From Lactifluus volemus (lineage: Eukaryota > Basidiomycota > Agaricomycetes > Russulales > Russulaceae), in the NCBI GenBank assembly GCA_022376515.1, contig WTXI01000100.1:58368-122367 (forward strand): a stretch of DNA of 64,000 bases, given 5' to 3'. The notes under the pieces are model-generated. The model saw only the letters and a list, made by a program, of their open reading frames with translations. It was not told where the DNA came from and did not search any database. The position numbers were made by a program, and so were the translations under genes. Below are positions 1-64,000 of this stretch, in pieces (position 1 is the first letter of the stretch; the number at the start of each line of letters is the position of its first letter).

Positions 1-1574
1 CAGGGCGATTCGAACGCTGACGCTCGGTTATGAATGGCTCGATGTTTGATCCGGACAGCTCATACCCCCCTAGGTAAAGATCATGCAGCGCAGGTAACAC
101 CCCAACCGATTCCTCGTCAAGCCTCTGCAGCACCGACAAGATGGGCGAACACAACCCGCCAGATATAGACAAGGTATGAACAGCATAAAACGGGCGGAAG
201 ATTTCCTGCCATTCCGTGGAATCTCTGTCAGCTTGCCAAGTTGATTTCTCATGAAAGTCTTGGAAGTCGAGTAGATCAGCATAGCACAGGAAGAGCCTAA
301 ACTGGCGGCATATTTGTGCTAAAGATGAGACCTGAACTTCTCTTGTGCATGAGACTCTGAAAGAGAATTTGGCGAAAGTCGTTTTCAGAAGTCTGATCTC
401 CACCTCGCCACCACGGAAGACAATCTCTGCTCGATTGCATGACATAACTCTCGGTGAGGAACTGATGAACCGACGGAGTTGTCGCCATTGGGAGTCAAAT
501 GCGGGCTGGTTGAAGAGTGAGATATGAACAATTTCGAGTAATGGTGCATTGAATCGAGCCACGAGGTCGTCCAAGTACTCGATGACCCCTCGAAACTGGA
601 AGAGCGCCAGAGAGGAAAAGACAGCGTGTGTCGGCGGTAATGGGATGTTGGTTGTTCGATTAGGGATAGAAGCTGGGGATTTGAATCTGATGGTAAGGGA
701 CTTGAGCTTGGTCAAGGCGGAGGCACATGTAACCATCGCCTCGGGTGGAATGTAACCCGTAGGTGGTATATCGTGAAGGTGGAGCTCGGAAAGGTCACTA
801 GAAGACAAAAGAAGTTGAGGTAATGTCGGGAATGATATGCGGTGCAATCTGATTTGTCGTAGGCGTGGGGCGGATCCACCTAAGAACGTATTGGGAAATA
901 TTGGGGCATCTTCACCATTGGCACTGGGACAAAGCGTAAGACGTTCCAGTGCCGGAAATGGCTTCCGCATCGCTGAGACCAAACGCTGCAGTGGTATTCT
1001 TATTCCATACAGCGAAATCTCGCATACGCGGTCGGAATGCATGAGTGCACCAATAACATTATCCCCAAGCTCGACACGGTGCGACCGTATTTCGATGGGG
1101 AAGGGGGGCCAGACATTCAACGTCTCCCTCACTGGAGTACTGTCGGTGCAGAAAAGGCGCAGATCGAGATGCATCGCGGATGCAAACACGATGAATCGCC
1201 ACCTTTTACATACGTGCACTAGATTATTCCACGTCTTCGCCCGTGCCCCAGGAATACGTCCATGACCCAGTAAACAGAATTCAAAGATGTTTAAGAGGAC
1301 AGGGTCCGAGAGCGCCTCGATTGCAGAAGCACGTGGTGAAATATGATCTGCTCCATTCAATAAGCGATAGGTTTGAGCGCAGCGCATACCACGAACCTAG
1401 TAATCGTCTATTTGAAGGCGGAGGGGAAAGAATAGATCTTGTGGAAAGTCCGAGTCTCTTCATATCTGGCGCAAGGTCATCTGCTGAGTCTTCAAATATG
1501 TATTTTGACAACATGGCTACTTTCGCCTTTTGGGTCTCGCTGGAACTGGAAGGAAGCCAATCTGGACAAGTCAT
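1..1574 (-). CDS. F-box protein, cassette copy A, cut by the window edge
   Basis: Minus-strand F-box protein; its C-terminal end lies before base 1. The probable start at 1574 gives MTCPDWLPSSS, matching copies B and C. The F-box core (DPVLLNIFEFCLL) follows near 1300, then the family block with a conserved DLRLFCTDSTPV and WPPFPIEIRS, then a leucine-rich-like C-terminal half. F-box proteins recruit substrates to SCF ubiquitin ligases through Skp1; the C-terminal half of this group is diverged and its substrate cannot be read. Compared with copy C about 45 codons are missing before the F-box, and the N-terminal segment is in a different frame from the F-box, with the change near 1365. Either an intron joins them or the copy is damaged. 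From about 1350 to base 1 the F-box frame is open. Confidence 0.7.
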
Positions 1575-1736
1575 TAGAGACACTCATTATGGAGCTCATG
1601 GTGACTGCTCATACGCACCACACTGAACTTGGAATATCTTTGACTTGGACTCCTGTAGGGAACCGAGAACTACATCTGGTTGGAAACTTTCCAGTGACTG
1701 ATAAGAGTGAACAAGGTGACGCCAACAATAGATATA

Positions 1737-2916
1737 TCAACATACGGCACCATCAATGCACATAAGGTCGTCGTCATGAACAAGAGCCATATCGCATTCG
1801 GGTGACTGCTGCATGACATCATTGAATCGGACGCCCTGCGACGTGAGTCCAAGTACTCACCATAGATAGGTAATGTAGAATGGTGTGAAGGGGATCCTGA
1901 TACTTCGATGTGTTAATGGAAGGTCGGAGGACGGTAAATGGACAGGTTTACATTTGTATCCGCAGGGATTGTTACAAGTTGAGTGTCGAATTCAGGTTCA
2001 TGTCCACCTGAATCCTGATCTGGGTCCGCTGCCGCTCGAACCCTCGGTAATATTTTCAGAAATCTGGTGACATGGAAACCTCTGACGAATATGCACTGAT
2101 TCTGAGGCAAATCCTGATACCATCCGAGTCGTATCAGGCCAAATACTGTCGCGGGGTAGACGAACAAGCGTACCTGGCCACTTGGACCTGGATTGAACGA
2201 CACTCCTCGAGTATCTGCACGGGAGAACTGCCACATTACATTGACACCTGAAATGTCGGTAGTAACTCCGAAGGACACCCGTTCCTCAACCTGGCTCTCC
2301 GAGAATGCCACATTGGCCGATGATCTTGCAAGATGACGACCGGTGACCAAAATGATGTCTTCCATTTTTATCCCTAACCCAAGGTTCCGGGCGAATGCAA
2401 ACCAGACATCGATATGCTTGATTAGCCATTTTCCGAAATCTCCGACAGCGATGGTGTCCTTGCATTGAGCTGGCACGGGAAGAGATAAGATTGCACCCTT
2501 CTTCCTAGAGCATAGATATGTGACTCTTTCAGGTTCCGGCCTGACAAGTGGTCAGTGAGTGACAAGAAGATTTGTAGAGGTGATATCAATTACTCAGAGG
2601 CATTTATTCCGAACACATCAGGGTCAGTTCTGACTTCTGAAGAATGGAAGTCATTGGGGCTAAGTGTGCTCGTGCAAATATGCGATTGTCCATTGAGTTC
2701 TAGTGGTTCGTGGTATTCCGGAACGCTGGGGCTTTGTAATTCATGTTCACTGGCAAGTAGAGCATTGAAAAGACGATGGAATCTGCCACGGCGGATGAAA
2801 CCAACGTCGCCCACTTCCACAGAGTTATAAAGTCCCCCTGGACCTGGTTCCCATAGGGCACGTCCATAAGCAGGATACTTTGATCCAAGCTCGTCACGGA
2901 AAATGTCGTAGTTCAT
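1737..2916 (-). CDS. Conserved Agaricomycete protein of unknown function, copy A
   Basis: I recognise this as a family common in Agaricomycete genomes but know no function. The first exon starts MNYDIFRDEL and carries the block GDVGFIRRGRFHRLFNALL. The second holds GDFGKWLIKHIDVWFAFARN and ILVTGRHLARS, ending in NPGPSGQ. The third has NQCIFVRGFHVTRF, the fourth DPLHTILHY, and the last QSPECDMALVHDDDL, ending at TGA 1737-1739. Introns are short with normal GT-AG ends; the one after NPGPSGQ contains no stop and is a multiple of three, so the unspliced reading hides it. The last intron ends in ATGCAG, as shown by the diverged copy at 28.3-29.5 kb. No signal peptide or membrane segment is obvious. 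This copy appears intact, about 280 residues. Confidence 0.7.
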
Positions 2917-3923
2917 TACCACTATGGAGGGGAACGTGAAGTAGGATGGGAAAACCGAGCAGATCGTAAAACAACTTGTCGTCGTAGCCCTTATCGTGAT
3001 CGTGATATCCGAAAATAGAATCGTGAACTTGAAGTGCATCGCCCCATATCATGATGATCATTCGTTAGGTGCTAGTGCGGCTCGATTCACGTGATCTATC
3101 ATTCTGCGACTCGGTCGCACTGGCACTGGCAGCGTATCCACTCGTTGCGTCGTGTCTCAGTGCTACGACGCCGGCGTTCCTGTGGCCTCTCCAGTGGTTG
3201 CTCACAGGTACGCTTCGCTGGAGTTCGGCCTGGCTCTGGTGTTTGTCCATAAAATCACACAGCTTCGCTGACATCTGATGATGGGAATACTGCGGCCTGT
3301 ACGCTCTTCCGATGATTCGTCCGCAGTCCATTGGCCATCAAATATCTCATGCTCAAGCTTCCCCCGCCTCACATGAGCGCTACAGCGTGCTGGCTTGTTA
3401 CAGCTTTCAGTGCTTGGACTTCCCTTGCTCCCTCCCCAAGCCAGCTTGAACTCGGTTTGATCCTCTTCTGAATCCGCGCGCGTCCGTTGGAACAGGCCAC
3501 AGAGTTCACCCTCGGGCTCCCGGTGTAGTGCAGTATACTTTTTGTTCTCAATTCGACTCCCGTTATTACAGCTCAAATACCACAAGAAACCTGAGAAGCG
3601 GTGTCACGACGTTATGGGCGAAAATGCCGAAGTGCTTGTGGCCCTAGTTGTTCACCGGCACGCTTCATCGGGGTTCAGCCTGGCTGTTGCGTGTGCCCAC
3701 AAAGTCACTCTGATAGTTTTTTTTTTTTTTGCTTTGGCTTTTGCATGTGCAGGTCAGCTGTGAAGTTGGGTCTAGGGATATGATATGCACGTTTCATTTT
3801 CGAATGTTTTTTCCTTCCGTACGTTACAAAAGTGCCACCAGGTTTGTAAAAGATAGAGTGTATAGTATCTGAACTCGGATAAGGTTTTCCTTGTATCAAA
3901 ATCGATCCTGTTCGTGCAGCATA
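2917..3923. other. Spacer between cassettes A and B
   Basis: No gene is supported here. The spacer holds two copies of a short repeat (about 3160-3265 and 3640-3710) and a T run at 3718-3731. It also holds a segment at 3266-3420 that matches 8512-8670 in the next spacer. Open frames here have no family resemblance. Confidence 0.6.
3160..3265 (+). repeat. Short spacer repeat, best copy of five
   Basis: A stretch with the core GGCGTTCCTGTGGCC, then GTTGCTCAC, a CGCTTC, a GGAGTTC and GTTTGTCCA. Related copies lie at about 3640-3710, 7415-7509, 8920-9000 and 12478-12560, all on the same strand and all in spacers of the F-box cassettes. The 3640 and 8920 copies keep only the second half. It has no coding frame in common between copies. 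Confidence 0.6.
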
Positions 3924-5721
3924 TCACTTTTTTTTTGCAGATTTTTTGTCCTTGATACGACGTGCAGGAACAGCGGCCCGGGGATGGCGCAAAGAATTGG
4001 TGGCCGGGCCCCGGGGGGTGAAGTTACCAGGTGGCGTCATTCCGTCCCAGCTATGGACGATGACAGGGCGTTTCGAATCCTGACGCTTGGTTATGAATGG
4101 CTCGATGTTTGATCCGGATGGCTCATACCCCACTAGGTAAAGATCCTGCAGTCTAGGTAACACCCCAGCCGATTCCTCATCAAGCCTCTGTAGAACCGAC
4201 AAGATGGGGGTATGCAACCCGCCAGATATAAACAAGGTATGAACAGCCTTAAAATTGCGGAAAATGTCCTGCCATGCCGCGGACTCTTTGACGTTTAGCC
4301 AAGTTGATTTCTCGTGGAAACCCTTGTCTTGGAAGTCGAGTGATTTAACACTGAACCGGAGGGAGCGGAAATCGTGGCATATTTGTGCCATAGATGAGAC
4401 CTGAACTTCTCTTGTGCATAAAATTCTCAACGAGAATCTGAATCTGGCGAGAGACGCGTTAAGAAGTTTGATCTCCACCTCGCCACCAGTGAAGACAATC
4501 TCCGCTCGATTGCATGACGTCTGCATCCGCGTGAAAGCGGTGAACCGATCGAGTTGACACAAGTGGAAGGAGAACTCGTTAAAGAGTGTGATATTGACAA
4601 CTTCAATATCTGGTGCATAGAATCGAGCCAGGAGGTCGTCCAAGTACTCGCAGGCTCCTCGAAACTGAAAATGCGTGAGAGAGGAAAAGACAGCGCGTGT
4701 CGACGGACGTGGGGTACTGATTGTATGATCATGAAGGGATTTGAATCCGATGGTAAGGGACTTGAGCTTGGTCAAGGCGGAGGCACACGCAACCATCGCC
4801 TCGGGTGGAATGTAACCCGTAGGTGGTATATCGTGAAGGTGGAGCTCGGAGAGGTTACTAGAAGACAAAAGAAGTTGAGGTAATGTCGGGAATGATATGT
4901 GGCGCAAGGTAATTTCTCGAAGGCGTGGGGCGGATCCACCTAAGAACGTATTGGGAAGCTGCGCTGGCGCATTCATACCATCTGCATCGGGACAAAGCGA
5001 AAGAAGTTCCAGTGCCGGAAATGGCTTCCGCATCGCTGATTCCAAACGCTCGGGTGGTATCCTTTTTCCATAGATCGAAATTTCGTATATGCGGTCGGGA
5101 TGCATGAGTGCATCAATAATGTTATCCCCAAACTCGACATTGTACGACCGTATTTCGATGGGGAAGGGGGGCCAGACATCCAATGTCTCCCTCACTGGAG
5201 TACTGTCGGTGCAGAAAAGGCGCAGATCGAGATGCATCGCGGATGAAAACACGACGATTCGCCACCTTTCACATACGTGCACTAGTCTATTCCACATCTT
5301 CGCCCGTTCCCCCGGAATACGTTCGTGAAGCATCAAGCAGAATTCAAAGATGTCTACGAGGACATTGTCTGAGAGCATCTCGATTGTAGCAGCACATCGT
5401 AAAATATGATCTGCACCATTCAATAAGCGATTGTTTTGAGCACAGCGCATACCACGAACCAGGTCGTTGAAGCCTTGGGTTGAAGCCAGGCTTTTTTGAA
5501 AAATGGCTTGTGTAAAGTTGGGTGGCCAGAGACAGGGGAGGATTGAGGAGTGACCCGGGGTCAGATGACAGTCTCGTTGAAGGCGCATTGGAAAGTCTGA
5601 GACTCTCCATAATTGGCGCAAGATAATCTGCTGAGTCTTCAAATATGTATTTTGACAACGTGGCTACTCTCGCCCTTTGGGTCTCGCTGGAACTGGAAGG
5701 AAGCCAGTCTGGACAAGTCAT
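3924..5721 (-). CDS. F-box protein, cassette copy B
   Basis: F-box protein related to copies A and C. The F-box core reads LSDNVLVDIFEFCLML, near 5390, followed by HVCERWRIVVFSSAMHLDLR and a leucine-rich-like C-terminal half ending in a lysine-rich tail (DKKSAKKK). The frame is open from about 5640 to the stop at 3924. The N-terminal segment that begins MTCPDWLPSSS (start 5721) is in another frame, so either an intron lies between about 5640 and 5420 or an indel broke the gene. Copy C, which lacks about ten bases here, is continuous. The product would be a cytoplasmic or nuclear SCF adaptor of about 570-600 residues. If translation starts within the open frame, an internal methionine near 5585 is the best choice. 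Confidence 0.75.
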
Positions 5722-5745
5722 TAGAGACACTCACTATGGAGCTCA

Positions 5746-7014
5746 TCATGACTGCTCATACGCACCACACTGAACTTGGAATATCTTTGGCCTGGACTCC
5801 TGTAGGGAACTGAGAACTACATCTGGCTGGAGACCTTCCAGTGACTGAAAGAGTGAACGCTTAAGGTCATCGTCATGAACAAGAGCCATGTCGCATTCGG
5901 GTGACTGCTGCATGATATCGTTGAATTAGACCCCCTGCGACGTGAGTCCAAGTACTCACCACAGAAAGGTAATGTAGAAGCGTGTGAAGGGGATCCTGAT
6001 ACTTCGACGTGTTAAAGGAAGGTCTGAGGAGGGTAAATGGACAGGTTTACGTTTGTATCTGCAGGGATTGATACAAGTTGAGTGTCGAATTCAGGTCCAT
6101 GTCCACCTGAATCCTGATCTGGGTCCGCTTCTGCTCGAAGCCTCGGTACTATGTTCAGAAATCTGGTGACATGGAAACCTCTGACGAATATGCACTGATT
6201 CTCAGGCAAATCCTAATACCATCCGAATCCTATCAGGCCAAATACTGTCGCGGGGTAGACGAACAAGCGTACCTGGCCACTTGGACCTGGATTGAACGAC
6301 ACTCCCCGAATATCTTCACCGGAGAACTGCCACGTCACATTGACACCTGAAGTATCGGTGCTAACTCCAAAGGAGACCTGTTCCCCAAGCTGGCTCTCCG
6401 AGAATGCCACATTGGCGGACGATCTTGCAAGATGACGGCCGGTGACCAAAATGATATCCTCCATGCGGTTTATCCCGAATCCAAGGTTCCGGGCGAATGC
6501 AAACCAGACATCGATATGCTTGATTAGCCATTTTCCGAAATCTCCGAAAGCGACGGTGTCCTCGCATTGAGCTGGCACGGGAAGAGATAAGATTGCTCCC
6601 TTCTTCCTAGAGCATAGATATGTGACTCTCTCAGGTTCCGGGCTGACAAGAGGTCAGTGACAAGAAGATTTATAGAGGCGACCTGAATTACTCAGAGGCA
6701 TTTATCCCGCGTCCACCAGGGTCGACTGTGACTTCTGTAGAACGGAAGGCATTGGGACTGAGTGTGCTCGTGCAAATATGCGATGGTTCATTAGGTTTTA
6801 GTGGTTCGTGATATTCCGGGACCCTGGAGCTTTGTAATTCATGTCCTCTGGCGAGTAGGGCGTTGAAAAGACGATGGAATCTGCCACGGCGAATGAAACC
6901 AACGTCGCCCACTTCCACAGAGTTATAAAGTCCCCCTGAACCCGGTTCCCATAGGGCATGTCCATAAGCAGGATACTTTGATCCAAGCTCGTCACGGAAG
7001 ATGTCGTAGTTCAT
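5746..7014 (-). CDS. Conserved Agaricomycete protein of unknown function, copy B, altered C-terminus
   Basis: Same family and exon layout as the copy at 1737-2916: MNYDIFRDELGSKYPAYG in exon 1 (start 7014), then FGKWLIKHIDVWFAFARN, NQCIFVRGFHVTRF and QSPECDMALVHDDDL. A deletion just after HDDDL removed the normal end. The frame runs on for about 36 codons through what is non-coding spacer in copies A and C, and stops at 5746, only 24 bases before the F-box start of the same cassette. A TAA near 5930 would look like a nonsense codon but falls inside the last intron. Function unknown. Confidence 0.6.
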
Positions 7015-7194
7015 TACCACTATAGGGGGAACTTGAAATAGATGGAAAAACCGACTCGGAGCAGATCGTAAAGCAACCTGTCGTCGTAGGCCTTATCGTG
7101 ATCGTGAATCGTGATATCCGAAAATAGAGTTGTGAAGTGCATCGCCCAATACAGTATCATTCGTCGCACACTCGATTTACGTGATCTGTCATTT

Positions 7195-7390
7195 CTTTTT
7201 TTCTTTTTCTTTTTTGCAAACTGCCTTTCGGCGCGGAAGTAGGCGGGAAGCTTGCACAGTCCAGGGGAAACGCCTTTTAGGTAATACCCACTAAACCCCC
7301 AGCGGTGATGTTGAGATTCGAACCCACGACCCCTGCAGGCTGGACAAGCCCAGGGGACAGGCTTGTCTGGTCGCACCAGTGCATTCGCTC
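7195..7390 (-). mobile_element. tRNA-derived SINE-like insertion
   Basis: On the minus strand this segment contains a near-perfect RNA polymerase III B box (GGTTCGAATCT at about 7312-7322). It ends, at its low-coordinate side, in an A-rich tail (seen as T-rich 7197-7217). Comparison with cassette A shows that the piece from about 7195 to 7390 is inserted into spacer sequence: both flanks (GTGATCTRTCATT on one side, GTGCTACG and GGCGTTCCTGTG on the other) are shared. The A box is degenerate. Head, body and A-rich tail are the layout of a SINE. A functional tRNA is unlikely because no full cloverleaf can be folded by eye. A clear target-site duplication was not found. Confidence 0.55.
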
Positions 7391-9194
7391 CTTCGCGCCA
7401 TGTCTTACAAAGTCCAGTGCTACGATGGCGGCGTTCCTGTGACCTTGCCAGGGGTTGCTCATCTTCGCTGGAGTTCAGCCTGGCTGTTGTGTTTGTCCAC
7501 AAAATCACTTTCTAGTCATTTATTATTTAAATGTTTAAGGGATTTTGCCTGTGTACGCTGACCAGAGGATGTTACTTTTAAGTTTACTAGTAACCCCTAT
7601 CCTCATCAGCGTAACTGACATCTCAGACTCGTAACTACTCAGTAATCTGCATCACCCTTAGCTGTGGACCTAATTTACTAGGCACGACGGGCATTTGGCT
7701 CGAATAATACTCATTTCTCTGTTGAGAAGATTCTACAAGCAGGATGCGAGGGACTTGGTCCGCGAAGCCATACTGATCAATACACAAGCTGTGTTTGTAA
7801 TTTAGTTGGTACGTCAATGCTTTCTCCATTCCTGCGATGGTGTTGCCAAGTGTCTGTGCAACAATTGGAGCTGGAAAAAGGATGGTTCACAGCTCGGTGC
7901 GAGTCCCTTCTTGAATGTCACATGTAAGGCAAACTGAACAGGTGAGAGCTTTTTTGGAGCGCTATAGTTCTGGGAACCTCTCAAATAGTGACTCGTTCAG
8001 TTAACTGCTCCTAGAGAATTACCTGATTTTGTTATGCAGAGACCTTCAGGCCTGAGTTTGTTCGTGCAACTTTGCTTTAGCATCTGAAGTTTTAGTGGGC
8101 TATGGTGTTTCAGAAGACGGAACTATCATGAAGATTGTCGCTGTTGTCGATGGATTGCGATAATCCGTCGAGGAACTGATTCTTGCGTTAGAATGCCTCG
8201 GAAGGTGAACTTCAGTCTGTGTTAGTGCCGTATCGTGGTGATAATAGATGGCGACGTAGAATAGGATAATCAGCACAAGTAGGAGGCATCGTCATATTGA
8301 AACGTCAGGCGTGCCTTGAATTGAACTTTGAACTCCGAGTCCAAATGACACCTAAGAATCTCCGAACTGGAACAACCACTGTACAGCAAAGCTACGTGGA
8401 ACTGTCCCATCATCACCAGTTGCCATACCCAGGGTTGTCTTACGACCCTGGGCCTTGCTAGAGTACGGACCTGGATTAGTTTTAAACGTAGTACCAATAC
8501 AGGTTCCCGGCCCTGACATCTGATGATGGGAATACTGCAAACTCCTCCGATAATTTGCCCGCAGACTATTTGGCCGTTAAATCTCTCACGCTCACGCTCT
8601 CCCCACCTCATACATAGGAGCGCGACAGCATGCTGGCTTATTACAGCTCTCAGTGCTTGGGCTTCCCCTGCTCCCTCCCCAAGCAAACTTGAACTCAGTT
8701 TTGCCCTCTTCTGAGTCCCCGCGTGTTTGCTGGAACAGGCCACCGAGTCCACCCTCGGGCTCCCAGTGCATTTCGAGGCGGTGCAGTACTATCCAATTTT
8801 TTCTCAGTTTGACTCCCGTTAGTACAGCCCACTGGCAAATACCACAAAATAACCTGGGAAGTAGGGAACATATGACGAACGAGGTTCGACGACGCTATGG
8901 GCGATGATGCCGAAGTTCTTGTCCCTAGTTGTTCACTGGAACGCTTCATCGGGGTTCAACGCTCTGCCTGGTTGTTGCGCGTGCCCACAACTCACTCTCT
9001 AGTCTGATAGTCTTTTTTGCTTTTGCGTGTGCAGGTCAACTGTGAAATTGGGTCTAGGGGTATGTTATGCACGTTTCGTCTTTCCTTGCGTTACAAAAGT
9101 GTCTTCAGTCTGGCAAAAGATAGAGAACAGTGTAAGGTATCTGAACTCGAATAAGGATTTCCTGGTATCAAATCGATCCTACTCGTGCAGCATG
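7391..9194. other. Spacer between cassettes B and C with a 1 kb insertion
   Basis: Relative to the A-B spacer, about 1 kb (7510-8511) is extra. Within it, 7960-8110 weakly resembles exons 1-2 of the MNYDIF family on the minus strand (for example TCGTGCAA and TTTTAGTGG in the same order), so it may be the worn remains of another copy. From 8512 the spacer again matches the A-B spacer, and 8920-9000 carries the short spacer repeat. No intact gene is supported. Confidence 0.4.
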
Positions 9195-11018
9195 TTACCA
9201 CTTTTCGTCCTTCATACGACGTGTACGAACACTGGCAACAAGGGGCTGGGGATGGAGCAAAGGACTGGCCGCGGTGGCGGTCGCGGTGGGGATCGGGTCA
9301 ACTATTGGCGGCATTCCTTGCCAGCTATGGACGGAAACAGGGCATTTCGAACGCTGACGCTCGGTTATGAATGGCTCAATTTTTGATCCGGATAGCTCAT
9401 ATCCCCCTAGGTAAAGATCCTGCAGTGCGGGTAACACCCCAGCCGATTGTTCATCAAGCCTCTGCAGCACCGAAAAGATGGGCGAACGCAACCCGCGAGA
9501 AATACATAGGGTATAAACGGCATCAAACTTGCGGAGAATGTCCCGCCATGCCATGAGATCTCTGTCGGCTTGCCAAGTTGATTTCTCATGGAAACCCTCG
9601 TCTCGGAAGTCGAGCAATTTAACACGGGACAGGGGGAGCCAAAAGTCGCGGATTATTTTTGCCATGGATGAGACCTGAACTTCTCTTGGGCATAGAATTC
9701 TCAAAGAGAATCTGGCGAGAGATGCTTTCAGAAGTCGGATCTCCACCTCGCTACCAGTGAAGACAATCTCCACTCGATTGTATGACCCGACTCTCCGTAA
9801 GTAATGGATTAGCAGTTTTTGCCAGCGGAAGTGAAAGAAGAGCTGGTCGAAGAATGTGATATTGACAACTTTGAGTGCTGGTGCATCAAATCGAGCCACG
9901 AGGTCCTCCAAGTACTTGCTGGTCCCTCGAAACTGGAAGTGTGTGAGAGAGGAAAAGACAGCGCGTATCGGAGGTAATTGAATGTTGGTTGTTCGATTAG
10001 GGATAGAAGCTGGGGATTTGAATTCGATGGTAAGGGACTTGAGCTTGATCAAGGCGGAGGCACACGTAACCACTTCTTCGGGTGGCATGTAACCCGTAGG
10101 CGGTATATCGTGAATGTGGAGCTCGGAAAGGTTACTAGAAGATAAAAGAAATCGAGGTAATGTCGGGAATGATATACGGTGCAAAGTGAGTTCTCGTAGG
10201 CACGGGGCAGATCCACCTAAGAACGTATTGGGAAGCTCCTCATCGGCATCGGGACAAAGCGAAAGACGATCCAGTGCCGGAAATGGCTTCCGCATCGCTG
10301 ATGCCAAACGCTCCAGTGGTATCCTTATTCCATACAGCGAAATCTCGCATATGCGGTCGGCATGGATGAGCGCATCAATAATGTTATCCCCAAGCTCCAC
10401 ATGATCCGACCGTATTTCGATGGGGAAGGGGGGCCAGACATCCAACGTTTCCTTCACTGGAGTACTGTCGGTGCAGAAAAGGCGCAGATCGAGACGCATC
10501 GCGGATGAAAACACGATATATCGCCACCTTTGACATACGTGCACTAGGTTATTCCATGTCTTCGCCCGTGCCCCCGAAATACGTTCATGGCCCAGTAAGC
10601 AGAACTCAAAGATGTTTAAGAGGACAGGGTCGTCTGGGAGCGCCTCGATTGTAGTAGCACATGGTAAAATATAATCTGGAAGCGATTGATTTGAGCGGAG
10701 CGCATACCCCGAACCCCGTCGTTGAAGCCTTCTTTCGGAGCCAGATACTTTTGAAATAAGGCTTGTGTGAACTTGGGTGGCCAGATCCAGAGGAGAATTG
10801 AGTGGGGACGCTGGGTCAGACGATGGTGTCTCCGAAGGCGGAGATGAAGGAACAGAGCTTGTGGAAAGTCGGAGTCTCTCCATATCTGACACAAGATCAT
10901 CTGCTGAGTTTTCAAACGTGTATTTTGACAACATGGCTACTTTGGCCTTTTGGGTCCCACTGGAATTGGAAGGGAGCCAGTCTGGATGAGCCATAGAGAC
11001 CGTCACTATGGGACCCAT
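9195..11018 (-). CDS. F-box protein, cassette copy C, intact
   Basis: Single open frame of 607 codons from ATG 11018 (MGPIVTVSMAHPDWLP) to the stop at 9195. The second methionine at 10994 matches the start used for A and B and may be the true one. An F-box core, LPDDPVLLNIFEFC, lies near residue 120, followed by WNNLVHVCQRWRYIVFSSAM, a common layout in Agaricomycete F-box proteins. The C-terminal 400 residues have irregular leucine-rich-like repeats (LRELTLHRISFPTLP, LKSLTIEF). By family it should bind Skp1 and present an unknown target to an SCF ubiquitin ligase. The N-terminal 100 residues are polar and probably disordered. It is the only one of the three copies with one uninterrupted frame. 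Confidence 0.85.
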   Translation of the reverse strand: MGPIVTVSMAHPDWLPSNSSGTQKAKVAMLSKYTFENSADDLVSDMERLRLSTSSVPSSPPSETPSSDPASPLNSPLDLATQVHTSLISKVSGSERRLQRRGSGYALRSNQSLPDYILPCATTIEALPDDPVLLNIFEFCLLGHERISGARAKTWNNLVHVCQRWRYIVFSSAMRLDLRLFCTDSTPVKETLDVWPPFPIEIRSDHVELGDNIIDALIHADRICEISLYGIRIPLERLASAMRKPFPALDRLSLCPDADEELPNTFLGGSAPCLRELTLHRISFPTLPRFLLSSSNLSELHIHDIPPTGYMPPEEVVTCASALIKLKSLTIEFKSPASIPNRTTNIQLPPIRAVFSSLTHFQFRGTSKYLEDLVARFDAPALKVVNITFFDQLFFHFRWQKLLIHYLRRVGSYNRVEIVFTGSEVEIRLLKASLARFSLRILCPREVQVSSMAKIIRDFWLPLSRVKLLDFRDEGFHEKSTWQADRDLMAWRDILRKFDAVYTLCISRGLRSPIFSVLQRLDEQSAGVLPALQDLYLGGYELSGSKIEPFITERQRSKCPVSVHSWQGMPPIVDPIPTATATAASPLLHPQPLVASVRTRRMKDEKW

Positions 11019-11161
11019 CGTGACGTCATGCTGATCATACGCACCACACTGAACTTGGAATATCCTTGGCTTGGACTCCTGTAGGTAACCGAGAACTACA
11101 TCTGGCTGGAGACTTTCCAGTGACTGAAAGAGTGAACAGGGCGGCGCCAACAATAGATATA

Positions 11162-12355
11162 TCAACGTACGGCACCATCAATGCACATAAGGTCGTCGTC
11201 ATGAACAAGAGCCATGTCGCATTCGGGTGACTGCTGCATGACATCGTTGAATTGGACGCCCGGCGACGTGAGTCCAAGTACTCACCGTAGAAATATAATG
11301 TAGAAGGGTGTGAAGGGGATCCTGATACTTTGACATGTTAAAGGAAGGTCGGGGGACGGTAAATGGACAGATTTACGTTTGTATTAGCGGGGATTGTTAC
11401 AAGTTGCGTGTCGAATTCAGGTTCATGTCCACCTGAATCCTGATCTGGGTCCGCTTCTGCTCGAAGCCTCGGTACTATGTTCAGAAATCTGGTGACATGG
11501 AAACCTCTGACGAATATGCACTGATTCTGAGGCAAATCCTGATATCATCCGAGTCGTATCAGGCCAAATGCTGTCACAGGGTGGACGGGAAAAGTGAACA
11601 AGCGTACCTGGCCACTTGGACCTGGATTGAATGACACTCCCCGAATATCTTCACGGGAGAACTGCCACATTACATTGATACCTGAAGTATCGGTGGTAAC
11701 TCCGAAGGACAACTGTTCCCCAAGCTGGCTCTCTGAGAATGCCACATTGGCCGACGATCTTGCAAGATGACGGCCGGTGACCAGAATGACGTCCTCCATG
11801 CGGTTTATCCCTAACCCAAGGTTTCGGGCGAACGCAAACCAGACGTCGATATGCTTGATTAGCCATTTTCCAAAATCTCCAATGGCAATGGTGTTCGCGC
11901 ATTGAGCTGGCACGGGAAGAGATAAAATTGCTCCCTTCTTCCTAGAGCATAAATATGTGACTCGTTCAGGTTCCGGGCTGGTAAGAGGTCAGTGACAAGA
12001 AGAACTGCAGGGATGACATCAATTACTCAGAGGCACCAGGACGTATTCCGAGTACACCAGGCTCGATTGTGACTTCTGTAGAACGGAAGTCATTGGGACT
12101 GAGTGTGCTCGTACAAATATGCGGTTGTCTATTGGGTTTTAGTGGTTTGTGGTATTCCGGAACGCTGGGGCTTTGTAAGTGATGTCCTCTGGCAAGTAGA
12201 GCATTGAAAAGACGATGGAATCTGCCTTCGCGAATGAAACCAACGTCGCCCACTTCCACTGAGGTATAAAGTCCCCCTGGGCCTGGTTCCCATAGGGCAT
12301 GCCCATAAGCAGGATACTTTGATCCAAGCTCGTCACGGAAAATGTCGTAGTTCAT
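11162..12355 (-). CDS. Conserved Agaricomycete protein of unknown function, copy C
   Basis: Five-exon gene matching the copies at 1737-2916 and 5746-7014. It starts MNYDIFRDEL at 12355 and keeps FIREGRFHRLFNALL, FGKWLIKHIDVWFAFARN, NQCIFVRGFHVTRF, DPLHTLLHY and QSPECDMALVHDDDL, ending CIDGAVR at 11162. A possible upstream acceptor in the last intron has lost its AG here. This does not matter, because the acceptor conserved with the diverged copy at 28.3 kb is the later ATGCAG, which is intact and in frame. It lies 144 bases upstream of the F-box start. No function can be assigned. Confidence 0.7.
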
Positions 12356-13144
12356 CACCACTGTATAGAAGGGATCGTGGGAAAGAACTTGCCGTATCGG
12401 GGTTGTGAATTCAATTTGACACGTGACCTGGCACTCTGTATCGGCGGAGCTCCTTTTCTTCGCGTCGCAGTTCAGTTGCTGTGACACCGGCGTTCCTGTG
12501 GCCTTCGTTGCTCACCGGTACGCTTCACTGGAGTTCAACGTTCAGCCCGGCGGTGGGCCACCAGTGGCAATTGTCACGTTTATGCCTGAAGTGGATGTAT
12601 CCTGTAATGGCTGTGCAGTTACGGTATTTTCTCAATGACTCGGAATCAAACTACTTTATTATTCAAAGATCGACTATGTAGTCCAAGCATAACAAATGAT
12701 GCTTGGCGAGGACTGCCTGTAGTACGCCAGTCCGGTTGAGGCACGGAATTCATTACCATATCGACCCCGACCCACCATCTATTTGACTGCGCCGCGGTTA
12801 GTGGAGTGAGTATATGGACATCGGATCGCCCAATTGTTTGACGTTGAATTATTTTCATTGGAAGTAGCTCTCGAAAAAAACCAAATTGTCAAGTTCAAGT
12901 TGCTACGTATTACGTACGACTTTGTGCGATACCATAATCACTCTATCACCTCATTCACATCATGATGAACACCAATCATCAATCATTTCTTGCCATTGGG
13001 TACCCAGTTAGAAACCGGTAATAATGAACATGGGTCCGATGACATTCTGATGTGGAACAGCCATCACAGGCGCATAACCTGCTATTGATACAATACTTTT
13101 TTCTGGTTAAGTTGGTGATGGGATGGCCTCTGAATTTGTCATAC
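12356..13144. other. Gene-free stretch right of the cassette array
   Basis: Contains one more copy of the short spacer repeat (12478-12560), which marks the right end of the cassette array. Otherwise no gene, tRNA or clear repeat is visible. Confidence 0.5.
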
Positions 13145-13425
13145 GATGACATGCGTTCCCACGTTATGACCGGGCCGGACCATGGCCCGGTCAGTAGAAG
13201 CCGAAGTCGCGGCTGCGGGACTCCAAGGGCCTCGGAAGCGATGTATGGGCCCCTCGGCCCATGTACAGCACCACAGCGATGAGGAGTTCGTCTATAGCTT
13301 CTCGCTCATCACTTTTGGAGTAATTTTGACTGTCTTAAGCAACTTGGGGCACTGCAGGAGGGTTGTTAGGTTGTGCATGCTAAGAAGACTTAGCTGTTGC
13401 ATTGGTAACTGTAACTGGTTGCATT
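13145..13425 (+). pseudogene. Remnant of an RdRP 3' end
   Basis: This matches the last about 70 codons of the RdRP at 42998-46839. GACATGCGTTCCCAC at about 13149 equals the stretch coding DMRSH, and 13295-13360 matches the SFSLITLG..FDCLK end. The middle is replaced by GC-rich sequence with two inverted repeats (13168-13176 with 13184-13192, and around 13243-13263). Frames are broken and the stop region is changed. Sequence similarity continues into the 3' flank. No catalytic part remains. Confidence 0.75.
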
Positions 13426-14246
13426 CAAGGTTGCATTGTATGTGATTGTCTGTGTGCACCTGTGGAAAGCTGAACATCGCGTCTAATACCAATAGTCGAA
13501 CACCACCGTCACCGTGACGCTCACTCGTCGTCATGGTCGACAACAGGACATTGCCAGCGGAATCCATAAAGCCAGTCACTGGCTCGGACTTTCAATTTCA
13601 AGTTGTGCTTAAGTTAGTCAAATCACTCGGGCCGGCAATCACCGCTGCTTCCCTGTCTGGTCTCATGTCACAGTCCCGTTTCCATCAATGATTTGGCCCC
13701 ACTGGCAGTTACTTCGCTGCTCGTACTTTACATCCCGAGTGCCCCGTTCTTTCTGCGTCGGTCGATCATGATGGATAACACAGGCACGGGAACCGGGAAC
13801 CCTACCTCTGATTTGTGAATTGCCGATGCTGTCGTTCGGTCTCAGGCTTCAGGAGTCCGTGATGTACGCGTTCAGAAACGTTTTGATAGGACCTGCCAGG
13901 CACGGTCGATTTTCGGCTGCATTTTACCTTGCAAGTAAGGTCTAGACTTCTGGTAAATTTCATTGGCTATCCTTTTCAAAGAAGGTTTTCGCAAAGAGTG
14001 AAAATTGAATTGATGACACCTTTAGGGATAGGTACGGCCCCGGGGATCATGATGGCGGAGTCACCGTGACGGTGCTTTTTCAGTTCAAGTTGATGATCGT
14101 TACCACGCAAGTCCGAGCCTTAGCAGGACGAGAAGGACCAGTCATAAGATTGAACGAATACCCCTCGTACAAAATTCAGGCCCACAACATCCTCATTGAG
14201 TTGGCCCGGAAACCGTCCCATTTCTGAGTCTCTAATAAGAGGCAAA
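13426..14246. other. Spacer of the left duplicate
   Basis: No gene seen. Parts align with 46880-47960 (for example 13890-13945 with 47705-47760, and 14100-14190 with 47850-47920). The shared block contains a short imperfect palindrome around CCTGCCAGGCAC. Confidence 0.5.
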
Positions 14247-14255
14247 GATATATAT
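14247..14255 (+). promoter_or_regulatory. TATA-like box of the left DUF6534-type gene
   Basis: ATATATATA lies 71 bases before the start codon. The right duplicate has ATATATTTA at the same distance, so position and composition are conserved. It is a plausible core promoter element; no transcript start is known. Confidence 0.45.
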
Positions 14256-14325
14256 ACTTGTTTCACATCAGCTACCTCACCTCCTTTCCCACTTGTTGCT
14301 GCTCACCTCCGCTACTAGTTCGACA

Positions 14326-16006
14326 ATGGTCAGCTTACCATCTGCCCCACCCGAAATCATCAAACAGTACGTCAATCTTGGAATATCGTTTGATCATACC
14401 CTAACTTTTGCACAGTACTGCCCCTCTGGTGCGTGCGGGCTCATTCCAATCATTGAGTCAATGGGTATTCACAACGTCACACAGCTCTTCGGGTTTCTTG
14501 TGAATTGGTCGCTATATGGCGTTCTTTGTGTCCAGACTTGTAAACAATCTCATCCTAAGTTCGAGTGTTCAAGCTCCGTTGACACGACCCACGCACAGAC
14601 GTATATAGCTATAATTTCCCGGACGATAAACGAACCGTAAAAGTCCTCGGTGAGTGTTTGGGATCCGTTAGCACCCAATAACGAAGTGACGAACAAATAA
14701 AATAGCATACTCCGTCTTTCTACTGGAAACCGCCCAAACGCTTATGACCGGGTCCGATGTCTACTATTGGTTCATAGAAGGATATGGCGTAGCGGAGCGC
14801 CTCCAGCAATCGCATCTTACTCCTATAGATATCCCGTTGGTCGAAGCAGTCATTTCGCTCACTGTTCAAGAATATTTCTGCTATCGAATCTGGACTCTGA
14901 CCAGGAATGTGTGGCTTTGCTTTTCCATCGCTACCGTACGTGTATTTTCCGTGATATCCAGAATTTCGAGTCCCTGACTCTGCTCGGATGAAGATTGCAG
15001 TAGTTCAATTCATTGGGTGCTTTTGGGGCGGCGTGGCGGTAAGTCTTTTTCAAACCTCTTTAAATGCTCGTACTCACTGGCACCGACGGTTCAGTCCCTC
15101 GTAGTTGGGAAATATGCAGTCTCCAAGGCGGCACTATATGTATGCACTCTCGTTTTCATAACGGTTCACGGCCAGTTCATAACTTGCAACTTTAGCTCTG
15201 GACAATCCCGAGTGCGTCGGTGGATATCCTAATTGCTGGCTCAATGATATTTCTTGTCCGTGACCCCACCTCTTTCTCCTCAGCGGCACAACTTATTGGC
15301 CTTTCTCACAGTTGCGTCGAGCCCGTGACCGAGGCGGTCGTTTCCCTAACTTTGCATTGGTTCGCGTGGTTCGTCTTGTTGTCGAAACGAACGCACTTAC
15401 AGGTATGTCTCTTTGCACAAAAGCCCTGTCGTGACGCTCATCTTACATGTTAAAGCTGGCGTGGCCATCGGTTCTCTTACGCTTTTCTTAGCTTTCCCCG
15501 TAAGCTAAGCTGAGACGTCCTGCGTTCCTTCTTCTAACGGTTTTCTCTGTCTTCGCACAGAATGAGATATATTACGTGTTCACGTACGTCTTGTCTCGTT
15601 GGGCCTCATCCTTACTGATGCTTTGCAAAAAGTTCCGGAATTATTGGAAAATTGTGACCAACGTTTGTATGCGACGTGCGAGCCAGTTCTCACAAGAGTT
15701 TTCAGGTATTCAAACGCTCTTTTGGTGAGCCTCAACAACCGCATCTACTACCGCGACCGCCCCTACGCCGCGGCCATTGTGGATAGCGAACATGCTGTGT
15801 CTGCCGACCAGTCTCGTCGTTTCGCTATAACGTCACAGTTTTCTCAAGGGAATATACCTACAAACACGAAGACAGCCGACGAAGGCTTCAAGCTCCATTC
15901 TATTCCCAATAGTATCGGCCTAGGAGAAAGCAAAGGCGATGAGGCCAGCATTGGCTCAGATCCAAGGCGAGTCCGTTCTATCCTTATTGTCATTCGGTAC
16001 TTCTAA
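14326..16006 (+). CDS. DUF6534-type multi-pass membrane protein, left copy
   Basis: Ten or so short exons splice to a protein that starts MVSLPSAPPEIIKH and continues LLFGFLVNWSLYGVLCVQTY. Next come hydrophobic segments around VFLLETAQTLMT, IDIPLVEAVISLTVQEYFC and IAVVQFIGCFWGG, then LWTIPSASVDILIAGSM. After these comes the family signature RVVRLVVETNALT, then NEIYYVFT and NALLVSLNNRIYYRDR, with a polar cytoplasmic-type tail. This order is that of basidiomycete DUF6534 proteins, which have about seven predicted membrane spans and no known function. All introns checked have GT-AG ends and keep frame, so the gene looks intact. The first two introns leave a 13-base exon. It is a duplicate of the gene at 48030-49675. 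Localisation to a membrane follows from the hydrophobic segments; everything about its role is unknown. Confidence 0.75.
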
Positions 16007-16207
16007 AACGCTCTACTATTCAGCCATTAATGGTAAATTTCTGTTTGATGTGGCCAATCTGCTGCGGTCGACGATGGGCGTATTAGGGATGCATTTAGGT
16101 CGTAGCAGCCTGGGCACAACAATGATTCGATCAAAAACGTGGTACTTTGACAGTTCCAACTGTAATTGATGGGACACATGGAGATGGCCGAGTACTAGTA
16201 GTTCTTG

Positions 16208-16650
16208 CTAGTAACTATAGTTTTCTAGGTCTTTATTTAAGCACTCAATCATAGTGATTTTGTTGTATTCTAGTAACATGATATATCCTCGCTCTTCATC
16301 AGCTTCATCCGGTGCACGCCGACCAATTGGTAGCTTGGGAACTGGAATTCGCACTTTATATTTCAGCCCACGAAGTATGTGATATGCTGAGCCACGAAGC
16401 ACGCGTGCAAGGAAGGGATTCTCCCCCGCCCTCTGATCCACGTCTCCTTGAGACCAGACCAAGCTTGGGAGGAGCAAATGGAATGTGCTGCCAATGTTGT
16501 AGCTCTTGAACAGGCCTGCAAGATCTCCATAGGAATAGTCTGCGGAGTGGATATGAGCTTTCGGAGATCCAAGAGGGTACCCTTCTTAACTCCCAGGCTA
16601 ATATAGTACGGAAAGCCTGAGGAATCAAGCTTAATCAGGTTAATCTTCAT
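16208..16650 (-). pseudogene. Second RdRP remnant, reversed
   Basis: Minus-strand frames here spell diverged pieces of the RdRP region just before the catalytic part. GVKKGTLLDLRKL corresponds to GVKKEAFIHLQEA, and LKYKVRIPVPKLP to VKYKARIPVPHSY, followed by a worn equivalent of VADEGQAYI. Two frames are needed, so it is broken. It lies against the right end of the segmental duplication and in the opposite direction to the remnant at 13.1 kb. Confidence 0.7.
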
Positions 16651-18457
16651 CAGCCGTTACGTTACAGGAATACTAGTGCCCGGGGAAGAAAAATTTGAAC
16701 TGTTGTGGAGGCACAGTTTACGATATTTCTTTTGACGAAATAGCACAATGCGGGGGAGAAAGGGGCACTGACTGCATCGAGAATGAGACAAAAGCGTAAA
16801 TTCGAGGCTCTCTCTCTCTCTTCACTCCTCACTCTCCTGTCCCTTTTTTCTCATACTGTAATGCCTTGTTCACAACAGACGTGATGTTGCCTAGCCAGTT
16901 TCTCGGGTCTCTTCTCATACAATGTCAAGTCGTTCTTGGCATTCCCAAGAAGACCACGTGAACGGCCCCTAACCCTAACAACTTCTACGTATAGGTACGC
17001 GGCCACCTCACCTAATAGTAACTTGATGTTGAAGTTAACACTTTCACAAGGTCGCGTGCAGTCCAGGTTACGCAGGTATTCGATGATATTAGACCAGGCA
17101 TTCCGGACAAAAAAAAAGCTGAACCCGCAACTCCCGAGGTGAGATATTTGTCATCGCCCGTGGACGCAGGTTACCCACATAACAAGTTTAGCATGGTTCC
17201 CAAAGCGACAGGCGCGCCAGCCACTGGCAGCTGCTCTCCGAGCCCTTGGGGCGTATGTAGTACATACTGCAAGTGGGTTGGAAATATATCTCCACATACA
17301 ACAGACTCCGCGCCCACGCCCTTATCGCCGCCACCTCTATCTCCGAGTAATATCTCGCTTGGTTTGTGCCTTGCTGCTGTGCCACCACTACCCAAAACGC
17401 GGACCGAGCCCTTCTCGAACGAACGCGACAAGGGCATGCTCTCACGACCCACCATGTCACTGTGCCTATTCCTGTACCTGCGCCCGTGACGCCACAAGAG
17501 AAACAAGGACGAGGAATCGAACAAGTCCTCTCGCCAACACCGCTTCCGGTCGCGAATTGCCGACGACGCCAACGCCGTTGCCTATACGGGCAACCCCGTC
17601 ACCGACGCCTGCGTAGAGCTCCGACTAGCAATCTATCTAACTTGAAACCTCCGCGCTCCTAAACCCTTAAACCCCAGCACAGCGCCATGGCCACCAACAG
17701 ACTCTGGCGTGACAAGGGTGAGAGACAGAATGATGATGTGTCCGAACGGGATGATCCATATGCAGGTGTAGACGACGTGTCGCAGGGCCAGGGCCATGGC
17801 GATGACTTCGGACAAGCACCGTCCACACCTGCCAAGGATGGCGTAGTATAGACCAGCCAGATGGCCGCGTATCGGACCCTACTCCCGACTCGGAGAGTGC
17901 GAGTATATGGTGACGATATAGCACTCGTATCGTATAGATGGACTATCACCATCTGGATGCACGCGCTTGCTAGTTTGTCTCTATCGTCTCGGTGCGTTTC
18001 ATGGGATCTATTTCGCGAAATGTAGGGTGAATACACATCCCTGGCAAATGGCCGGTTATTTCCCAGATAAAACGTGTCGGAGCGACCAGCACTCTGCCTC
18101 AAGGATGGTTGGACTGTCCTGCCTTCGGTTGAATCTCTAACCCAACACCAGTCCGGCTATTGCGCAACGTAGTTCGCTATTACTTTTGGATGTTACCCTG
18201 CCTACACCGGGAAAAGGAATTGTTGAACGTATAAGGGGGCCATCTATGACTCGGACATGAAGGACAACTCGGACGTATCCCACGCAATACCGTGTTGAAT
18301 GGCTGATATGAGGGGCCTGATTTGGCTACTCAACATGGGGAATATGTGATGGTATCTATGTGTCAGTGTTCTGCGTTTCAAAAGTGTACTGACGATAAGC
18401 AGAGAGAACATAGAGTTATACAGTACAGTACTCATCAATTGGTTTAGTGACCTCCTA
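16651..18457. other. Gene-poor stretch with unassigned open frames
   Basis: A CT-rich simple repeat lies at about 16805-16835. From 17280 to 17660 the plus strand is C-rich and gives several overlapping proline- and threonine-rich frames, none convincing. A 54-codon acidic frame starting MATNRLWRDKGERQND (17687-17851, plus) could be a small exon. No family is recognised. Confidence 0.35.
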
Positions 18458-21400
18458 CTATTCCTTAGCACCATACTCCATCAGCAGCTTTGCAACCTCG
18501 ATTTTACCTTTCTTCAACAATACTTGTAACGGAGTCTCGTTGTACTTGTTCCGCGTATGCACGTCAGCGCCGTGCTTCAGGAGTAGCCTTGCCATTTCGA
18601 GTCCATCACTAGGCCCTCTGTACCGCTTAAAGAAGACGCGCGGCAGGCTAGACACGTAATACAATGGAGTGCACTGTTTGTTGTTATACGCGTTGACGTC
18701 TGCTGAGTATTCAAGAAGGAACTCTGCGGCCTTGAGGCGTCCGTTTGATGAAACGAGGTGCAATGCCGTCTTTCCATCGTTATCCCGAGCTCCGACATCG
18801 GCGTGGTGTTGGAGTAGAAAATGTACAACTTCTGGGTTGTGATCTTCATCGCGACTAATATAACTGCTGTAAGCCCAGGATGCATGATGCAATGGAGTCC
18901 GGCCGTATTTTCCATGCACGTTCACATCCGCACCGTGCTCCACCAACAACTGTACAGCCCCAAGGTTCCCGAAGTGTGATGCCGTCCCTAGAGGGGTGTC
19001 ATTATCATTATTTCTGGCATCCATGTCTGCTCCATTCTCGAGCAAGAGCTTCATGGCCTTCAGGTTCCCGAATTTTGAGGCTGCGTGCAACGGAGTCATA
19101 CCGAAATAGCCTTTGGCATTTATCTCTGCTCCATGGTCCAGTAGAAGGCCCAGTACGTCAAGGTGTTCCATATAAGACGCCACACAAAGTGGAAATCCGT
19201 GGTGACCACCTCTTGTGTTTACGTCTCGGGGATATATGGTGAGAAGCCGCTTTGCCAGGTTGTGGAAGCCACATCCCGCAGCGTAATACAGAGGAGTCCC
19301 TAAAGGAGGAGACGTGTACTGAAGACGGTACCTGGGCCATTCGTTGATGCGGGATACCCAGCTTTGATCCCTATCGTGGATCCGAATCCAGGTAGAAAAA
19401 TGTGGTTTCGATGAGTCGAATAATTGGTCCATCCCAACTTGTATAAAGGATGAAACATTCTCAAACTGGGCATGATCTACCCATTTTCCTGCCGCATACG
19501 ATGCTAGAGGATACTCCTTCAACTGGTTTCTATCGACCCCATCACTGAGGTGGAGCAGGGTGCCGAGACAAGCTTGAGCAAGAATTATGTGCGCCGGCTC
19601 AGGGGATATGTGGTACCGCGACACATTCTCGTCTCGTGAAGTGGACAACCGATTCGAGACTAAGAACTCTTTCACAGAGAAGTGCGAAAATTCGACCACC
19701 CGGGAATAGTTGACCTGGACGATAGCGATTAAACTTGAACAAGTTGACAGCAGCGCATCTTCAGGATCATCTAAGCGCCAGTCCGTTATTAAGTTGGGTA
19801 TCCCTTCAGTTTCAAACTGAATCGCTAGAACTTCGGCAAGTTCTTCGACACGTAGGGGGCGAAACGACACAAAAAGACATTGCAAAATGTGATTGGCCTG
19901 TTCCCATTTTTCCTCGGGGATGTCTTGCAAAATTCGACTGTAAGTCTCATCCAGTGTCATTGGGAGGTCATCCAAGATCTTCCGAATTCTTGATGGGAAT
20001 GACTGACACAGCCTATCCAGTTGGCACACCACCCAACGAAACCTAGATCATAGCACTGGAATGAGACAATATCCCACATCCGAAGGAACAAAGAAACCTT
20101 ACATCCCGTTAGCACCCTCAGAGAGTCTCTGGACAACCAGGTCTTTATCTTCTGACCTCCATTTATGCATTTCTTTGTATGAATGAACCACGAATTTAAC
20201 ATAATTGATAATGTCCGCCTTTTGTCCGCCTTGATCATGCAGGGGGATATGGACAGATGTCAAGGACTCAAGGACTGGTCGGATATCATGTTCATCGCGA
20301 CTTGTGACAAGGATATGCATGCTTGAGAAGTGTGACTCGACAAGGTCCTTCAAGAGATTCAGGACCTTCCTGCGTGGTGATGAAGTAGGTGGGGTGTTCG
20401 GACATTCATCCACAGCATCTACGATAATGTACACTGGCAGTCGTTCATCCAAATTGAGCATGTCCTTGAGGCATTTTATTAACTTCTCTTCAGTTGGTCG
20501 TTCTCTTCCATCGTGATGCGTGTGATATAGTCGAGAAAGGATGTTCCAGAAATGGTGACTCTGGTTACAGAGTTGGACCAGGAGTGAAGCAACCAAACCG
20601 TGGATGTCGCGCTTCGACGTGTCTTTGTAGTCAAAATAGAAATAACATATTGAACCTAATCCGTCGTTGCATGTGCCCTTGATGTTCTCAATGATTGATG
20701 AGCTGTAAACGACATGAGCTTCTCAACGTGAACCATTCGGAAATGACATACCAAAGAATGCTCTTTCCAGAGCCTGCTACAAAACCAGGAGGCAATCAGC
20801 AATGATAAGGACGCGAAGGAAAGATGTTGGTACGTTTGCCATGTATCCACAAAAGGGAACCACTCGATTTCCATTCATTGAATGACCCATTGTCAATAAA
20901 CCACGCTGCAGTTCCTTCATGGTGACGGCTTCGTGCAATGCTGTGATTTACAGATGGATCCGGAGGGGAGAGCCAGTTTTGTAGCTCCGATCGCGATTGA
21001 TTACCTACAACGCAGTTTAGTGGATGTGAGAAACGACGAAAACGATAGAGAACAACGAACGATTGATCTTGTCCGCAACTGTGAGTAGAATGAGTATCAG
21101 GTTGGCATGCGATGTACAATAGCAAGCTGTGCTTACCCTGCAGCGTACTGGTCACCGTCACGCGCGTCTCTTCCTGCGTCAATTTGTCCAATCTTTGTAG
21201 AGCACTCTCGATCTCTCTCCCTCCCGCCAGCTTGTTCAGAAACTTTTCTGAAGAGAGATGAGCGAAGAATGACGCATCAAGCGCAAGCACTCACTGAGTA
21301 GTCCTTGCTTTATCTCTTTCGTTGAAAGTGTGAGGATGCAGAGCACCTCCGCCATTATTTTACCGAGCATTTCCGTCATTTCCGTCGTGAGTTCGATCCC

Positions 21401-21937
21401 AGAGCATATCTTGACACGGGTGAGGAACGCTTGAATACGTTCGAAGATTTCGCAGAGGACTTCATAGCTTGCGGCAACGTCGTTAGCCGCCTGATACGTC
21501 GTTACGAAGATGCATGATGGATGATCAAGGAAAACATTCACCTGGAGAAGGACACTGATTCCGGAAAACATCACTTTCGCGGGAGAAAACGTCTGATAAA
21601 GAGTGACTGAGATCGATAATAAGGAAACAAATCATCCACCGAGACATACCAGGCTGACGCCCTCACCAAGGATACCAGAAAACATAACCAAGACAGGTAC
21701 GATAGTGTTAAGCCATTTCATCAAAGTCTGACTCTTCTTCTTAGCTCGATTGAGAGAGTCCACTTGCTTTTGAAATGTTGCCAGGATGGCATCAGCGGAC
21801 TTGCAGGAGTCGAGCTGGGCGGCAAATGGATGCGTTCGGAGATCTTGACCAGTCTTATTCTTGTATTCCTCCAAGGCGGCATCGAAAATAGATATGAAAG
21901 TTGAGGAGGGGATGGTCGTCTGGTTAGCTTCAGTCAT
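18458..21937 (-). CDS. NACHT and ankyrin repeat NLR-like protein
   Basis: Spliced product of roughly 1,050 residues, starting MTEANQTTIPSSTF at 21937. The N-terminal 230 residues (DAALEEYKNKTGQDL, then a hydrophobic stretch TIVPVLVMFSGI) resemble the fungal STAND N-terminal 'Goodbye' type. The NACHT NTPase follows: LLWIHGKPGSGKSIL is the Walker A motif, split over three exons with a 25-base middle exon at 20752-20776. YIIVDAVDECP is Walker B, and ILVTSRDEHDI follows. A winged-helix-like part (LQCLFVSFRPLRVEELAEVL) comes next, then about eight ankyrin repeats (TPLHAASKFGNLKAMKLLLE and others) ending at 18458. Such fungal proteins are thought to sense non-self or damage and trigger incompatibility or cell death. 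The ligand and output here are unknown. All motif residues are present, so it may be functional. Confidence 0.85.
20752..20776 (-). other. 25-base microexon coding the Walker A core
   Basis: On the minus strand the exon is bounded by TTTTGTAG and GTATGT. Joined to its neighbours it gives HGK-PGSGKSIL-CSSII, a perfect NACHT P-loop. Read unspliced, the motif is lost, so simple open-frame scans miss it. Confidence 0.75.
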
Positions 21938-23038
21938 AACATTCACCGAGGGAAGATACGACACGGCAAAGCACCACTGGCAGCTGGCATTAGGCGCTCG
22001 ATAAGCTTTGCGCACTAACTGAAGAAAATTCGTTGAATCGTGAGACAGCTAGCTGTATGCAAATTTATTTATTTAGCTCATCTTGGAAATTCCTTGCCGT
22101 CACAGCTACAGCCAACCCAGCTGCAAATCGTAAGGAAGCCCTCTCGAGCCTCCCATCCGCTTAGCGCGCAGGCCGGGGACTGAGGCTGGCTCCTGCCCCC
22201 TATATGGATCCCCCGCAGCTCGCGCGATACACCCTCTACTTGACGTTGTCACCCTAGCACATCTGCGGACATTATATTCTCTATTCTCGAAGCATCAGGA
22301 AAAAAACTGGAAAGTGCAAAAATGGCTTTACATAACGTATGCGAACTCACATTGGCCCGGGACTTGCCTAAGCGGCTTACCCGGAGCTATCCGAGCCTAT
22401 CCGAGCCTACCTGGCCGTGTAAGTTATTATCACAGGCATACATACGCCCCCACTCAGAGAAACTAGCATCATTACAGCTAGATCTTGTTGGCACTCTACA
22501 GCTTCAACTTTTCGCGACCGATAAACGTTATGACAATAACGTTTGACAGGATCTCCAACGGTCTGGGCATGATTTCATTCCCTTGCAATATTGTGTAACT
22601 TGTAGACGAAAACTCGCGGATACAGCAACGCGATGAGCATCTGCTCTGGAACTGCTCAACAGACCAATTTCCAGGGTACGGGTCCATGCCAGAGATTGTT
22701 CGACAACGAATGTCGGAGAGGTCCTTGTTTAACTCTTTAAACCAAGAGACAGAGCTAGTCGCGATAAGACGGGGCGGACGTGTGGCTGTGGCAGGGCCAC
22801 GACGCAAGCAGAGGCTTGCATGAAATGGTTTGTTTTATGTGTAGAACGACACGATGACGACTGAGGACGAACGGACAACTTGTGGGAAATTTCTATCTCT
22901 CGCTCGGAACACACCGGAGGCAGAACAACGCATCAGCACAAACTTTTGTTTATTTATTTTTTGCTTTGGGAGAGGCAAGGGCTCATGCAAAAAAATCAAC
23001 GAGAATAAGAACAAACTCGGCATCAAGAAGGTCGTGAT
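21938..23038. other. Spacer between the NLR gene and the RdRP/zinc-knuckle gene
   Basis: Holds the 5' flank of the minus-strand NLR gene and the 3' flank of the minus-strand RdRP fusion gene. Several open frames of 60-100 codons have no family features. No repeats or RNA genes were recognised. Confidence 0.45.
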
Positions 23039-23820
23039 TCATTTAGATGAAGCGCGCCTTTGAGGTTGCGGGCAATCGCGGCGTATGTGACCCTGTGATC
23101 AAGGGATAAAATGAACCAACCAGCGGATACACACAAACGCCACACGGGGCTACTCACGATGGCCGAACAATTGTAGCATTTCGAACCTTGCATGCAATCG
23201 CGTGACAGATGGCCCACCCCACCGCACGTCCAACTTGACGGGTACATCAGCGACCGGTCAAGACCCCCCTCTCTGGTGAATGCTCACCATGTCTTTTGGC
23301 TTCCAGCACCAAAACTGCCATAACCTCCTCCTCCTCCGCTGCCATAGCTACCACTACCACCACCTCCGGGCGTCTCAGGGCACGCACGCGCAATGTGGCC
23401 GATCTTTCCGCAACGATAGCATTCTGTACCAGAAGAACTACTCCAAAATCCGCCACCACTACCGCCGCCACTTCTTTGGTAGTCAGGGCAATCACGCGAC
23501 TGCGATCCCAAATTGAAGCGGTTGTTTAAGGGCGTGTAAATGTATAAGAACGCACAATGTGACCTTCCTGCCCACAGTGATAGCAGGACGTTGCCACTTC
23601 AAGTTGTGTCATCGGGCAGTCATGTAATGCGTGATCCTCCATACCGCCTGCACCAATAGGTCGCATATAAAGAAGAGAATATGAAGGTAAGCGACCGACT
23701 CACAATTATAGCTGAAACGAAAGAAAAGAGCACGAAGTGAGAGAGGGATCGATCAATCAGCTTTTTTCGCGCGACTGAGAGATTCAGAAAGAACGGGTTC
23801 TTTACCATGTAGGAGTGCCA
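23039..23820 (-). other. Five CCHC zinc knuckles of Gis2/Byr3/CNBP type
   Basis: Spliced on the minus strand the segment gives five CX2CX4HX4C knuckles in order: CYNCGMEDHALHDC, CYHCGQEGHISRDC, CYRCGKIGHIARAC, CWTCGGVGHLSRDC and CYNCSAIGHIRRDC. A Gly/Ser-rich linker lies between the third and fourth. The order and linkers match fungal Gis2/Byr3-like single-stranded nucleic acid binding proteins. Those normally have their own start and a further N-terminal knuckle; here only a worn GKEAGNFPKGG remains of it. The first knuckle needs an 8-base exon (CTATAATT, minus strand, around 23710). No independent start codon with the full first knuckle exists, which supports fusion with the upstream RdRP frame. 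Confidence 0.8.
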
Positions 23821-26800
23821 CCCTTTGGGAAGTTTCCAGCCTCTTTGCCTCGCCGGATGTTAAGGGGCTCACCAAGTCCCACAAAGCAATCAAAAACGAC
23901 CCCCAGCGCAATCAATGAGAAGCTTTTGATAAACTTCTCAGACCTGCGCCGGTCCCGTGCCCAGCACCATGTCGCCCAACCATTCCGAAGGCCACTCTGC
24001 AGCTGACGCCCCACCCAAGGAGCCTCTCCGGGTATCATGTGGGAACGAACGTTGCGCACCAAAGTCTCAGACTGCAGTTTCATGCGGTCAGCAAGGTATG
24101 AGTGCCACCGTGGTTGCGTACAGCTCGTCATGATAGCGCCCAAGACAATTTCTTCCTCAGTAAGGCTGGCGCCCGGAAAGGTATGTGTCATATGGATGTA
24201 GTCCATCTCTCGTGCGTAGCGCACGTACAGCCCCTCTGCTTGTAAACTCACAGCCACAAGTTCTTCTGCACTTATATCGACCACGCGCTGGACTAACGGT
24301 GCGAGGGCATCCGAGATTGGATCCCACAGTGCGACTTCTTGTTTCTGGCTGAGGTCCTGAACGCGGGGTAACATTTCGATTGAGCGGAACAAGTGCCCAA
24401 GCGCGCGGTCCGACAAGTAGTAGTCGATGTCACGGTCGTTGGTAACCTCGGCCACTGGCATGGACCAATCCGGCTTCAAATTTGTCAATGTCTTTGGGAA
24501 ATTGTCGTGGAGGAGGACTGGCTTTCCAGTTTTTGCGTAGTTGGCTGCTTTGCTGTACAATGCCGCGAGCTTCATGCATCGGACATCGAATACGCCGTCC
24601 TATCAGCCTATGAGAATGGAATTCTACTGTTGATGGGTACCGCACCTTTGATTGGTCAGCAATGATGGCGTGCCGGTCCGCCAACAAACCCTGTAGAGCG
24701 GAGCAAGGCTTGGGTTCAGTGAGCGCGTGAGCATACCCAGGCACGTACGGTAACATCAGAGTTTATGTAATTGACAATGAAGTCATGGACACCCTCAGCT
24801 GTAGCATCCCCGCGCCCCTCGTCCAGTGTCCAGACATCACCGGGAACGTAATCCGCTGGGCGAGCTTGCAAAGGAGGAAGTAACGCTGGATTATTGTAGT
24901 AAACGTCGTATGTGTCACTAGAAATGATTGATCGGTGGTTATTGCGTAAAGCGTGTATATCGCGTACCCGTCTAGGTCACCGCCAGCAAGACAAGATGAC
25001 AAAGAACGGTCACCTAGCAAGTGTAGATTAGTGTAGGGCTGGAAGGGCTATTGAAAACCACACACCGATAGCTGGTAAGACGACGACATTTTTCAGGCCG
25101 CGGAAAAAGCAGATCTTATCATCAGGGGGCTTTCCCACAGCGTAGACAAGTCGAACTAAAACGCCAAGGGATCTCACCAGTATCGAAGGCAGGATGATAA
25201 CTCATATACATACCGTCACCAGGGTGAATCAATGGGCTCCTGGAAATGAGACAATGACCCTCGAGATACACGGGCCTTTCATCCGCACATTTTTGTACGC
25301 AAGCTGATATCGTCTGTTGAATGACACTGCACGACTGTAAAACGAGGAAAAATACCGTAGATGAAGTCCTCCTTCAGCGTGAACACTTTGTCAGGGTCCG
25401 TGCCTTCTTTAATATACGCTTGACCTTCGTCCGCAACGCCGACTAACTGATAGCTATGCGGAACCGGGATTCTTGCCCTGAATTTCAACTCGCGGAGCGA
25501 GTGATTCATCACGTCGCGTACCAAACGCCCCCGAAAAGACAGTCCCGACGCTTCGTTGAAGGGAAAATGAGCGAAATCAAGTCCAAGCTTGACAAGTTGC
25601 TCTAGGATAAAGGCCAAACGAAACTCATCACCGAGACTCTGCTCTCTAAGCAGGCCGGCAAATAGTTCCAAGGAATCCCTGGCAAGGTAGACCTTTTGTT
25701 TCGCTGCGTCTTGGAGGCACATGAATGTTTCTTTTTTAACACCAAGGTCTTCCAATGCCATAACCATAGCCCTAGAGATTCGAGAGATGAATGAACGTCC
25801 ACAAGATATAAAGCCACATGCCTGTTCAGATAAACTGTGGAGGGACAGTTGAACGAGCGCAGTATCTCAAGTTCACCTTCCACGACGTCAACATCATAAA
25901 CTGGAAACCTGCGCTGGGACTTTCTGAGGCGCAACTTGATACCTTTCAGCAGGCTGTCGATAACGACCACACCTTCGTACCAAAGAAATCGGAATTGGTA
26001 TGCGAACGGCATGACGTGGCCCTTTCTTCGGTTACCAGTGGTCTTGCACTGCTTTTCCCATATATTGTGAGCCAGCTCCTGCGAGATCGTGCCAACGCCG
26101 TCCGTGTGCGGTTCCAATTCATCTTGCTCTTCCCATTGGTAAGATAGAATCTTTATTTTCAGATGCATGGCTTCGAGCGCTTGTGCGACCCTCTCTGCAC
26201 ACTTGCTTGGAGTCCGAAGTAGCTTTGAGAAACCACCAAATAATGCCCGAATGCTCTCCGCGTTGACAAAGCCTTCACGATCGCGGAACGGCGCCACGAA
26301 CCACACGGCATGTTCTCTCAGCGAGCCCATTGAGTGCGCCAGGAACTTAAACGCTTGTCCGCCTAATTTAAATCCTTCGCGTAAGATGCCACCGACACGC
26401 CGATGCAAAAAAGAAGTTCGATCAACATCCTCGTCCCACCGATATGCGAGGTTGTCCTCATCCCGGAATTCTACACGCATGAAACGATCTATAAGTGTAG
26501 GATCGTGACTTTGGAAGTGCTGGATGAGACGGTTCGATGGCATCACAAAGGGGCCTTGAGGGAGAATTCTCGAAGGGGTGACGATTACTTGATAGCACAA
26601 AATATGCCCCTTTGGGGGCGTAAGCGGCTTGATTGTCGGGTACTCCACGAGGATCCGCGCCAGGCAGGCATTCGGCGTCTCACTTGGGCTTCGTGTCCAA
26701 AGGGCGACAGAGAAAAGACGCAGGATCTCATTCGCACCAGAGCCGTAGACAAGAATGACATCTTCAATAGGTTTCCGGAGGCTAGAGAGTAGGTCATGCG

Positions 26801-27931
26801 TGTTGAGCAAGCCACAACGTAGACATGCCTCGATTTGAAATGCATTCTTCCAACCTAGCGTCTTGATCCAGCGGGAAACATTGTCGATGGATTTCCTCGT
26901 AAAGAGTCTCATCCCCAAGAGATCTACGTTGTAGATACCGGTAGGAACGACCTTGCGTATGACATCCCTATATATTGCCCCAAATTCGGCGAGAGGATCG
27001 CCGAGGATGACACGTAATTGGTACGCATATGGCGCGATGCGAGCATGAGCATCATCAATTGCGGATATACGATCATGTGTCTTGTAATTTCCCTTCAGCT
27101 GGCTGCCTTCAGAAACGCTAGTATTATAGCTTGCTTTCTCGAAGATAGGAGGGGTGTATAACTCAAATATGATGACTGTCGGTTGTGGTCGACCATCAAT
27201 AATACGGGGCGATGATAACAGAAGAGCTCACAAACTTGCTCCTGTGTATCGTACCATTTTCCTAGTTTTCGGATAGTGGAGAACCTCACGAGGATACGGT
27301 AGTTGATTTGCTCGATCTCCTGCTGCCGTATCTGAAAAATGAAAACGTCAGCTGCGACCAACCGTAAGGTAGTAGTACACACATCGATGCAAATGAGGTC
27401 ATGCGCATTGACTAGGTAGAGATAGATTGCGCCTTTTCGTTCATATTCCACAGAGAACTTTCTTGTTGAGTCTGGTTGCGTATACCACACACCAAACTGG
27501 AATTTCGCAACCTGGAATTGCAACTGGATTGGTTGGCCTTCGGATTGCTTGATTTGTTTTTGTAGCTTTGCTCTCCCAGGGACAATGTAAGATGCTAATT
27601 CGAGATCGTAGTCCACTTCCGGGGGGACACCACGATGCACGTCGAAGAGACGAACTGGGTGATGCTTGACGACGATATTATTTTCAGATGATTCCCAATA
27701 CCATCGAAAGAGTCGCTTTCCTACGTGAATAGGGACACCAAGCATAGCAGTCCTATTGTGGATCCGACCATCGGGGCTCACGCCAGGGGCGACTTCGAAA
27801 TACGATCCCTTGCCAGCATTTCTGCGATCTTTGGAGTCATAAAGGTAAAGGCGGCGGAGAATGAGGGCTACAGCTTCGTAGATATCATAGACGTCTGCGT
27901 CAAAGCCGATATCTCTGAGTTCGATTTCCAT
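23039..27931 (-). CDS. QDE-1-like RNA-dependent RNA polymerase with C-terminal CCHC knuckles (fusion)
   Basis: Cellular two-barrel RdRP: it copies single-stranded RNA to make double-stranded RNA for silencing. From ATG 27931 (MEIELRDIGFDADVYD) the exons give FQFGVWYTQPDSTRKFSVEY, VEFRDEDNLAYRWD, EPHTDGVGTIS, RARIPVPHSYQLVGVADEG and the catalytic LAGGDLDGDTYDVYYNNP, in which an intron splits DLDG from D. The C-terminal helical part ends SFSLIALGVVFDC. At the point where its relatives stop, this copy reads on (RRGKEAGNFPKGGTPT) to a GT at 23817. Splicing there keeps frame into an 8-base exon and then five zinc knuckles, ending at TGA 23039. All exons join in frame; one intron (25772-25821) has a GC donor. 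Length about 1,330 residues. The alternative is that the RdRP ends ten bases into unspliced intron (TW, stop) and the knuckles belong to a truncated neighbour. Confidence 0.75.
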
Positions 27932-28291
27932 CGGGTGAGTGTGCGGAGAGAGGCAGTACTCCGTAAGTTGTTTGTTTGCCGTGAGGGCGTTTTCCGACTC
28001 AAACCCATGTTTTTCTGCCAAGGTATGCTTGAATAGCGTTGCTACCTTAACAATGGGCCCCTCGCCAGCCAAACCGCTTCCGCAGTCGGAGAAACTGTCT
28101 GAACGCAAGCGCTTCACGATGAGAGCTCAGGTACATGCAGTACTATGGAGTACTCACCATGACTAGTACGCTCAACCTGCCAGATCTCTGGCGGAAAATT
28201 CCAGAGGTGTCCTCTAAGTGGGTATGGCTCACAATTTTCCAGTGGCTGGTCAGACTGGAAGAGTAAGGTGGACGGTGCAATCAACAGATTA

Positions 28292-29498
28292 CTAAACATA
28301 CAACACCGTCAACGCATATGAGGTCATCATCATGAACGAGCGCCATATCGCATTCAGGTGCCTTCTGCATCATGCTTGTTAGAATTGGATTTGCACACAC
28401 GATAGACACATAATGTGGATCCAAAGTCTCACTTCAGCGAGATAGTCCAGGATCGTGTGAAGGGGATCCTGACACTTGGAAAATGTCAGGGAAAGGTTAG
28501 AAGTTACAAGAACAAATTTACGTTGGTATCAAGCGGAATACTGACGAGTTGCCAGTACTTGTCAAATTCAGGTTCATCTTCACCGGGACTCTGAGCCGGT
28601 TCTGCTGCTCCTCGAATCCTTGGCAATATTTTCAGGATTCGGGTGACGCGGAAACCCCTGACGAATATGCACTGATCCATTGGCAGATCCTGATACGATC
28701 ATATTATTAATAAGCCTAGCTCCGTCCTGCATCTATTGGTATGGGAAAACATGGAGAAGCGTACCTTCCCGCTCGGACCACGATTGAATACCACCCCTCG
28801 AACATCTTCACGCGAGAATTGCCATTCTACGTCGGAAATACCGGAAACTTTAACTTTTAAGGACACCTGTCCCACCGCTTGGCTCTCCGAGAATACAACA
28901 TTGGTCCATGATCTTCCGAGATGGCGCCCGGTGACTAAAACAATATCCTCCATGCGCTTCACTCCTAGGCCAAGGTTCCGAGCAAACGCAAACCAGGTGT
29001 CGATATGTTTGACTATGCATTTCGCGAATTCTCCTCGAGCAATCGTGTCCTCGCGTTCGGCTGGCACAGGAAGGGATAAGATTGCGCCTCGCTTAAGGCA
29101 CGAATACCTGACTTGTCCAGGCTCCGGGGGGCTAGTAAGAGGTCAGTGACGCGAAATCCAGTAAAGGTGGGTCTCTACTCTTTGGCTGAGAGGATATCAT
29201 TTTCGATCCCAACTGTGACTTCCTTCGAACAGAAGTCATTGGGGCTGAGTAGGCCCGAGTAAGTATGCCTTCCCATCTGGAGTGGTAGCGGCTGATGGTA
29301 TTCTGGAACACCAAAGTTTTCATGGGATGGATCATCTGCGGGGAGGAGAATGTTGAATAGACGGTGGAATTTTCCATCGCGAATGAATCCGACATCGCCC
29401 ACTTCTACGGAATTATAAAGTCCCCCTGAACTTGGGTCCCACAGGGGGTGCCCAAACGCAGGATACTTTAGTTCTTCGCGGAAAATGTCGTAGTCCAT
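28292..29498 (-). CDS. Conserved Agaricomycete protein of unknown function, diverged copy D
   Basis: Single relative of the three cassette genes at 1.7-12.4 kb, without an F-box partner. It starts MDYDIFREELKYPAFG at 29498 and keeps GDVGFIRDGKFHRLFN, EFAKCIVKHIDTWFAFARN, ILVTG-type LVTGRHLGRS, DQCIFVRGFRVTR and DPLHTILDY. The last exon reads KAPECDMALVHDDDL, ending VVCL at 28292. Its last intron ends in ATGCAG, which fixes the acceptor for the other copies. It is transcribed toward the RdRP fusion gene, about 360 bases upstream of that gene's start. It looks intact. Function unknown. Confidence 0.7.
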
Positions 29499-30549
29499 CG
29501 GTGAACTCGATGAGAGAACGCAGGAAGGGAAAAACCAGGGACAACAGGAGGGTATATCAGGCCAATAGCCGTATCCTATTATCCGCTTGTGGAACAACAT
29601 TTGCGCCGCTGCTGACGAGTGCGAGGAGATTTGACAACGATGTGTTATTATGTTTCCGTAGAGCACGGCGAACTTGCAAGGGTTGTGAGAAAGTGATAAC
29701 CTTCAGCCAGAGTTCACTTAATTTCAAGGTATCAAGCTATATCAAGTCCCTACTACTAGTTGGCAGCTTGTCAGTTTGGCGCTTGGTTTGCCGCTCTGTT
29801 GGAACACAGTCCTCCGAAGCTAGACTGGTAAAAGCGAGTTTTTTTTCATCGAAGAATTGGTGGCGACTGCCATGAGACGACACTAACACGACAAACTCGC
29901 CTCGTCTCGTGACTTACATACAGAAGAGTCTTTTTTCGGCGTTTTCGGGCACTCAAAATTTCGAAAAAAATAATCTAAAAATCATCCAATCTATATATTG
30001 GTGGGGCATAGCTGTGAGGCAAAGATGTCCTAGGTATTTTGGTTTCCATGTTTTACCGTTTTTTGCAGTCTTTCGCGTTCCTGAAACCCAAGGAATATTT
30101 TCCTGGTCTACGACCATATACCAGGTGAGAATCTGAGATTCTGCCTACTCTGTTCCTCTTTGCACATCCGCCGAAAATGGGGACAAGAACAAAATTTGGC
30201 TGTGGTCTTCAGGTGCAGACTCATCCGCAGACCTTTCTACCAAACAGATGCCCTTCTAATTACACCACATGCACGTGGGGTGTGAGGTGGGAATCATGCT
30301 TGAATAGTACAGATTGTATGCGGCCTTATATTCTTACAGGAACAAAATCATTCCACCTAGGTGTCTATGGACCAGTCAAGCATCATCCGTAAGACCATAG
30401 TCCTCGTGAATCTGACGGATGGTTGTCTGCTTATGAACTGCAAGCTGAACATATGCGCATGATTTTTGATATCAACGGTTTATAGCAGAAACGAAAGTAA
30501 CATACCTTCCCGATTATTATCTAGCCCGACTAGGGGTTAGCACAAGCCG
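29499..30549. other. Spacer containing the possible element
   Basis: Apart from the tRNA-headed segment at about 29900-30290 no gene is visible. This is the 5' side of the diverged MNYDIF gene and the 3' side of the Swi5 gene. Confidence 0.4.
29900..30290 (-). mobile_element. Possible non-autonomous element with tRNA-like head
   Basis: On the minus strand, 30266 down to 30212 reads GTGTAATTAGAAGGGCATCT then GGTAGAAAGGTC and GATGAGTCTGCACC. This resembles a tRNA D-arm to T-arm order with a weak B box. It is followed by an AT-richer body to about 29900 ending near runs of A (minus strand). This could be a SINE of a different family from that at 7.2 kb. There is no second copy in the window to define its ends, so the boundaries are guesses. 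Confidence 0.3.
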
Positions 30550-30819
30550 TTAGTCCTTAGCCATGCATTGTAAGATCACCTGTGCGGCGTCCTTAGCTTC
30601 ATTGTAACGATGCAGGAGTTTGATATGTCTCGAAACAATTTTCTGTGCATCCTCTCCATTCCTAAAAAAAGCGCGTCAATAATGCAATGACACACGCCAT
30701 ATGCTTACCCCAGCTCTTTCTGCAGCTCGGTGACTTGTGCCTCAAGCTCTGCAATACGTGCCTCTCGCTCCTGAGAAGATTTTCAGATTTTTATAAAGAA
30801 TAAGATATAAGACTACCAT
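30550..30819 (-). CDS. swi5: Swi5 recombination mediator, very small gene
   Basis: Three exons (30817-30819, 30709-30770, 30550-30661) splice to 58 residues: MEREARIAELEAQVTELQ, then KELGNGEDAQKIVSRHIKLL and HRYNEAKDAAQVILQCMAKD. The C-terminal half matches the Swi5 family signature (IVKRHIKLLHEYNEIKD in relatives). The N-terminal half is the usual coiled coil. Swi5 with Sfr1 helps Rad51/Dmc1 filaments in homologous recombination. The start codon is the whole of exon 1; upstream the frame is closed by TAA unless a further exon exists, as family members are usually 80 or more residues. The gene is easily missed because each exon is under 40 codons. Confidence 0.7.
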
Positions 30820-31304
30820 TCCTTCGCGGATGTGCGCGCGTGCATCTTTGATTTTTTTAGATTCGAGTTATGCGAAAAGAGAGTAGGTCTTCAGATGAGG
30901 TTTTATGATGAGGGTCTTAAGACGCGAGCAGTACGTAAACGCCACGTGGTGTCCTCAACCAAGTGGAAGGCTGCGTGAGTGAAGGGCGAGTTAAACCACA
31001 CGGCGAACAGACAAGGGAAGGCCCAGAGCCTAGCAAATCATTCAGGAATGCGAGGAACGGCATAGCCTGGCCGCAACATGTTTGAAACTGAGGAACATAT
31101 TCATAGCTCTGCCAGACAGCAGAATGCTCATGCGAAAATATAGAAAGTCGACGGGGTTCGCCTGCCAGATTGCCATAAACTTTTCAATTTCGAGAAGTAC
31201 AGTATAGAGAGTAGAAATTAAAGTTACGTGGGAGTCGTCTCCCTAACGAGGTAGGCACCGTGAGGCTCCGCGTCGCGTCGAGCGGATGGTCGAGACACTT
31301 CGTA
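30820..31304. other. Divergent promoter region of swi5 and COG6
   Basis: The two genes point away from each other across about 485 bases. An upstream exon of swi5 could lie here; no clear motif was recognised. Confidence 0.4.
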
Positions 31305-34001
31305 ATGACATCTCTGTCCCCGGTGGCGGTTACGGAACTCGGCCGACGCTCACAGACCGCATCGCCGTCGCCACTTGCGCGAAATCCCATCTCTCTTCGC
31401 CTTTACAAAGTTCTGGGGGCATCATTCGACGACGAAGCAACAAGAGAGGCACTCAGTACCCTTTCCGAGCTTTATGCGCCCTCAGGATCCCCAGCTCTCC
31501 ACCCCACAGAGAAACAAGATGACACAGGACCTTGCGAAGTAGATGAGGCCGACGTGGAAAGAATTAGGGATGTGCCAGGATTCTTGCAGGGTGCAGCCCC
31601 TGGCGATACTGCTGCAAAAGCGCGGAAGCATCTTCGACGGGATATCGAGAGTAAATTGGAGGAAGGAAGTCTCAAATTGCTTGCTGCATTCGGTTCTGTC
31701 GACCAAGTGCGTATCATAATAGTCTTGTACAGGCTACGTGCAGCTCCTCATCACCTGCTACAGAAATTGGATGCTCTACAGACCCATATAACGGCTATGC
31801 GAGCGCGGTGCGAGGAAGCGCAGGCACAATTACAGTCAACGAACGAGGCCTGCGTGTCCTTGCTTGACCGTGCAGGGAGTCTGCGTGATGAGCGGTATGA
31901 TTCGACCGACTCCTTTCCGCCAACTTCTATCCCTTGTTTACGCCAAGAATGCGCAGACAGGAAGTGAAGACGCGTCAATCAATTGTTACCTTGTTCCTCG
32001 CGCGTTTTACGCTCTCCGACGATGAAACCAACTCGTTGTCTTCCCCTGATGTTCCCGTGGGCCATACGTTCTTCGCTGCCATGGATCGTGCGCAGGCCAT
32101 CCGTCAAGACTGCCGTGTCCTGATGGCCGGGGAGGACAGTCCCTCCAAGGCCGGGTGTGTTTTCTTCACACAAATCGATGTTAACCACCCTTATGCCATG
32201 GCAACAGACTCGATATAATGGCCGTGACCTCTTCTCACCTCGAGAAGGCATGCGACAAACTGTTCCGATGGTGTCGCTCCGAGTTCCGAAGCATGGGCCG
32301 TGATGCATCTCTCGAAGTTTCCAACGAGCTGAGCGAAGCCGTGCGCCGTCTCCGTTCGCGCCCAGAGCTCCTTGCGTACGCCATCTCTTCCACCTCCCTC
32401 TCCCACCTCTAATCACCTTTACCTACCGAACCCAGGGATGCCCTAACCGTACTTGCGCAGACGCGCCAGACCGCACTCCTCGCTTCGTTCACGAGCGCTC
32501 TGACGACCGGCAGCCGGACTGGCAGTTTAAGTGCTCGTCCAATCGACCTGCACGCGCACGACGCTCTGCGCTACATCGGCGACATGCTTGCGTGGGTGCA
32601 CCAAGCCATCGCGGCAGAGCGCGAATTTCTCGAGGCGCTCCTCAGCATTGACCCAGGCGCGCGTATGCCAGGGGCCGTGCGGGCGCCGGCTCACGCGGAA
32701 GACGAGTGGCTAGGGGAGCTGATGGACGCCGCCGTTGCGGGATTGTGCGGTCCCTTACGCGCGCGGGTGCTACAGACGGTTCGGGCCCAAGAGAGTGGTT
32801 TGAACGCGTACAAGGTAGCGCGTCTTCTCCATTTCTATGCGCTGACGATGGCACGCACGCTCGGTTCGCGCGCGCTTCTCGCCACAACTCTCAGAGAGTG
32901 CGTCGTGCTTCCTCATCCGCTTCGCTCTCACCTGGTAACAGAAACTCATTCCAGGACCACCGCCGCATCATACGCAGTCTTTTTCGACGCCATCGCAGCG
33001 CAGGGCCGTGCACTTTTGCGAGTCTCACTCGACACTGCCGATGCCTCGCTCACGCAACCGCAAGCGCTACTGACGCATGCACAAGACATTCGCGCGATCC
33101 TAGCGCTACACACCGCAGAGGCGGATACTGACAGCGAAGATGAAGCAGATGGCGTCAGTGGCGGCAGCGGGGGGGATGGCGCGACTATCGAGCGTGCACT
33201 GGACGCGCTCGTCGACCCTGCGGTACGGATGTGCATCAGTGCAGCAGAGGAAAAGGACACGCTGCTCCGTCGGCGTGCTGGTCCCGGCGGCACCGCATAT
33301 ACTTGGGACCGCCCCGTCTTCGTGCTCAACTGCCTCACATACTTAGCAGACACACTCTCGCCTCACCCATGCGCAACACGCAAGCATATGGAGCTGGATA
33401 GTACTATCGAGGCGCGGGTACGGGATCTCATCGAAGAACACGTTCGTATATTTCCCGTCTCTCCCCTCGTCTTCTCTTACACAAATTTTACGCCCGCCTA
33501 ATTGTTCTTGTTTTGGAAGTACAGTACGAAAACATATTGCGCGACTCGGGTTTACACGACGCCATCCGTGCATGCGAGCAAACTCCACCAGACGCAAGTG
33601 ATCCCTTTTTTTTTTCCCTTACCTACGCTAATAAAATCGCTCGCTTTTTACAGGAACCCCTAGCGCACGTGATAGCATGTGACCCTCCAGCACTCCGCAA
33701 CGCTCTCTCCTCCTTTGCGCGCTGGCTCGCCTCGCTCGATGCAGTGCACGCGCCACGCCTCACCGCGCTTACCGCCTCTGCCTTACACGTACGCGTCCAC
33801 CGCACGGCGCAGAGGCGTCTCGGACACGCATATGCGGCGTTGTGTGCGCGGGTACGCGAGCCGCGATCTCGGTATGAAGCTGCGACGACGCTGTTGGGCG
33901 CGGAGCGACCGTTCGGAAGCGTTGCAGCATTGTGGCAGATATTCGGGATCGATGAGGATGCACAAGGGGATGATCAGGATGAAGGTGGGAAGAGCATCTA
34001 A
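31305..34001 (+). CDS. COG6: Conserved oligomeric Golgi complex subunit 6
   Basis: Start ATG 31305 (MTSLSPVAVTELGRR). Exons join through short introns at about 31708-31767, 31893-31963, 32154-32210, 32376-32437 and 33439-33528. The protein carries the COG6 pattern: NPISLRLYKVL near the N-terminus, a coiled-coil stretch around KLDALQTHITAMRARCEEAQ, FTLSDDE, DCRVLMAGEDSPSKAG, LFRWCRSEFRSMGRD, GDMLAWVHQAIAAEREFLEA and, late, EEHYENILRDSGL. It ends KYEA-type RYEAATTLLGAERPFG, then LWQIFG. COG6 is part of lobe B of the COG tether, which handles retrograde vesicles at the Golgi. A T-run around 33607-33655 may be one more intron; the frame is open across it. Confidence 0.85.
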
Positions 34002-34300
34002 GTTTGTTCCTTTTTGTTTCTGCGACGCACCCTCTCTGGTGTCCATGCGAAAATGCGTGCATGATCATAATAATGCGAATCTATCCAGCTGCATACATGT
34101 GACTTGACAGTCTCAGAGAGTCATGTAGTCTACAGATAGCAGCAAAAGGGAGAAGGAGGGAGAGGGGAATGTAAATTGGGGATAAGAAATGTCCAACGAC
34201 GTCGTCGCTGGCATCCCGCCATTTTTATCCGTTAATTTAGTAAACGTGAACCTGCGGAGAACTCATCAACACGCCACCCCGGAGCAGGGTTTTGCTTAAT

Positions 34301-35753
34301 TCAACGCACCTCGTCGCGCTCGCGGCCGCGCATGAACGATGGCTCGGTGCCCTTGTAGTAGATATCGGTCCAGAGGTCCTCTGACCGAGGCACCGGGGAA
34401 GCCTTGGCCTCTTCTACTGCCTTGTCGACTTCCCCCTTGGCGGCCTTATCGAGAGCCTGGATGACGCGTTTATCGGTGATCATGCAGATAGGGAGGAAGC
34501 GAGCGAGCTGTCGTTACGTACCTTAAGGTCAGGCTCGGTCGCGATGCCCCATTGTTCAATGTAGGACTGCAGACCGCGAATCGGGTCTTGCGTTGAACGC
34601 ATACGCTGCACCTCCTCACGAGTACGGTATGTTGTACCAGGGTCAGACATCCTGTCCTCATCCTCAGATTTGGGCTTCGATCCAGAGTAAAGAACACGCA
34701 CGAATGGCCACCATAACGGTAGGTCACAAACTCGAGTAGGAGCGGACCCTTGCCCGAGATGACCCAATCACGCGCGTATTTGACTGCCTGCGCGGATGCG
34801 ATAATATCCATACCGTTCGCTTGGATACCAGGTATCTTGTCTCCCCGAGTGAAGTACTCGGTGTTCGATGAGCTGCGCTCAGCAGAGGTACCCATTCCGT
34901 ATTTGTTGTTCTCGCAAACAAACACGCAGGGTAGGTTCCAGAGTTTGGCCATATTGAACGCCTCGAAGACTTGGCCCTGATTGCTCGCACCATCCCCGTA
35001 TAGAGCGAATGTAGCCGATGGGCGCTCGAGATATTTCATGGCAAATGCGATGCCGGCACCGACGGGGACTTGCGCACCAACGATACCATTTCCGCCGAAG
35101 AAACGGGGCGTAAAGATGTGCATTGAACCACCCTTTCCTTGAGACATGCCAATTTGGCGGCCGAGGAGCTCGCCCAGTACACCAGTGATAGTGCCACCAC
35201 GAAGGACAGCGAATGGATGGCAGCGGTAAGAGGTGATGACCATATCATCCTTAGTTATAGACGATTCGAGACCGACTGCAACAGCTTCCTGAAAAAGGAA
35301 AGAACGCGGGACGCGAATAATATATCACAGGGACGAGTCTGAAGAGAGAATACGAAACGCACCTGGCCAATTGCGAGATGGCAGAAACCTCGGATGAGCT
35401 TGCTCTTGTACATCGCGTCGGCAGACTGCTCCATGCGGCGCATCGTGACCATTTCCTTGTACATTTTGAGGAGGCTGTCCTTGGTGACCTCTACGTCAAG
35501 AGAAGGAGTTTCGGTGTTAAAAGCTCTGAAGGAGTCTTCATGAAGTTTGACTGTGAATGGGGTGGAGCCATCCTCCGGTATTGATTGGGAGAGTCGTGTT
35601 GAGTCCGCCGCGGTCTGTAGCGAGCGGGCCAAAGGCTGTCACGTAGCGTAAGTACCAAAGGTTGAACAAATAAGAAATTGTAATTAATACCACAAATCGA
35701 CCGGTTAGCGTTTTTAGAGGGAGACAAGAGCGGAGTCGAGGAAGGGAGGCCAT
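34301..35753 (-). CDS. PDA1: Pyruvate dehydrogenase E1 component subunit alpha, mitochondrial
   Basis: Start at 35753 (MASLPRLRSCLPLKTLTGRF), an arginine- and leucine-rich mitochondrial presequence followed by an intron. The mature part has SLLKMYKEMVTMRRMEQSAD and GFCHLAIGQEAVAVG. The thiamine diphosphate motif runs from GDGASNQGQVFEAFN to CENNKYGMGTSAER. The regulatory serine loop RYGGHSMSDPGTTYRTR is joined across an intron. The end is GTEPSFMRGRERDEVR with stop at 34301. With E1 beta it decarboxylates pyruvate and passes the acetyl group to the lipoyl domain of E2 in the matrix. All key residues are present and the length, about 410 residues, is normal. It converges with COG6, ending about 300 bases from it. 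Confidence 0.92.
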
Positions 35754-38700
35754 GAGAAGAAAGGAAGAGTGGTGTTGAAGCGACGAATGAGCTGTCCCGT
35801 TAAGTCTCCCGCCCTGGGGACAGGTTCTCTCGGGTCCGGGTAATTCCGTCCGCAATATTAGGTCCCCGCCTCCGGTTTCTCGCGTAAGAAATTAGCAGGC
35901 GCGGGTCTCTGTTAACAAATGACGCGGAGGATTCCTTACCGTGTCTCGGGTTAAGTGCTCACAGATGCTACTGTGCACCCTCATTATTGAAAGTGTACAG
36001 ACGATAAGTTACAATCTCACATGCATCGATCACGTGATAAGGAGGCGACCCCGTTGCAAGACCTTTGAGATAACGACAAAAAAGGATTAAATTTGACTTT
36101 TAATCTATTCTACCCCGCTATGACCGTCAAATCACAATATGCGTCAATTGATAAACATGAAGGCAATTGAATGCATGAGACATCCGGGACTATAGTAAAT
36201 TCGACCCATATTCCAGTTGGGACGCGACGAGGTCTCTTGCCACGCTGACTCCGCGAACAAATCCGTGTATAGAACAGAGCAGTCGTTGGATGAAAGGGAT
36301 TCGGTATACACATTCCAGACAGGAATAAGCATAACCGGCGACATGCTCAAGATCTGGCATATATCCTGACTAGTGCAATTGTGTCAGTGGTAAATTCCCT
36401 ATGCATTCATAAGCGACTAAATGCGAACATACAGAATTAAATCTAGGTGTTGATACAAGCATCGGAGAGCAGCGATTGGGCACCCTGAGAGTTGAACCAA
36501 GTCCAAGACTAATTAGGGTCGCGTGCTGAGGCGAGTTTGCGTGAAAATCGTGGGCACAACTTCGAGACGAATGCGACAACGGGAAAATCGTCGAGATGTT
36601 TCCCGTTACCGCGTTCCTCCAAAGGCGGTACATACAAATTTCCTTTACAAGAAAGCGAGCAAACCGCACAACTCTGACCTTAAGGCACTTCACAAGCCTT
36701 ACAAGAGACAAGAGGTATGGCTAAATTGAGTGATGAAATGGAGAATCCGCGCAAGGGTTTGGAGGAAAGTTACAAAGGAGTACGGGGATGATTCGCACAC
36801 CGTTCTTCTTTTGCGTCGGATGCAGAGAACCCCATCCCATATGGGCCAAAACAGAGATGTGGAAAGAGGCATGAATCCAACAACACCTGTTTTTGCATAT
36901 GAATTGGATGTTCAGATGCAGGCAGGTCCAGGCTGCTTTATTGGGAGTCCGCGTAAACCCATAAGCACTAGTGAAGAGCGTCTCGATGGGTTAAAGCGCA
37001 TTGTCAGCACAACCCATAGCATAATATGCGCCCGAACAACGTTAAGGCCTATAAAACTTGCCTAGACTAACTCATAGAAACTTCACCAAGTGCCCATCTC
37101 CCATGTGATGGGTCGCATTCCTTGTCTTGTGGGAGTATCCACCCAAACCATGTGTGAGGTTCAGTTCAGCCATCAAACGAAATGGCTCCGACGAGGCGAG
37201 TGACAGCCAATCGCTTTGATAGTGTCCACGACTCGGAGGTATGCTGCAGTGGGACCAGATTAGCATGTGAATGGTTCGAGGAGAATGCGCGCCCAGAATT
37301 GCCGCATTGATTTAGTGGTGGAGAGTCATCTGGCTGACTCCGAAAATGGTCGGCCATCTCCGGTGGTCTAAAAACTTCTGGTTCAGACGACTTATTGACA
37401 TTCGAGTCATGGGTATACTGACGAACACCATCATATTATAGATAAACTACTAGGCATAGACCAGAGTTCCGCACGAGGCTGGGGGGCTCTATGTGTGGTG
37501 AAGGTATCCGAAGGACCTTGCTAAAGGGCGGAGATTGGCGGAACTTCCATCGCGGAAACAAAACCATTTTGCGATGTGACTAGTTCACAAAATCAAAACT
37601 CATATCGCCTGCCTACCTATCGCAAGCATGCGAACTGGCCAACACCTGGGAATGTCTTACTACCAGAAGCTCAGTAATACCTTTCTGAACTTCCGGAATC
37701 GACTGTATATTCACGAACTGGCAGATATCGGACTAGGTCAAGCAGTGGCCCAGGAATATACCGCCAAAGTGACCTGAACAGGATATCATACCGTGGTGGG
37801 AAAAGAAAGGAGTCAAATAGAGTGTTTCGTTCACGTCGTTGAATTGGTGTCAGTGGACTCTGGAAACGATCCGTGCTGTATCAGGGATCATTGACTTCCT
37901 TTGCTTCGCAACTTCGCAGTTCGCAACCCGCACCCGACCCTCTTTTACGCTTCCAGGCCACTGACCGCCTAATTTACTTCATCCGGACCTACTAGTACGC
38001 GCGCTGCCAGTGCTCTCCCACCTTTTGTATCTCTTTCACCTCCAGCTTTCCATCCCACTCCCTCATTCAACACACCATTCATACACTAGTCCACGTCACT
38101 TATTTTTCCTTGACATAGCAAATGCCGAGTGCTTTTTTGGAGTATCCATTTGGGCGGGCGCCTCGCACGCTTCGAATCTACCCGCCTTGGGAACTCCGAC
38201 AGCCTTGGAGAACAAGGGAGTTTTCCTCATCCCCACTCACACAAATCAACCTCTCATACCAAGCAAAGATATGGATTGTGACAACATGAAGCGTTGATCG
38301 TCTATTACAGAGGCGGCGCTCGGTACCTGCTTCTCACGCCCCAAAGTCTGCCAGTGCAACGAGTTATGATCTGGCTTTATGAGCTGGGTCGTGGACGTCG
38401 GATATTTCAACTCACGCACTTCTTTTGAAGCCATAGTTGAGCCGACAAGAACAGTAGGATTAACAAAGGACATTACCATCACTAGCTCCCAATGACCTTT
38501 CCGATCGCCAGAGTGTCTTTTTCGCGGCCAATATTTCCACGCCCAACAACTGCATTTAGTTCACGTTGATCCAACTTGTTCAACTGCATTAATCCGAACC
38601 ACACGTACGTGCATTCATCCTTTTCTCCGGGAAAGCGAGAGCGAGAATCGCAAAAGAGAGAGCCAAGATTGTTTTCATCAACACCATTGTCACCGCAGGA

Positions 38701-39485
38701 AGTTACTGGAAAGCTGGATGATGAGGATATAATGTTCAAGAAACGACGGCTGCTAGTGAGAGAAGAACGAAATGGGTCGACTTTATTCTACGACCCGGAG
38801 TCTGTATAGGCGGAGTTTGATAGTCGCCAGGATATTCAGATCATTCGAACAATCCATCCACTCGACACTGTCAGTGCTTAACCCATATGTTCAACGGGCA
38901 TCTTAACAGGCAACAGCTCGACTCAGTTCAGCTCAGTCTATGACTGAAGCGGTTTCCGAGCAGCAACACTTCGCAGAACTTGGCATCGCGGTGACAGTAG
39001 TTGTCGTCGGCCACCTTGCTTGCGGACTAGGTTGCAAGTAGAGTCAGAACTTCTTACTTTGCACGGCCGCGGCTTTGAATACTTTGAATTTCAAACTCGG
39101 CAATGTCCGTGCTTACTTTTTGGATCGCGTGAATTTCCATTTCTTTTTTTTCTCATCCTCATCGTCGCCTGCTTTCCGAGGGGCAGAACCTTCGCTGTCT
39201 CCGTCGTTACCGGCTAGCTGAGAGAAAATCCTCGGACTTGTCCATGGCATGTCCTAGTCACCCGAATGAATGTTACTCTGCTACCGGTACAATCTTGAGA
39301 GACCTAGGTTGTTGGATAGCCTGGAATTTATTTCTGCGTTAAACCACAGGTGCCTTGAATGAGCGCCTTGCGAAGTTCACCGAGGTTACTCAGGCCTGGG
39401 TCTGACCGAGGTGGTAGGGCCCCGTGGAAAGTGGAACTATGTTCAGTCTTAAACGACCAAAGGTACGCAGCACCGTGTAGATATT
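35754..39485. other. Long gene-poor region
   Basis: No gene can be supported in 3.7 kb. Around 37080-37420 the plus strand, read with stops, weakly suggests a retroelement RNase H or integrase-type piece; this is too worn to name. Between 38480 and 38810 both strands have 75-85 codon frames, one rich in charged residues (MFKKRRLLVREERNG), without family features. The PDA1 promoter must lie at its left end and the UbiA gene's 3' flank at its right. Confidence 0.4.
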
Positions 39486-41010
39486 TTATCCAAAAAGATA
39501 ATCTATAAATATGCCAGCCCAGATGACTTTACCCAGATAGAAGGCATTCGATTCGAACTGTCTTATACTCAGTAAATGCAGTCGAAAGAGATGAATTTGG
39601 GCCACGTACCGCGCTAAGACAGCCGTTTGGGTCATCAACGTCAAGGTTTTGAAGCTGCGAAACGAAATAGTAGGCTGTACCCCCAACAGCAACTGTGAAG
39701 TACGGTACGCCTTGGCCGTTTAGTACACCAGCTGCAGTGAGACATGCGACCATTATGCCGGCAAAAACAGCCAAAAATTTCTTCACGTGTCTACCAAATA
39801 GAAGCGCAGTTGATTTCACTCCTGCCTTCACGTCGTCACGCCTATCTTGACAAGCGTATATTGTATCTAGTTCGGCTTTATATGGGAGGAAGATTCACTG
39901 AGTGTGAAGCTACGCACCATAGTAGATCGACCACCTGTGGATTTGTTACCTCAGCTCGCCTTCGCCAAACATAAACATAAAATTCACTCACCAACAGCAA
40001 CCCAGGAACAGCACCCCTGATGCGGGAGTGAGCTGAGACTGCAGTGCGCTCCATGCCACAAGGGATATCATATTCACCGCAACGCCTATGCTCGACCGTA
40101 GAGTTTCAGGTACGTACTTTTCTATTCGGAAACTACTACTTACCTAACCAGACCTGCGGCCAGTAGGTGACACGTTTCAAAAGTGGATATATCCCTGCCA
40201 AGGGGAATATTGTAGTGAGCCCAAAGTTCCAACTGTTTAGGCCACTTGCTTTAACTGAAGCTCGACATATGACAAATGGAACGTACGCAAGGGCATTGCA
40301 GGGCTGGAGGAGAGCGAGGAGTATCACGAGATGAATCGCCAAGAACACGAGGGCACCTGGCACTGACACCCGACCATCGGCAATTGGCCTGTGCTTCGTT
40401 CGCTCTGGATGCCGCGGTTGTGAGTGCATGGGGGCAATTCTGATTCTGCCCGATTTCTCACCTACTTGTCTGTCGATGTCACGATCGAGGATGTCATTCC
40501 ACACGCAAGCAGCACCTAGAAGAGCGTAAGAGCAGCAGCATTATGGGGAAACATGAACTCATACTATCATTCCGGCAGAAGACAAAGCCGTCAACAGACC
40601 GAAGACCTTCCTAAGAGAGTGCTCACCTGTGCAGAAGGGCTGCACCAACTAGGCCGTAGGTAAGATTGAAACCATAGGTCTGCAGAGACAGAGACAGTGG
40701 ACGCGCGGCCATCGTCATTCCCCAGGCTGTATTGACGGAAAGGCCAGTCAATTACGTTAGCGGAGTGTCTATGGAGTTCCCATACCGCAGGGCCAGAAAA
40801 CGAGCATGGAGCCAGCGAACTTATGTACGCGGGAGAGCTCGACCTTGAAGTGGATGCACTCAGCGAAACTGCAGCGACAGGGGCGAGAGATGGCAAACGT
40901 AAACGCCTACCCAGCGCCAGAGTCCTGTGGAGGGCGATCTGCTTTCCAATGCGTTCATGGTCGACGAGAGGAGGGAGAGGACTATGAAGTTCAGAACCGG
41001 ACTGGCTCAT
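39486..41010 (-). CDS. UbiA-family prenyltransferase
   Basis: Membrane enzyme that joins a polyprenyl diphosphate to an aromatic or related acceptor. Start ATG 41010 (MSQSGSELHSPLPPL) is likely; the first junction is unclear. Then come VELSRVHKFAGSMLVFWPCAWG and the first Asp-rich motif NDILDRDIDRQV, which binds Mg-diphosphate. Next are hydrophobic spans (LVFLAIHLVILLALLQPCNA, IGVAVNMISLVAW). The second Asp-rich motif region is YYDTIYACQDRRDDVKAG, followed by STALLFGRHVK and the end YLGKVIWAGIFIDYLFG. COQ2-like enzymes and meroterpenoid prenyltransferases share these motifs. Which one this is cannot be read, but there is no obvious mitochondrial presequence and no biosynthetic neighbours. One junction (about 40500-40630) keeps frame only with an internal GT donor (GTGCAG) that drops a few residues; with the stronger donor the frame slips by one, so damage is possible. 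Confidence 0.7.
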
Positions 41011-42997
41011 TAAAAACAGAGTGACTCGGAGAACGTTATGATCATCGCTTCGGTGGCCGGGAAATCTACTACTTGTTAGAGACTGCGATGAAGTACAACG
41101 TCACAGATTCGTAACTCCACGAACTTCAAGTGAGAACACTTTTAGTGCAGCCCGAGTATCTACCAATCACAACGCAGACGGCGCCAGTATGCATGGGTCT
41201 GAGAATCCGCGGCGGTGACTATGACTCGGACAGCGTATAGGTCCGAGTCTTTGTCTCGTTCTCACCTTACTAGTAGCGTTATGTACAGACAGCAGCCTAT
41301 CATATAACCTCACTTTATTGCTCTCCTATTCATTCGCTTGCTCCCGTGTTGGGTATTAAGTTGAAATTGGTGCACACTTCACCTGTCGGTACCAATGCGC
41401 ACAATAGCTCGAAATCTTATCAAGAATTCCACATTGTTCTTGCACGCCCTAGAGACGTCAGCGAGAAGCACGGGTTCTGACTCACATCCAATCATTTCTT
41501 GCAATCCATCAATCTTACCGCCTACCATTATCCCGAGGTCAAACGTTGACTAGGTTCTGAAAAAACAACAGGTCCGGTGGTCGCACTCCATATTCTTTCG
41601 ACTATCCTTTCACTAGCAGGCTTGTCCAGAAGAAATAATATTTGACATCTGTCTGGCGCCAACATTGTCGCGTAGATGGCAGATGCTTTCAGCGGCAGAG
41701 TCTCAAAGTAACTTTAGGATTCTTTTTTGCAGTGCACGAGAGAGAAGAATGAGCTTCTGCGAGGCGAAAGTCAAGTGAAATCTAGGGAACCACCGTCTCA
41801 AGACATTATTCGGATAAGACCCTCAAATACATAACAAGCACCTGTAACCCCAACACTGTTTTTTCCGCTCCACGTTACGTGCTCTTTGTGCCATGCTTGA
41901 TCGTGACATAAAACCTAGAGAAGTTATTTACAATCCCTCCACTATCTTTGGTTTGGAGGGCATAATTGAGAAATTAACCAGCGTTGTGCGGGGCTGTATG
42001 TCCTGCATTTTCAGGTCCTCTGTACAACGTCTATGGTTGTTCCTTATTTTGAAAAGAAGGTACACGTCCAGAACCATGAACTGTGCAGAAGTAGCTTCCG
42101 CAGCCCCGACAAAGCCTCATGAAAGAGAAGGATCGTTTCCCTTTCCCGAAAAAGGTGTTTTAGAGAGCAGGTTCCGCAGCTACATGCGCAGGGATGAAAC
42201 ACATCCAAGAAAACTCACGGCCGCGGAGAAGTGAGCGAAAGTTGTTTGGGAGATAGTTGGCTGCGGGCGTGGACAACGCTTCCCAAGCTTCCGATGAGGT
42301 TGATGTGGTATGACTTAAAAGATACAGGCAGACAGCAGTCCGTGTGAGCATTTGTATATGTGTTCTGCAGCAGCAATGATAGAAAACTTATGGAGAGCGT
42401 GACTACCCCAGGCTAAGGCAGATTGGACGGGCCTGAGTCAAAAGGATATCTGGGTTGCAAGGACGCAGTCTTAGCCTCCCAATTGGACATCACGGGGGGG
42501 AGCTCCAGGCGCCGCAGCGGTTCTAGCTAGAACGATGTTCATCGAGAACGGAAACCATGAAACGGTCAACTCCGAGTCGGAGTGTCGAAAGCAAAAACGT
42601 GTCACGTGACTTATTTTGGCCCAGGTCGCCGCGTCTCTCTTGAAAAAATCATTCTGTTCTTGACACTCTTGGTTGTCATAAAACAAAATCCAACGTGGTA
42701 TACACAACCAACAACACATTTGCTGTCTTCTTCGATGTTCCACATGTATCATTGCGAATACGCATCGTAACTAGTCGGCTGGAAGCTGCGTGCTGGATGA
42801 GTCCCATCTGCCACTTCACATCGATAGATAAACGTGTTCAACTCACCTTTCACAACTTATGAACTTATGCAGCTGCGGAAAAGAGTTCTGGGCCTCCCAC
42901 CACGGGGGCTGAGCTTCCCCCCCATCTGTTTATCTAGGGTACCCTTCGCAGGGAGCTTCGACACCCCAGCTATTTTCTCTCCTCATATTCCCACCAT
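41011..42997. other. Gene-poor region before the second RdRP
   Basis: A 113-codon plus frame at 41893-42234 (MLDRDIKPREVIYNPST) has no recognised family and no supporting splice pattern. No repeats were matched elsewhere in the window. Confidence 0.35.
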
Positions 42998-45900
42998 ATG
43001 GAATTAGAACACTCAAATATTGCCTTTAACGCTGAGACATGCGGCGCTATAGACCACATCCTCGGTCCTAATCACCATGATCCCAGAGATCGGAGAAGTA
43101 AAGGCCGCGTTCTTATTCGACTCGAGAGACAAACTCGCCTGCGAATTGCGATTGTCCAGTTCGGTGTGTGGTACACACCATCTGATTCCCCAGCAAATCA
43201 TGGCAGGACGTTCTCTGTGGAATATGAACAAGAATGTTCCACAGCATATATCAAAGTGGCCCATGAGCATCGTCTCATTTGCATCATTGTGAGTGCTACC
43301 TCCATAGGCTTGGACTCAAATGACACCCCTTTCTCCTTCTTTTAGATACGACAACGCGAAACCAAGGCTGAGTACCTGATCCTCGTTTCGTTCTCCAGTA
43401 TTCGAAGGCTGGAAATTGGGCGCGATGGATCGAAGCGGCCTAGTAGGTGCTTTCCTTATCGTCACATCGTAACACTGATGGTTGACCGCCACCGACAGTT
43501 GTCATATTCGATTTATACAGTCCCCCTACCTTCGAGAAAACGAGCGATAATAATAACGGTACCCATCGCAGGGGAAGATATAAGACGCATGATCGTATAT
43601 CTGCACTCGATGATGCTCATGCCCGCATTTCCCCGTATGCGCACCAACTACGTATCGTCCTCGCTGACCAGCGTGATTTCGAAGAATTCGAGGCGATGTG
43701 CCAGGACGTGAAGTGCCACCGTCCTTCTGGTTGTTGCGTTGATGCCTACGCAATGCGATTCTTTAGAAAGGACTTCATTGACCATGTTTCCCGTTGGACC
43801 CAGAGGATGGCGTGGAAGACCGCATTTCAGATCGAGGCATATCTGCGCTGTGGCCTGCTAACTACGCACGACCTGCTCGTTAGTCTCCGCAAGCCCATTG
43901 AAAGTGTCATCATTGACTACGGCTCTGAGGCGAGCGAATTTTTGCTTCTGTTTTCTTCTGCCCTTCGGACGCGAAGCCCAAGTGAAACGCCGCATGCCTG
44001 CCTTGCACGGGTTCGCGCCGAGTCCCCGACAATCAAGCCACTCAAACTTGCGAAGGGGCATATCTTGTGCCATCATGTAATCATCATGCCTTCGAGGATA
44101 CTCCTCGAGGGTCCCTATCCAACGCAGTCAAATCGTGTCATCCGGCGCTACAAAAGTTACGACCCTACTCTTGTGGAACGCTTCGTGCGTGTCGAATTTC
44201 GCGATGAGGACCACCTCCCGTACCGTTGGGACATCACTGTCGATGGGACGTTGTTTCTGCAGCAGCGCGTTGGTGACATCTTAAGCAAAGGGTTTGAAAT
44301 CGGTGGGCGTCGGTTCGAGTTTCTCGGATACTCAATCAGTTCGCTGCGCGATCACACCGTGTGGTTCGTGTCACCGTTTCGCCATCCTTCCCTCGGTTTC
44401 GTCAATGCGGAGAGAGTTCGCGCATCACTTGGGGATTTCTCGAAGCTACTTCGGACGCCCAGCAAGTACGCGGCGAGGATGGCGCAAGGTTTTACCTCTA
44501 CAGACCCTGGTGTAAAGATTCGATGCTACCAGTGGGAAGAACAGCCCGACTTGGGTCCACACACGGATGGCGTCGGTACAATCTCCCCCCAACTGGCTGA
44601 CATGATATGGGAAGAGAGGTGCCGCGCTATCAGTGACCTAAGGGAGAACTGCGTCAAGCCGTCTGCATATCAATTTCGCTTTCTTGGGTACAAAGGCGTG
44701 GTTGTCGTCGACACACGGCTCAAAGGCATCAAGATGCGTCTGCGAAATTCACAGCGCAAGTTTCCCGTGCATAATATTGCAAAAGCCGAGTTCGAGATAG
44801 CTCGCTCGTTTGATTATCCAAACCCAGTTCACCTCAACAGGTCCGTGGTGTATCTCCTCCATGTCCACGGTCATTCATCATTCGATTTTTTAGGCCTGCC
44901 ATTATGGCACTAGAAGATCTTGGCGTCAAGAAAGAAGCTTTCATACATCTCCAGGAAGCAGCGACAGAGGCCATTTACCATGCCAGCGATTCATTAAAGA
45001 CATTCGCTGACTTGCTTAAAAGCCACGGTCTTGGTGACATGTTCCGCCTGGCCTTTATCCTCGAGCAGCTTGCCAAGCTTGGACATGATTTAAAAGATTA
45101 TCTCCATAGGGAAGCGACTGAAAATGTTTTTCTGAGACGGTTGGTCCGCGACTCGATGAATCACTCGCTCCGCGAGGTGAAATACAAGGCGAGAATTCCG
45201 GTCCCACACAGCTATCAGTTAGTTGGTGTTGCAGATGAAGGTCAAGCATATATCAACGAAGGCGCGGACCCTGACAAAGTTTTCACGCTGAAAGATGGAT
45301 CCATTTATGGTATGTTTTCTCGCGGATCCATAGGCATGCAGCGTCATCAACAGTTGATATCAGCCTGCATACAAGAATCTGCAGACAAAGACCCCGTATA
45401 TTTTAAGGGGTACTGCCTTATTTCCAGGAGCCCAGTGATTCACCCTGGCGACGGTAAGTATATAGGTTTTAATCTCGTCTTCAATACCAATGCGATTCAC
45501 TTAAACTGTAGTTCAACGTGTCTACGCTGTGGGAAAGCCACCTGAAGATAAAATTTGCTTCTTCCGCGACTTGAAAAATGTAGTTGTATTTCCTGCTATT
45601 GGTGCGTAAGATTTGACAACCTTCCTAAATTCCCACTAATCCATACCGCCTAGGTCATCGCTCTTTGGCATCGTGTCTTGCTGGCGGTGACTTGGACGGG
45701 TACGTGACGTACACTGCGCTTGACGCGAGAGCAACAGACGACTTACTTTTAGTGACACGTATGATGTTTACTACAAGAACCCACGGTTGCTTCCTCCTCT
45801 GAAGGCGCACCCAGCGGATTACCCTCCTGGTGAAGTCTGGACACTGGACGAGGGACGTGGGGATGCCAACGTTGAAGATATCTGTAACCATATTGTAGAA

Positions 45901-46839
45901 TTCATAAATTCCGATCCTATGGTACCTTTTTGGATATGTGCCTATCATCGAACTCACACTTACATACCCCTACAGGGACTGTTGGCGAACCGGCACCTTA
46001 TCATTGCTGACCAATCAAAGGTACGATACCAATTGGTCATGGGGTTACAGGTCCTCATCCGCCGATAGGACGGCGTATTCGATGAGCGGTGCATGAAGCT
46101 TGCAGCGTTGTGCAGCAAGGCTGTCGACTACCCAAAGAATGGAAAGCCGGTGGATCTGCATGACCTCCCGAGGACGTCGTCACGGTTGAAACCGGATTGG
46201 CACAAGACTGAGGTGACCACCGACAGCCATGATCCCGACTACTACGAGTCGGACCGCGCTCTCGGGCACTTGTTCCGTGCAATCGATCTACGCAAGCCTT
46301 ATGATTATTTTATTAATAAGGGCATCCCCACTACATCCCCAAAAGGTGTCTTTCCCCTTGAGGATCCGATCACCCGTGCCGTTGCACCTCTTGTCCGATA
46401 CATGACCTGCCAAGACGACAGATCACCCGGGTCCGTGAATGCCCAAGCACAAGGGCTACACGCGCGTTATGTACGAGAGATGCGATACATCTGCATGACA
46501 CATACCCTCATTGATTCCCCGGAAATCTGCCTAACCGAGGAGGAAGTTGTCCTGGGCACCATCCTTGCAAATTGCACGCAACCACGGTGGCGCACGGACC
46601 GCACGCAGCGCATGAGGCTGCACTCCGAGATGTTGGTACGTGACATGCGTTCCCACATTATGTCAGACGAAGGTCCGCCAGCAGAGCCACAGCTGCAGGA
46701 GGGCCTCTGGAGCGGATGGACCATGTGGAACTGGGCGCAACACCACAGAGATGAGGAATTCATTGATAGCTTCTCGCTCATCACTTTGGGAGTAATGTTT
46801 GACTGTCTTAAGCGACTTGGGGCCCTGCAGGACGTCTGA
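42998..46839 (+). CDS. QDE-1-like RNA-dependent RNA polymerase with N-terminal deletion
   Basis: About ten exons on the plus strand, from MELEHSNIAFNAETC to FDCLKRLGALQDV. Conserved parts in order: VQFGVWYTPSDS, KTHDRISALDDAHARI, VEFRDEDHLPYRWD, HTDGVGTIS, FRFLGYKGVVVVD, KARIPVPHSYQLVGVADEG and LISRSPVIHPGDVQRVYAVG. Then comes the catalytic LAGGDLDGDTYDVYYKNP (three Asp of DxDGD intact, split by an intron), then LLANRHLIIADQSKDGVFDE. Compared with the third RdRP (53717-57818), about 100 residues are missing after KGRV near residue 40. The deletion keeps the frame and joins to RLRIAIVQFG. The polymerase core is complete, so activity is possible, but the lost N-terminal part may matter. The DUF6534-type gene follows about 1.2 kb downstream, as it does at the remnant at 13.1 kb. 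Confidence 0.85.
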
Positions 46840-47960
46840 GGCAAGGGTTGTTGGGCTGTGCATGCTAGGAAGACTTACGATAGTACAAGACTTGGTAGTT
46901 GTTGTGTGTCTGTGTGCACGTGTGAAAAGTTGGCGGAAATAGAAGAGGAAAGGATACCCTAATGTCGAGGTGGATCAGCATATGATCACGATCATATATT
47001 GCAAGGCAACATCACGTCTACTGTAATACCGATACCACTCTCACTCGTCGTTCGTGGACGCCATTATGTCATCAGTGGAACGCGGACAAACTCGACATTG
47101 ACCCTGCGTCGGTATGCATGATGGATACTAGTAACACCCAAAACAGGAACCCATGCCTATGACTTGAAAATTACTTACGTCGCTGTTGGGGAATTAAATT
47201 TAGCAATCTGGAAACAGATACTGAGGCCTGAGGGCGAAGACGGATCGGATGCAGGGCCCGAGAACGGGACAGCCAATGTCCCCCCCCGGGCCGACAGCGA
47301 CTCCCGGGGCGATCGCCCACAGCCGTCAACTACGATACCATTTCATGCAAATTTCATGTTTCGCATCGGACACCCATTTTTTGATGGCTTTACTTATTTT
47401 CCTGAAAGTGACGCATCTACACCTCACTTCAGTTACAGATCGAACGCTGCTGGCGCTCCCGAGTACGGGCTAGCGCTGCAACAGAGTCGAAGACTCTGAT
47501 CTCAACGCGATAACCCCTCGTTGATTTATCTTTCACTCATGAACATCGGAATTTAGTAGCCTACTTTGGTTACAGATGGACTAGCCTTTAAATACTTCGA
47601 ACACACTCGTTTGGGGCATCATTTCTGCATCTCGTTTCCTCCTCCTCGCCGCGTGTCGCGTTTCCTCTCGTAACTCGTTTTCCGGACTCGAAGTACCTTT
47701 TTGATGGTGCCTGCCAGGCACGGCCAATTTTCGACGGCATTTTACCTTGCAAGCAAAGGTAATAGGATTTAGGGATTAGGTACAGGGTGGCGTCATGGGT
47801 GCTTTTGGTGATCGGATTCGGACACTAACTGAACCATCTGATACAGGTTAGCAGGGCGAGAAGGACTAGTCACAAGATTGAACGAATCCCTCCGTGCAAA
47901 ATTCAGACCGGTAACATCCTCATCGAGTTTGTCTTAAAGGTGTCCCATTCCTCGGCAAAG
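46840..47960. other. Spacer of the right duplicate
   Basis: No gene is supported; a 111-codon plus frame at 47164-47499 has no counterpart in the left duplicate and is probably chance. GTGCCTG-C-CAGGCAC, a perfect palindrome with one central base, lies at about 47707-47721 inside a block conserved with the left duplicate, where it is slightly broken. Confidence 0.45.
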
Positions 47961-47969
47961 ATATATTTA
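47961..47969 (+). promoter_or_regulatory. TATA-like box of the right DUF6534-type gene
   Basis: ATATATTTA, 61-69 bases before the start codon, at the same distance as the ATATATATA of the left duplicate. Confidence 0.4.
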
Positions 47970-48029
47970 GGGCTACCTCACCCCCTTCTTTCCCACTTGT
48001 TGCTGTTCACCCCCGCTAATAATACGAAG

Positions 48030-49675
48030 ATGGCCAGCTTACCATCTGCCCCACCCGAAGTCATCAAACAGTACGTCAATCTTGGAATGTCGTTTGATCA
48101 TACCCTGACTTTTGCACAGTACTGCCCCTCTTGTGCGTGTGGGCTCATTCCAATCAATCAAATGGGTATTCACAACGACACACACAGCTCTTCGGTTTTC
48201 TTGCGAATTGGTGGCTACACGGTGTCCTTTGTGTCCAGACTTGTAAATAATCTCATCTCAAGTTCGAGTGTTCCGTTGAGATGATCCACGCACAGACGTA
48301 TATAGCTATAATTTCCCGGACGATAAACGAACCGTAAAAGCCCTCGGTGAGTGTCCGGGTTCCGTTACCACCCTCTAATGAAGTGACGAACAAGTGGAAT
48401 AGCATACTTCGTCTTTCTACTGGAAACCGTCCAAACGATTATGACCGGGGCCGATACCTACTATTGGTTCATAGAAGGATATGGCGTATTAGAGCGCCTT
48501 CAGGAATCGCATCTTACTCCTATAGATATCCCATTGATCGAAGCCGTCATTTCGCTCATCGTTCAGGAATATTTCTGCTATCGAATCTGGACTCTGACCA
48601 GGAATCCGTGGCTTTGCATTGCCATCGGTACAGTACGTGTATTTTCCGTGATATCCAAAATTTCGAGTCCCTGACTCTGTTCGGATAAAAGATTGCAATA
48701 GTTCAATTCATTGGATGCTTTTGGGGTGGCATGGCGGTAAGTCTTTTTCAAAACTTCAAACCTCTTTAAATGCTCGTACTTACTGGCACCGACGGTTCAG
48801 TCACTCGTAGTTGGGAAGTATATAGTCTCCAAAGTGGCACTATATGTATGCACTCTCGTTTTCATAACGGTACACGGCCAGTTGATAACTTGCACCGTTA
48901 GCTCTGGACAATCCCGAGTGCGGCGGTGGATATCCTAATTGCTGGCTCAATGATATATCTTGTCCGTGACCTCAACTCTTTTCTCCTTAGCGGCATAACT
49001 TATTAACCTTTCTCACAGTTGCGTCGAGTTCGTGACCAGGGCAGTCGCTTCTCTAACCATGCATTGGTTCGCGTGGTTCGTCTTGTTGTCGAAACGAACG
49101 CACTCACAGGTATATATATCTTTTTGCACAAAAACCCTGTTTTGATGACCATATTACATATTAAAGCTGGCGTGGCCATCGGTTCTCTTACGCTTTTTCT
49201 ATCTTTCCCTGTAGGTCAAGCTGAGACGTCCTGCGTTCCTTCTTCTGACGGTTTTCTCTGTCTTCAAACAGAATGAGATATATTACGTGTTCACGTACGT
49301 CTTGTCTCGTTGGGCCTCATCTTTACTGATGCTTTGCAAAAAGTTCTGGAATTATTGGAAAATTGTGACTAACGTTTGTATGCGGCGTGCGAGCCAGTTC
49401 TCACAAGAGTTTTCAGGTATTCAAACGCTCTTTTGGTGAGCCTCAACAACCGCATCTACTTCCGCGATCACCCCATCGCCGCCACGGTCATTGTGGATAG
49501 CGAACATGCTGTGTCTTCTGACCAGTCTCCTCGTTTCGCACACTTTTCTCAAGTGCATCCACCTACAAGGGCAAAGACAACTGACGAAGGCTTCAAGCTC
49601 CGTTCCATTCCCAACCGTATGGGCCTAGGAGAAAGCAAAGGCGACGAGGCCAGCATTAGCTCAGGTCCAAGGTGA
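48030..49675 (+). CDS. DUF6534-type multi-pass membrane protein, right copy
   Basis: Same exon pattern as the gene at 14326-16006. It starts MASLPSAPPEVIKH and continues LLFGFLANWWLHGVLCVQTY. Then follow VFLLETVQTIMTGADTYYWF, IDIPLIEAVISLIVQEYFCY, IAIVQFIGCFWGG, LWTIPSAAVDILIAGSM, RVVRLVVETNALT, NEIYYVFT and NALLVSLNNRIYFRDH, with a polar tail ending SISSGPR. All introns inspected keep GT-AG ends and frame. Most differences from the left copy are conservative within the membrane segments (for example SLYG to WLHG), so both copies may be expressed. Predicted to sit in a membrane; no function is known for the family. Confidence 0.75.
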
Positions 49676-50983
49676 GTCCGTTCTATCCGTAGTGTCCTTC
49701 GATACTTCTGAACTGTTCTATTGCTCAGTAACAGTTGATAAATCTGCGCATGACAACGGCGCATAGTACTTTGATAGTTCTAACTGTTAACGATGGGATA
49801 CTCGGAGATGGTACTATTCATTCTTTACTAGTAGTAACTATAATTTGCTAGGTCTTTACGGAAGTTTTCAAACATAGTGACTTTTTATAGCAACACTACA
49901 TCCCGCCCACCTCTATGTCCACCACTACTTGTGCCCGAATTTCTTGCCGTTCTAGAGATCCAACGGCGGATAAAAGTCAGACGACGCGTGAAAGTGAGCC
50001 GCGGTCACACATAGGATAATTTCCCCTTTCACAGACAGTGGCACTGTGCGGAGCTTCACTGCCCTTAGTTTTCCTTGAACTTGAATCGCTGGAATGGGGG
50101 ATAGAGGACAGGCAGGGCGAGGAGTGGAAGCCAGCTGGCGAGTAGCTAGACCGCTGACGTAAGGGAGTAGGACGCCGCCCGCTTATCGATAGACCTCCTG
50201 CTTCTCATCAACTCCATTATGTCTTACACGAAGAGCGCAAGCTGTCTGACGTGATCACGTCGTTTGATTTCTCTGCTCTGTTCCAGCTAGATTCGTTCAG
50301 TGAGTGCTGAGTCTCAAGATTTCCTGTTTCCCCCGGCCCGTCACTATCGTCGCAATTCGCCATAGGAAACGCTGACACCATTCATGTTCCCGCCAAGAAA
50401 TCCTCCGCCCGATCGACTGCGACATTTCCCTCCCCGTTCTCCTAGGCACAGCCTAGGTGGTGCTGCCATGACCCGCTTCCTGAAAGTGACGCGTGCCTGC
50501 ATGGCCCCGAGACAAGCCTGGAACCCGGGATGATTTTCTCTTAGATAGATTGTACACCTTCTCGCTGTAGATAGTACCCACACTCTACTCCCTTTCCCAC
50601 CCCCAAACAGCCATCCTTCCGTCCAGCCCAACGTTATACCTCACCCACACTCCCGACCGCCTGATCCAATCCTGTATCCCTAGGGACCGCGTCTTTGTCA
50701 TAGTCACATGTTGCGGGATATAAATGCTGATTTAAAAAAAGACACCATTCAAGTTGACTCTCCTCACTCATCAGCAAGTCGTCGCTTAGGTGAGGACTCT
50801 GTTCAAGACCCCGTTCAATCCACCCTTTTTTTTTTCTTCTCTCGATGAGCCTAATGCGGTGTGTTCCTTCCACCGAGCTCTTCGACCATTGTCTGACTCA
50901 GCCGCAGGACATGTACGCCCCAGCAATCAGCACTAATCTCATGGTCTACCACAATGAACTGGCAAAAACGCCAAGAAAGTCCG
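49676..50983. other. Gene-free stretch
   Basis: The first 200 bases still match the right side of the left duplicate. Beyond that no gene or repeat is recognised. Confidence 0.4.
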
Positions 50984-51424
50984 ATGACTGGTCTCATCGG
51001 TGCGTCACTCTCCAACCTTTTCCTTGAGGAAGTTGTACACTTCCGCTACAAGTTCGGATATGAGATCACTCCAGATGCGCTTGCCAGACGCCTAGCAAAC
51101 ATCAAATCAAGGGTACGCTCGGTGTTCTGCGATGGGTCCCATCAGCATCTGTGAGACTGCTCCTTCACGAGTGTTTGTGATGATCGCTGAGTTATTAATA
51201 ATCTCCCATATAGCGACGATCATCATCGGGATCGACTTTGAGCTCGGAGCACATATATTCAAACTCGACCCTGCGGGCTACTTTGTTAGATTCCACGCTG
51301 CGGCGGGACGAAAGCAGCAGGAAGCCATGAACCTAAGAAAAAACTGGAAGTCACCCAACAATGGCTCGGCATGTGGATGTCCCGTTCGCGGCCGGGAAGA
51401 CTGTAGGTTGTGTGGAGGTCATTG
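50984..51424 (+). pseudogene. Fragment of a proteasome subunit alpha type-6 gene
   Basis: Plus-strand frames give MTGLIG, then FRYKFGYEITPDALARRLAN, and after an intron-like gap ending at 51213, TIIIGIDFELGAHIFKLDPA, then GYFV and KQQEAMNL. These are the central pieces of the 20S proteasome alpha-6 (Scl1/PSMA6) subunit. The expected N-terminal part, the segment after ARRLAN (normally QVYTQ and onward) and the last third are missing. The C-terminal frame soon leaves the family. Intron traces suggest a DNA-level fragment duplication and not a processed copy. A complete gene must exist elsewhere, since the subunit is essential. Confidence 0.75.
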
Positions 51425-53339
51425 AGGTGCGCCATTCAATGTCACGTGTTGTCACTGTGATTGCTGATCGCCCATGTACAGCTTGACATCGAGAGAAGAA
51501 AGGGCACGTAGGCCGCCCGCGGTTCTCTGCCACCGCAACTTACCGAGTCCGAGTCTACGTTTTGTCTCGACTTCTTTCCGCCAAATTTACATCACCCATG
51601 ATACCAACGTGCAGTTGAATCATGCAGCTCGGGCAAAGCTGCTCCACCTTATGCCATCGCTTTCTTATCCCATATACCTTCAAGCCCTTTATCGCTTTCA
51701 AAACAGGCTTGGCTGCGGATTGTGTCCCAAAGGATACTTTTTCCTGATCCCGGTGCTGGGAAAAAGCATCCTTTGGAACCCATTACGCGGTGCTTTGGTC
51801 ACGGGACAGTTATATTATAAAGTCACTGATGTCGAACAAATGACGGTACCATCAACTTTTATCATCCGATTTTTGACTTTCAGGTTATCAGCAAGTCATC
51901 TCCGAGACGCTCTGTTCTCTTCTCATCCCGTTCCCCAGCGGCTTCTTAATTAAAGTTGATCGAAGCCACGCGCCAACCAAACTCTAGCGTCGTTCACACC
52001 CTCACGCAACCCAAATTTGGAGAAGACTTGTCGCCTTACACTCAACACTACGCGAAGAGTCGGCGTTATGGATCCCAAAACTGGGCTCTTGGCTGGCCAC
52101 GCCGTTGATACGCGACGCGGCGATGCTGGCCGGGTGAGTAGACACTTTTTTTTCCTCCGTAATTTCATGGGCCGTAAAAAATCGATAGGTTTGATGCGCC
52201 GGGAGGCCCGCGTTCACCTTTTTGAGACATTGACCTCTGATTTTCCGGAGCGTGGCTTGTAGATTGGTATTCGAAACTGGAGTAGACTCCCGTGAAGCGC
52301 AATTGCGTGTGATGAGAGATGTACATAAAAGTGATAAAGAAAAGCAGGGGGTAGTAGTACATGCTTGGTGCGACTATATCCCTTGTATAAGAGCGGCCCC
52401 AATGAGAGTCTAAGGCGCGCATTCAACACCGTGTTTGGAGTTTTGGGATATCCTCCGCAGCTGCGATGCTTAGAAGCAATTCACGAATCTACGGCATGGC
52501 AGGTTTGGTGGGGACGGAGAAAGGAAGAAAGGATACCGAGCAGAGGAAAGAAGTGTTTGTATCTTTTGCGGCCTTCTTCCTCAGTGCGGGTGCCAGGTTG
52601 ACGGCCTTACTGACCTCGTCACGTGCGCGACTTTCACTCACTGCTCAACGGCGAAGGAGTGCCACTTTACGTCCAACTCTCCGCAGCTGAGTCTCATGGT
52701 AATAACACTCGTGCCACCATTTCCACCTGACCCTTCCCGCCAAACCTTGATGACTTCTGCGCAGTTTCAAGCTCCAGACGGATTTCTTCTTTTTCTCCTG
52801 GATCCATCGACCCTCTAGAACACGTGTAGGGCGCAGTTGCCCTCCGGTACGCTGCGCTCATGATTATCAGCCCGATTGTGGAGATTGTTTCGAAAGGCAA
52901 TTCCAGGCTCCCCACCATCGATTATTCCGAGCTTATCGTGCCCTTGTTGATTTGCTGCGTATCTCACTCTTCTGGGACGCATCTGGAGATATTGATTAGC
53001 AATACCGTCATCCAGTACGTGATTCACTGTCACGTTGAGCTGTTTCAAACACGCCGCAGTACTGCACCACCTGTCCTGATAGAAGACGACTAACCTATAA
53101 CATCAGCACGGGATATATGGATATGACAGAATCTAGAAAGAATCCCAGAGCCATCTTCTTGGCAGTTCGGCAGTCAGGTGGCCCATCTGATGATACGAGG
53201 AGCGTACGACCTTCTATTCGACCATCAAATGACTGCGGACTACACCACGGGCCTTGGTTAGCAACGCCTGTGCTTCGACCCCATTTATCTGGCGATGCTT
53301 ACTACTAGCTGGTATGCTATCTGTTCATACCAGAAAACA
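51425..53339. other. Region of decayed sequence
   Basis: A 159-codon plus frame (51474-51953) contains LGKSILW but no convincing NTPase fold. The stretch 52790-53010 resembles 58210-58430, part of a spacer duplicated around the third RdRP. No intact gene is supported. Confidence 0.4.
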
Positions 53340-53500
53340 CAACTTTGGTTTTGGAACTGCTGGACTATACCTGTAGTTCTGTCAGCGTATCATCCACCCT
53401 CCACTGTCATTTGCACCTCTTTGTCCTTTTCGCTTTGAGACGACCGAACCCCACCTTCAGCTACTCGAAAAGCTCGCGAATATCGTCCTACATACGCGTC
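53340..53500 (-). pseudogene. Fragment of the coiled-coil protein gene
   Basis: Two short blocks match the 3' part of the gene at 58721-59710: one matching its last codons (GTAGTTCTGTCA, then CCACC and CTTTTTGTCC-like) and one matching DEIRKLFEQL on the minus strand near 53465-53500. The part between is shortened. It lies just upstream of the third RdRP. Confidence 0.55.
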
Positions 53501-53573
53501 AGTATAGTAGAGTGTAGCAGACGCATCTACTGAGTTAATCACATCAAGAAAACTCGATTCTGAACGTTGATGG

Positions 53574-53656
53574 ATTTGCAGCTGCGTATCAAGATTCTCC
53601 GCAGCTCAATAAGGTCACGGTACGCTAACTGCGCCTCCTCTGATATATAATCTGTC
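53574..53656 (+). promoter_or_regulatory. Conserved upstream region of the third RdRP
   Basis: A block with CAGCTGCGTATCAAGATTCT and, further on, CTGATATATAATCTGTC is shared with 62684-62760 upstream of the fourth RdRP. It ends about 60 bases before both start codons. The GATATATAAT is a plausible TATA element. Confidence 0.45.
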
Positions 53657-53716
53657 CGAGTTGGCTACTTGCGGATCCCCGCACAAACTTTCCACTGTGG
53701 TACTATTGCTCCATTC

Positions 53717-56700
53717 ATGGAACTCGATTTAGTCCAGGTTCCTTTCCAAGCAGACGTTTATGATGTCCGGAGAGCCGTGGCATCCGTACTCCACGGTCCC
53801 GATCTCTATGATCCTAATGACAAGAGCAACAAAGGTCGTGTACCGAACCTTCAAGTCGTGATGGGCGTAAGCCCCACTGGTCTCCACCACAATAACACGG
53901 CGATCCTACGTGTCACAAAGGAAGTAGGCATGCGACTTCTTCGGTGGTATCGGGAATCAGAGAACAACCGAATCGTAGTCCATGGGGAGGCTCTCGTAGT
54001 CGTCAACAACCATCGTAACGTTACCCCGCATGTGGCAGAGATACTTGAAAAGACATTTTATGTCGATCCAGACCTGGAGAAGCGCCATAATCTAATAGAA
54101 GATCTGGCAAGGCTGGTTCGTTTGCGAACAACACAAATTCAGGCCGGGGTGTGGTACAAATCGTCGAATTCTCCCACTGACCAAAAATTCTCCATCGAAT
54201 ATGAACGGGATTTCCTGCGTCACGGCGCAGCATACATCTCCGTGGTGTATGAGCATAAACTCATTCAAATTGACGTGAGCACAAGTTGAACGCTCTCCTT
54301 TTCCAGCTCATGATGTCTCGGACTACTAAGATCGAAAACGAGGAAATTAATTACTTCATCCTTGTCAAGTTTTCAAACATCCGAAAATTGCACCTTGACG
54401 ATAATGATGGCGGACCAGGTGAGTAGTATGTATTGACACTCGGCCTGGCTGATGATAATTACGAGTCATTATCTTCGAATTGTATACCCCGCCAAACTTT
54501 GTGCAGCAAAATCACAATAATCGCGCTCCAGATGGTATCGAGCGCGGAGGGAAATACAAGACACGCGACCGGATCTGTGCACTTGACGACGCTCACGCCC
54601 GCATTGCACCATATGCGCATCATCTCCGCGTCCGCCTCCTTGAACCTGGTGATATCAAGGAGTTTGAAAAGATACTTATCCTCGTGGAATGTGAACCCCG
54701 CCTCATTCGAGTTCCTCGTGTGGATGCACAACCGATGCAATTCTTTTCCCAACCCAAGATTAACCACGTCCAGCGCTGGTTTAGGACGATGGACTTCAAG
54801 GCTGCCTTTCAGATTGAAGGGTGCTTACGTTGGGGTCTCCTCAACACTCAGGACTTGCTCTCTACCCTCCAGGGCCCCATCGAGAAAGTCATTCATGAAT
54901 ATGGTGATCAGGCAAACGAACTGTTACGGCTGTTGTCTATGGAGCTCAAGATGCATCAAGATGAAACGTCGAGTGATTGCCTCGCGCGTGTGCGCTCAGA
55001 ACATCATGACATCGAGAAACTAAAACTCCATCTCCCCGTAGGCACCTTCTCGTGTCATCACGTCGTCATCACTCCATCGCGGATTCTTCTCGAGGGCCCC
55101 TACACGACGCAATCTAACCGCGTCATCCGCCACTATCAGAGTCAAGATCCCACCCTCGCTGAGCGGTTCATCCGCGTGGAGTTCCGTGATGAAGATCACC
55201 TGGCATACCGCTGGGATGGTGACGTGGATGGGACTTGGTTCCTCCACAAGCGTGTTGGAGGAATTTTACGCGAAGGATTCGAGCTCGGTGGACGGGCATT
55301 TGAATACTTGGGATATTCCATGAGTGCGCTGCGCGAGCACTCGGTCTGGTTTGTCTCACCATTCCGTGATCCTGTGGAAGGATACGTGACCGCGGAGACA
55401 ATTCGCTCATCGCTTGGGGATTTCACCAAGTTCTTGCGTACGCCAAGCAAGTATGCGGCCAGGATCGCGCAGGCATTTACTGCGACAGATCGGAGTGTGA
55501 AGATTCTACGCAGCCAGTGTGAAGAGCAACCCGAGCTGGGTCCACACACGGACGGCGTGGGCACCATTTCTCTGGAGCTGTCCAATAAGATATGGGCAGA
55601 AAAATGTCGCGTTTCCCCAAAACTCAAGGAAAGCCGCGTCCAACCATCGGCATACCAGTTCCGGTTTCTGGGCTACAAAGGAGTTGTTGTTGTGGACCAC
55701 CAGCTCGAAGGTATCAAGATGCGCTTGCGCGAGTCGCAGCGCAAGTTCCCAGTACACAACGTCGAGGAAGCCGAATTCGAGATATCGGGTTCATTTGACT
55801 ATCCAAATCCGGTTCATCTTAACAGGTTTGTGTCATTGTGTTTTCTATGTGCTGAATAACCTATAGCTCGAGTCTCTAGACCAGCTGTCATGGCACTTGA
55901 TAGTCGCGGCGTCAAAACAGCAGCCTTCTTAGAACTTCAGGAGAAAGTGAAAACTGAGATTTACCTCGCAGGCAATTCGTTGGATAGTTTCAAGGAGTTG
56001 CTCGCGAGTCGGGGTCTCGGCAGCAAGTTCCACCTAATTCCCATCCTTGATCAACTCAGCAAGCTTGGACTCGACACTAAAGACAGCAACAACAAGAAGG
56101 CCATCAGAAGTGCGTTTTTTGGACGCCTGCTTCGCTATTCCATGAACCATTCGCTTCGTGATGTCAAGTTCAAGGCTCGAATCCCGGTACCGGAGAGTTA
56201 CCAGTTGGTCGGCGTTGCGGACGAAGGTCAGGCATATATCAACGAAGGCAAGGAGGATGTGTACACGTTGAAGGAGGGCCGTATCTACGGTACGTCCCCT
56301 TGTGGTATGGAATTACATTACCTCATGCATGAGACGATATCCTAGTCTGTGTCCAAAAATCTCCCAATGATCCACCAATATATCTCAAGGGAACGTGTCT
56401 CATATCCAGAGCCCCGGTCATCCATCCTGGTGACGGTATGTACCTGACTTCTCCGATACAGGCAAGTCTCATTGGTCGTTCAGCGCAGTGTGTTTACGCG
56501 ATAGGTGAACCCCCGAAGGACCAGCTCTGTTTCTTCCGCGATTTGAAAAATGTCGTTGTTCTTCCCGCTGTTGGTGCGTAGCAATCACTCAATGAGCGGT
56601 ATTATAGATAAATTCTCCATCTTAGGTGATCGTTCATTGGCGTCATGTCTTGCTGGAGGCGATTTGGATGGGTATGTAATCGCACGATTATAAGCTATGG

Positions 56701-57818
56701 GATCTCACCATCCTCCAGCGATACCTACGATATATATTATGCCAATCCACAATTGCTCCCCGCACTCCAAGCAGATCCAGCGAAGTACGAAGCTGGTGCG
56801 ATCAGGACCCTGGCCACCGATGCCACTGTAGATGATATTTGTGACTTCATTGTTGAGTACATCAATAGTGATGTCATGGTATGTTCCCACTCTAGGATTT
56901 GTGCCTTCGTGGGCCATATTGACGTGATTCGCAGGGTCTGCTGGCGGACAGGCATATCGTAATCGCCGATCAGTCGAAGGTGCAATCTGGTTTCATCTGT
57001 AAACTCACCGCGTTCTCATTCACTTGCAGGACGGCGTGTTCGATCGGCGGTGCATGAAGCTCGCCGAGCTTTGCGGTCAAGCTATCGACTATGCGAAGAA
57101 CGGAGTGCCGGTCGACATATACAACAACCTTCCGAAGCCGCTTATAAGGTTCAAGCCAGACTGGCACAAGGCCGAGGTGACCGGCGCACGCGAGCTCGAC
57201 TACTATTACTCAGATCGTGCCCTTGGATATCTATTCAGAAACATCAACTTGGTCGATCCGGGCGAGCCCATCAATGGTTTCCCTACCATGTCTGCTGGAT
57301 CAATCGCGCCAATGGAAGATGCTATATCCTGCGCCCTTGCGCCACTCGTACAGAGAACTTTAAACGTGACCCCCCAAGCTCCCGCAGCCGAGAATAGCCA
57401 GGCAGAGGAGCTGCACGCGCGCTTCGCATGCGAAATGAGGTACATCTGTATCACATCCACGCTCGTCGATGTCCCCGACGGCCGCCTGAAAGAGGAAGAG
57501 GTCGTCTTGGGCACGATTCTCGCGAACTGCACGCAACCTCGGTGGCGCTCGGATCGGGCATACCGGATGAGACTACACACAGAAGGGCTCTTGCACGACA
57601 TTCGCACATGGGTTATCCCAGGGACAATTAGTGAAGAAGGACCGCGGACGGACTCTGCCAGTGGGGAGGACTACCGGGCCGGACTGCTGACCTCATGGGC
57701 AATCTGGGGATGGGCGCAGCATCACCAAGACAAAGAATTCATCGAGAGCTTTTCTCTCGTTATGCTCGGTATCGTACTCGATTGTCTGAAGTATCTCGGT
57801 GGACCTCCGGAAGTCTGA
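53717..57818 (+). CDS. QDE-1-like RNA-dependent RNA polymerase, complete copy
   Basis: The best preserved RdRP of the window, about 1,150 residues over some ten exons. It starts MELDLVQVPFQADVYDVRRA at 53717. Then follow IQAGVWYKSSNS, KTRDRICALDDAHARI, RVEFRDEDHLAYRWDGDVDG, GPHTDGVGTIS, YQFRFLGYKGVVVVD, KARIPVPESYQLVGVADEG and LISRAPVIHPGD. The catalytic LAGGDLDGDTYDIYYANP comes next, with the DxDGD aspartates, then LLADRHIVIADQSKDGVFDR, ending YLGGPPEV at 57818. All junctions inspected are GT-AG and in frame. By family it makes double-stranded RNA from aberrant transcripts, feeding Dicer and Argonaute in quelling-type or meiotic silencing. No signal or membrane segment is seen; nucleus or cytoplasm is expected. 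It lies between decayed fragments on the left and a coiled-coil gene on the right. Confidence 0.9.
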
Positions 57819-58720
57819 GTCGATTAACGAGACTGTTTGATATGAGGTTCCATGGCAGACTCAAAATTGACGTTGATGTGTGACGTTGCAACTCCGGAAT
57901 TTGTGGGTATGAATTCGGTTGGTTTTCTTGTATTTCTACTAGTAGGATTGTAGGAGTAGGTGTTTTTATGTGAGTCGAGCTACTGTACCACTCTATTCTG
58001 CGTCGGCAAAGTGTTCTCAGGGGTGATTGGCACGATACGAGTACGATTTTACATCTTATTCAGAATCATGGGAGATAACATCCAGCTGGTGGGCCCGCCT
58101 AGGAGCATGGCAACTATTGGAGACACACCATAAAAAGCGCAGCAGTGACTGGGCTCGTCACGTGCACCATTTGTTTGTTTAGGACCATCACAGTGACGAC
58201 GCTACATGGTACATTTCTCCTGGACCCGTGGACCAAATTGAAGCTTGAAGTCGTGTAAGGTGCAACTTGCTTGCTGATACGCGCCACGGTCCTGATTATC
58301 GGCACTATCGTGGAGACAGGCGAGTTTCACGACCCACCGTTACTTAGCGAGCTTATAGTAGCCTTTACAGGCTGTGAACCTCCTCGTCTCACTCTGCCCT
58401 AATAACACTCATTCCAAGACGCGTTCTGGAGATATAGAATTCATCACATATGAGTGACCTGACTGCCTAACTGCTGACGCGGAGTGGTTGGCCCTGGGAT
58501 CCTTGTTTTGAGTTTATAAATTTCTGTCTTATCATTTATGTGCACCGTGGAGAATTTACAGTCGTCTTCTGTCAGGGCACACGGCGCAGTATCGTGGCGT
58601 GTTCGAAGAACAGGACAGCTTAACGGATCAGGAGGCCCATAATATCAGCTGATACCTCATTTATGCATACAAGGAAACAAAGCCACAACGTATGTTTAAT
58701 ATGGTCTCAGAGTTGTTGAA
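57819..58720. other. Spacer after the third RdRP
   Basis: No gene. The part 58210-58430 resembles 52790-53010, so the spacer is part of the duplication around the RdRPs. Confidence 0.45.
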
Positions 58721-59710
58721 TTATAGTTGTAGTTCTGTCAACGCGCCCTCCACCGTCCTCTCGCGCCTTTTTGTCCTTTCCGCTTTGCCATCACCCTTGC
58801 CCACGTCCTCGAATTCTCTCTCGAGCTTCGCTATGAGCGTGTCCATATCGGCTGGGAGCGTGCTGATAATATTGCGCATCTTATTGGCTTTAAAAATACG
58901 CCGTCAGCCTCTCAATGAGCACAAGCCTGGAGATATATACTCTGTTCTTTGACCTGCTTCTGGAACACGATGCGTCTCTCTTCGAGGCGGGTATATGCCA
59001 TTTTTAGCTGCTCGAAAAGCTTGCGAATCTCGTCCTAATGACACATCAAGCCCAGTTAAGGATGAAGATCGAAGTCAGCGATTGCAGAAGTACCTCAATC
59101 TTCTCATAAGCCGCGTCAAGCTCGGTGTTCCTGCAAGAGTTTTTCTCGAAGCGTTTACACGCGTCGTCGAATCCGAGTAGCCCAGTGATGAATTCGCGTC
59201 CGGGCGCAGGCCGCACATTTCGGGTGGTGCTTAACACAGGACGTATGTCGAGTACGACCTCCTTACGCACGGCCTGGGAGGCATCCGCAAACACGCGACT
59301 GAGGCTGTGGAGGATCTGTTCCTCGCTGTATTTACTACACACTCGAAAAAATGAGTGAGTATTCTGGTGTATAGAAAAGGGAAATGTTCGCAGTACGGAG
59401 AGCTGAGCATCTCGATGAGGGTGGTCTCCTCGTCCCATTCATCGTCATTGCTGATTGAATCGATGTCAGTTCCGTCCAAGTTTTCATCGGCTTCTATGCT
59501 GTCTGTCCCGCGCAGAGATGAGCGATAGGTATCTTCGAAATCTTCCTCGCGCGTTTGTCGCTTGCGACTATTCTTTTGTAGATTGGCGCGCCGTTTGTGG
59601 TCGGACTGAGACCGGGACAGGCTGTACGTAGGGGATGTATGCGCATATATGCGCGATTTCCGTACAGGAGTAATCGAATGTGTGTGAAAAGTGCGTTTTG
59701 AACGTGGCAT
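58721..59710 (-). CDS. Hypothetical coiled-coil protein
   Basis: Not recognised. From ATG 59710 the protein starts MPRSKRTFHTHSITPVRKSR, a basic tail. An acidic segment (ADENLDGTDIDSISNDDEWD) and a helical part (EEQILHSLSRVFADASQAVR, FDDACKRFEKNSCRNTELDA) follow. Then comes a coiled coil across an intron (DEIRKLFEQLKMAYTRLEER) and a charged end (KLEREFEDVGKGDGKAERTK) that stops at 58721. The last junction is not certain. The layout, a basic tail then coiled coils, recalls chromosome or kinetochore accessory proteins, but no residue pattern proves it. A fragment of its 3' part lies at 53340-53500. Divergent from nothing; it is downstream of, and in the same direction as, the armadillo gene. 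Confidence 0.55.
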
Positions 59711-59984
59711 CGTATGTTTACTGGAGTAATTGGTTGATTTGATTTGCTTCAGAGGTTCATAGCATTCTAGATAAATACTCACGGGCCGGGATACCCGTTG
59801 CACTAGTTAGCACGTGGGCTATATGCCACGTGCCCAACCCATTCCTTGCGTCACATCAAGGACCACAGCAACTTCCTAGTGTACTGGCGTGTTATGGAGG
59901 GGTCACAGCACCAGTGTAGAAACAAAAGCGAAGAGAGTGCACTCAGTTGCTACTCGGAAAAAAAAACATAAGCGTAAGAACTAT

Positions 59985-62526
59985 CTACCCATCCTCTACC
60001 ACAACACGCTCCATTGCCTCCAGGGCTCTCCGCGCGCGTTCCCTAACTTCTCTATCCACGACAATACTAACTCCTCCTCCAGGTCCACCCCCACCAAACT
60101 CGACAAGATGCCGGAGCGTGCTCTCGATCCCGGCGGCTCGGAGTTGTGCCGCTCCCCATGCGAGTTCGATGATCGCGCTGAGGGCAGCGCAGCGCGCGTC
60201 TGCGGGTGCGTCGACGAGCGCACTGCGGAGAGAACGAAGGAGTTGCGGGTGTTCGAGGATGAGGGTCTGACGCTGCATGTGGCCGTTAGCCAGGTTGGCC
60301 AGGGCGTACGCGGCCTGGAGCACGACGTCCGCGTCTCGCGTCTCGAGCCCACTCGCTAGAGCCCCTAGTAGTCGCTGGGCACCTAGAGCATCAAACACGG
60401 CGTCGACGTCATCCTCGCAGTCTGCAAAGTTGCGCAGGAGGTACAACGCCTGTTCGCGCACGCCCAGGTCGGGGTCGTCAAGGCGCGCATCGAGCGCGGG
60501 CCAGCCGATGTCCGCCATAATCGCACGTTTTGTGTCTGGCGAGCATTTGTAGACGAGGTTTTTGAGTGCCCAGAGGGAACTGAGGCGCAGCTCAGTGTAA
60601 GGCGAGCGGAGAAGGCGTGCGAGGCGCGTGGCAACGCCTTGTTCAAGAAACGGGGCTCGCAGAGGGGAGTATTGGTTCACGAGGTTGCAGATGGCTGCCA
60701 GCGCAGCATGCACCACGCGCCGGTCTTCATCTTCCTTAGTGAAGACGGAAAATAATGCTGTGCCCAGGCCCGAGTCGACAAGCGATGTCCGTGCAACAGC
60801 AACACTTCGTGAGAGAGCACGGATGCATTGACATGCGGCGTATCGTACGCCGGTGTGTCGGTGGGTGAGTGCCGAGGCCAACGGCGGCAGTAGTCGTTGA
60901 CCATCAGTCACCTCGCGCCGTATGTCGTTGTCTGCGAGCGCGAGGACAGCGATGGTCGTAAATGCAGCCTCACGCAGACAACAGAGGCTGTCGGGTTCGT
61001 CTTCCTCCCATTCTGTTGGGGCCTTGTTGTCCGCCGTATTGGACGGCGTAAGTGAGTGAACGAGGTCGGAGAGCTTGGCTAGTGAGCCCCTGTCAAAGGC
61101 GGTTTGACATAACTCTTTCTCGTCCATCACCAGATAGTCTGTGTGTGATTCATTCAGGACTACGTACAGGCTGGCTACTAGAGTATGGCTTACTGAGAAT
61201 AAAGCATGCCTTGGTACGATTTTGAGGCGATTCAGTCTTTGAATCAATCATGCGGTTCATGACATGCATGATAACGAGTGAAGCCGCGAGATCTGGAGGT
61301 GCTGGATGATGGTGGTTTTCTGCGCTTGCTCGGATGATATGCGTTGCACTAATGCGTTGTCAGTGGGGCGAATGATATATGAGGGTTCAAAGTTTCCCCA
61401 CCATAGACTCGCAGCGAGCTGCACATCGGTAGAGCGAGATTTGCATAATCCCAAGGCTAGAGTCAAGACGAGTGGAAACTCTGGCACGGTCACAGATTTG
61501 GGAGGCCATGAAACAACGACTCGAGAAGTACGCACCTGGGCTTGGTCTACCAACTGGGGCCCTAGCAAGGTGAACAGCAACATCGTGATTGTCTTTGGCA
61601 AGGGCGGCTAGAGCGTTCAAGGCCGCCTCCTGTACCTTAACGTCACGGCTACGCAACAGCGTCGTAAGATGACGCGCCACCCACCCACCACCCCCAGAAT
61701 GTGCAGGTGATATTGACTCAGGGCGCTCCCAGCGACGTCGCCCGCGAGAAGCGTCTCTGCCACGCTCCGCAGGAGGAACCCACTCCGCGACAGTGGTGCG
61801 ATGACTAGGTGCACGAAGCGCTGCGCCAAGGAGCTGCGCGATGGAGATGCTGGTCTGCGGCGAAGAATCAGTGAGGAGAGGAAGGTACACGTCCAGAACC
61901 TCGAGCTGTGCGAACGCAGTCAGGCCTTGTGGGGTGCAACCGATAGATGCGGCGCATTACCTGGAATAAATACTCGAGGGCAAGTTTCGCGTCATCGCGC
62001 ACGAGTGATGAATCATCCCTGAGACCCCATTGTGAGGGGCCTACGAGCTCTGCACATGCTACTGCGAGGGCACGAAGAGCTCGAGAAAAGGCAGCTTTGG
62101 TCGCGGGAGGTTCGGAGGGGCTGAAGCGTGAAATAGCGTAAAGGAAGGCCTGGTGCGCATTGGAAAGAAGAAGACTGCGCAACGCTTCCGGGGACCCTGA
62201 TGAAAGCAGGAGGAGGCAAGGGATGAGCACATGGAAGGTCTGCGGCTGTGATTGCGCACCGTAAGATAATGACGTGATGACCTGGGCAGCCTCGACACGG
62301 ATATCGTCTTGTGATCCCGCAGCCTCCTCAAATTGTTCAGGTGTATTGATACACTTAACAAGGCTGATGGAGAGAAGACGGTCAAGCGTGGTGATGAGGG
62401 ACTAGTCGTCACGTACGTGGCAACAAAAAGCTCATCCTGAGCCAACACTAGTTTCGCGGACGGGTTTCCGATCACGCTGTTCTTGACCCTTTTAAGCGTT
62501 GAGATATTCACCGTTTGAATGGTCAT
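59985..62526 (-). CDS. Armadillo-repeat protein, ARMC8/Vid28 type (GID/CTLH ligase subunit)
   Basis: Start at 62526: MTIQTVNISTLKRVKNSVIG, then NPSAKLVLAQDELFV, the N-terminal pattern of ARMC8/Vid28 proteins. Armadillo repeats follow throughout (VQEAALNALAALAKDNHDVA, LREAAFTTIAVLALADNDIR, VRYAACQCIRALSRSV, LRLSSLWALKNLVYKC, VREQALYLLRNFADCEDDVD, VLQAAYALANLANGH). It ends with a Gly-rich stretch and MERVVVEDG at 59985. Length about 780 residues. In the GID/CTLH E3 ligase this subunit (Gid5) scaffolds substrate receptors; in yeast the complex removes gluconeogenic enzymes. Near 62420 the frame changes between VAT and LITTLDRLLS. The gap allows only a very short intron (about 23 bases), so this may be a true indel or sequence error. 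Other junctions are normal. Confidence 0.8.
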
Positions 62527-62830
62527 TATTATACAAATACGAATGAATGAAAGGGGGTGAAGTACAAGGGCTGAATGGAGGGGGCACACAACGATGAACT
62601 GGATATAGCAAGCGCGTCTATACATGGTCCGGAATATGTTAAAAGAACAAAACAAACTCGACTATAACAAAACAACGTCGACAGATCTGCAGCTGCGTAT
62701 CAAGATTCTCCGCAGCTCTCCAATAAGACCTAGCTGCGCCTACTCTGATATAAAATCTGTCACTAGAGTGCTCGCTAGGAAACCTGCTGATCCTTCGCGT
62801 TACCACTGTGGCACCACTACCGCACCATCC
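62527..62830. promoter_or_regulatory. Divergent region between the armadillo gene and the fourth RdRP
   Basis: Holds the block 62684-62760 shared with the upstream region of the third RdRP, including a GATATAAAAT TATA-like stretch about 80 bases before the RdRP start. Confidence 0.4.
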
Positions 62831-64000
62831 ATGGAACTGGATCTCAAGTACGTTTCTTTCGAGCGGATGTCTATGACGTTCGCAAAGCAGTTGCTCTCGT
62901 CCTTCACGGCCCCGATCTCTATGACCCTAATGACAAGGCGAACAAAGGTCGTGTACCGAATTTTGAAGTCGTGATGGGCAAAAGCCCGCCGGCCGCCATC
63001 ACAATGGCGTAGCCATTCTACGTGTTACAAAGGAAGTAGGCATACGACTCCTCCGGTGGCAGCGGGAGTCCGAAACCAATCGAATCGTAGTCCATGGGAA
63101 GGCACTCCGAACTTTCAACAACCATCGCGATATTACTACCCGGGCGTGAAAGACACACTCGAAAAGGCGCTCTATGTTGATCCAGACCGGGATAAGCGCC
63201 GCAGTCTAATAGAAGATCAATCAAAGCTGGTCCGTTTGCGAGTCACACACATTCAGTTCGGTGTGTGGTACAAATCCACAAATTCCGAATCTCCCTCCAG
63301 CCCAAGGAGGAGATTCTCCATAGAGTATGAACTGGATTTCCTCTCCCACAGCGCTGCATACATCTCTATCGTGTATGGGCACAAGCTCATTCACATTGAC
63401 GTGAGCCTACTCTATTCTTGCCCAAGCGACAAAGGCCCTGATATCTCGCCCTAATAAGATCGGGCAGCGTGAAACAGAGGAGATTAATTATTTTATTCTT
63501 GTCAAATTCTTGAATATTCGAAAGATAGGCCTCGGCTTTGAAGACGGCCGACCGTGTGAGTACGATAGTGTGGTATTGGGGCTCGATCTGGCTAACAATA
63601 ATTTTAAGTCATTATCTTCGACTTACATACTCCGCCACACTTTGAGCAGGAGAGTTACAAAATCGCGCACCGGAGGGTATCGAACGCCAAGGAGATATAA
63701 GACGCGCGACCGGATCTGCGCACTTGACGACGCCCACGCCCGCATCGCGCCGTATGCCCACCATCTCCGCGTCCTCCTCGCCGACCCGGATGACCTCAAA
63801 GAGTTTGAGAAGGTACTCATCATCGCGGAATGTGAACCCCGCCCCATCCGAGTTCCTCACGTGGAGGCACAACCAATGGGATTCTTTTCCCAACTGAACC
63901 TTAACCACGTTCAGCGCTGGATAATGACGATGGACTTCAAGATTGCTTTCCAGATCGAGGGCTACTTACGTTGTGGTCTCCTTAATACTCAAGACTTGCT
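62831..64000 (+). pseudogene. Frameshifted RdRP copy, cut by the window edge
   Basis: Very close to the third RdRP and with the same upstream block. Compared with it, the reading frame is broken at least four times: near 62858 (one base short), near 62985 (one base short), near 63148 (CGGGCGTGA) and between 63650 and 63705 (two bases short). The pieces between still spell family blocks: ADVYDVRKAVALVLHGPDLY, GIRLLRWQRESETNRIV, QFGVWYKSTNSESPS and KTRDRICALDDAHARI. After 63700 the frame is open to the end of the window (ALDDAHARIAPYAHHLRV). The catalytic part would lie beyond 64000. Unless the indels are sequencing errors, the 5' half cannot make a normal protein. Confidence 0.8.

Follow-up and report, generated by a model that had tools for sequence, protein, structure and literature searches.

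A cellular RNA-dependent RNA polymerase frame continued by Gis2-like zinc knuckles on one haplotype of Lactifluus volemus

Gene model of the locus

The window analysed here is a stretch of 64,000 nucleotides from Lactifluus volemus. On its minus strand, from 27931 to 23039, fifteen exons form a single open frame of 1364 codons with no internal stop. This frame encodes, in this order, a complete cellular RNA-dependent RNA polymerase (RdRP; PF05183) and five CX2CX4HX4C zinc knuckles. Pfam profiles recognize both parts within the one chain, with 456.9 bits for PF05183 (cut-off 23.8) and 96.6 bits for zf-CCHC. The polymerase half, RdRP1, occupies 27931-23806 and consists of exons 1-10 (27931-27383, 27331-27232, 27175-25822, 25771-25356, 25303-25214, 25155-25066, 25013-24968, 24917-24749, 24690-24646 and 24599-23806). 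The same ten exons, the last of them with an open end, were recovered without frameshift or stop by a separate homology-driven spliced alignment using as query the RdRP of Lactifluus subvellereus (P0001). A frameshift that appeared with the full P0001 sequence was rejected: a retained-intron-like stretch of the query is to blame, and none is needed once this stretch is left out.

The PF05183 domain extends over residues 415-1027 and covers profile positions 1-582 of 582. The catalytic D-x-D-G-D is present as GGDLDGDTYDVYY (DLDGD, residues 879-883, 24978-24914), assembled across an intron (24967-24918), and it aligns with the DLDGD of the solved RNA-dependent RNA polymerase 2 (7roz). By the full domain and this motif, the RdRP half resembles the fungal cellular RdRPs of the QDE-1/RDR family, and its intron positions are common to the tandem sister genes. 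It differs from this family by a C-terminal extension of about 160 residues that carries the five knuckles. P0001, which is 63% identical over the RdRP half and adjoins RdRP1 and RdRP2 in the tree with a support of 0.75, ends in CLKRLGALPDTCQ and, unlike the fusion, has no knuckles. Two sister genes have their 3' ends in the window, RdRP2 with a stop after FDCLKRLGALQDV and RdRP3 with a stop after LDCLKYLGGPPEV. Three such ends had been counted in an earlier note made from the window's letters, but the fourth RdRP, which starts near 62.7 kb, is cut by the window's end.

The knuckles are encoded by the end of exon 10, an exon 11 of only 8 bases (23711-23704) and exons 12-15 (23647-23556, 23499-23288, 23233-23158 and 23092-23039, stop included). 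They begin at residues 1218 (23807-23616, introns included in this and the following spans), 1242 (23585-23488), 1278 (23421-23380), 1322 (23289-23194) and 1341 (23178-23072), and retain all 20 of their 20 zinc ligands. Alignment places a copy of the 3' untranslated region of a Gis2-like gene behind the stop (23038-22776, minus strand), followed by an extra duplicated piece (22772-22672, same strand) that resembles positions 13946-14055 of another contig, C112. Rfam, searched at gathering thresholds over 20000-32000, gave no match.

Source of the knuckles and nature of the junction

One gene of this genome, the Gis2/HEXBP-like gene at C112:9612-10904, aligns with the knuckle part including its five introns, and also with the sequence downstream of the stop. 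This gene is intact, encodes seven knuckles in 201 residues, and has homologs named HEXBP or cellular nucleic acid-binding protein. The duplicated portion runs from the second exon of the source to its 3' untranslated region, minus the last knuckle. Of a gene of the Gis2/CNBP/Byr3/HEXBP kind, the fusion retains knuckles 2-6 with the linkers, introns 2-6 and the region downstream of the stop. It differs from such genes in that the source's upstream region and first exon are missing, knuckle 7 has been deleted, and knuckle 1, which no longer has its His and its final Cys (GHQAANC to GKEAGNF), is ruined, an erosion of the first knuckle that had already been noticed. It is not a small free-standing protein with seven knuckles: five of them tail a 1364-residue frame, behind an RdRP. 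Among the zf-CCHC matches listed (150/555 candidates scored), no other RdRP of the genome has a zf-CCHC match nearby.

Past the last conserved RdRP block, the stop is absent and RdRP1 reads FDCFVGLGEPLNI-RRGKEAGNFPKGGTPT in frame into the knuckle linker, as first proposed. The junction zone lies at 23855-23842 (minus strand), where the alignment does not resolve the breakpoint to the base. At its start, RdRP2 and RdRP3 have a TGA stop; RdRP1 reads CGG CGA there, with CGG or CGA opposite the TGA. Within this zone, a few bases beyond the sister stops, similarity to the Gis2-like gene sets in, and from about 23842 onward exon 10 consists of bases that derive from the knuckle gene. Intron 10 (23805-23712, GTAAAG...TTTCAG) has the same origin. 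Its GT is at 23805, not at 23817 as given earlier, and the in-frame TAA that had been placed ten bases into the intron starts on its second base, directly behind exon 10. The frame is kept by removal of this intron, inclusion of the 8-base exon and removal of the next intron (23703-23648), which leads into the five knuckles as the earlier note had read them. The comparison with the intact gene suggested in that note confirmed this arrangement and revealed in addition the deletion of knuckle 7. Since the same splice sites and an identical 8-base exon occur in the intact source gene, the arrangement is more than a coincidence.

These features bear on whether the locus could instead hold two genes: an RdRP that ends in intron 10, and a knuckle protein whose promoter lies within the RdRP end and whose translation starts at an internal ATG (residue 1223 or 1233). 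Methionine codons are indeed in frame at residues 1223, 1233 and 1336, the first of them also found in the source gene, and to this extent the statement that no independent start remains was too strong. It holds for the upstream region and first exon of the source, whose absence from the copy makes two genes improbable; a start at 1223 would moreover break the first complete knuckle.

An artificial joining of RdRP and knuckle gene during assembly is very improbable. The contig that carries the locus is short (122 kb), but 110 of 1065 aligned bases differ between the copy and the one counterpart found elsewhere in the genome, which marks the copy as a sequence of its own. Furthermore, the locus lies in an interval (22347-30147) that is present on this haplotype and missing from the C112 haplotype, and both flanks of this interval match that haplotype, in which the empty site comprises 14 bp (C112:258501-258514). 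Inspection by eye of the ends of this 7.8-kb interval, for signs of a mobile element, showed nothing obvious.

Age of the copy and constraint on its two halves

The locus is probably dispensable, because it is missing from the other haplotype. This absence also favors the view that the entire gene recently became a pseudogene, a decaying haplotype-specific duplicate that has not yet acquired a stop. Nine of 140 near-invariant RdRP columns are changed in RdRP1, including G615W (rank 4 of 114, tied with P0021). Intron 3 (25821-25772, minus strand) is of the GC-AG type (GCATGT...CTCTAG), and the donor is GT in RdRP2 and RdRP3; those GT sites of this stretch that were followed by eye disrupt the frame. 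Other RdRP copies of this genome, RdRP4 and RdRP5 on C112 and one on C223, require 4, 6 and 2 frameshifts respectively in the same spliced alignment. The longer dN branch of RdRP1 (0.161, vs 0.104 for RdRP2) is a further point against a working gene.

Decay of the whole gene is nevertheless unlikely, as the RdRP half has neither stop nor frameshift. The copy's own time was taken as k = 0.044, half of the noncoding divergence between source and copy (52/588 sites). At this value, the neutral chance of zero stops in the 1204-codon RdRP half is 0.0055, and it is far lower when frameshifts are counted, at a rate taken from 11 indels in the introns and the A-rich 3' stretch that is probably overstated. 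The two haplotypes of RdRP2 show 8 indels per 99 substitutions, six of them frame-shifting; by simple arithmetic, about 10 frame-shifting indels should then have accumulated in the RdRP half at k = 0.044. Since the duplication, the frame of this half has been kept better than neutral drift predicts. Over 1056 codons, RdRP1 and RdRP2 differ with dS 0.94 and dN 0.265, a ratio of 0.28 that also speaks against decay, although most of the history behind it predates the fusion; RdRP3 is saturated at silent sites. The neutral tests weaken with a shorter assumed time (zero stops has a chance of 0.30 at k = 0.01), and a recent loss of function, possibly within the last fifth of the time, is therefore possible.

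For the tail, the joint neutral chance of finding no stop, no frameshift (counted outside Gly runs), intact splice bases and all 20 ligands, obtained as a product of simulated and computed factors, is 0.0018 at k = 0.044 and 0.059 at k = 0.02; ligand retention alone has a chance of 0.125 at k = 0.044. Outside the ligands, the tail changes at about the neutral rate. The five knuckle cores contain eight amino-acid changes, four of them in the first knuckle, which all look derived in the copy. There is no silent excess in these cores, where non-synonymous sites differ at a rate of 0.060 (10 of 166) and synonymous sites at 0.045 (2 of 44); in the first 55 codon columns of the tail, 16.2 non-synonymous differences stand against 1.8 synonymous ones. 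The usefulness of the tail is unproven because of this near-neutral change. It is quite possible that a useful polymerase is made and that the knuckles are passengers, still intact because they are young and not themselves under selection. The loss of knuckles 1 and 7 agrees with this, as does the TAA immediately behind exon 10: a protein without the knuckles may also arise by retention of intron 10, with a short tail ending in GGTPTW. What a passenger explains less readily is the conservation of every ligand, of the frame, of five introns and of the source's splice sites around intron 10 and the 8-base exon, together with the low joint chance at k = 0.044, even if that chance is less low at k = 0.02.

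Architecture and possible function

Judging from its sequence, the locus is most likely a real, young and haplotype-specific fusion gene. The combination is new within the scope of the protein and literature searches, in line with the earlier expectation. PF00098 was found in none of the 120 listed RdRP homologs (192 found), none of the 10 long proteins that have the tail in common with the fusion combines RdRP and CCHC, and the literature listings contain no RdRP with CCHC knuckles. Both protein searches were word-based and length-limited, with about 8000 candidates scored in each.

The sequence shows the following history. Part of the Gis2/HEXBP-like gene was duplicated beside the 3' end of an RdRP gene of the tandem family; the RdRP stop codon was lost, and through the inherited splice sites the frame continues into the five complete knuckles. 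Because the 3' end of the knuckle gene replaces that of the RdRP, the main transcript presumably spans both parts, spliced like the source gene, and would yield one protein of 1364 residues. A young chimeric gene expressed in this way is, in our opinion, probable.

A function of the tail is possible. Replication Protein A is built of OB folds. In Neurospora, QDE-1 is reported to require this single-strand DNA binder (PMC2950127), and the likeness with the fusion lies in the pairing of a polymerase with a single-strand-binding factor; Replication Protein A is however a separate complex, whereas in the fusion the binder would be covalent and of the knuckle type. CNBP is described as a binder of single-stranded DNA and RNA (PMC3528734), and Cryptococcus Gis2 as binding an element within a putative G-quadruplex (PMC6083090). 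The tail might bind the enzyme to single strands, RNA or DNA, and in this way take over in cis the role that a separate single-strand-binding protein has in trans for QDE-1; it might also prefer the G-rich sequences bound by Gis2/CNBP proteins. A working silencing polymerase that picks single-stranded or G-rich templates with its own recently fused Gis2-type array, with no separate loading factor, is however somewhat doubtful. The architectural part of the original proposal, in which splicing joins a complete RdRP in frame to five Gis2-like knuckles, stands at the level of sequence; the functional part, a polymerase choosing templates by its own array, is weakened by the haplotype absence, the unusual RdRP substitutions and the near-neutral change of the tail.

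If it were true, the locus would be a natural covalent version of the QDE-1/Replication Protein A partnership, on one of the two haplotypes of a single individual, and template recognition by cellular RdRPs is among the open questions of RNA silencing. The sister gene and the empty haplotype would provide a natural paired comparison of knuckles present and absent on a related scaffold. The locus also presents a gene fusion at an early stage, in a genome that still contains its source gene, the sister polymerases and the empty allele.

A minor observation concerns the base changes of the copy. A RIP-like or CpG decay, considered because several changes in the tail resemble C to T or G to A, is not supported: copy and source have CpG observed/expected ratios of 0.97 and 1.02, 16 of 69 source CpG are altered in the copy and 11 of 64 copy CpG in the source, and the differences by direction are 24 vs 18 for G-A and 12 vs 12 for C-T.

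Structure and origin of the fusion gene

The gene RdRP1 is a genuine, young, in-frame fusion of an RNA-dependent RNA polymerase (RdRP) with zinc knuckles. On the minus strand from 27931 to 23039, its 15 exons (4095 bases) join with consistent phases into 1364 codons plus the stop, and a pattern count gives five CX2CX4HX4C matches, which confirms the earlier proposal of an RdRP spliced in frame into five knuckles. Pfam places the RdRP domain at residues 415-1027 and finds four zf-CCHC stretches that pass singly. The polymerase core can be aligned through DLDGD to a solved RNA-dependent RNA polymerase 2 (7roz), a plant enzyme. With P0001, a relative from Lactifluus subvellereus, as query, a purpose-written spliced aligner recovered the ten RdRP exons at identical intron boundaries over 1196 codons, free of frameshifts and stops. 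Intron 3 requires GC-AG; the GT donors of that stretch were followed by eye and none restores the frame. The fusion is likely to be expressed; template selection by the knuckle tail is a reasonable guess, putative and testable.

A DNA search of the 62.4-Mb assembly (628 contigs) detected one further copy of the tail, at C112:9907-11095. It belongs to the intact source gene (C112:9612-10904; eight exons, 201 residues, seven knuckles), the Gis2-like gene with which the earlier note had called for comparison. The copy starts inside source exon 2 and is without knuckle 7, but still has the 8-base exon, source introns 2-6 and the sequence 3' of the stop. Two other RdRP genes of the window, RdRP2 and RdRP3, have ten exons each by spliced alignment, with the C-terminal ends ...FDCLKRLGALQDV and ...LDCLKYLGGPPEV, both followed by a stop. 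At the junction, RdRP2 reads GTC TGA GGC AAG and RdRP3 GTC TGA GTC, whereas RdRP1 reads ATC CGG CGA GGC AAA; only a few codons thus separate its lost stop from the breakpoint, whose position is not definable to a single base.

This architecture has no second case among the proteins compared: PF00098 is absent from the RdRP homologs (0/120, best 120 of 192), and an RdRP domain occurs in none of the ten long proteins matched by the tail. In the accessible portions of the literature on RdRP with zinc knuckle or CCHC, no paper joins both in one protein; where visible, the text of PMC11105155, PMC6437275, PMC4457147 and PMC6027434 names them as separate domains.

Selection on the two halves

Of 588 noncoding sites compared between source and copy, 52 are different, unevenly by intron (0.015 to 0.161). 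The divergence of the copy since duplication, k, is 0.044 if half of this is the copy's own time, silent changes not being polarisable. A neutral RdRP half would then have stayed stop-free with a chance of 0.0055 (4000 simulations), far lower once frameshifts are counted; the polymerase half thus looks maintained over much of the time since duplication. At k = 0.01 the chance is 0.30, so that RdRP1 may have lost its function late. Between RdRP1 and RdRP2, dS is 0.94 and dN 0.265 (1056 codons), the bulk of that history predating the fusion.

The tail, whose use is putative, has an open frame with its zinc ligands in place. Under neutrality it would retain frame, splice bases and ligands together with a joint chance of 0.0018 (k = 0.044) or 0.059 (k = 0.02); for the ligands alone the chance is 0.125 and 0.39, respectively. 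The five knuckle cores carry eight amino-acid changes, none at a zinc ligand. At all eight, the commonest residue among 95 knuckle homologs (best 120 of 359, minus those with <15 Cys) is that of the source, so the changes look derived in the copy. The cores show no excess of silent change (10 non-synonymous differences in 166 sites versus 2 synonymous in 44); dN/dS is 0.57 over the whole tail, 2.4 in its first 55 columns and 0.35 in the remainder.

Besides its GC-AG intron 3, RdRP1 shows a further sign of weakness in deviating at 9 of 140 near-invariant columns, ranking 4 of 114 and tied with the homolog P0021, the worse-ranked proteins being taken as annotated. The comparison set comprised 111 homologs (best 120 of 192, nine excluded by length) plus RdRP2 and RdRP3. 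RdRP3 is changed at 6/142 columns, RdRP2 at 2/141 (rank 40) and P0001 at 0/140. The substitution G615W of RdRP1 falls in the block that is FLGYKGV in P0001.

Relatives, haplotypes and neighbors

Among the RdRP homologs (best 120 of 192), the top relatives are Russulaceae proteins, the first from L. subvellereus (63%), which makes a milkcap relative the probable source of the DNA. The alignment of RdRP2 (42200-46840) starts only at query residue 117 in both haplotypes; RdRP2 seems either to have lost its N-terminal part or to differ strongly there. Family members at C112:294400-304300 and at L003 on contig C223 needed 4, 6 and 2 frameshifts when aligned to L. subvellereus proteins, so that several RdRP copies look like pseudogenes; RdRP1-3, in contrast, are open frames.

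The window occupies positions 58368-122367 of C3, a 122-kb contig that looks like a second haplotype of C112. Most of the window is collinear with C112:242-296 kb, the longer blocks being 96-98% identical and some shorter ones about 89-90% (matches <88% or <150 bases discarded). Window 22347-30147 is replaced by 14 bp in C112. Directly beside it, identity to C112 falls to 81% in one flank (125 bp of C112) and 84% in the other (107 bp), below that of the longer blocks, which points to an old or fast-changing site. One copy of a multicopy sequence family (28233-29499) lies inside this interval, with others at 1685-2916, 5853-7014 and 11122-12356; in the genome the family has 21 other places (>1 kb, 67-70% identity), and two open frames of the copy at 28233-29499 gave no Pfam match. 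Beyond the interval lie an ankyrin-repeat protein (18458-20722; repeats 18458-20047 by Pfam), probably with an NTPase part before the repeats that is NACHT-like by eye, and the housekeeping neighbors COG6 C-terminal domain (32413-33501), E1 dehydrogenase component (34470-35324) and UbiA-type prenyltransferase (39529-39894).
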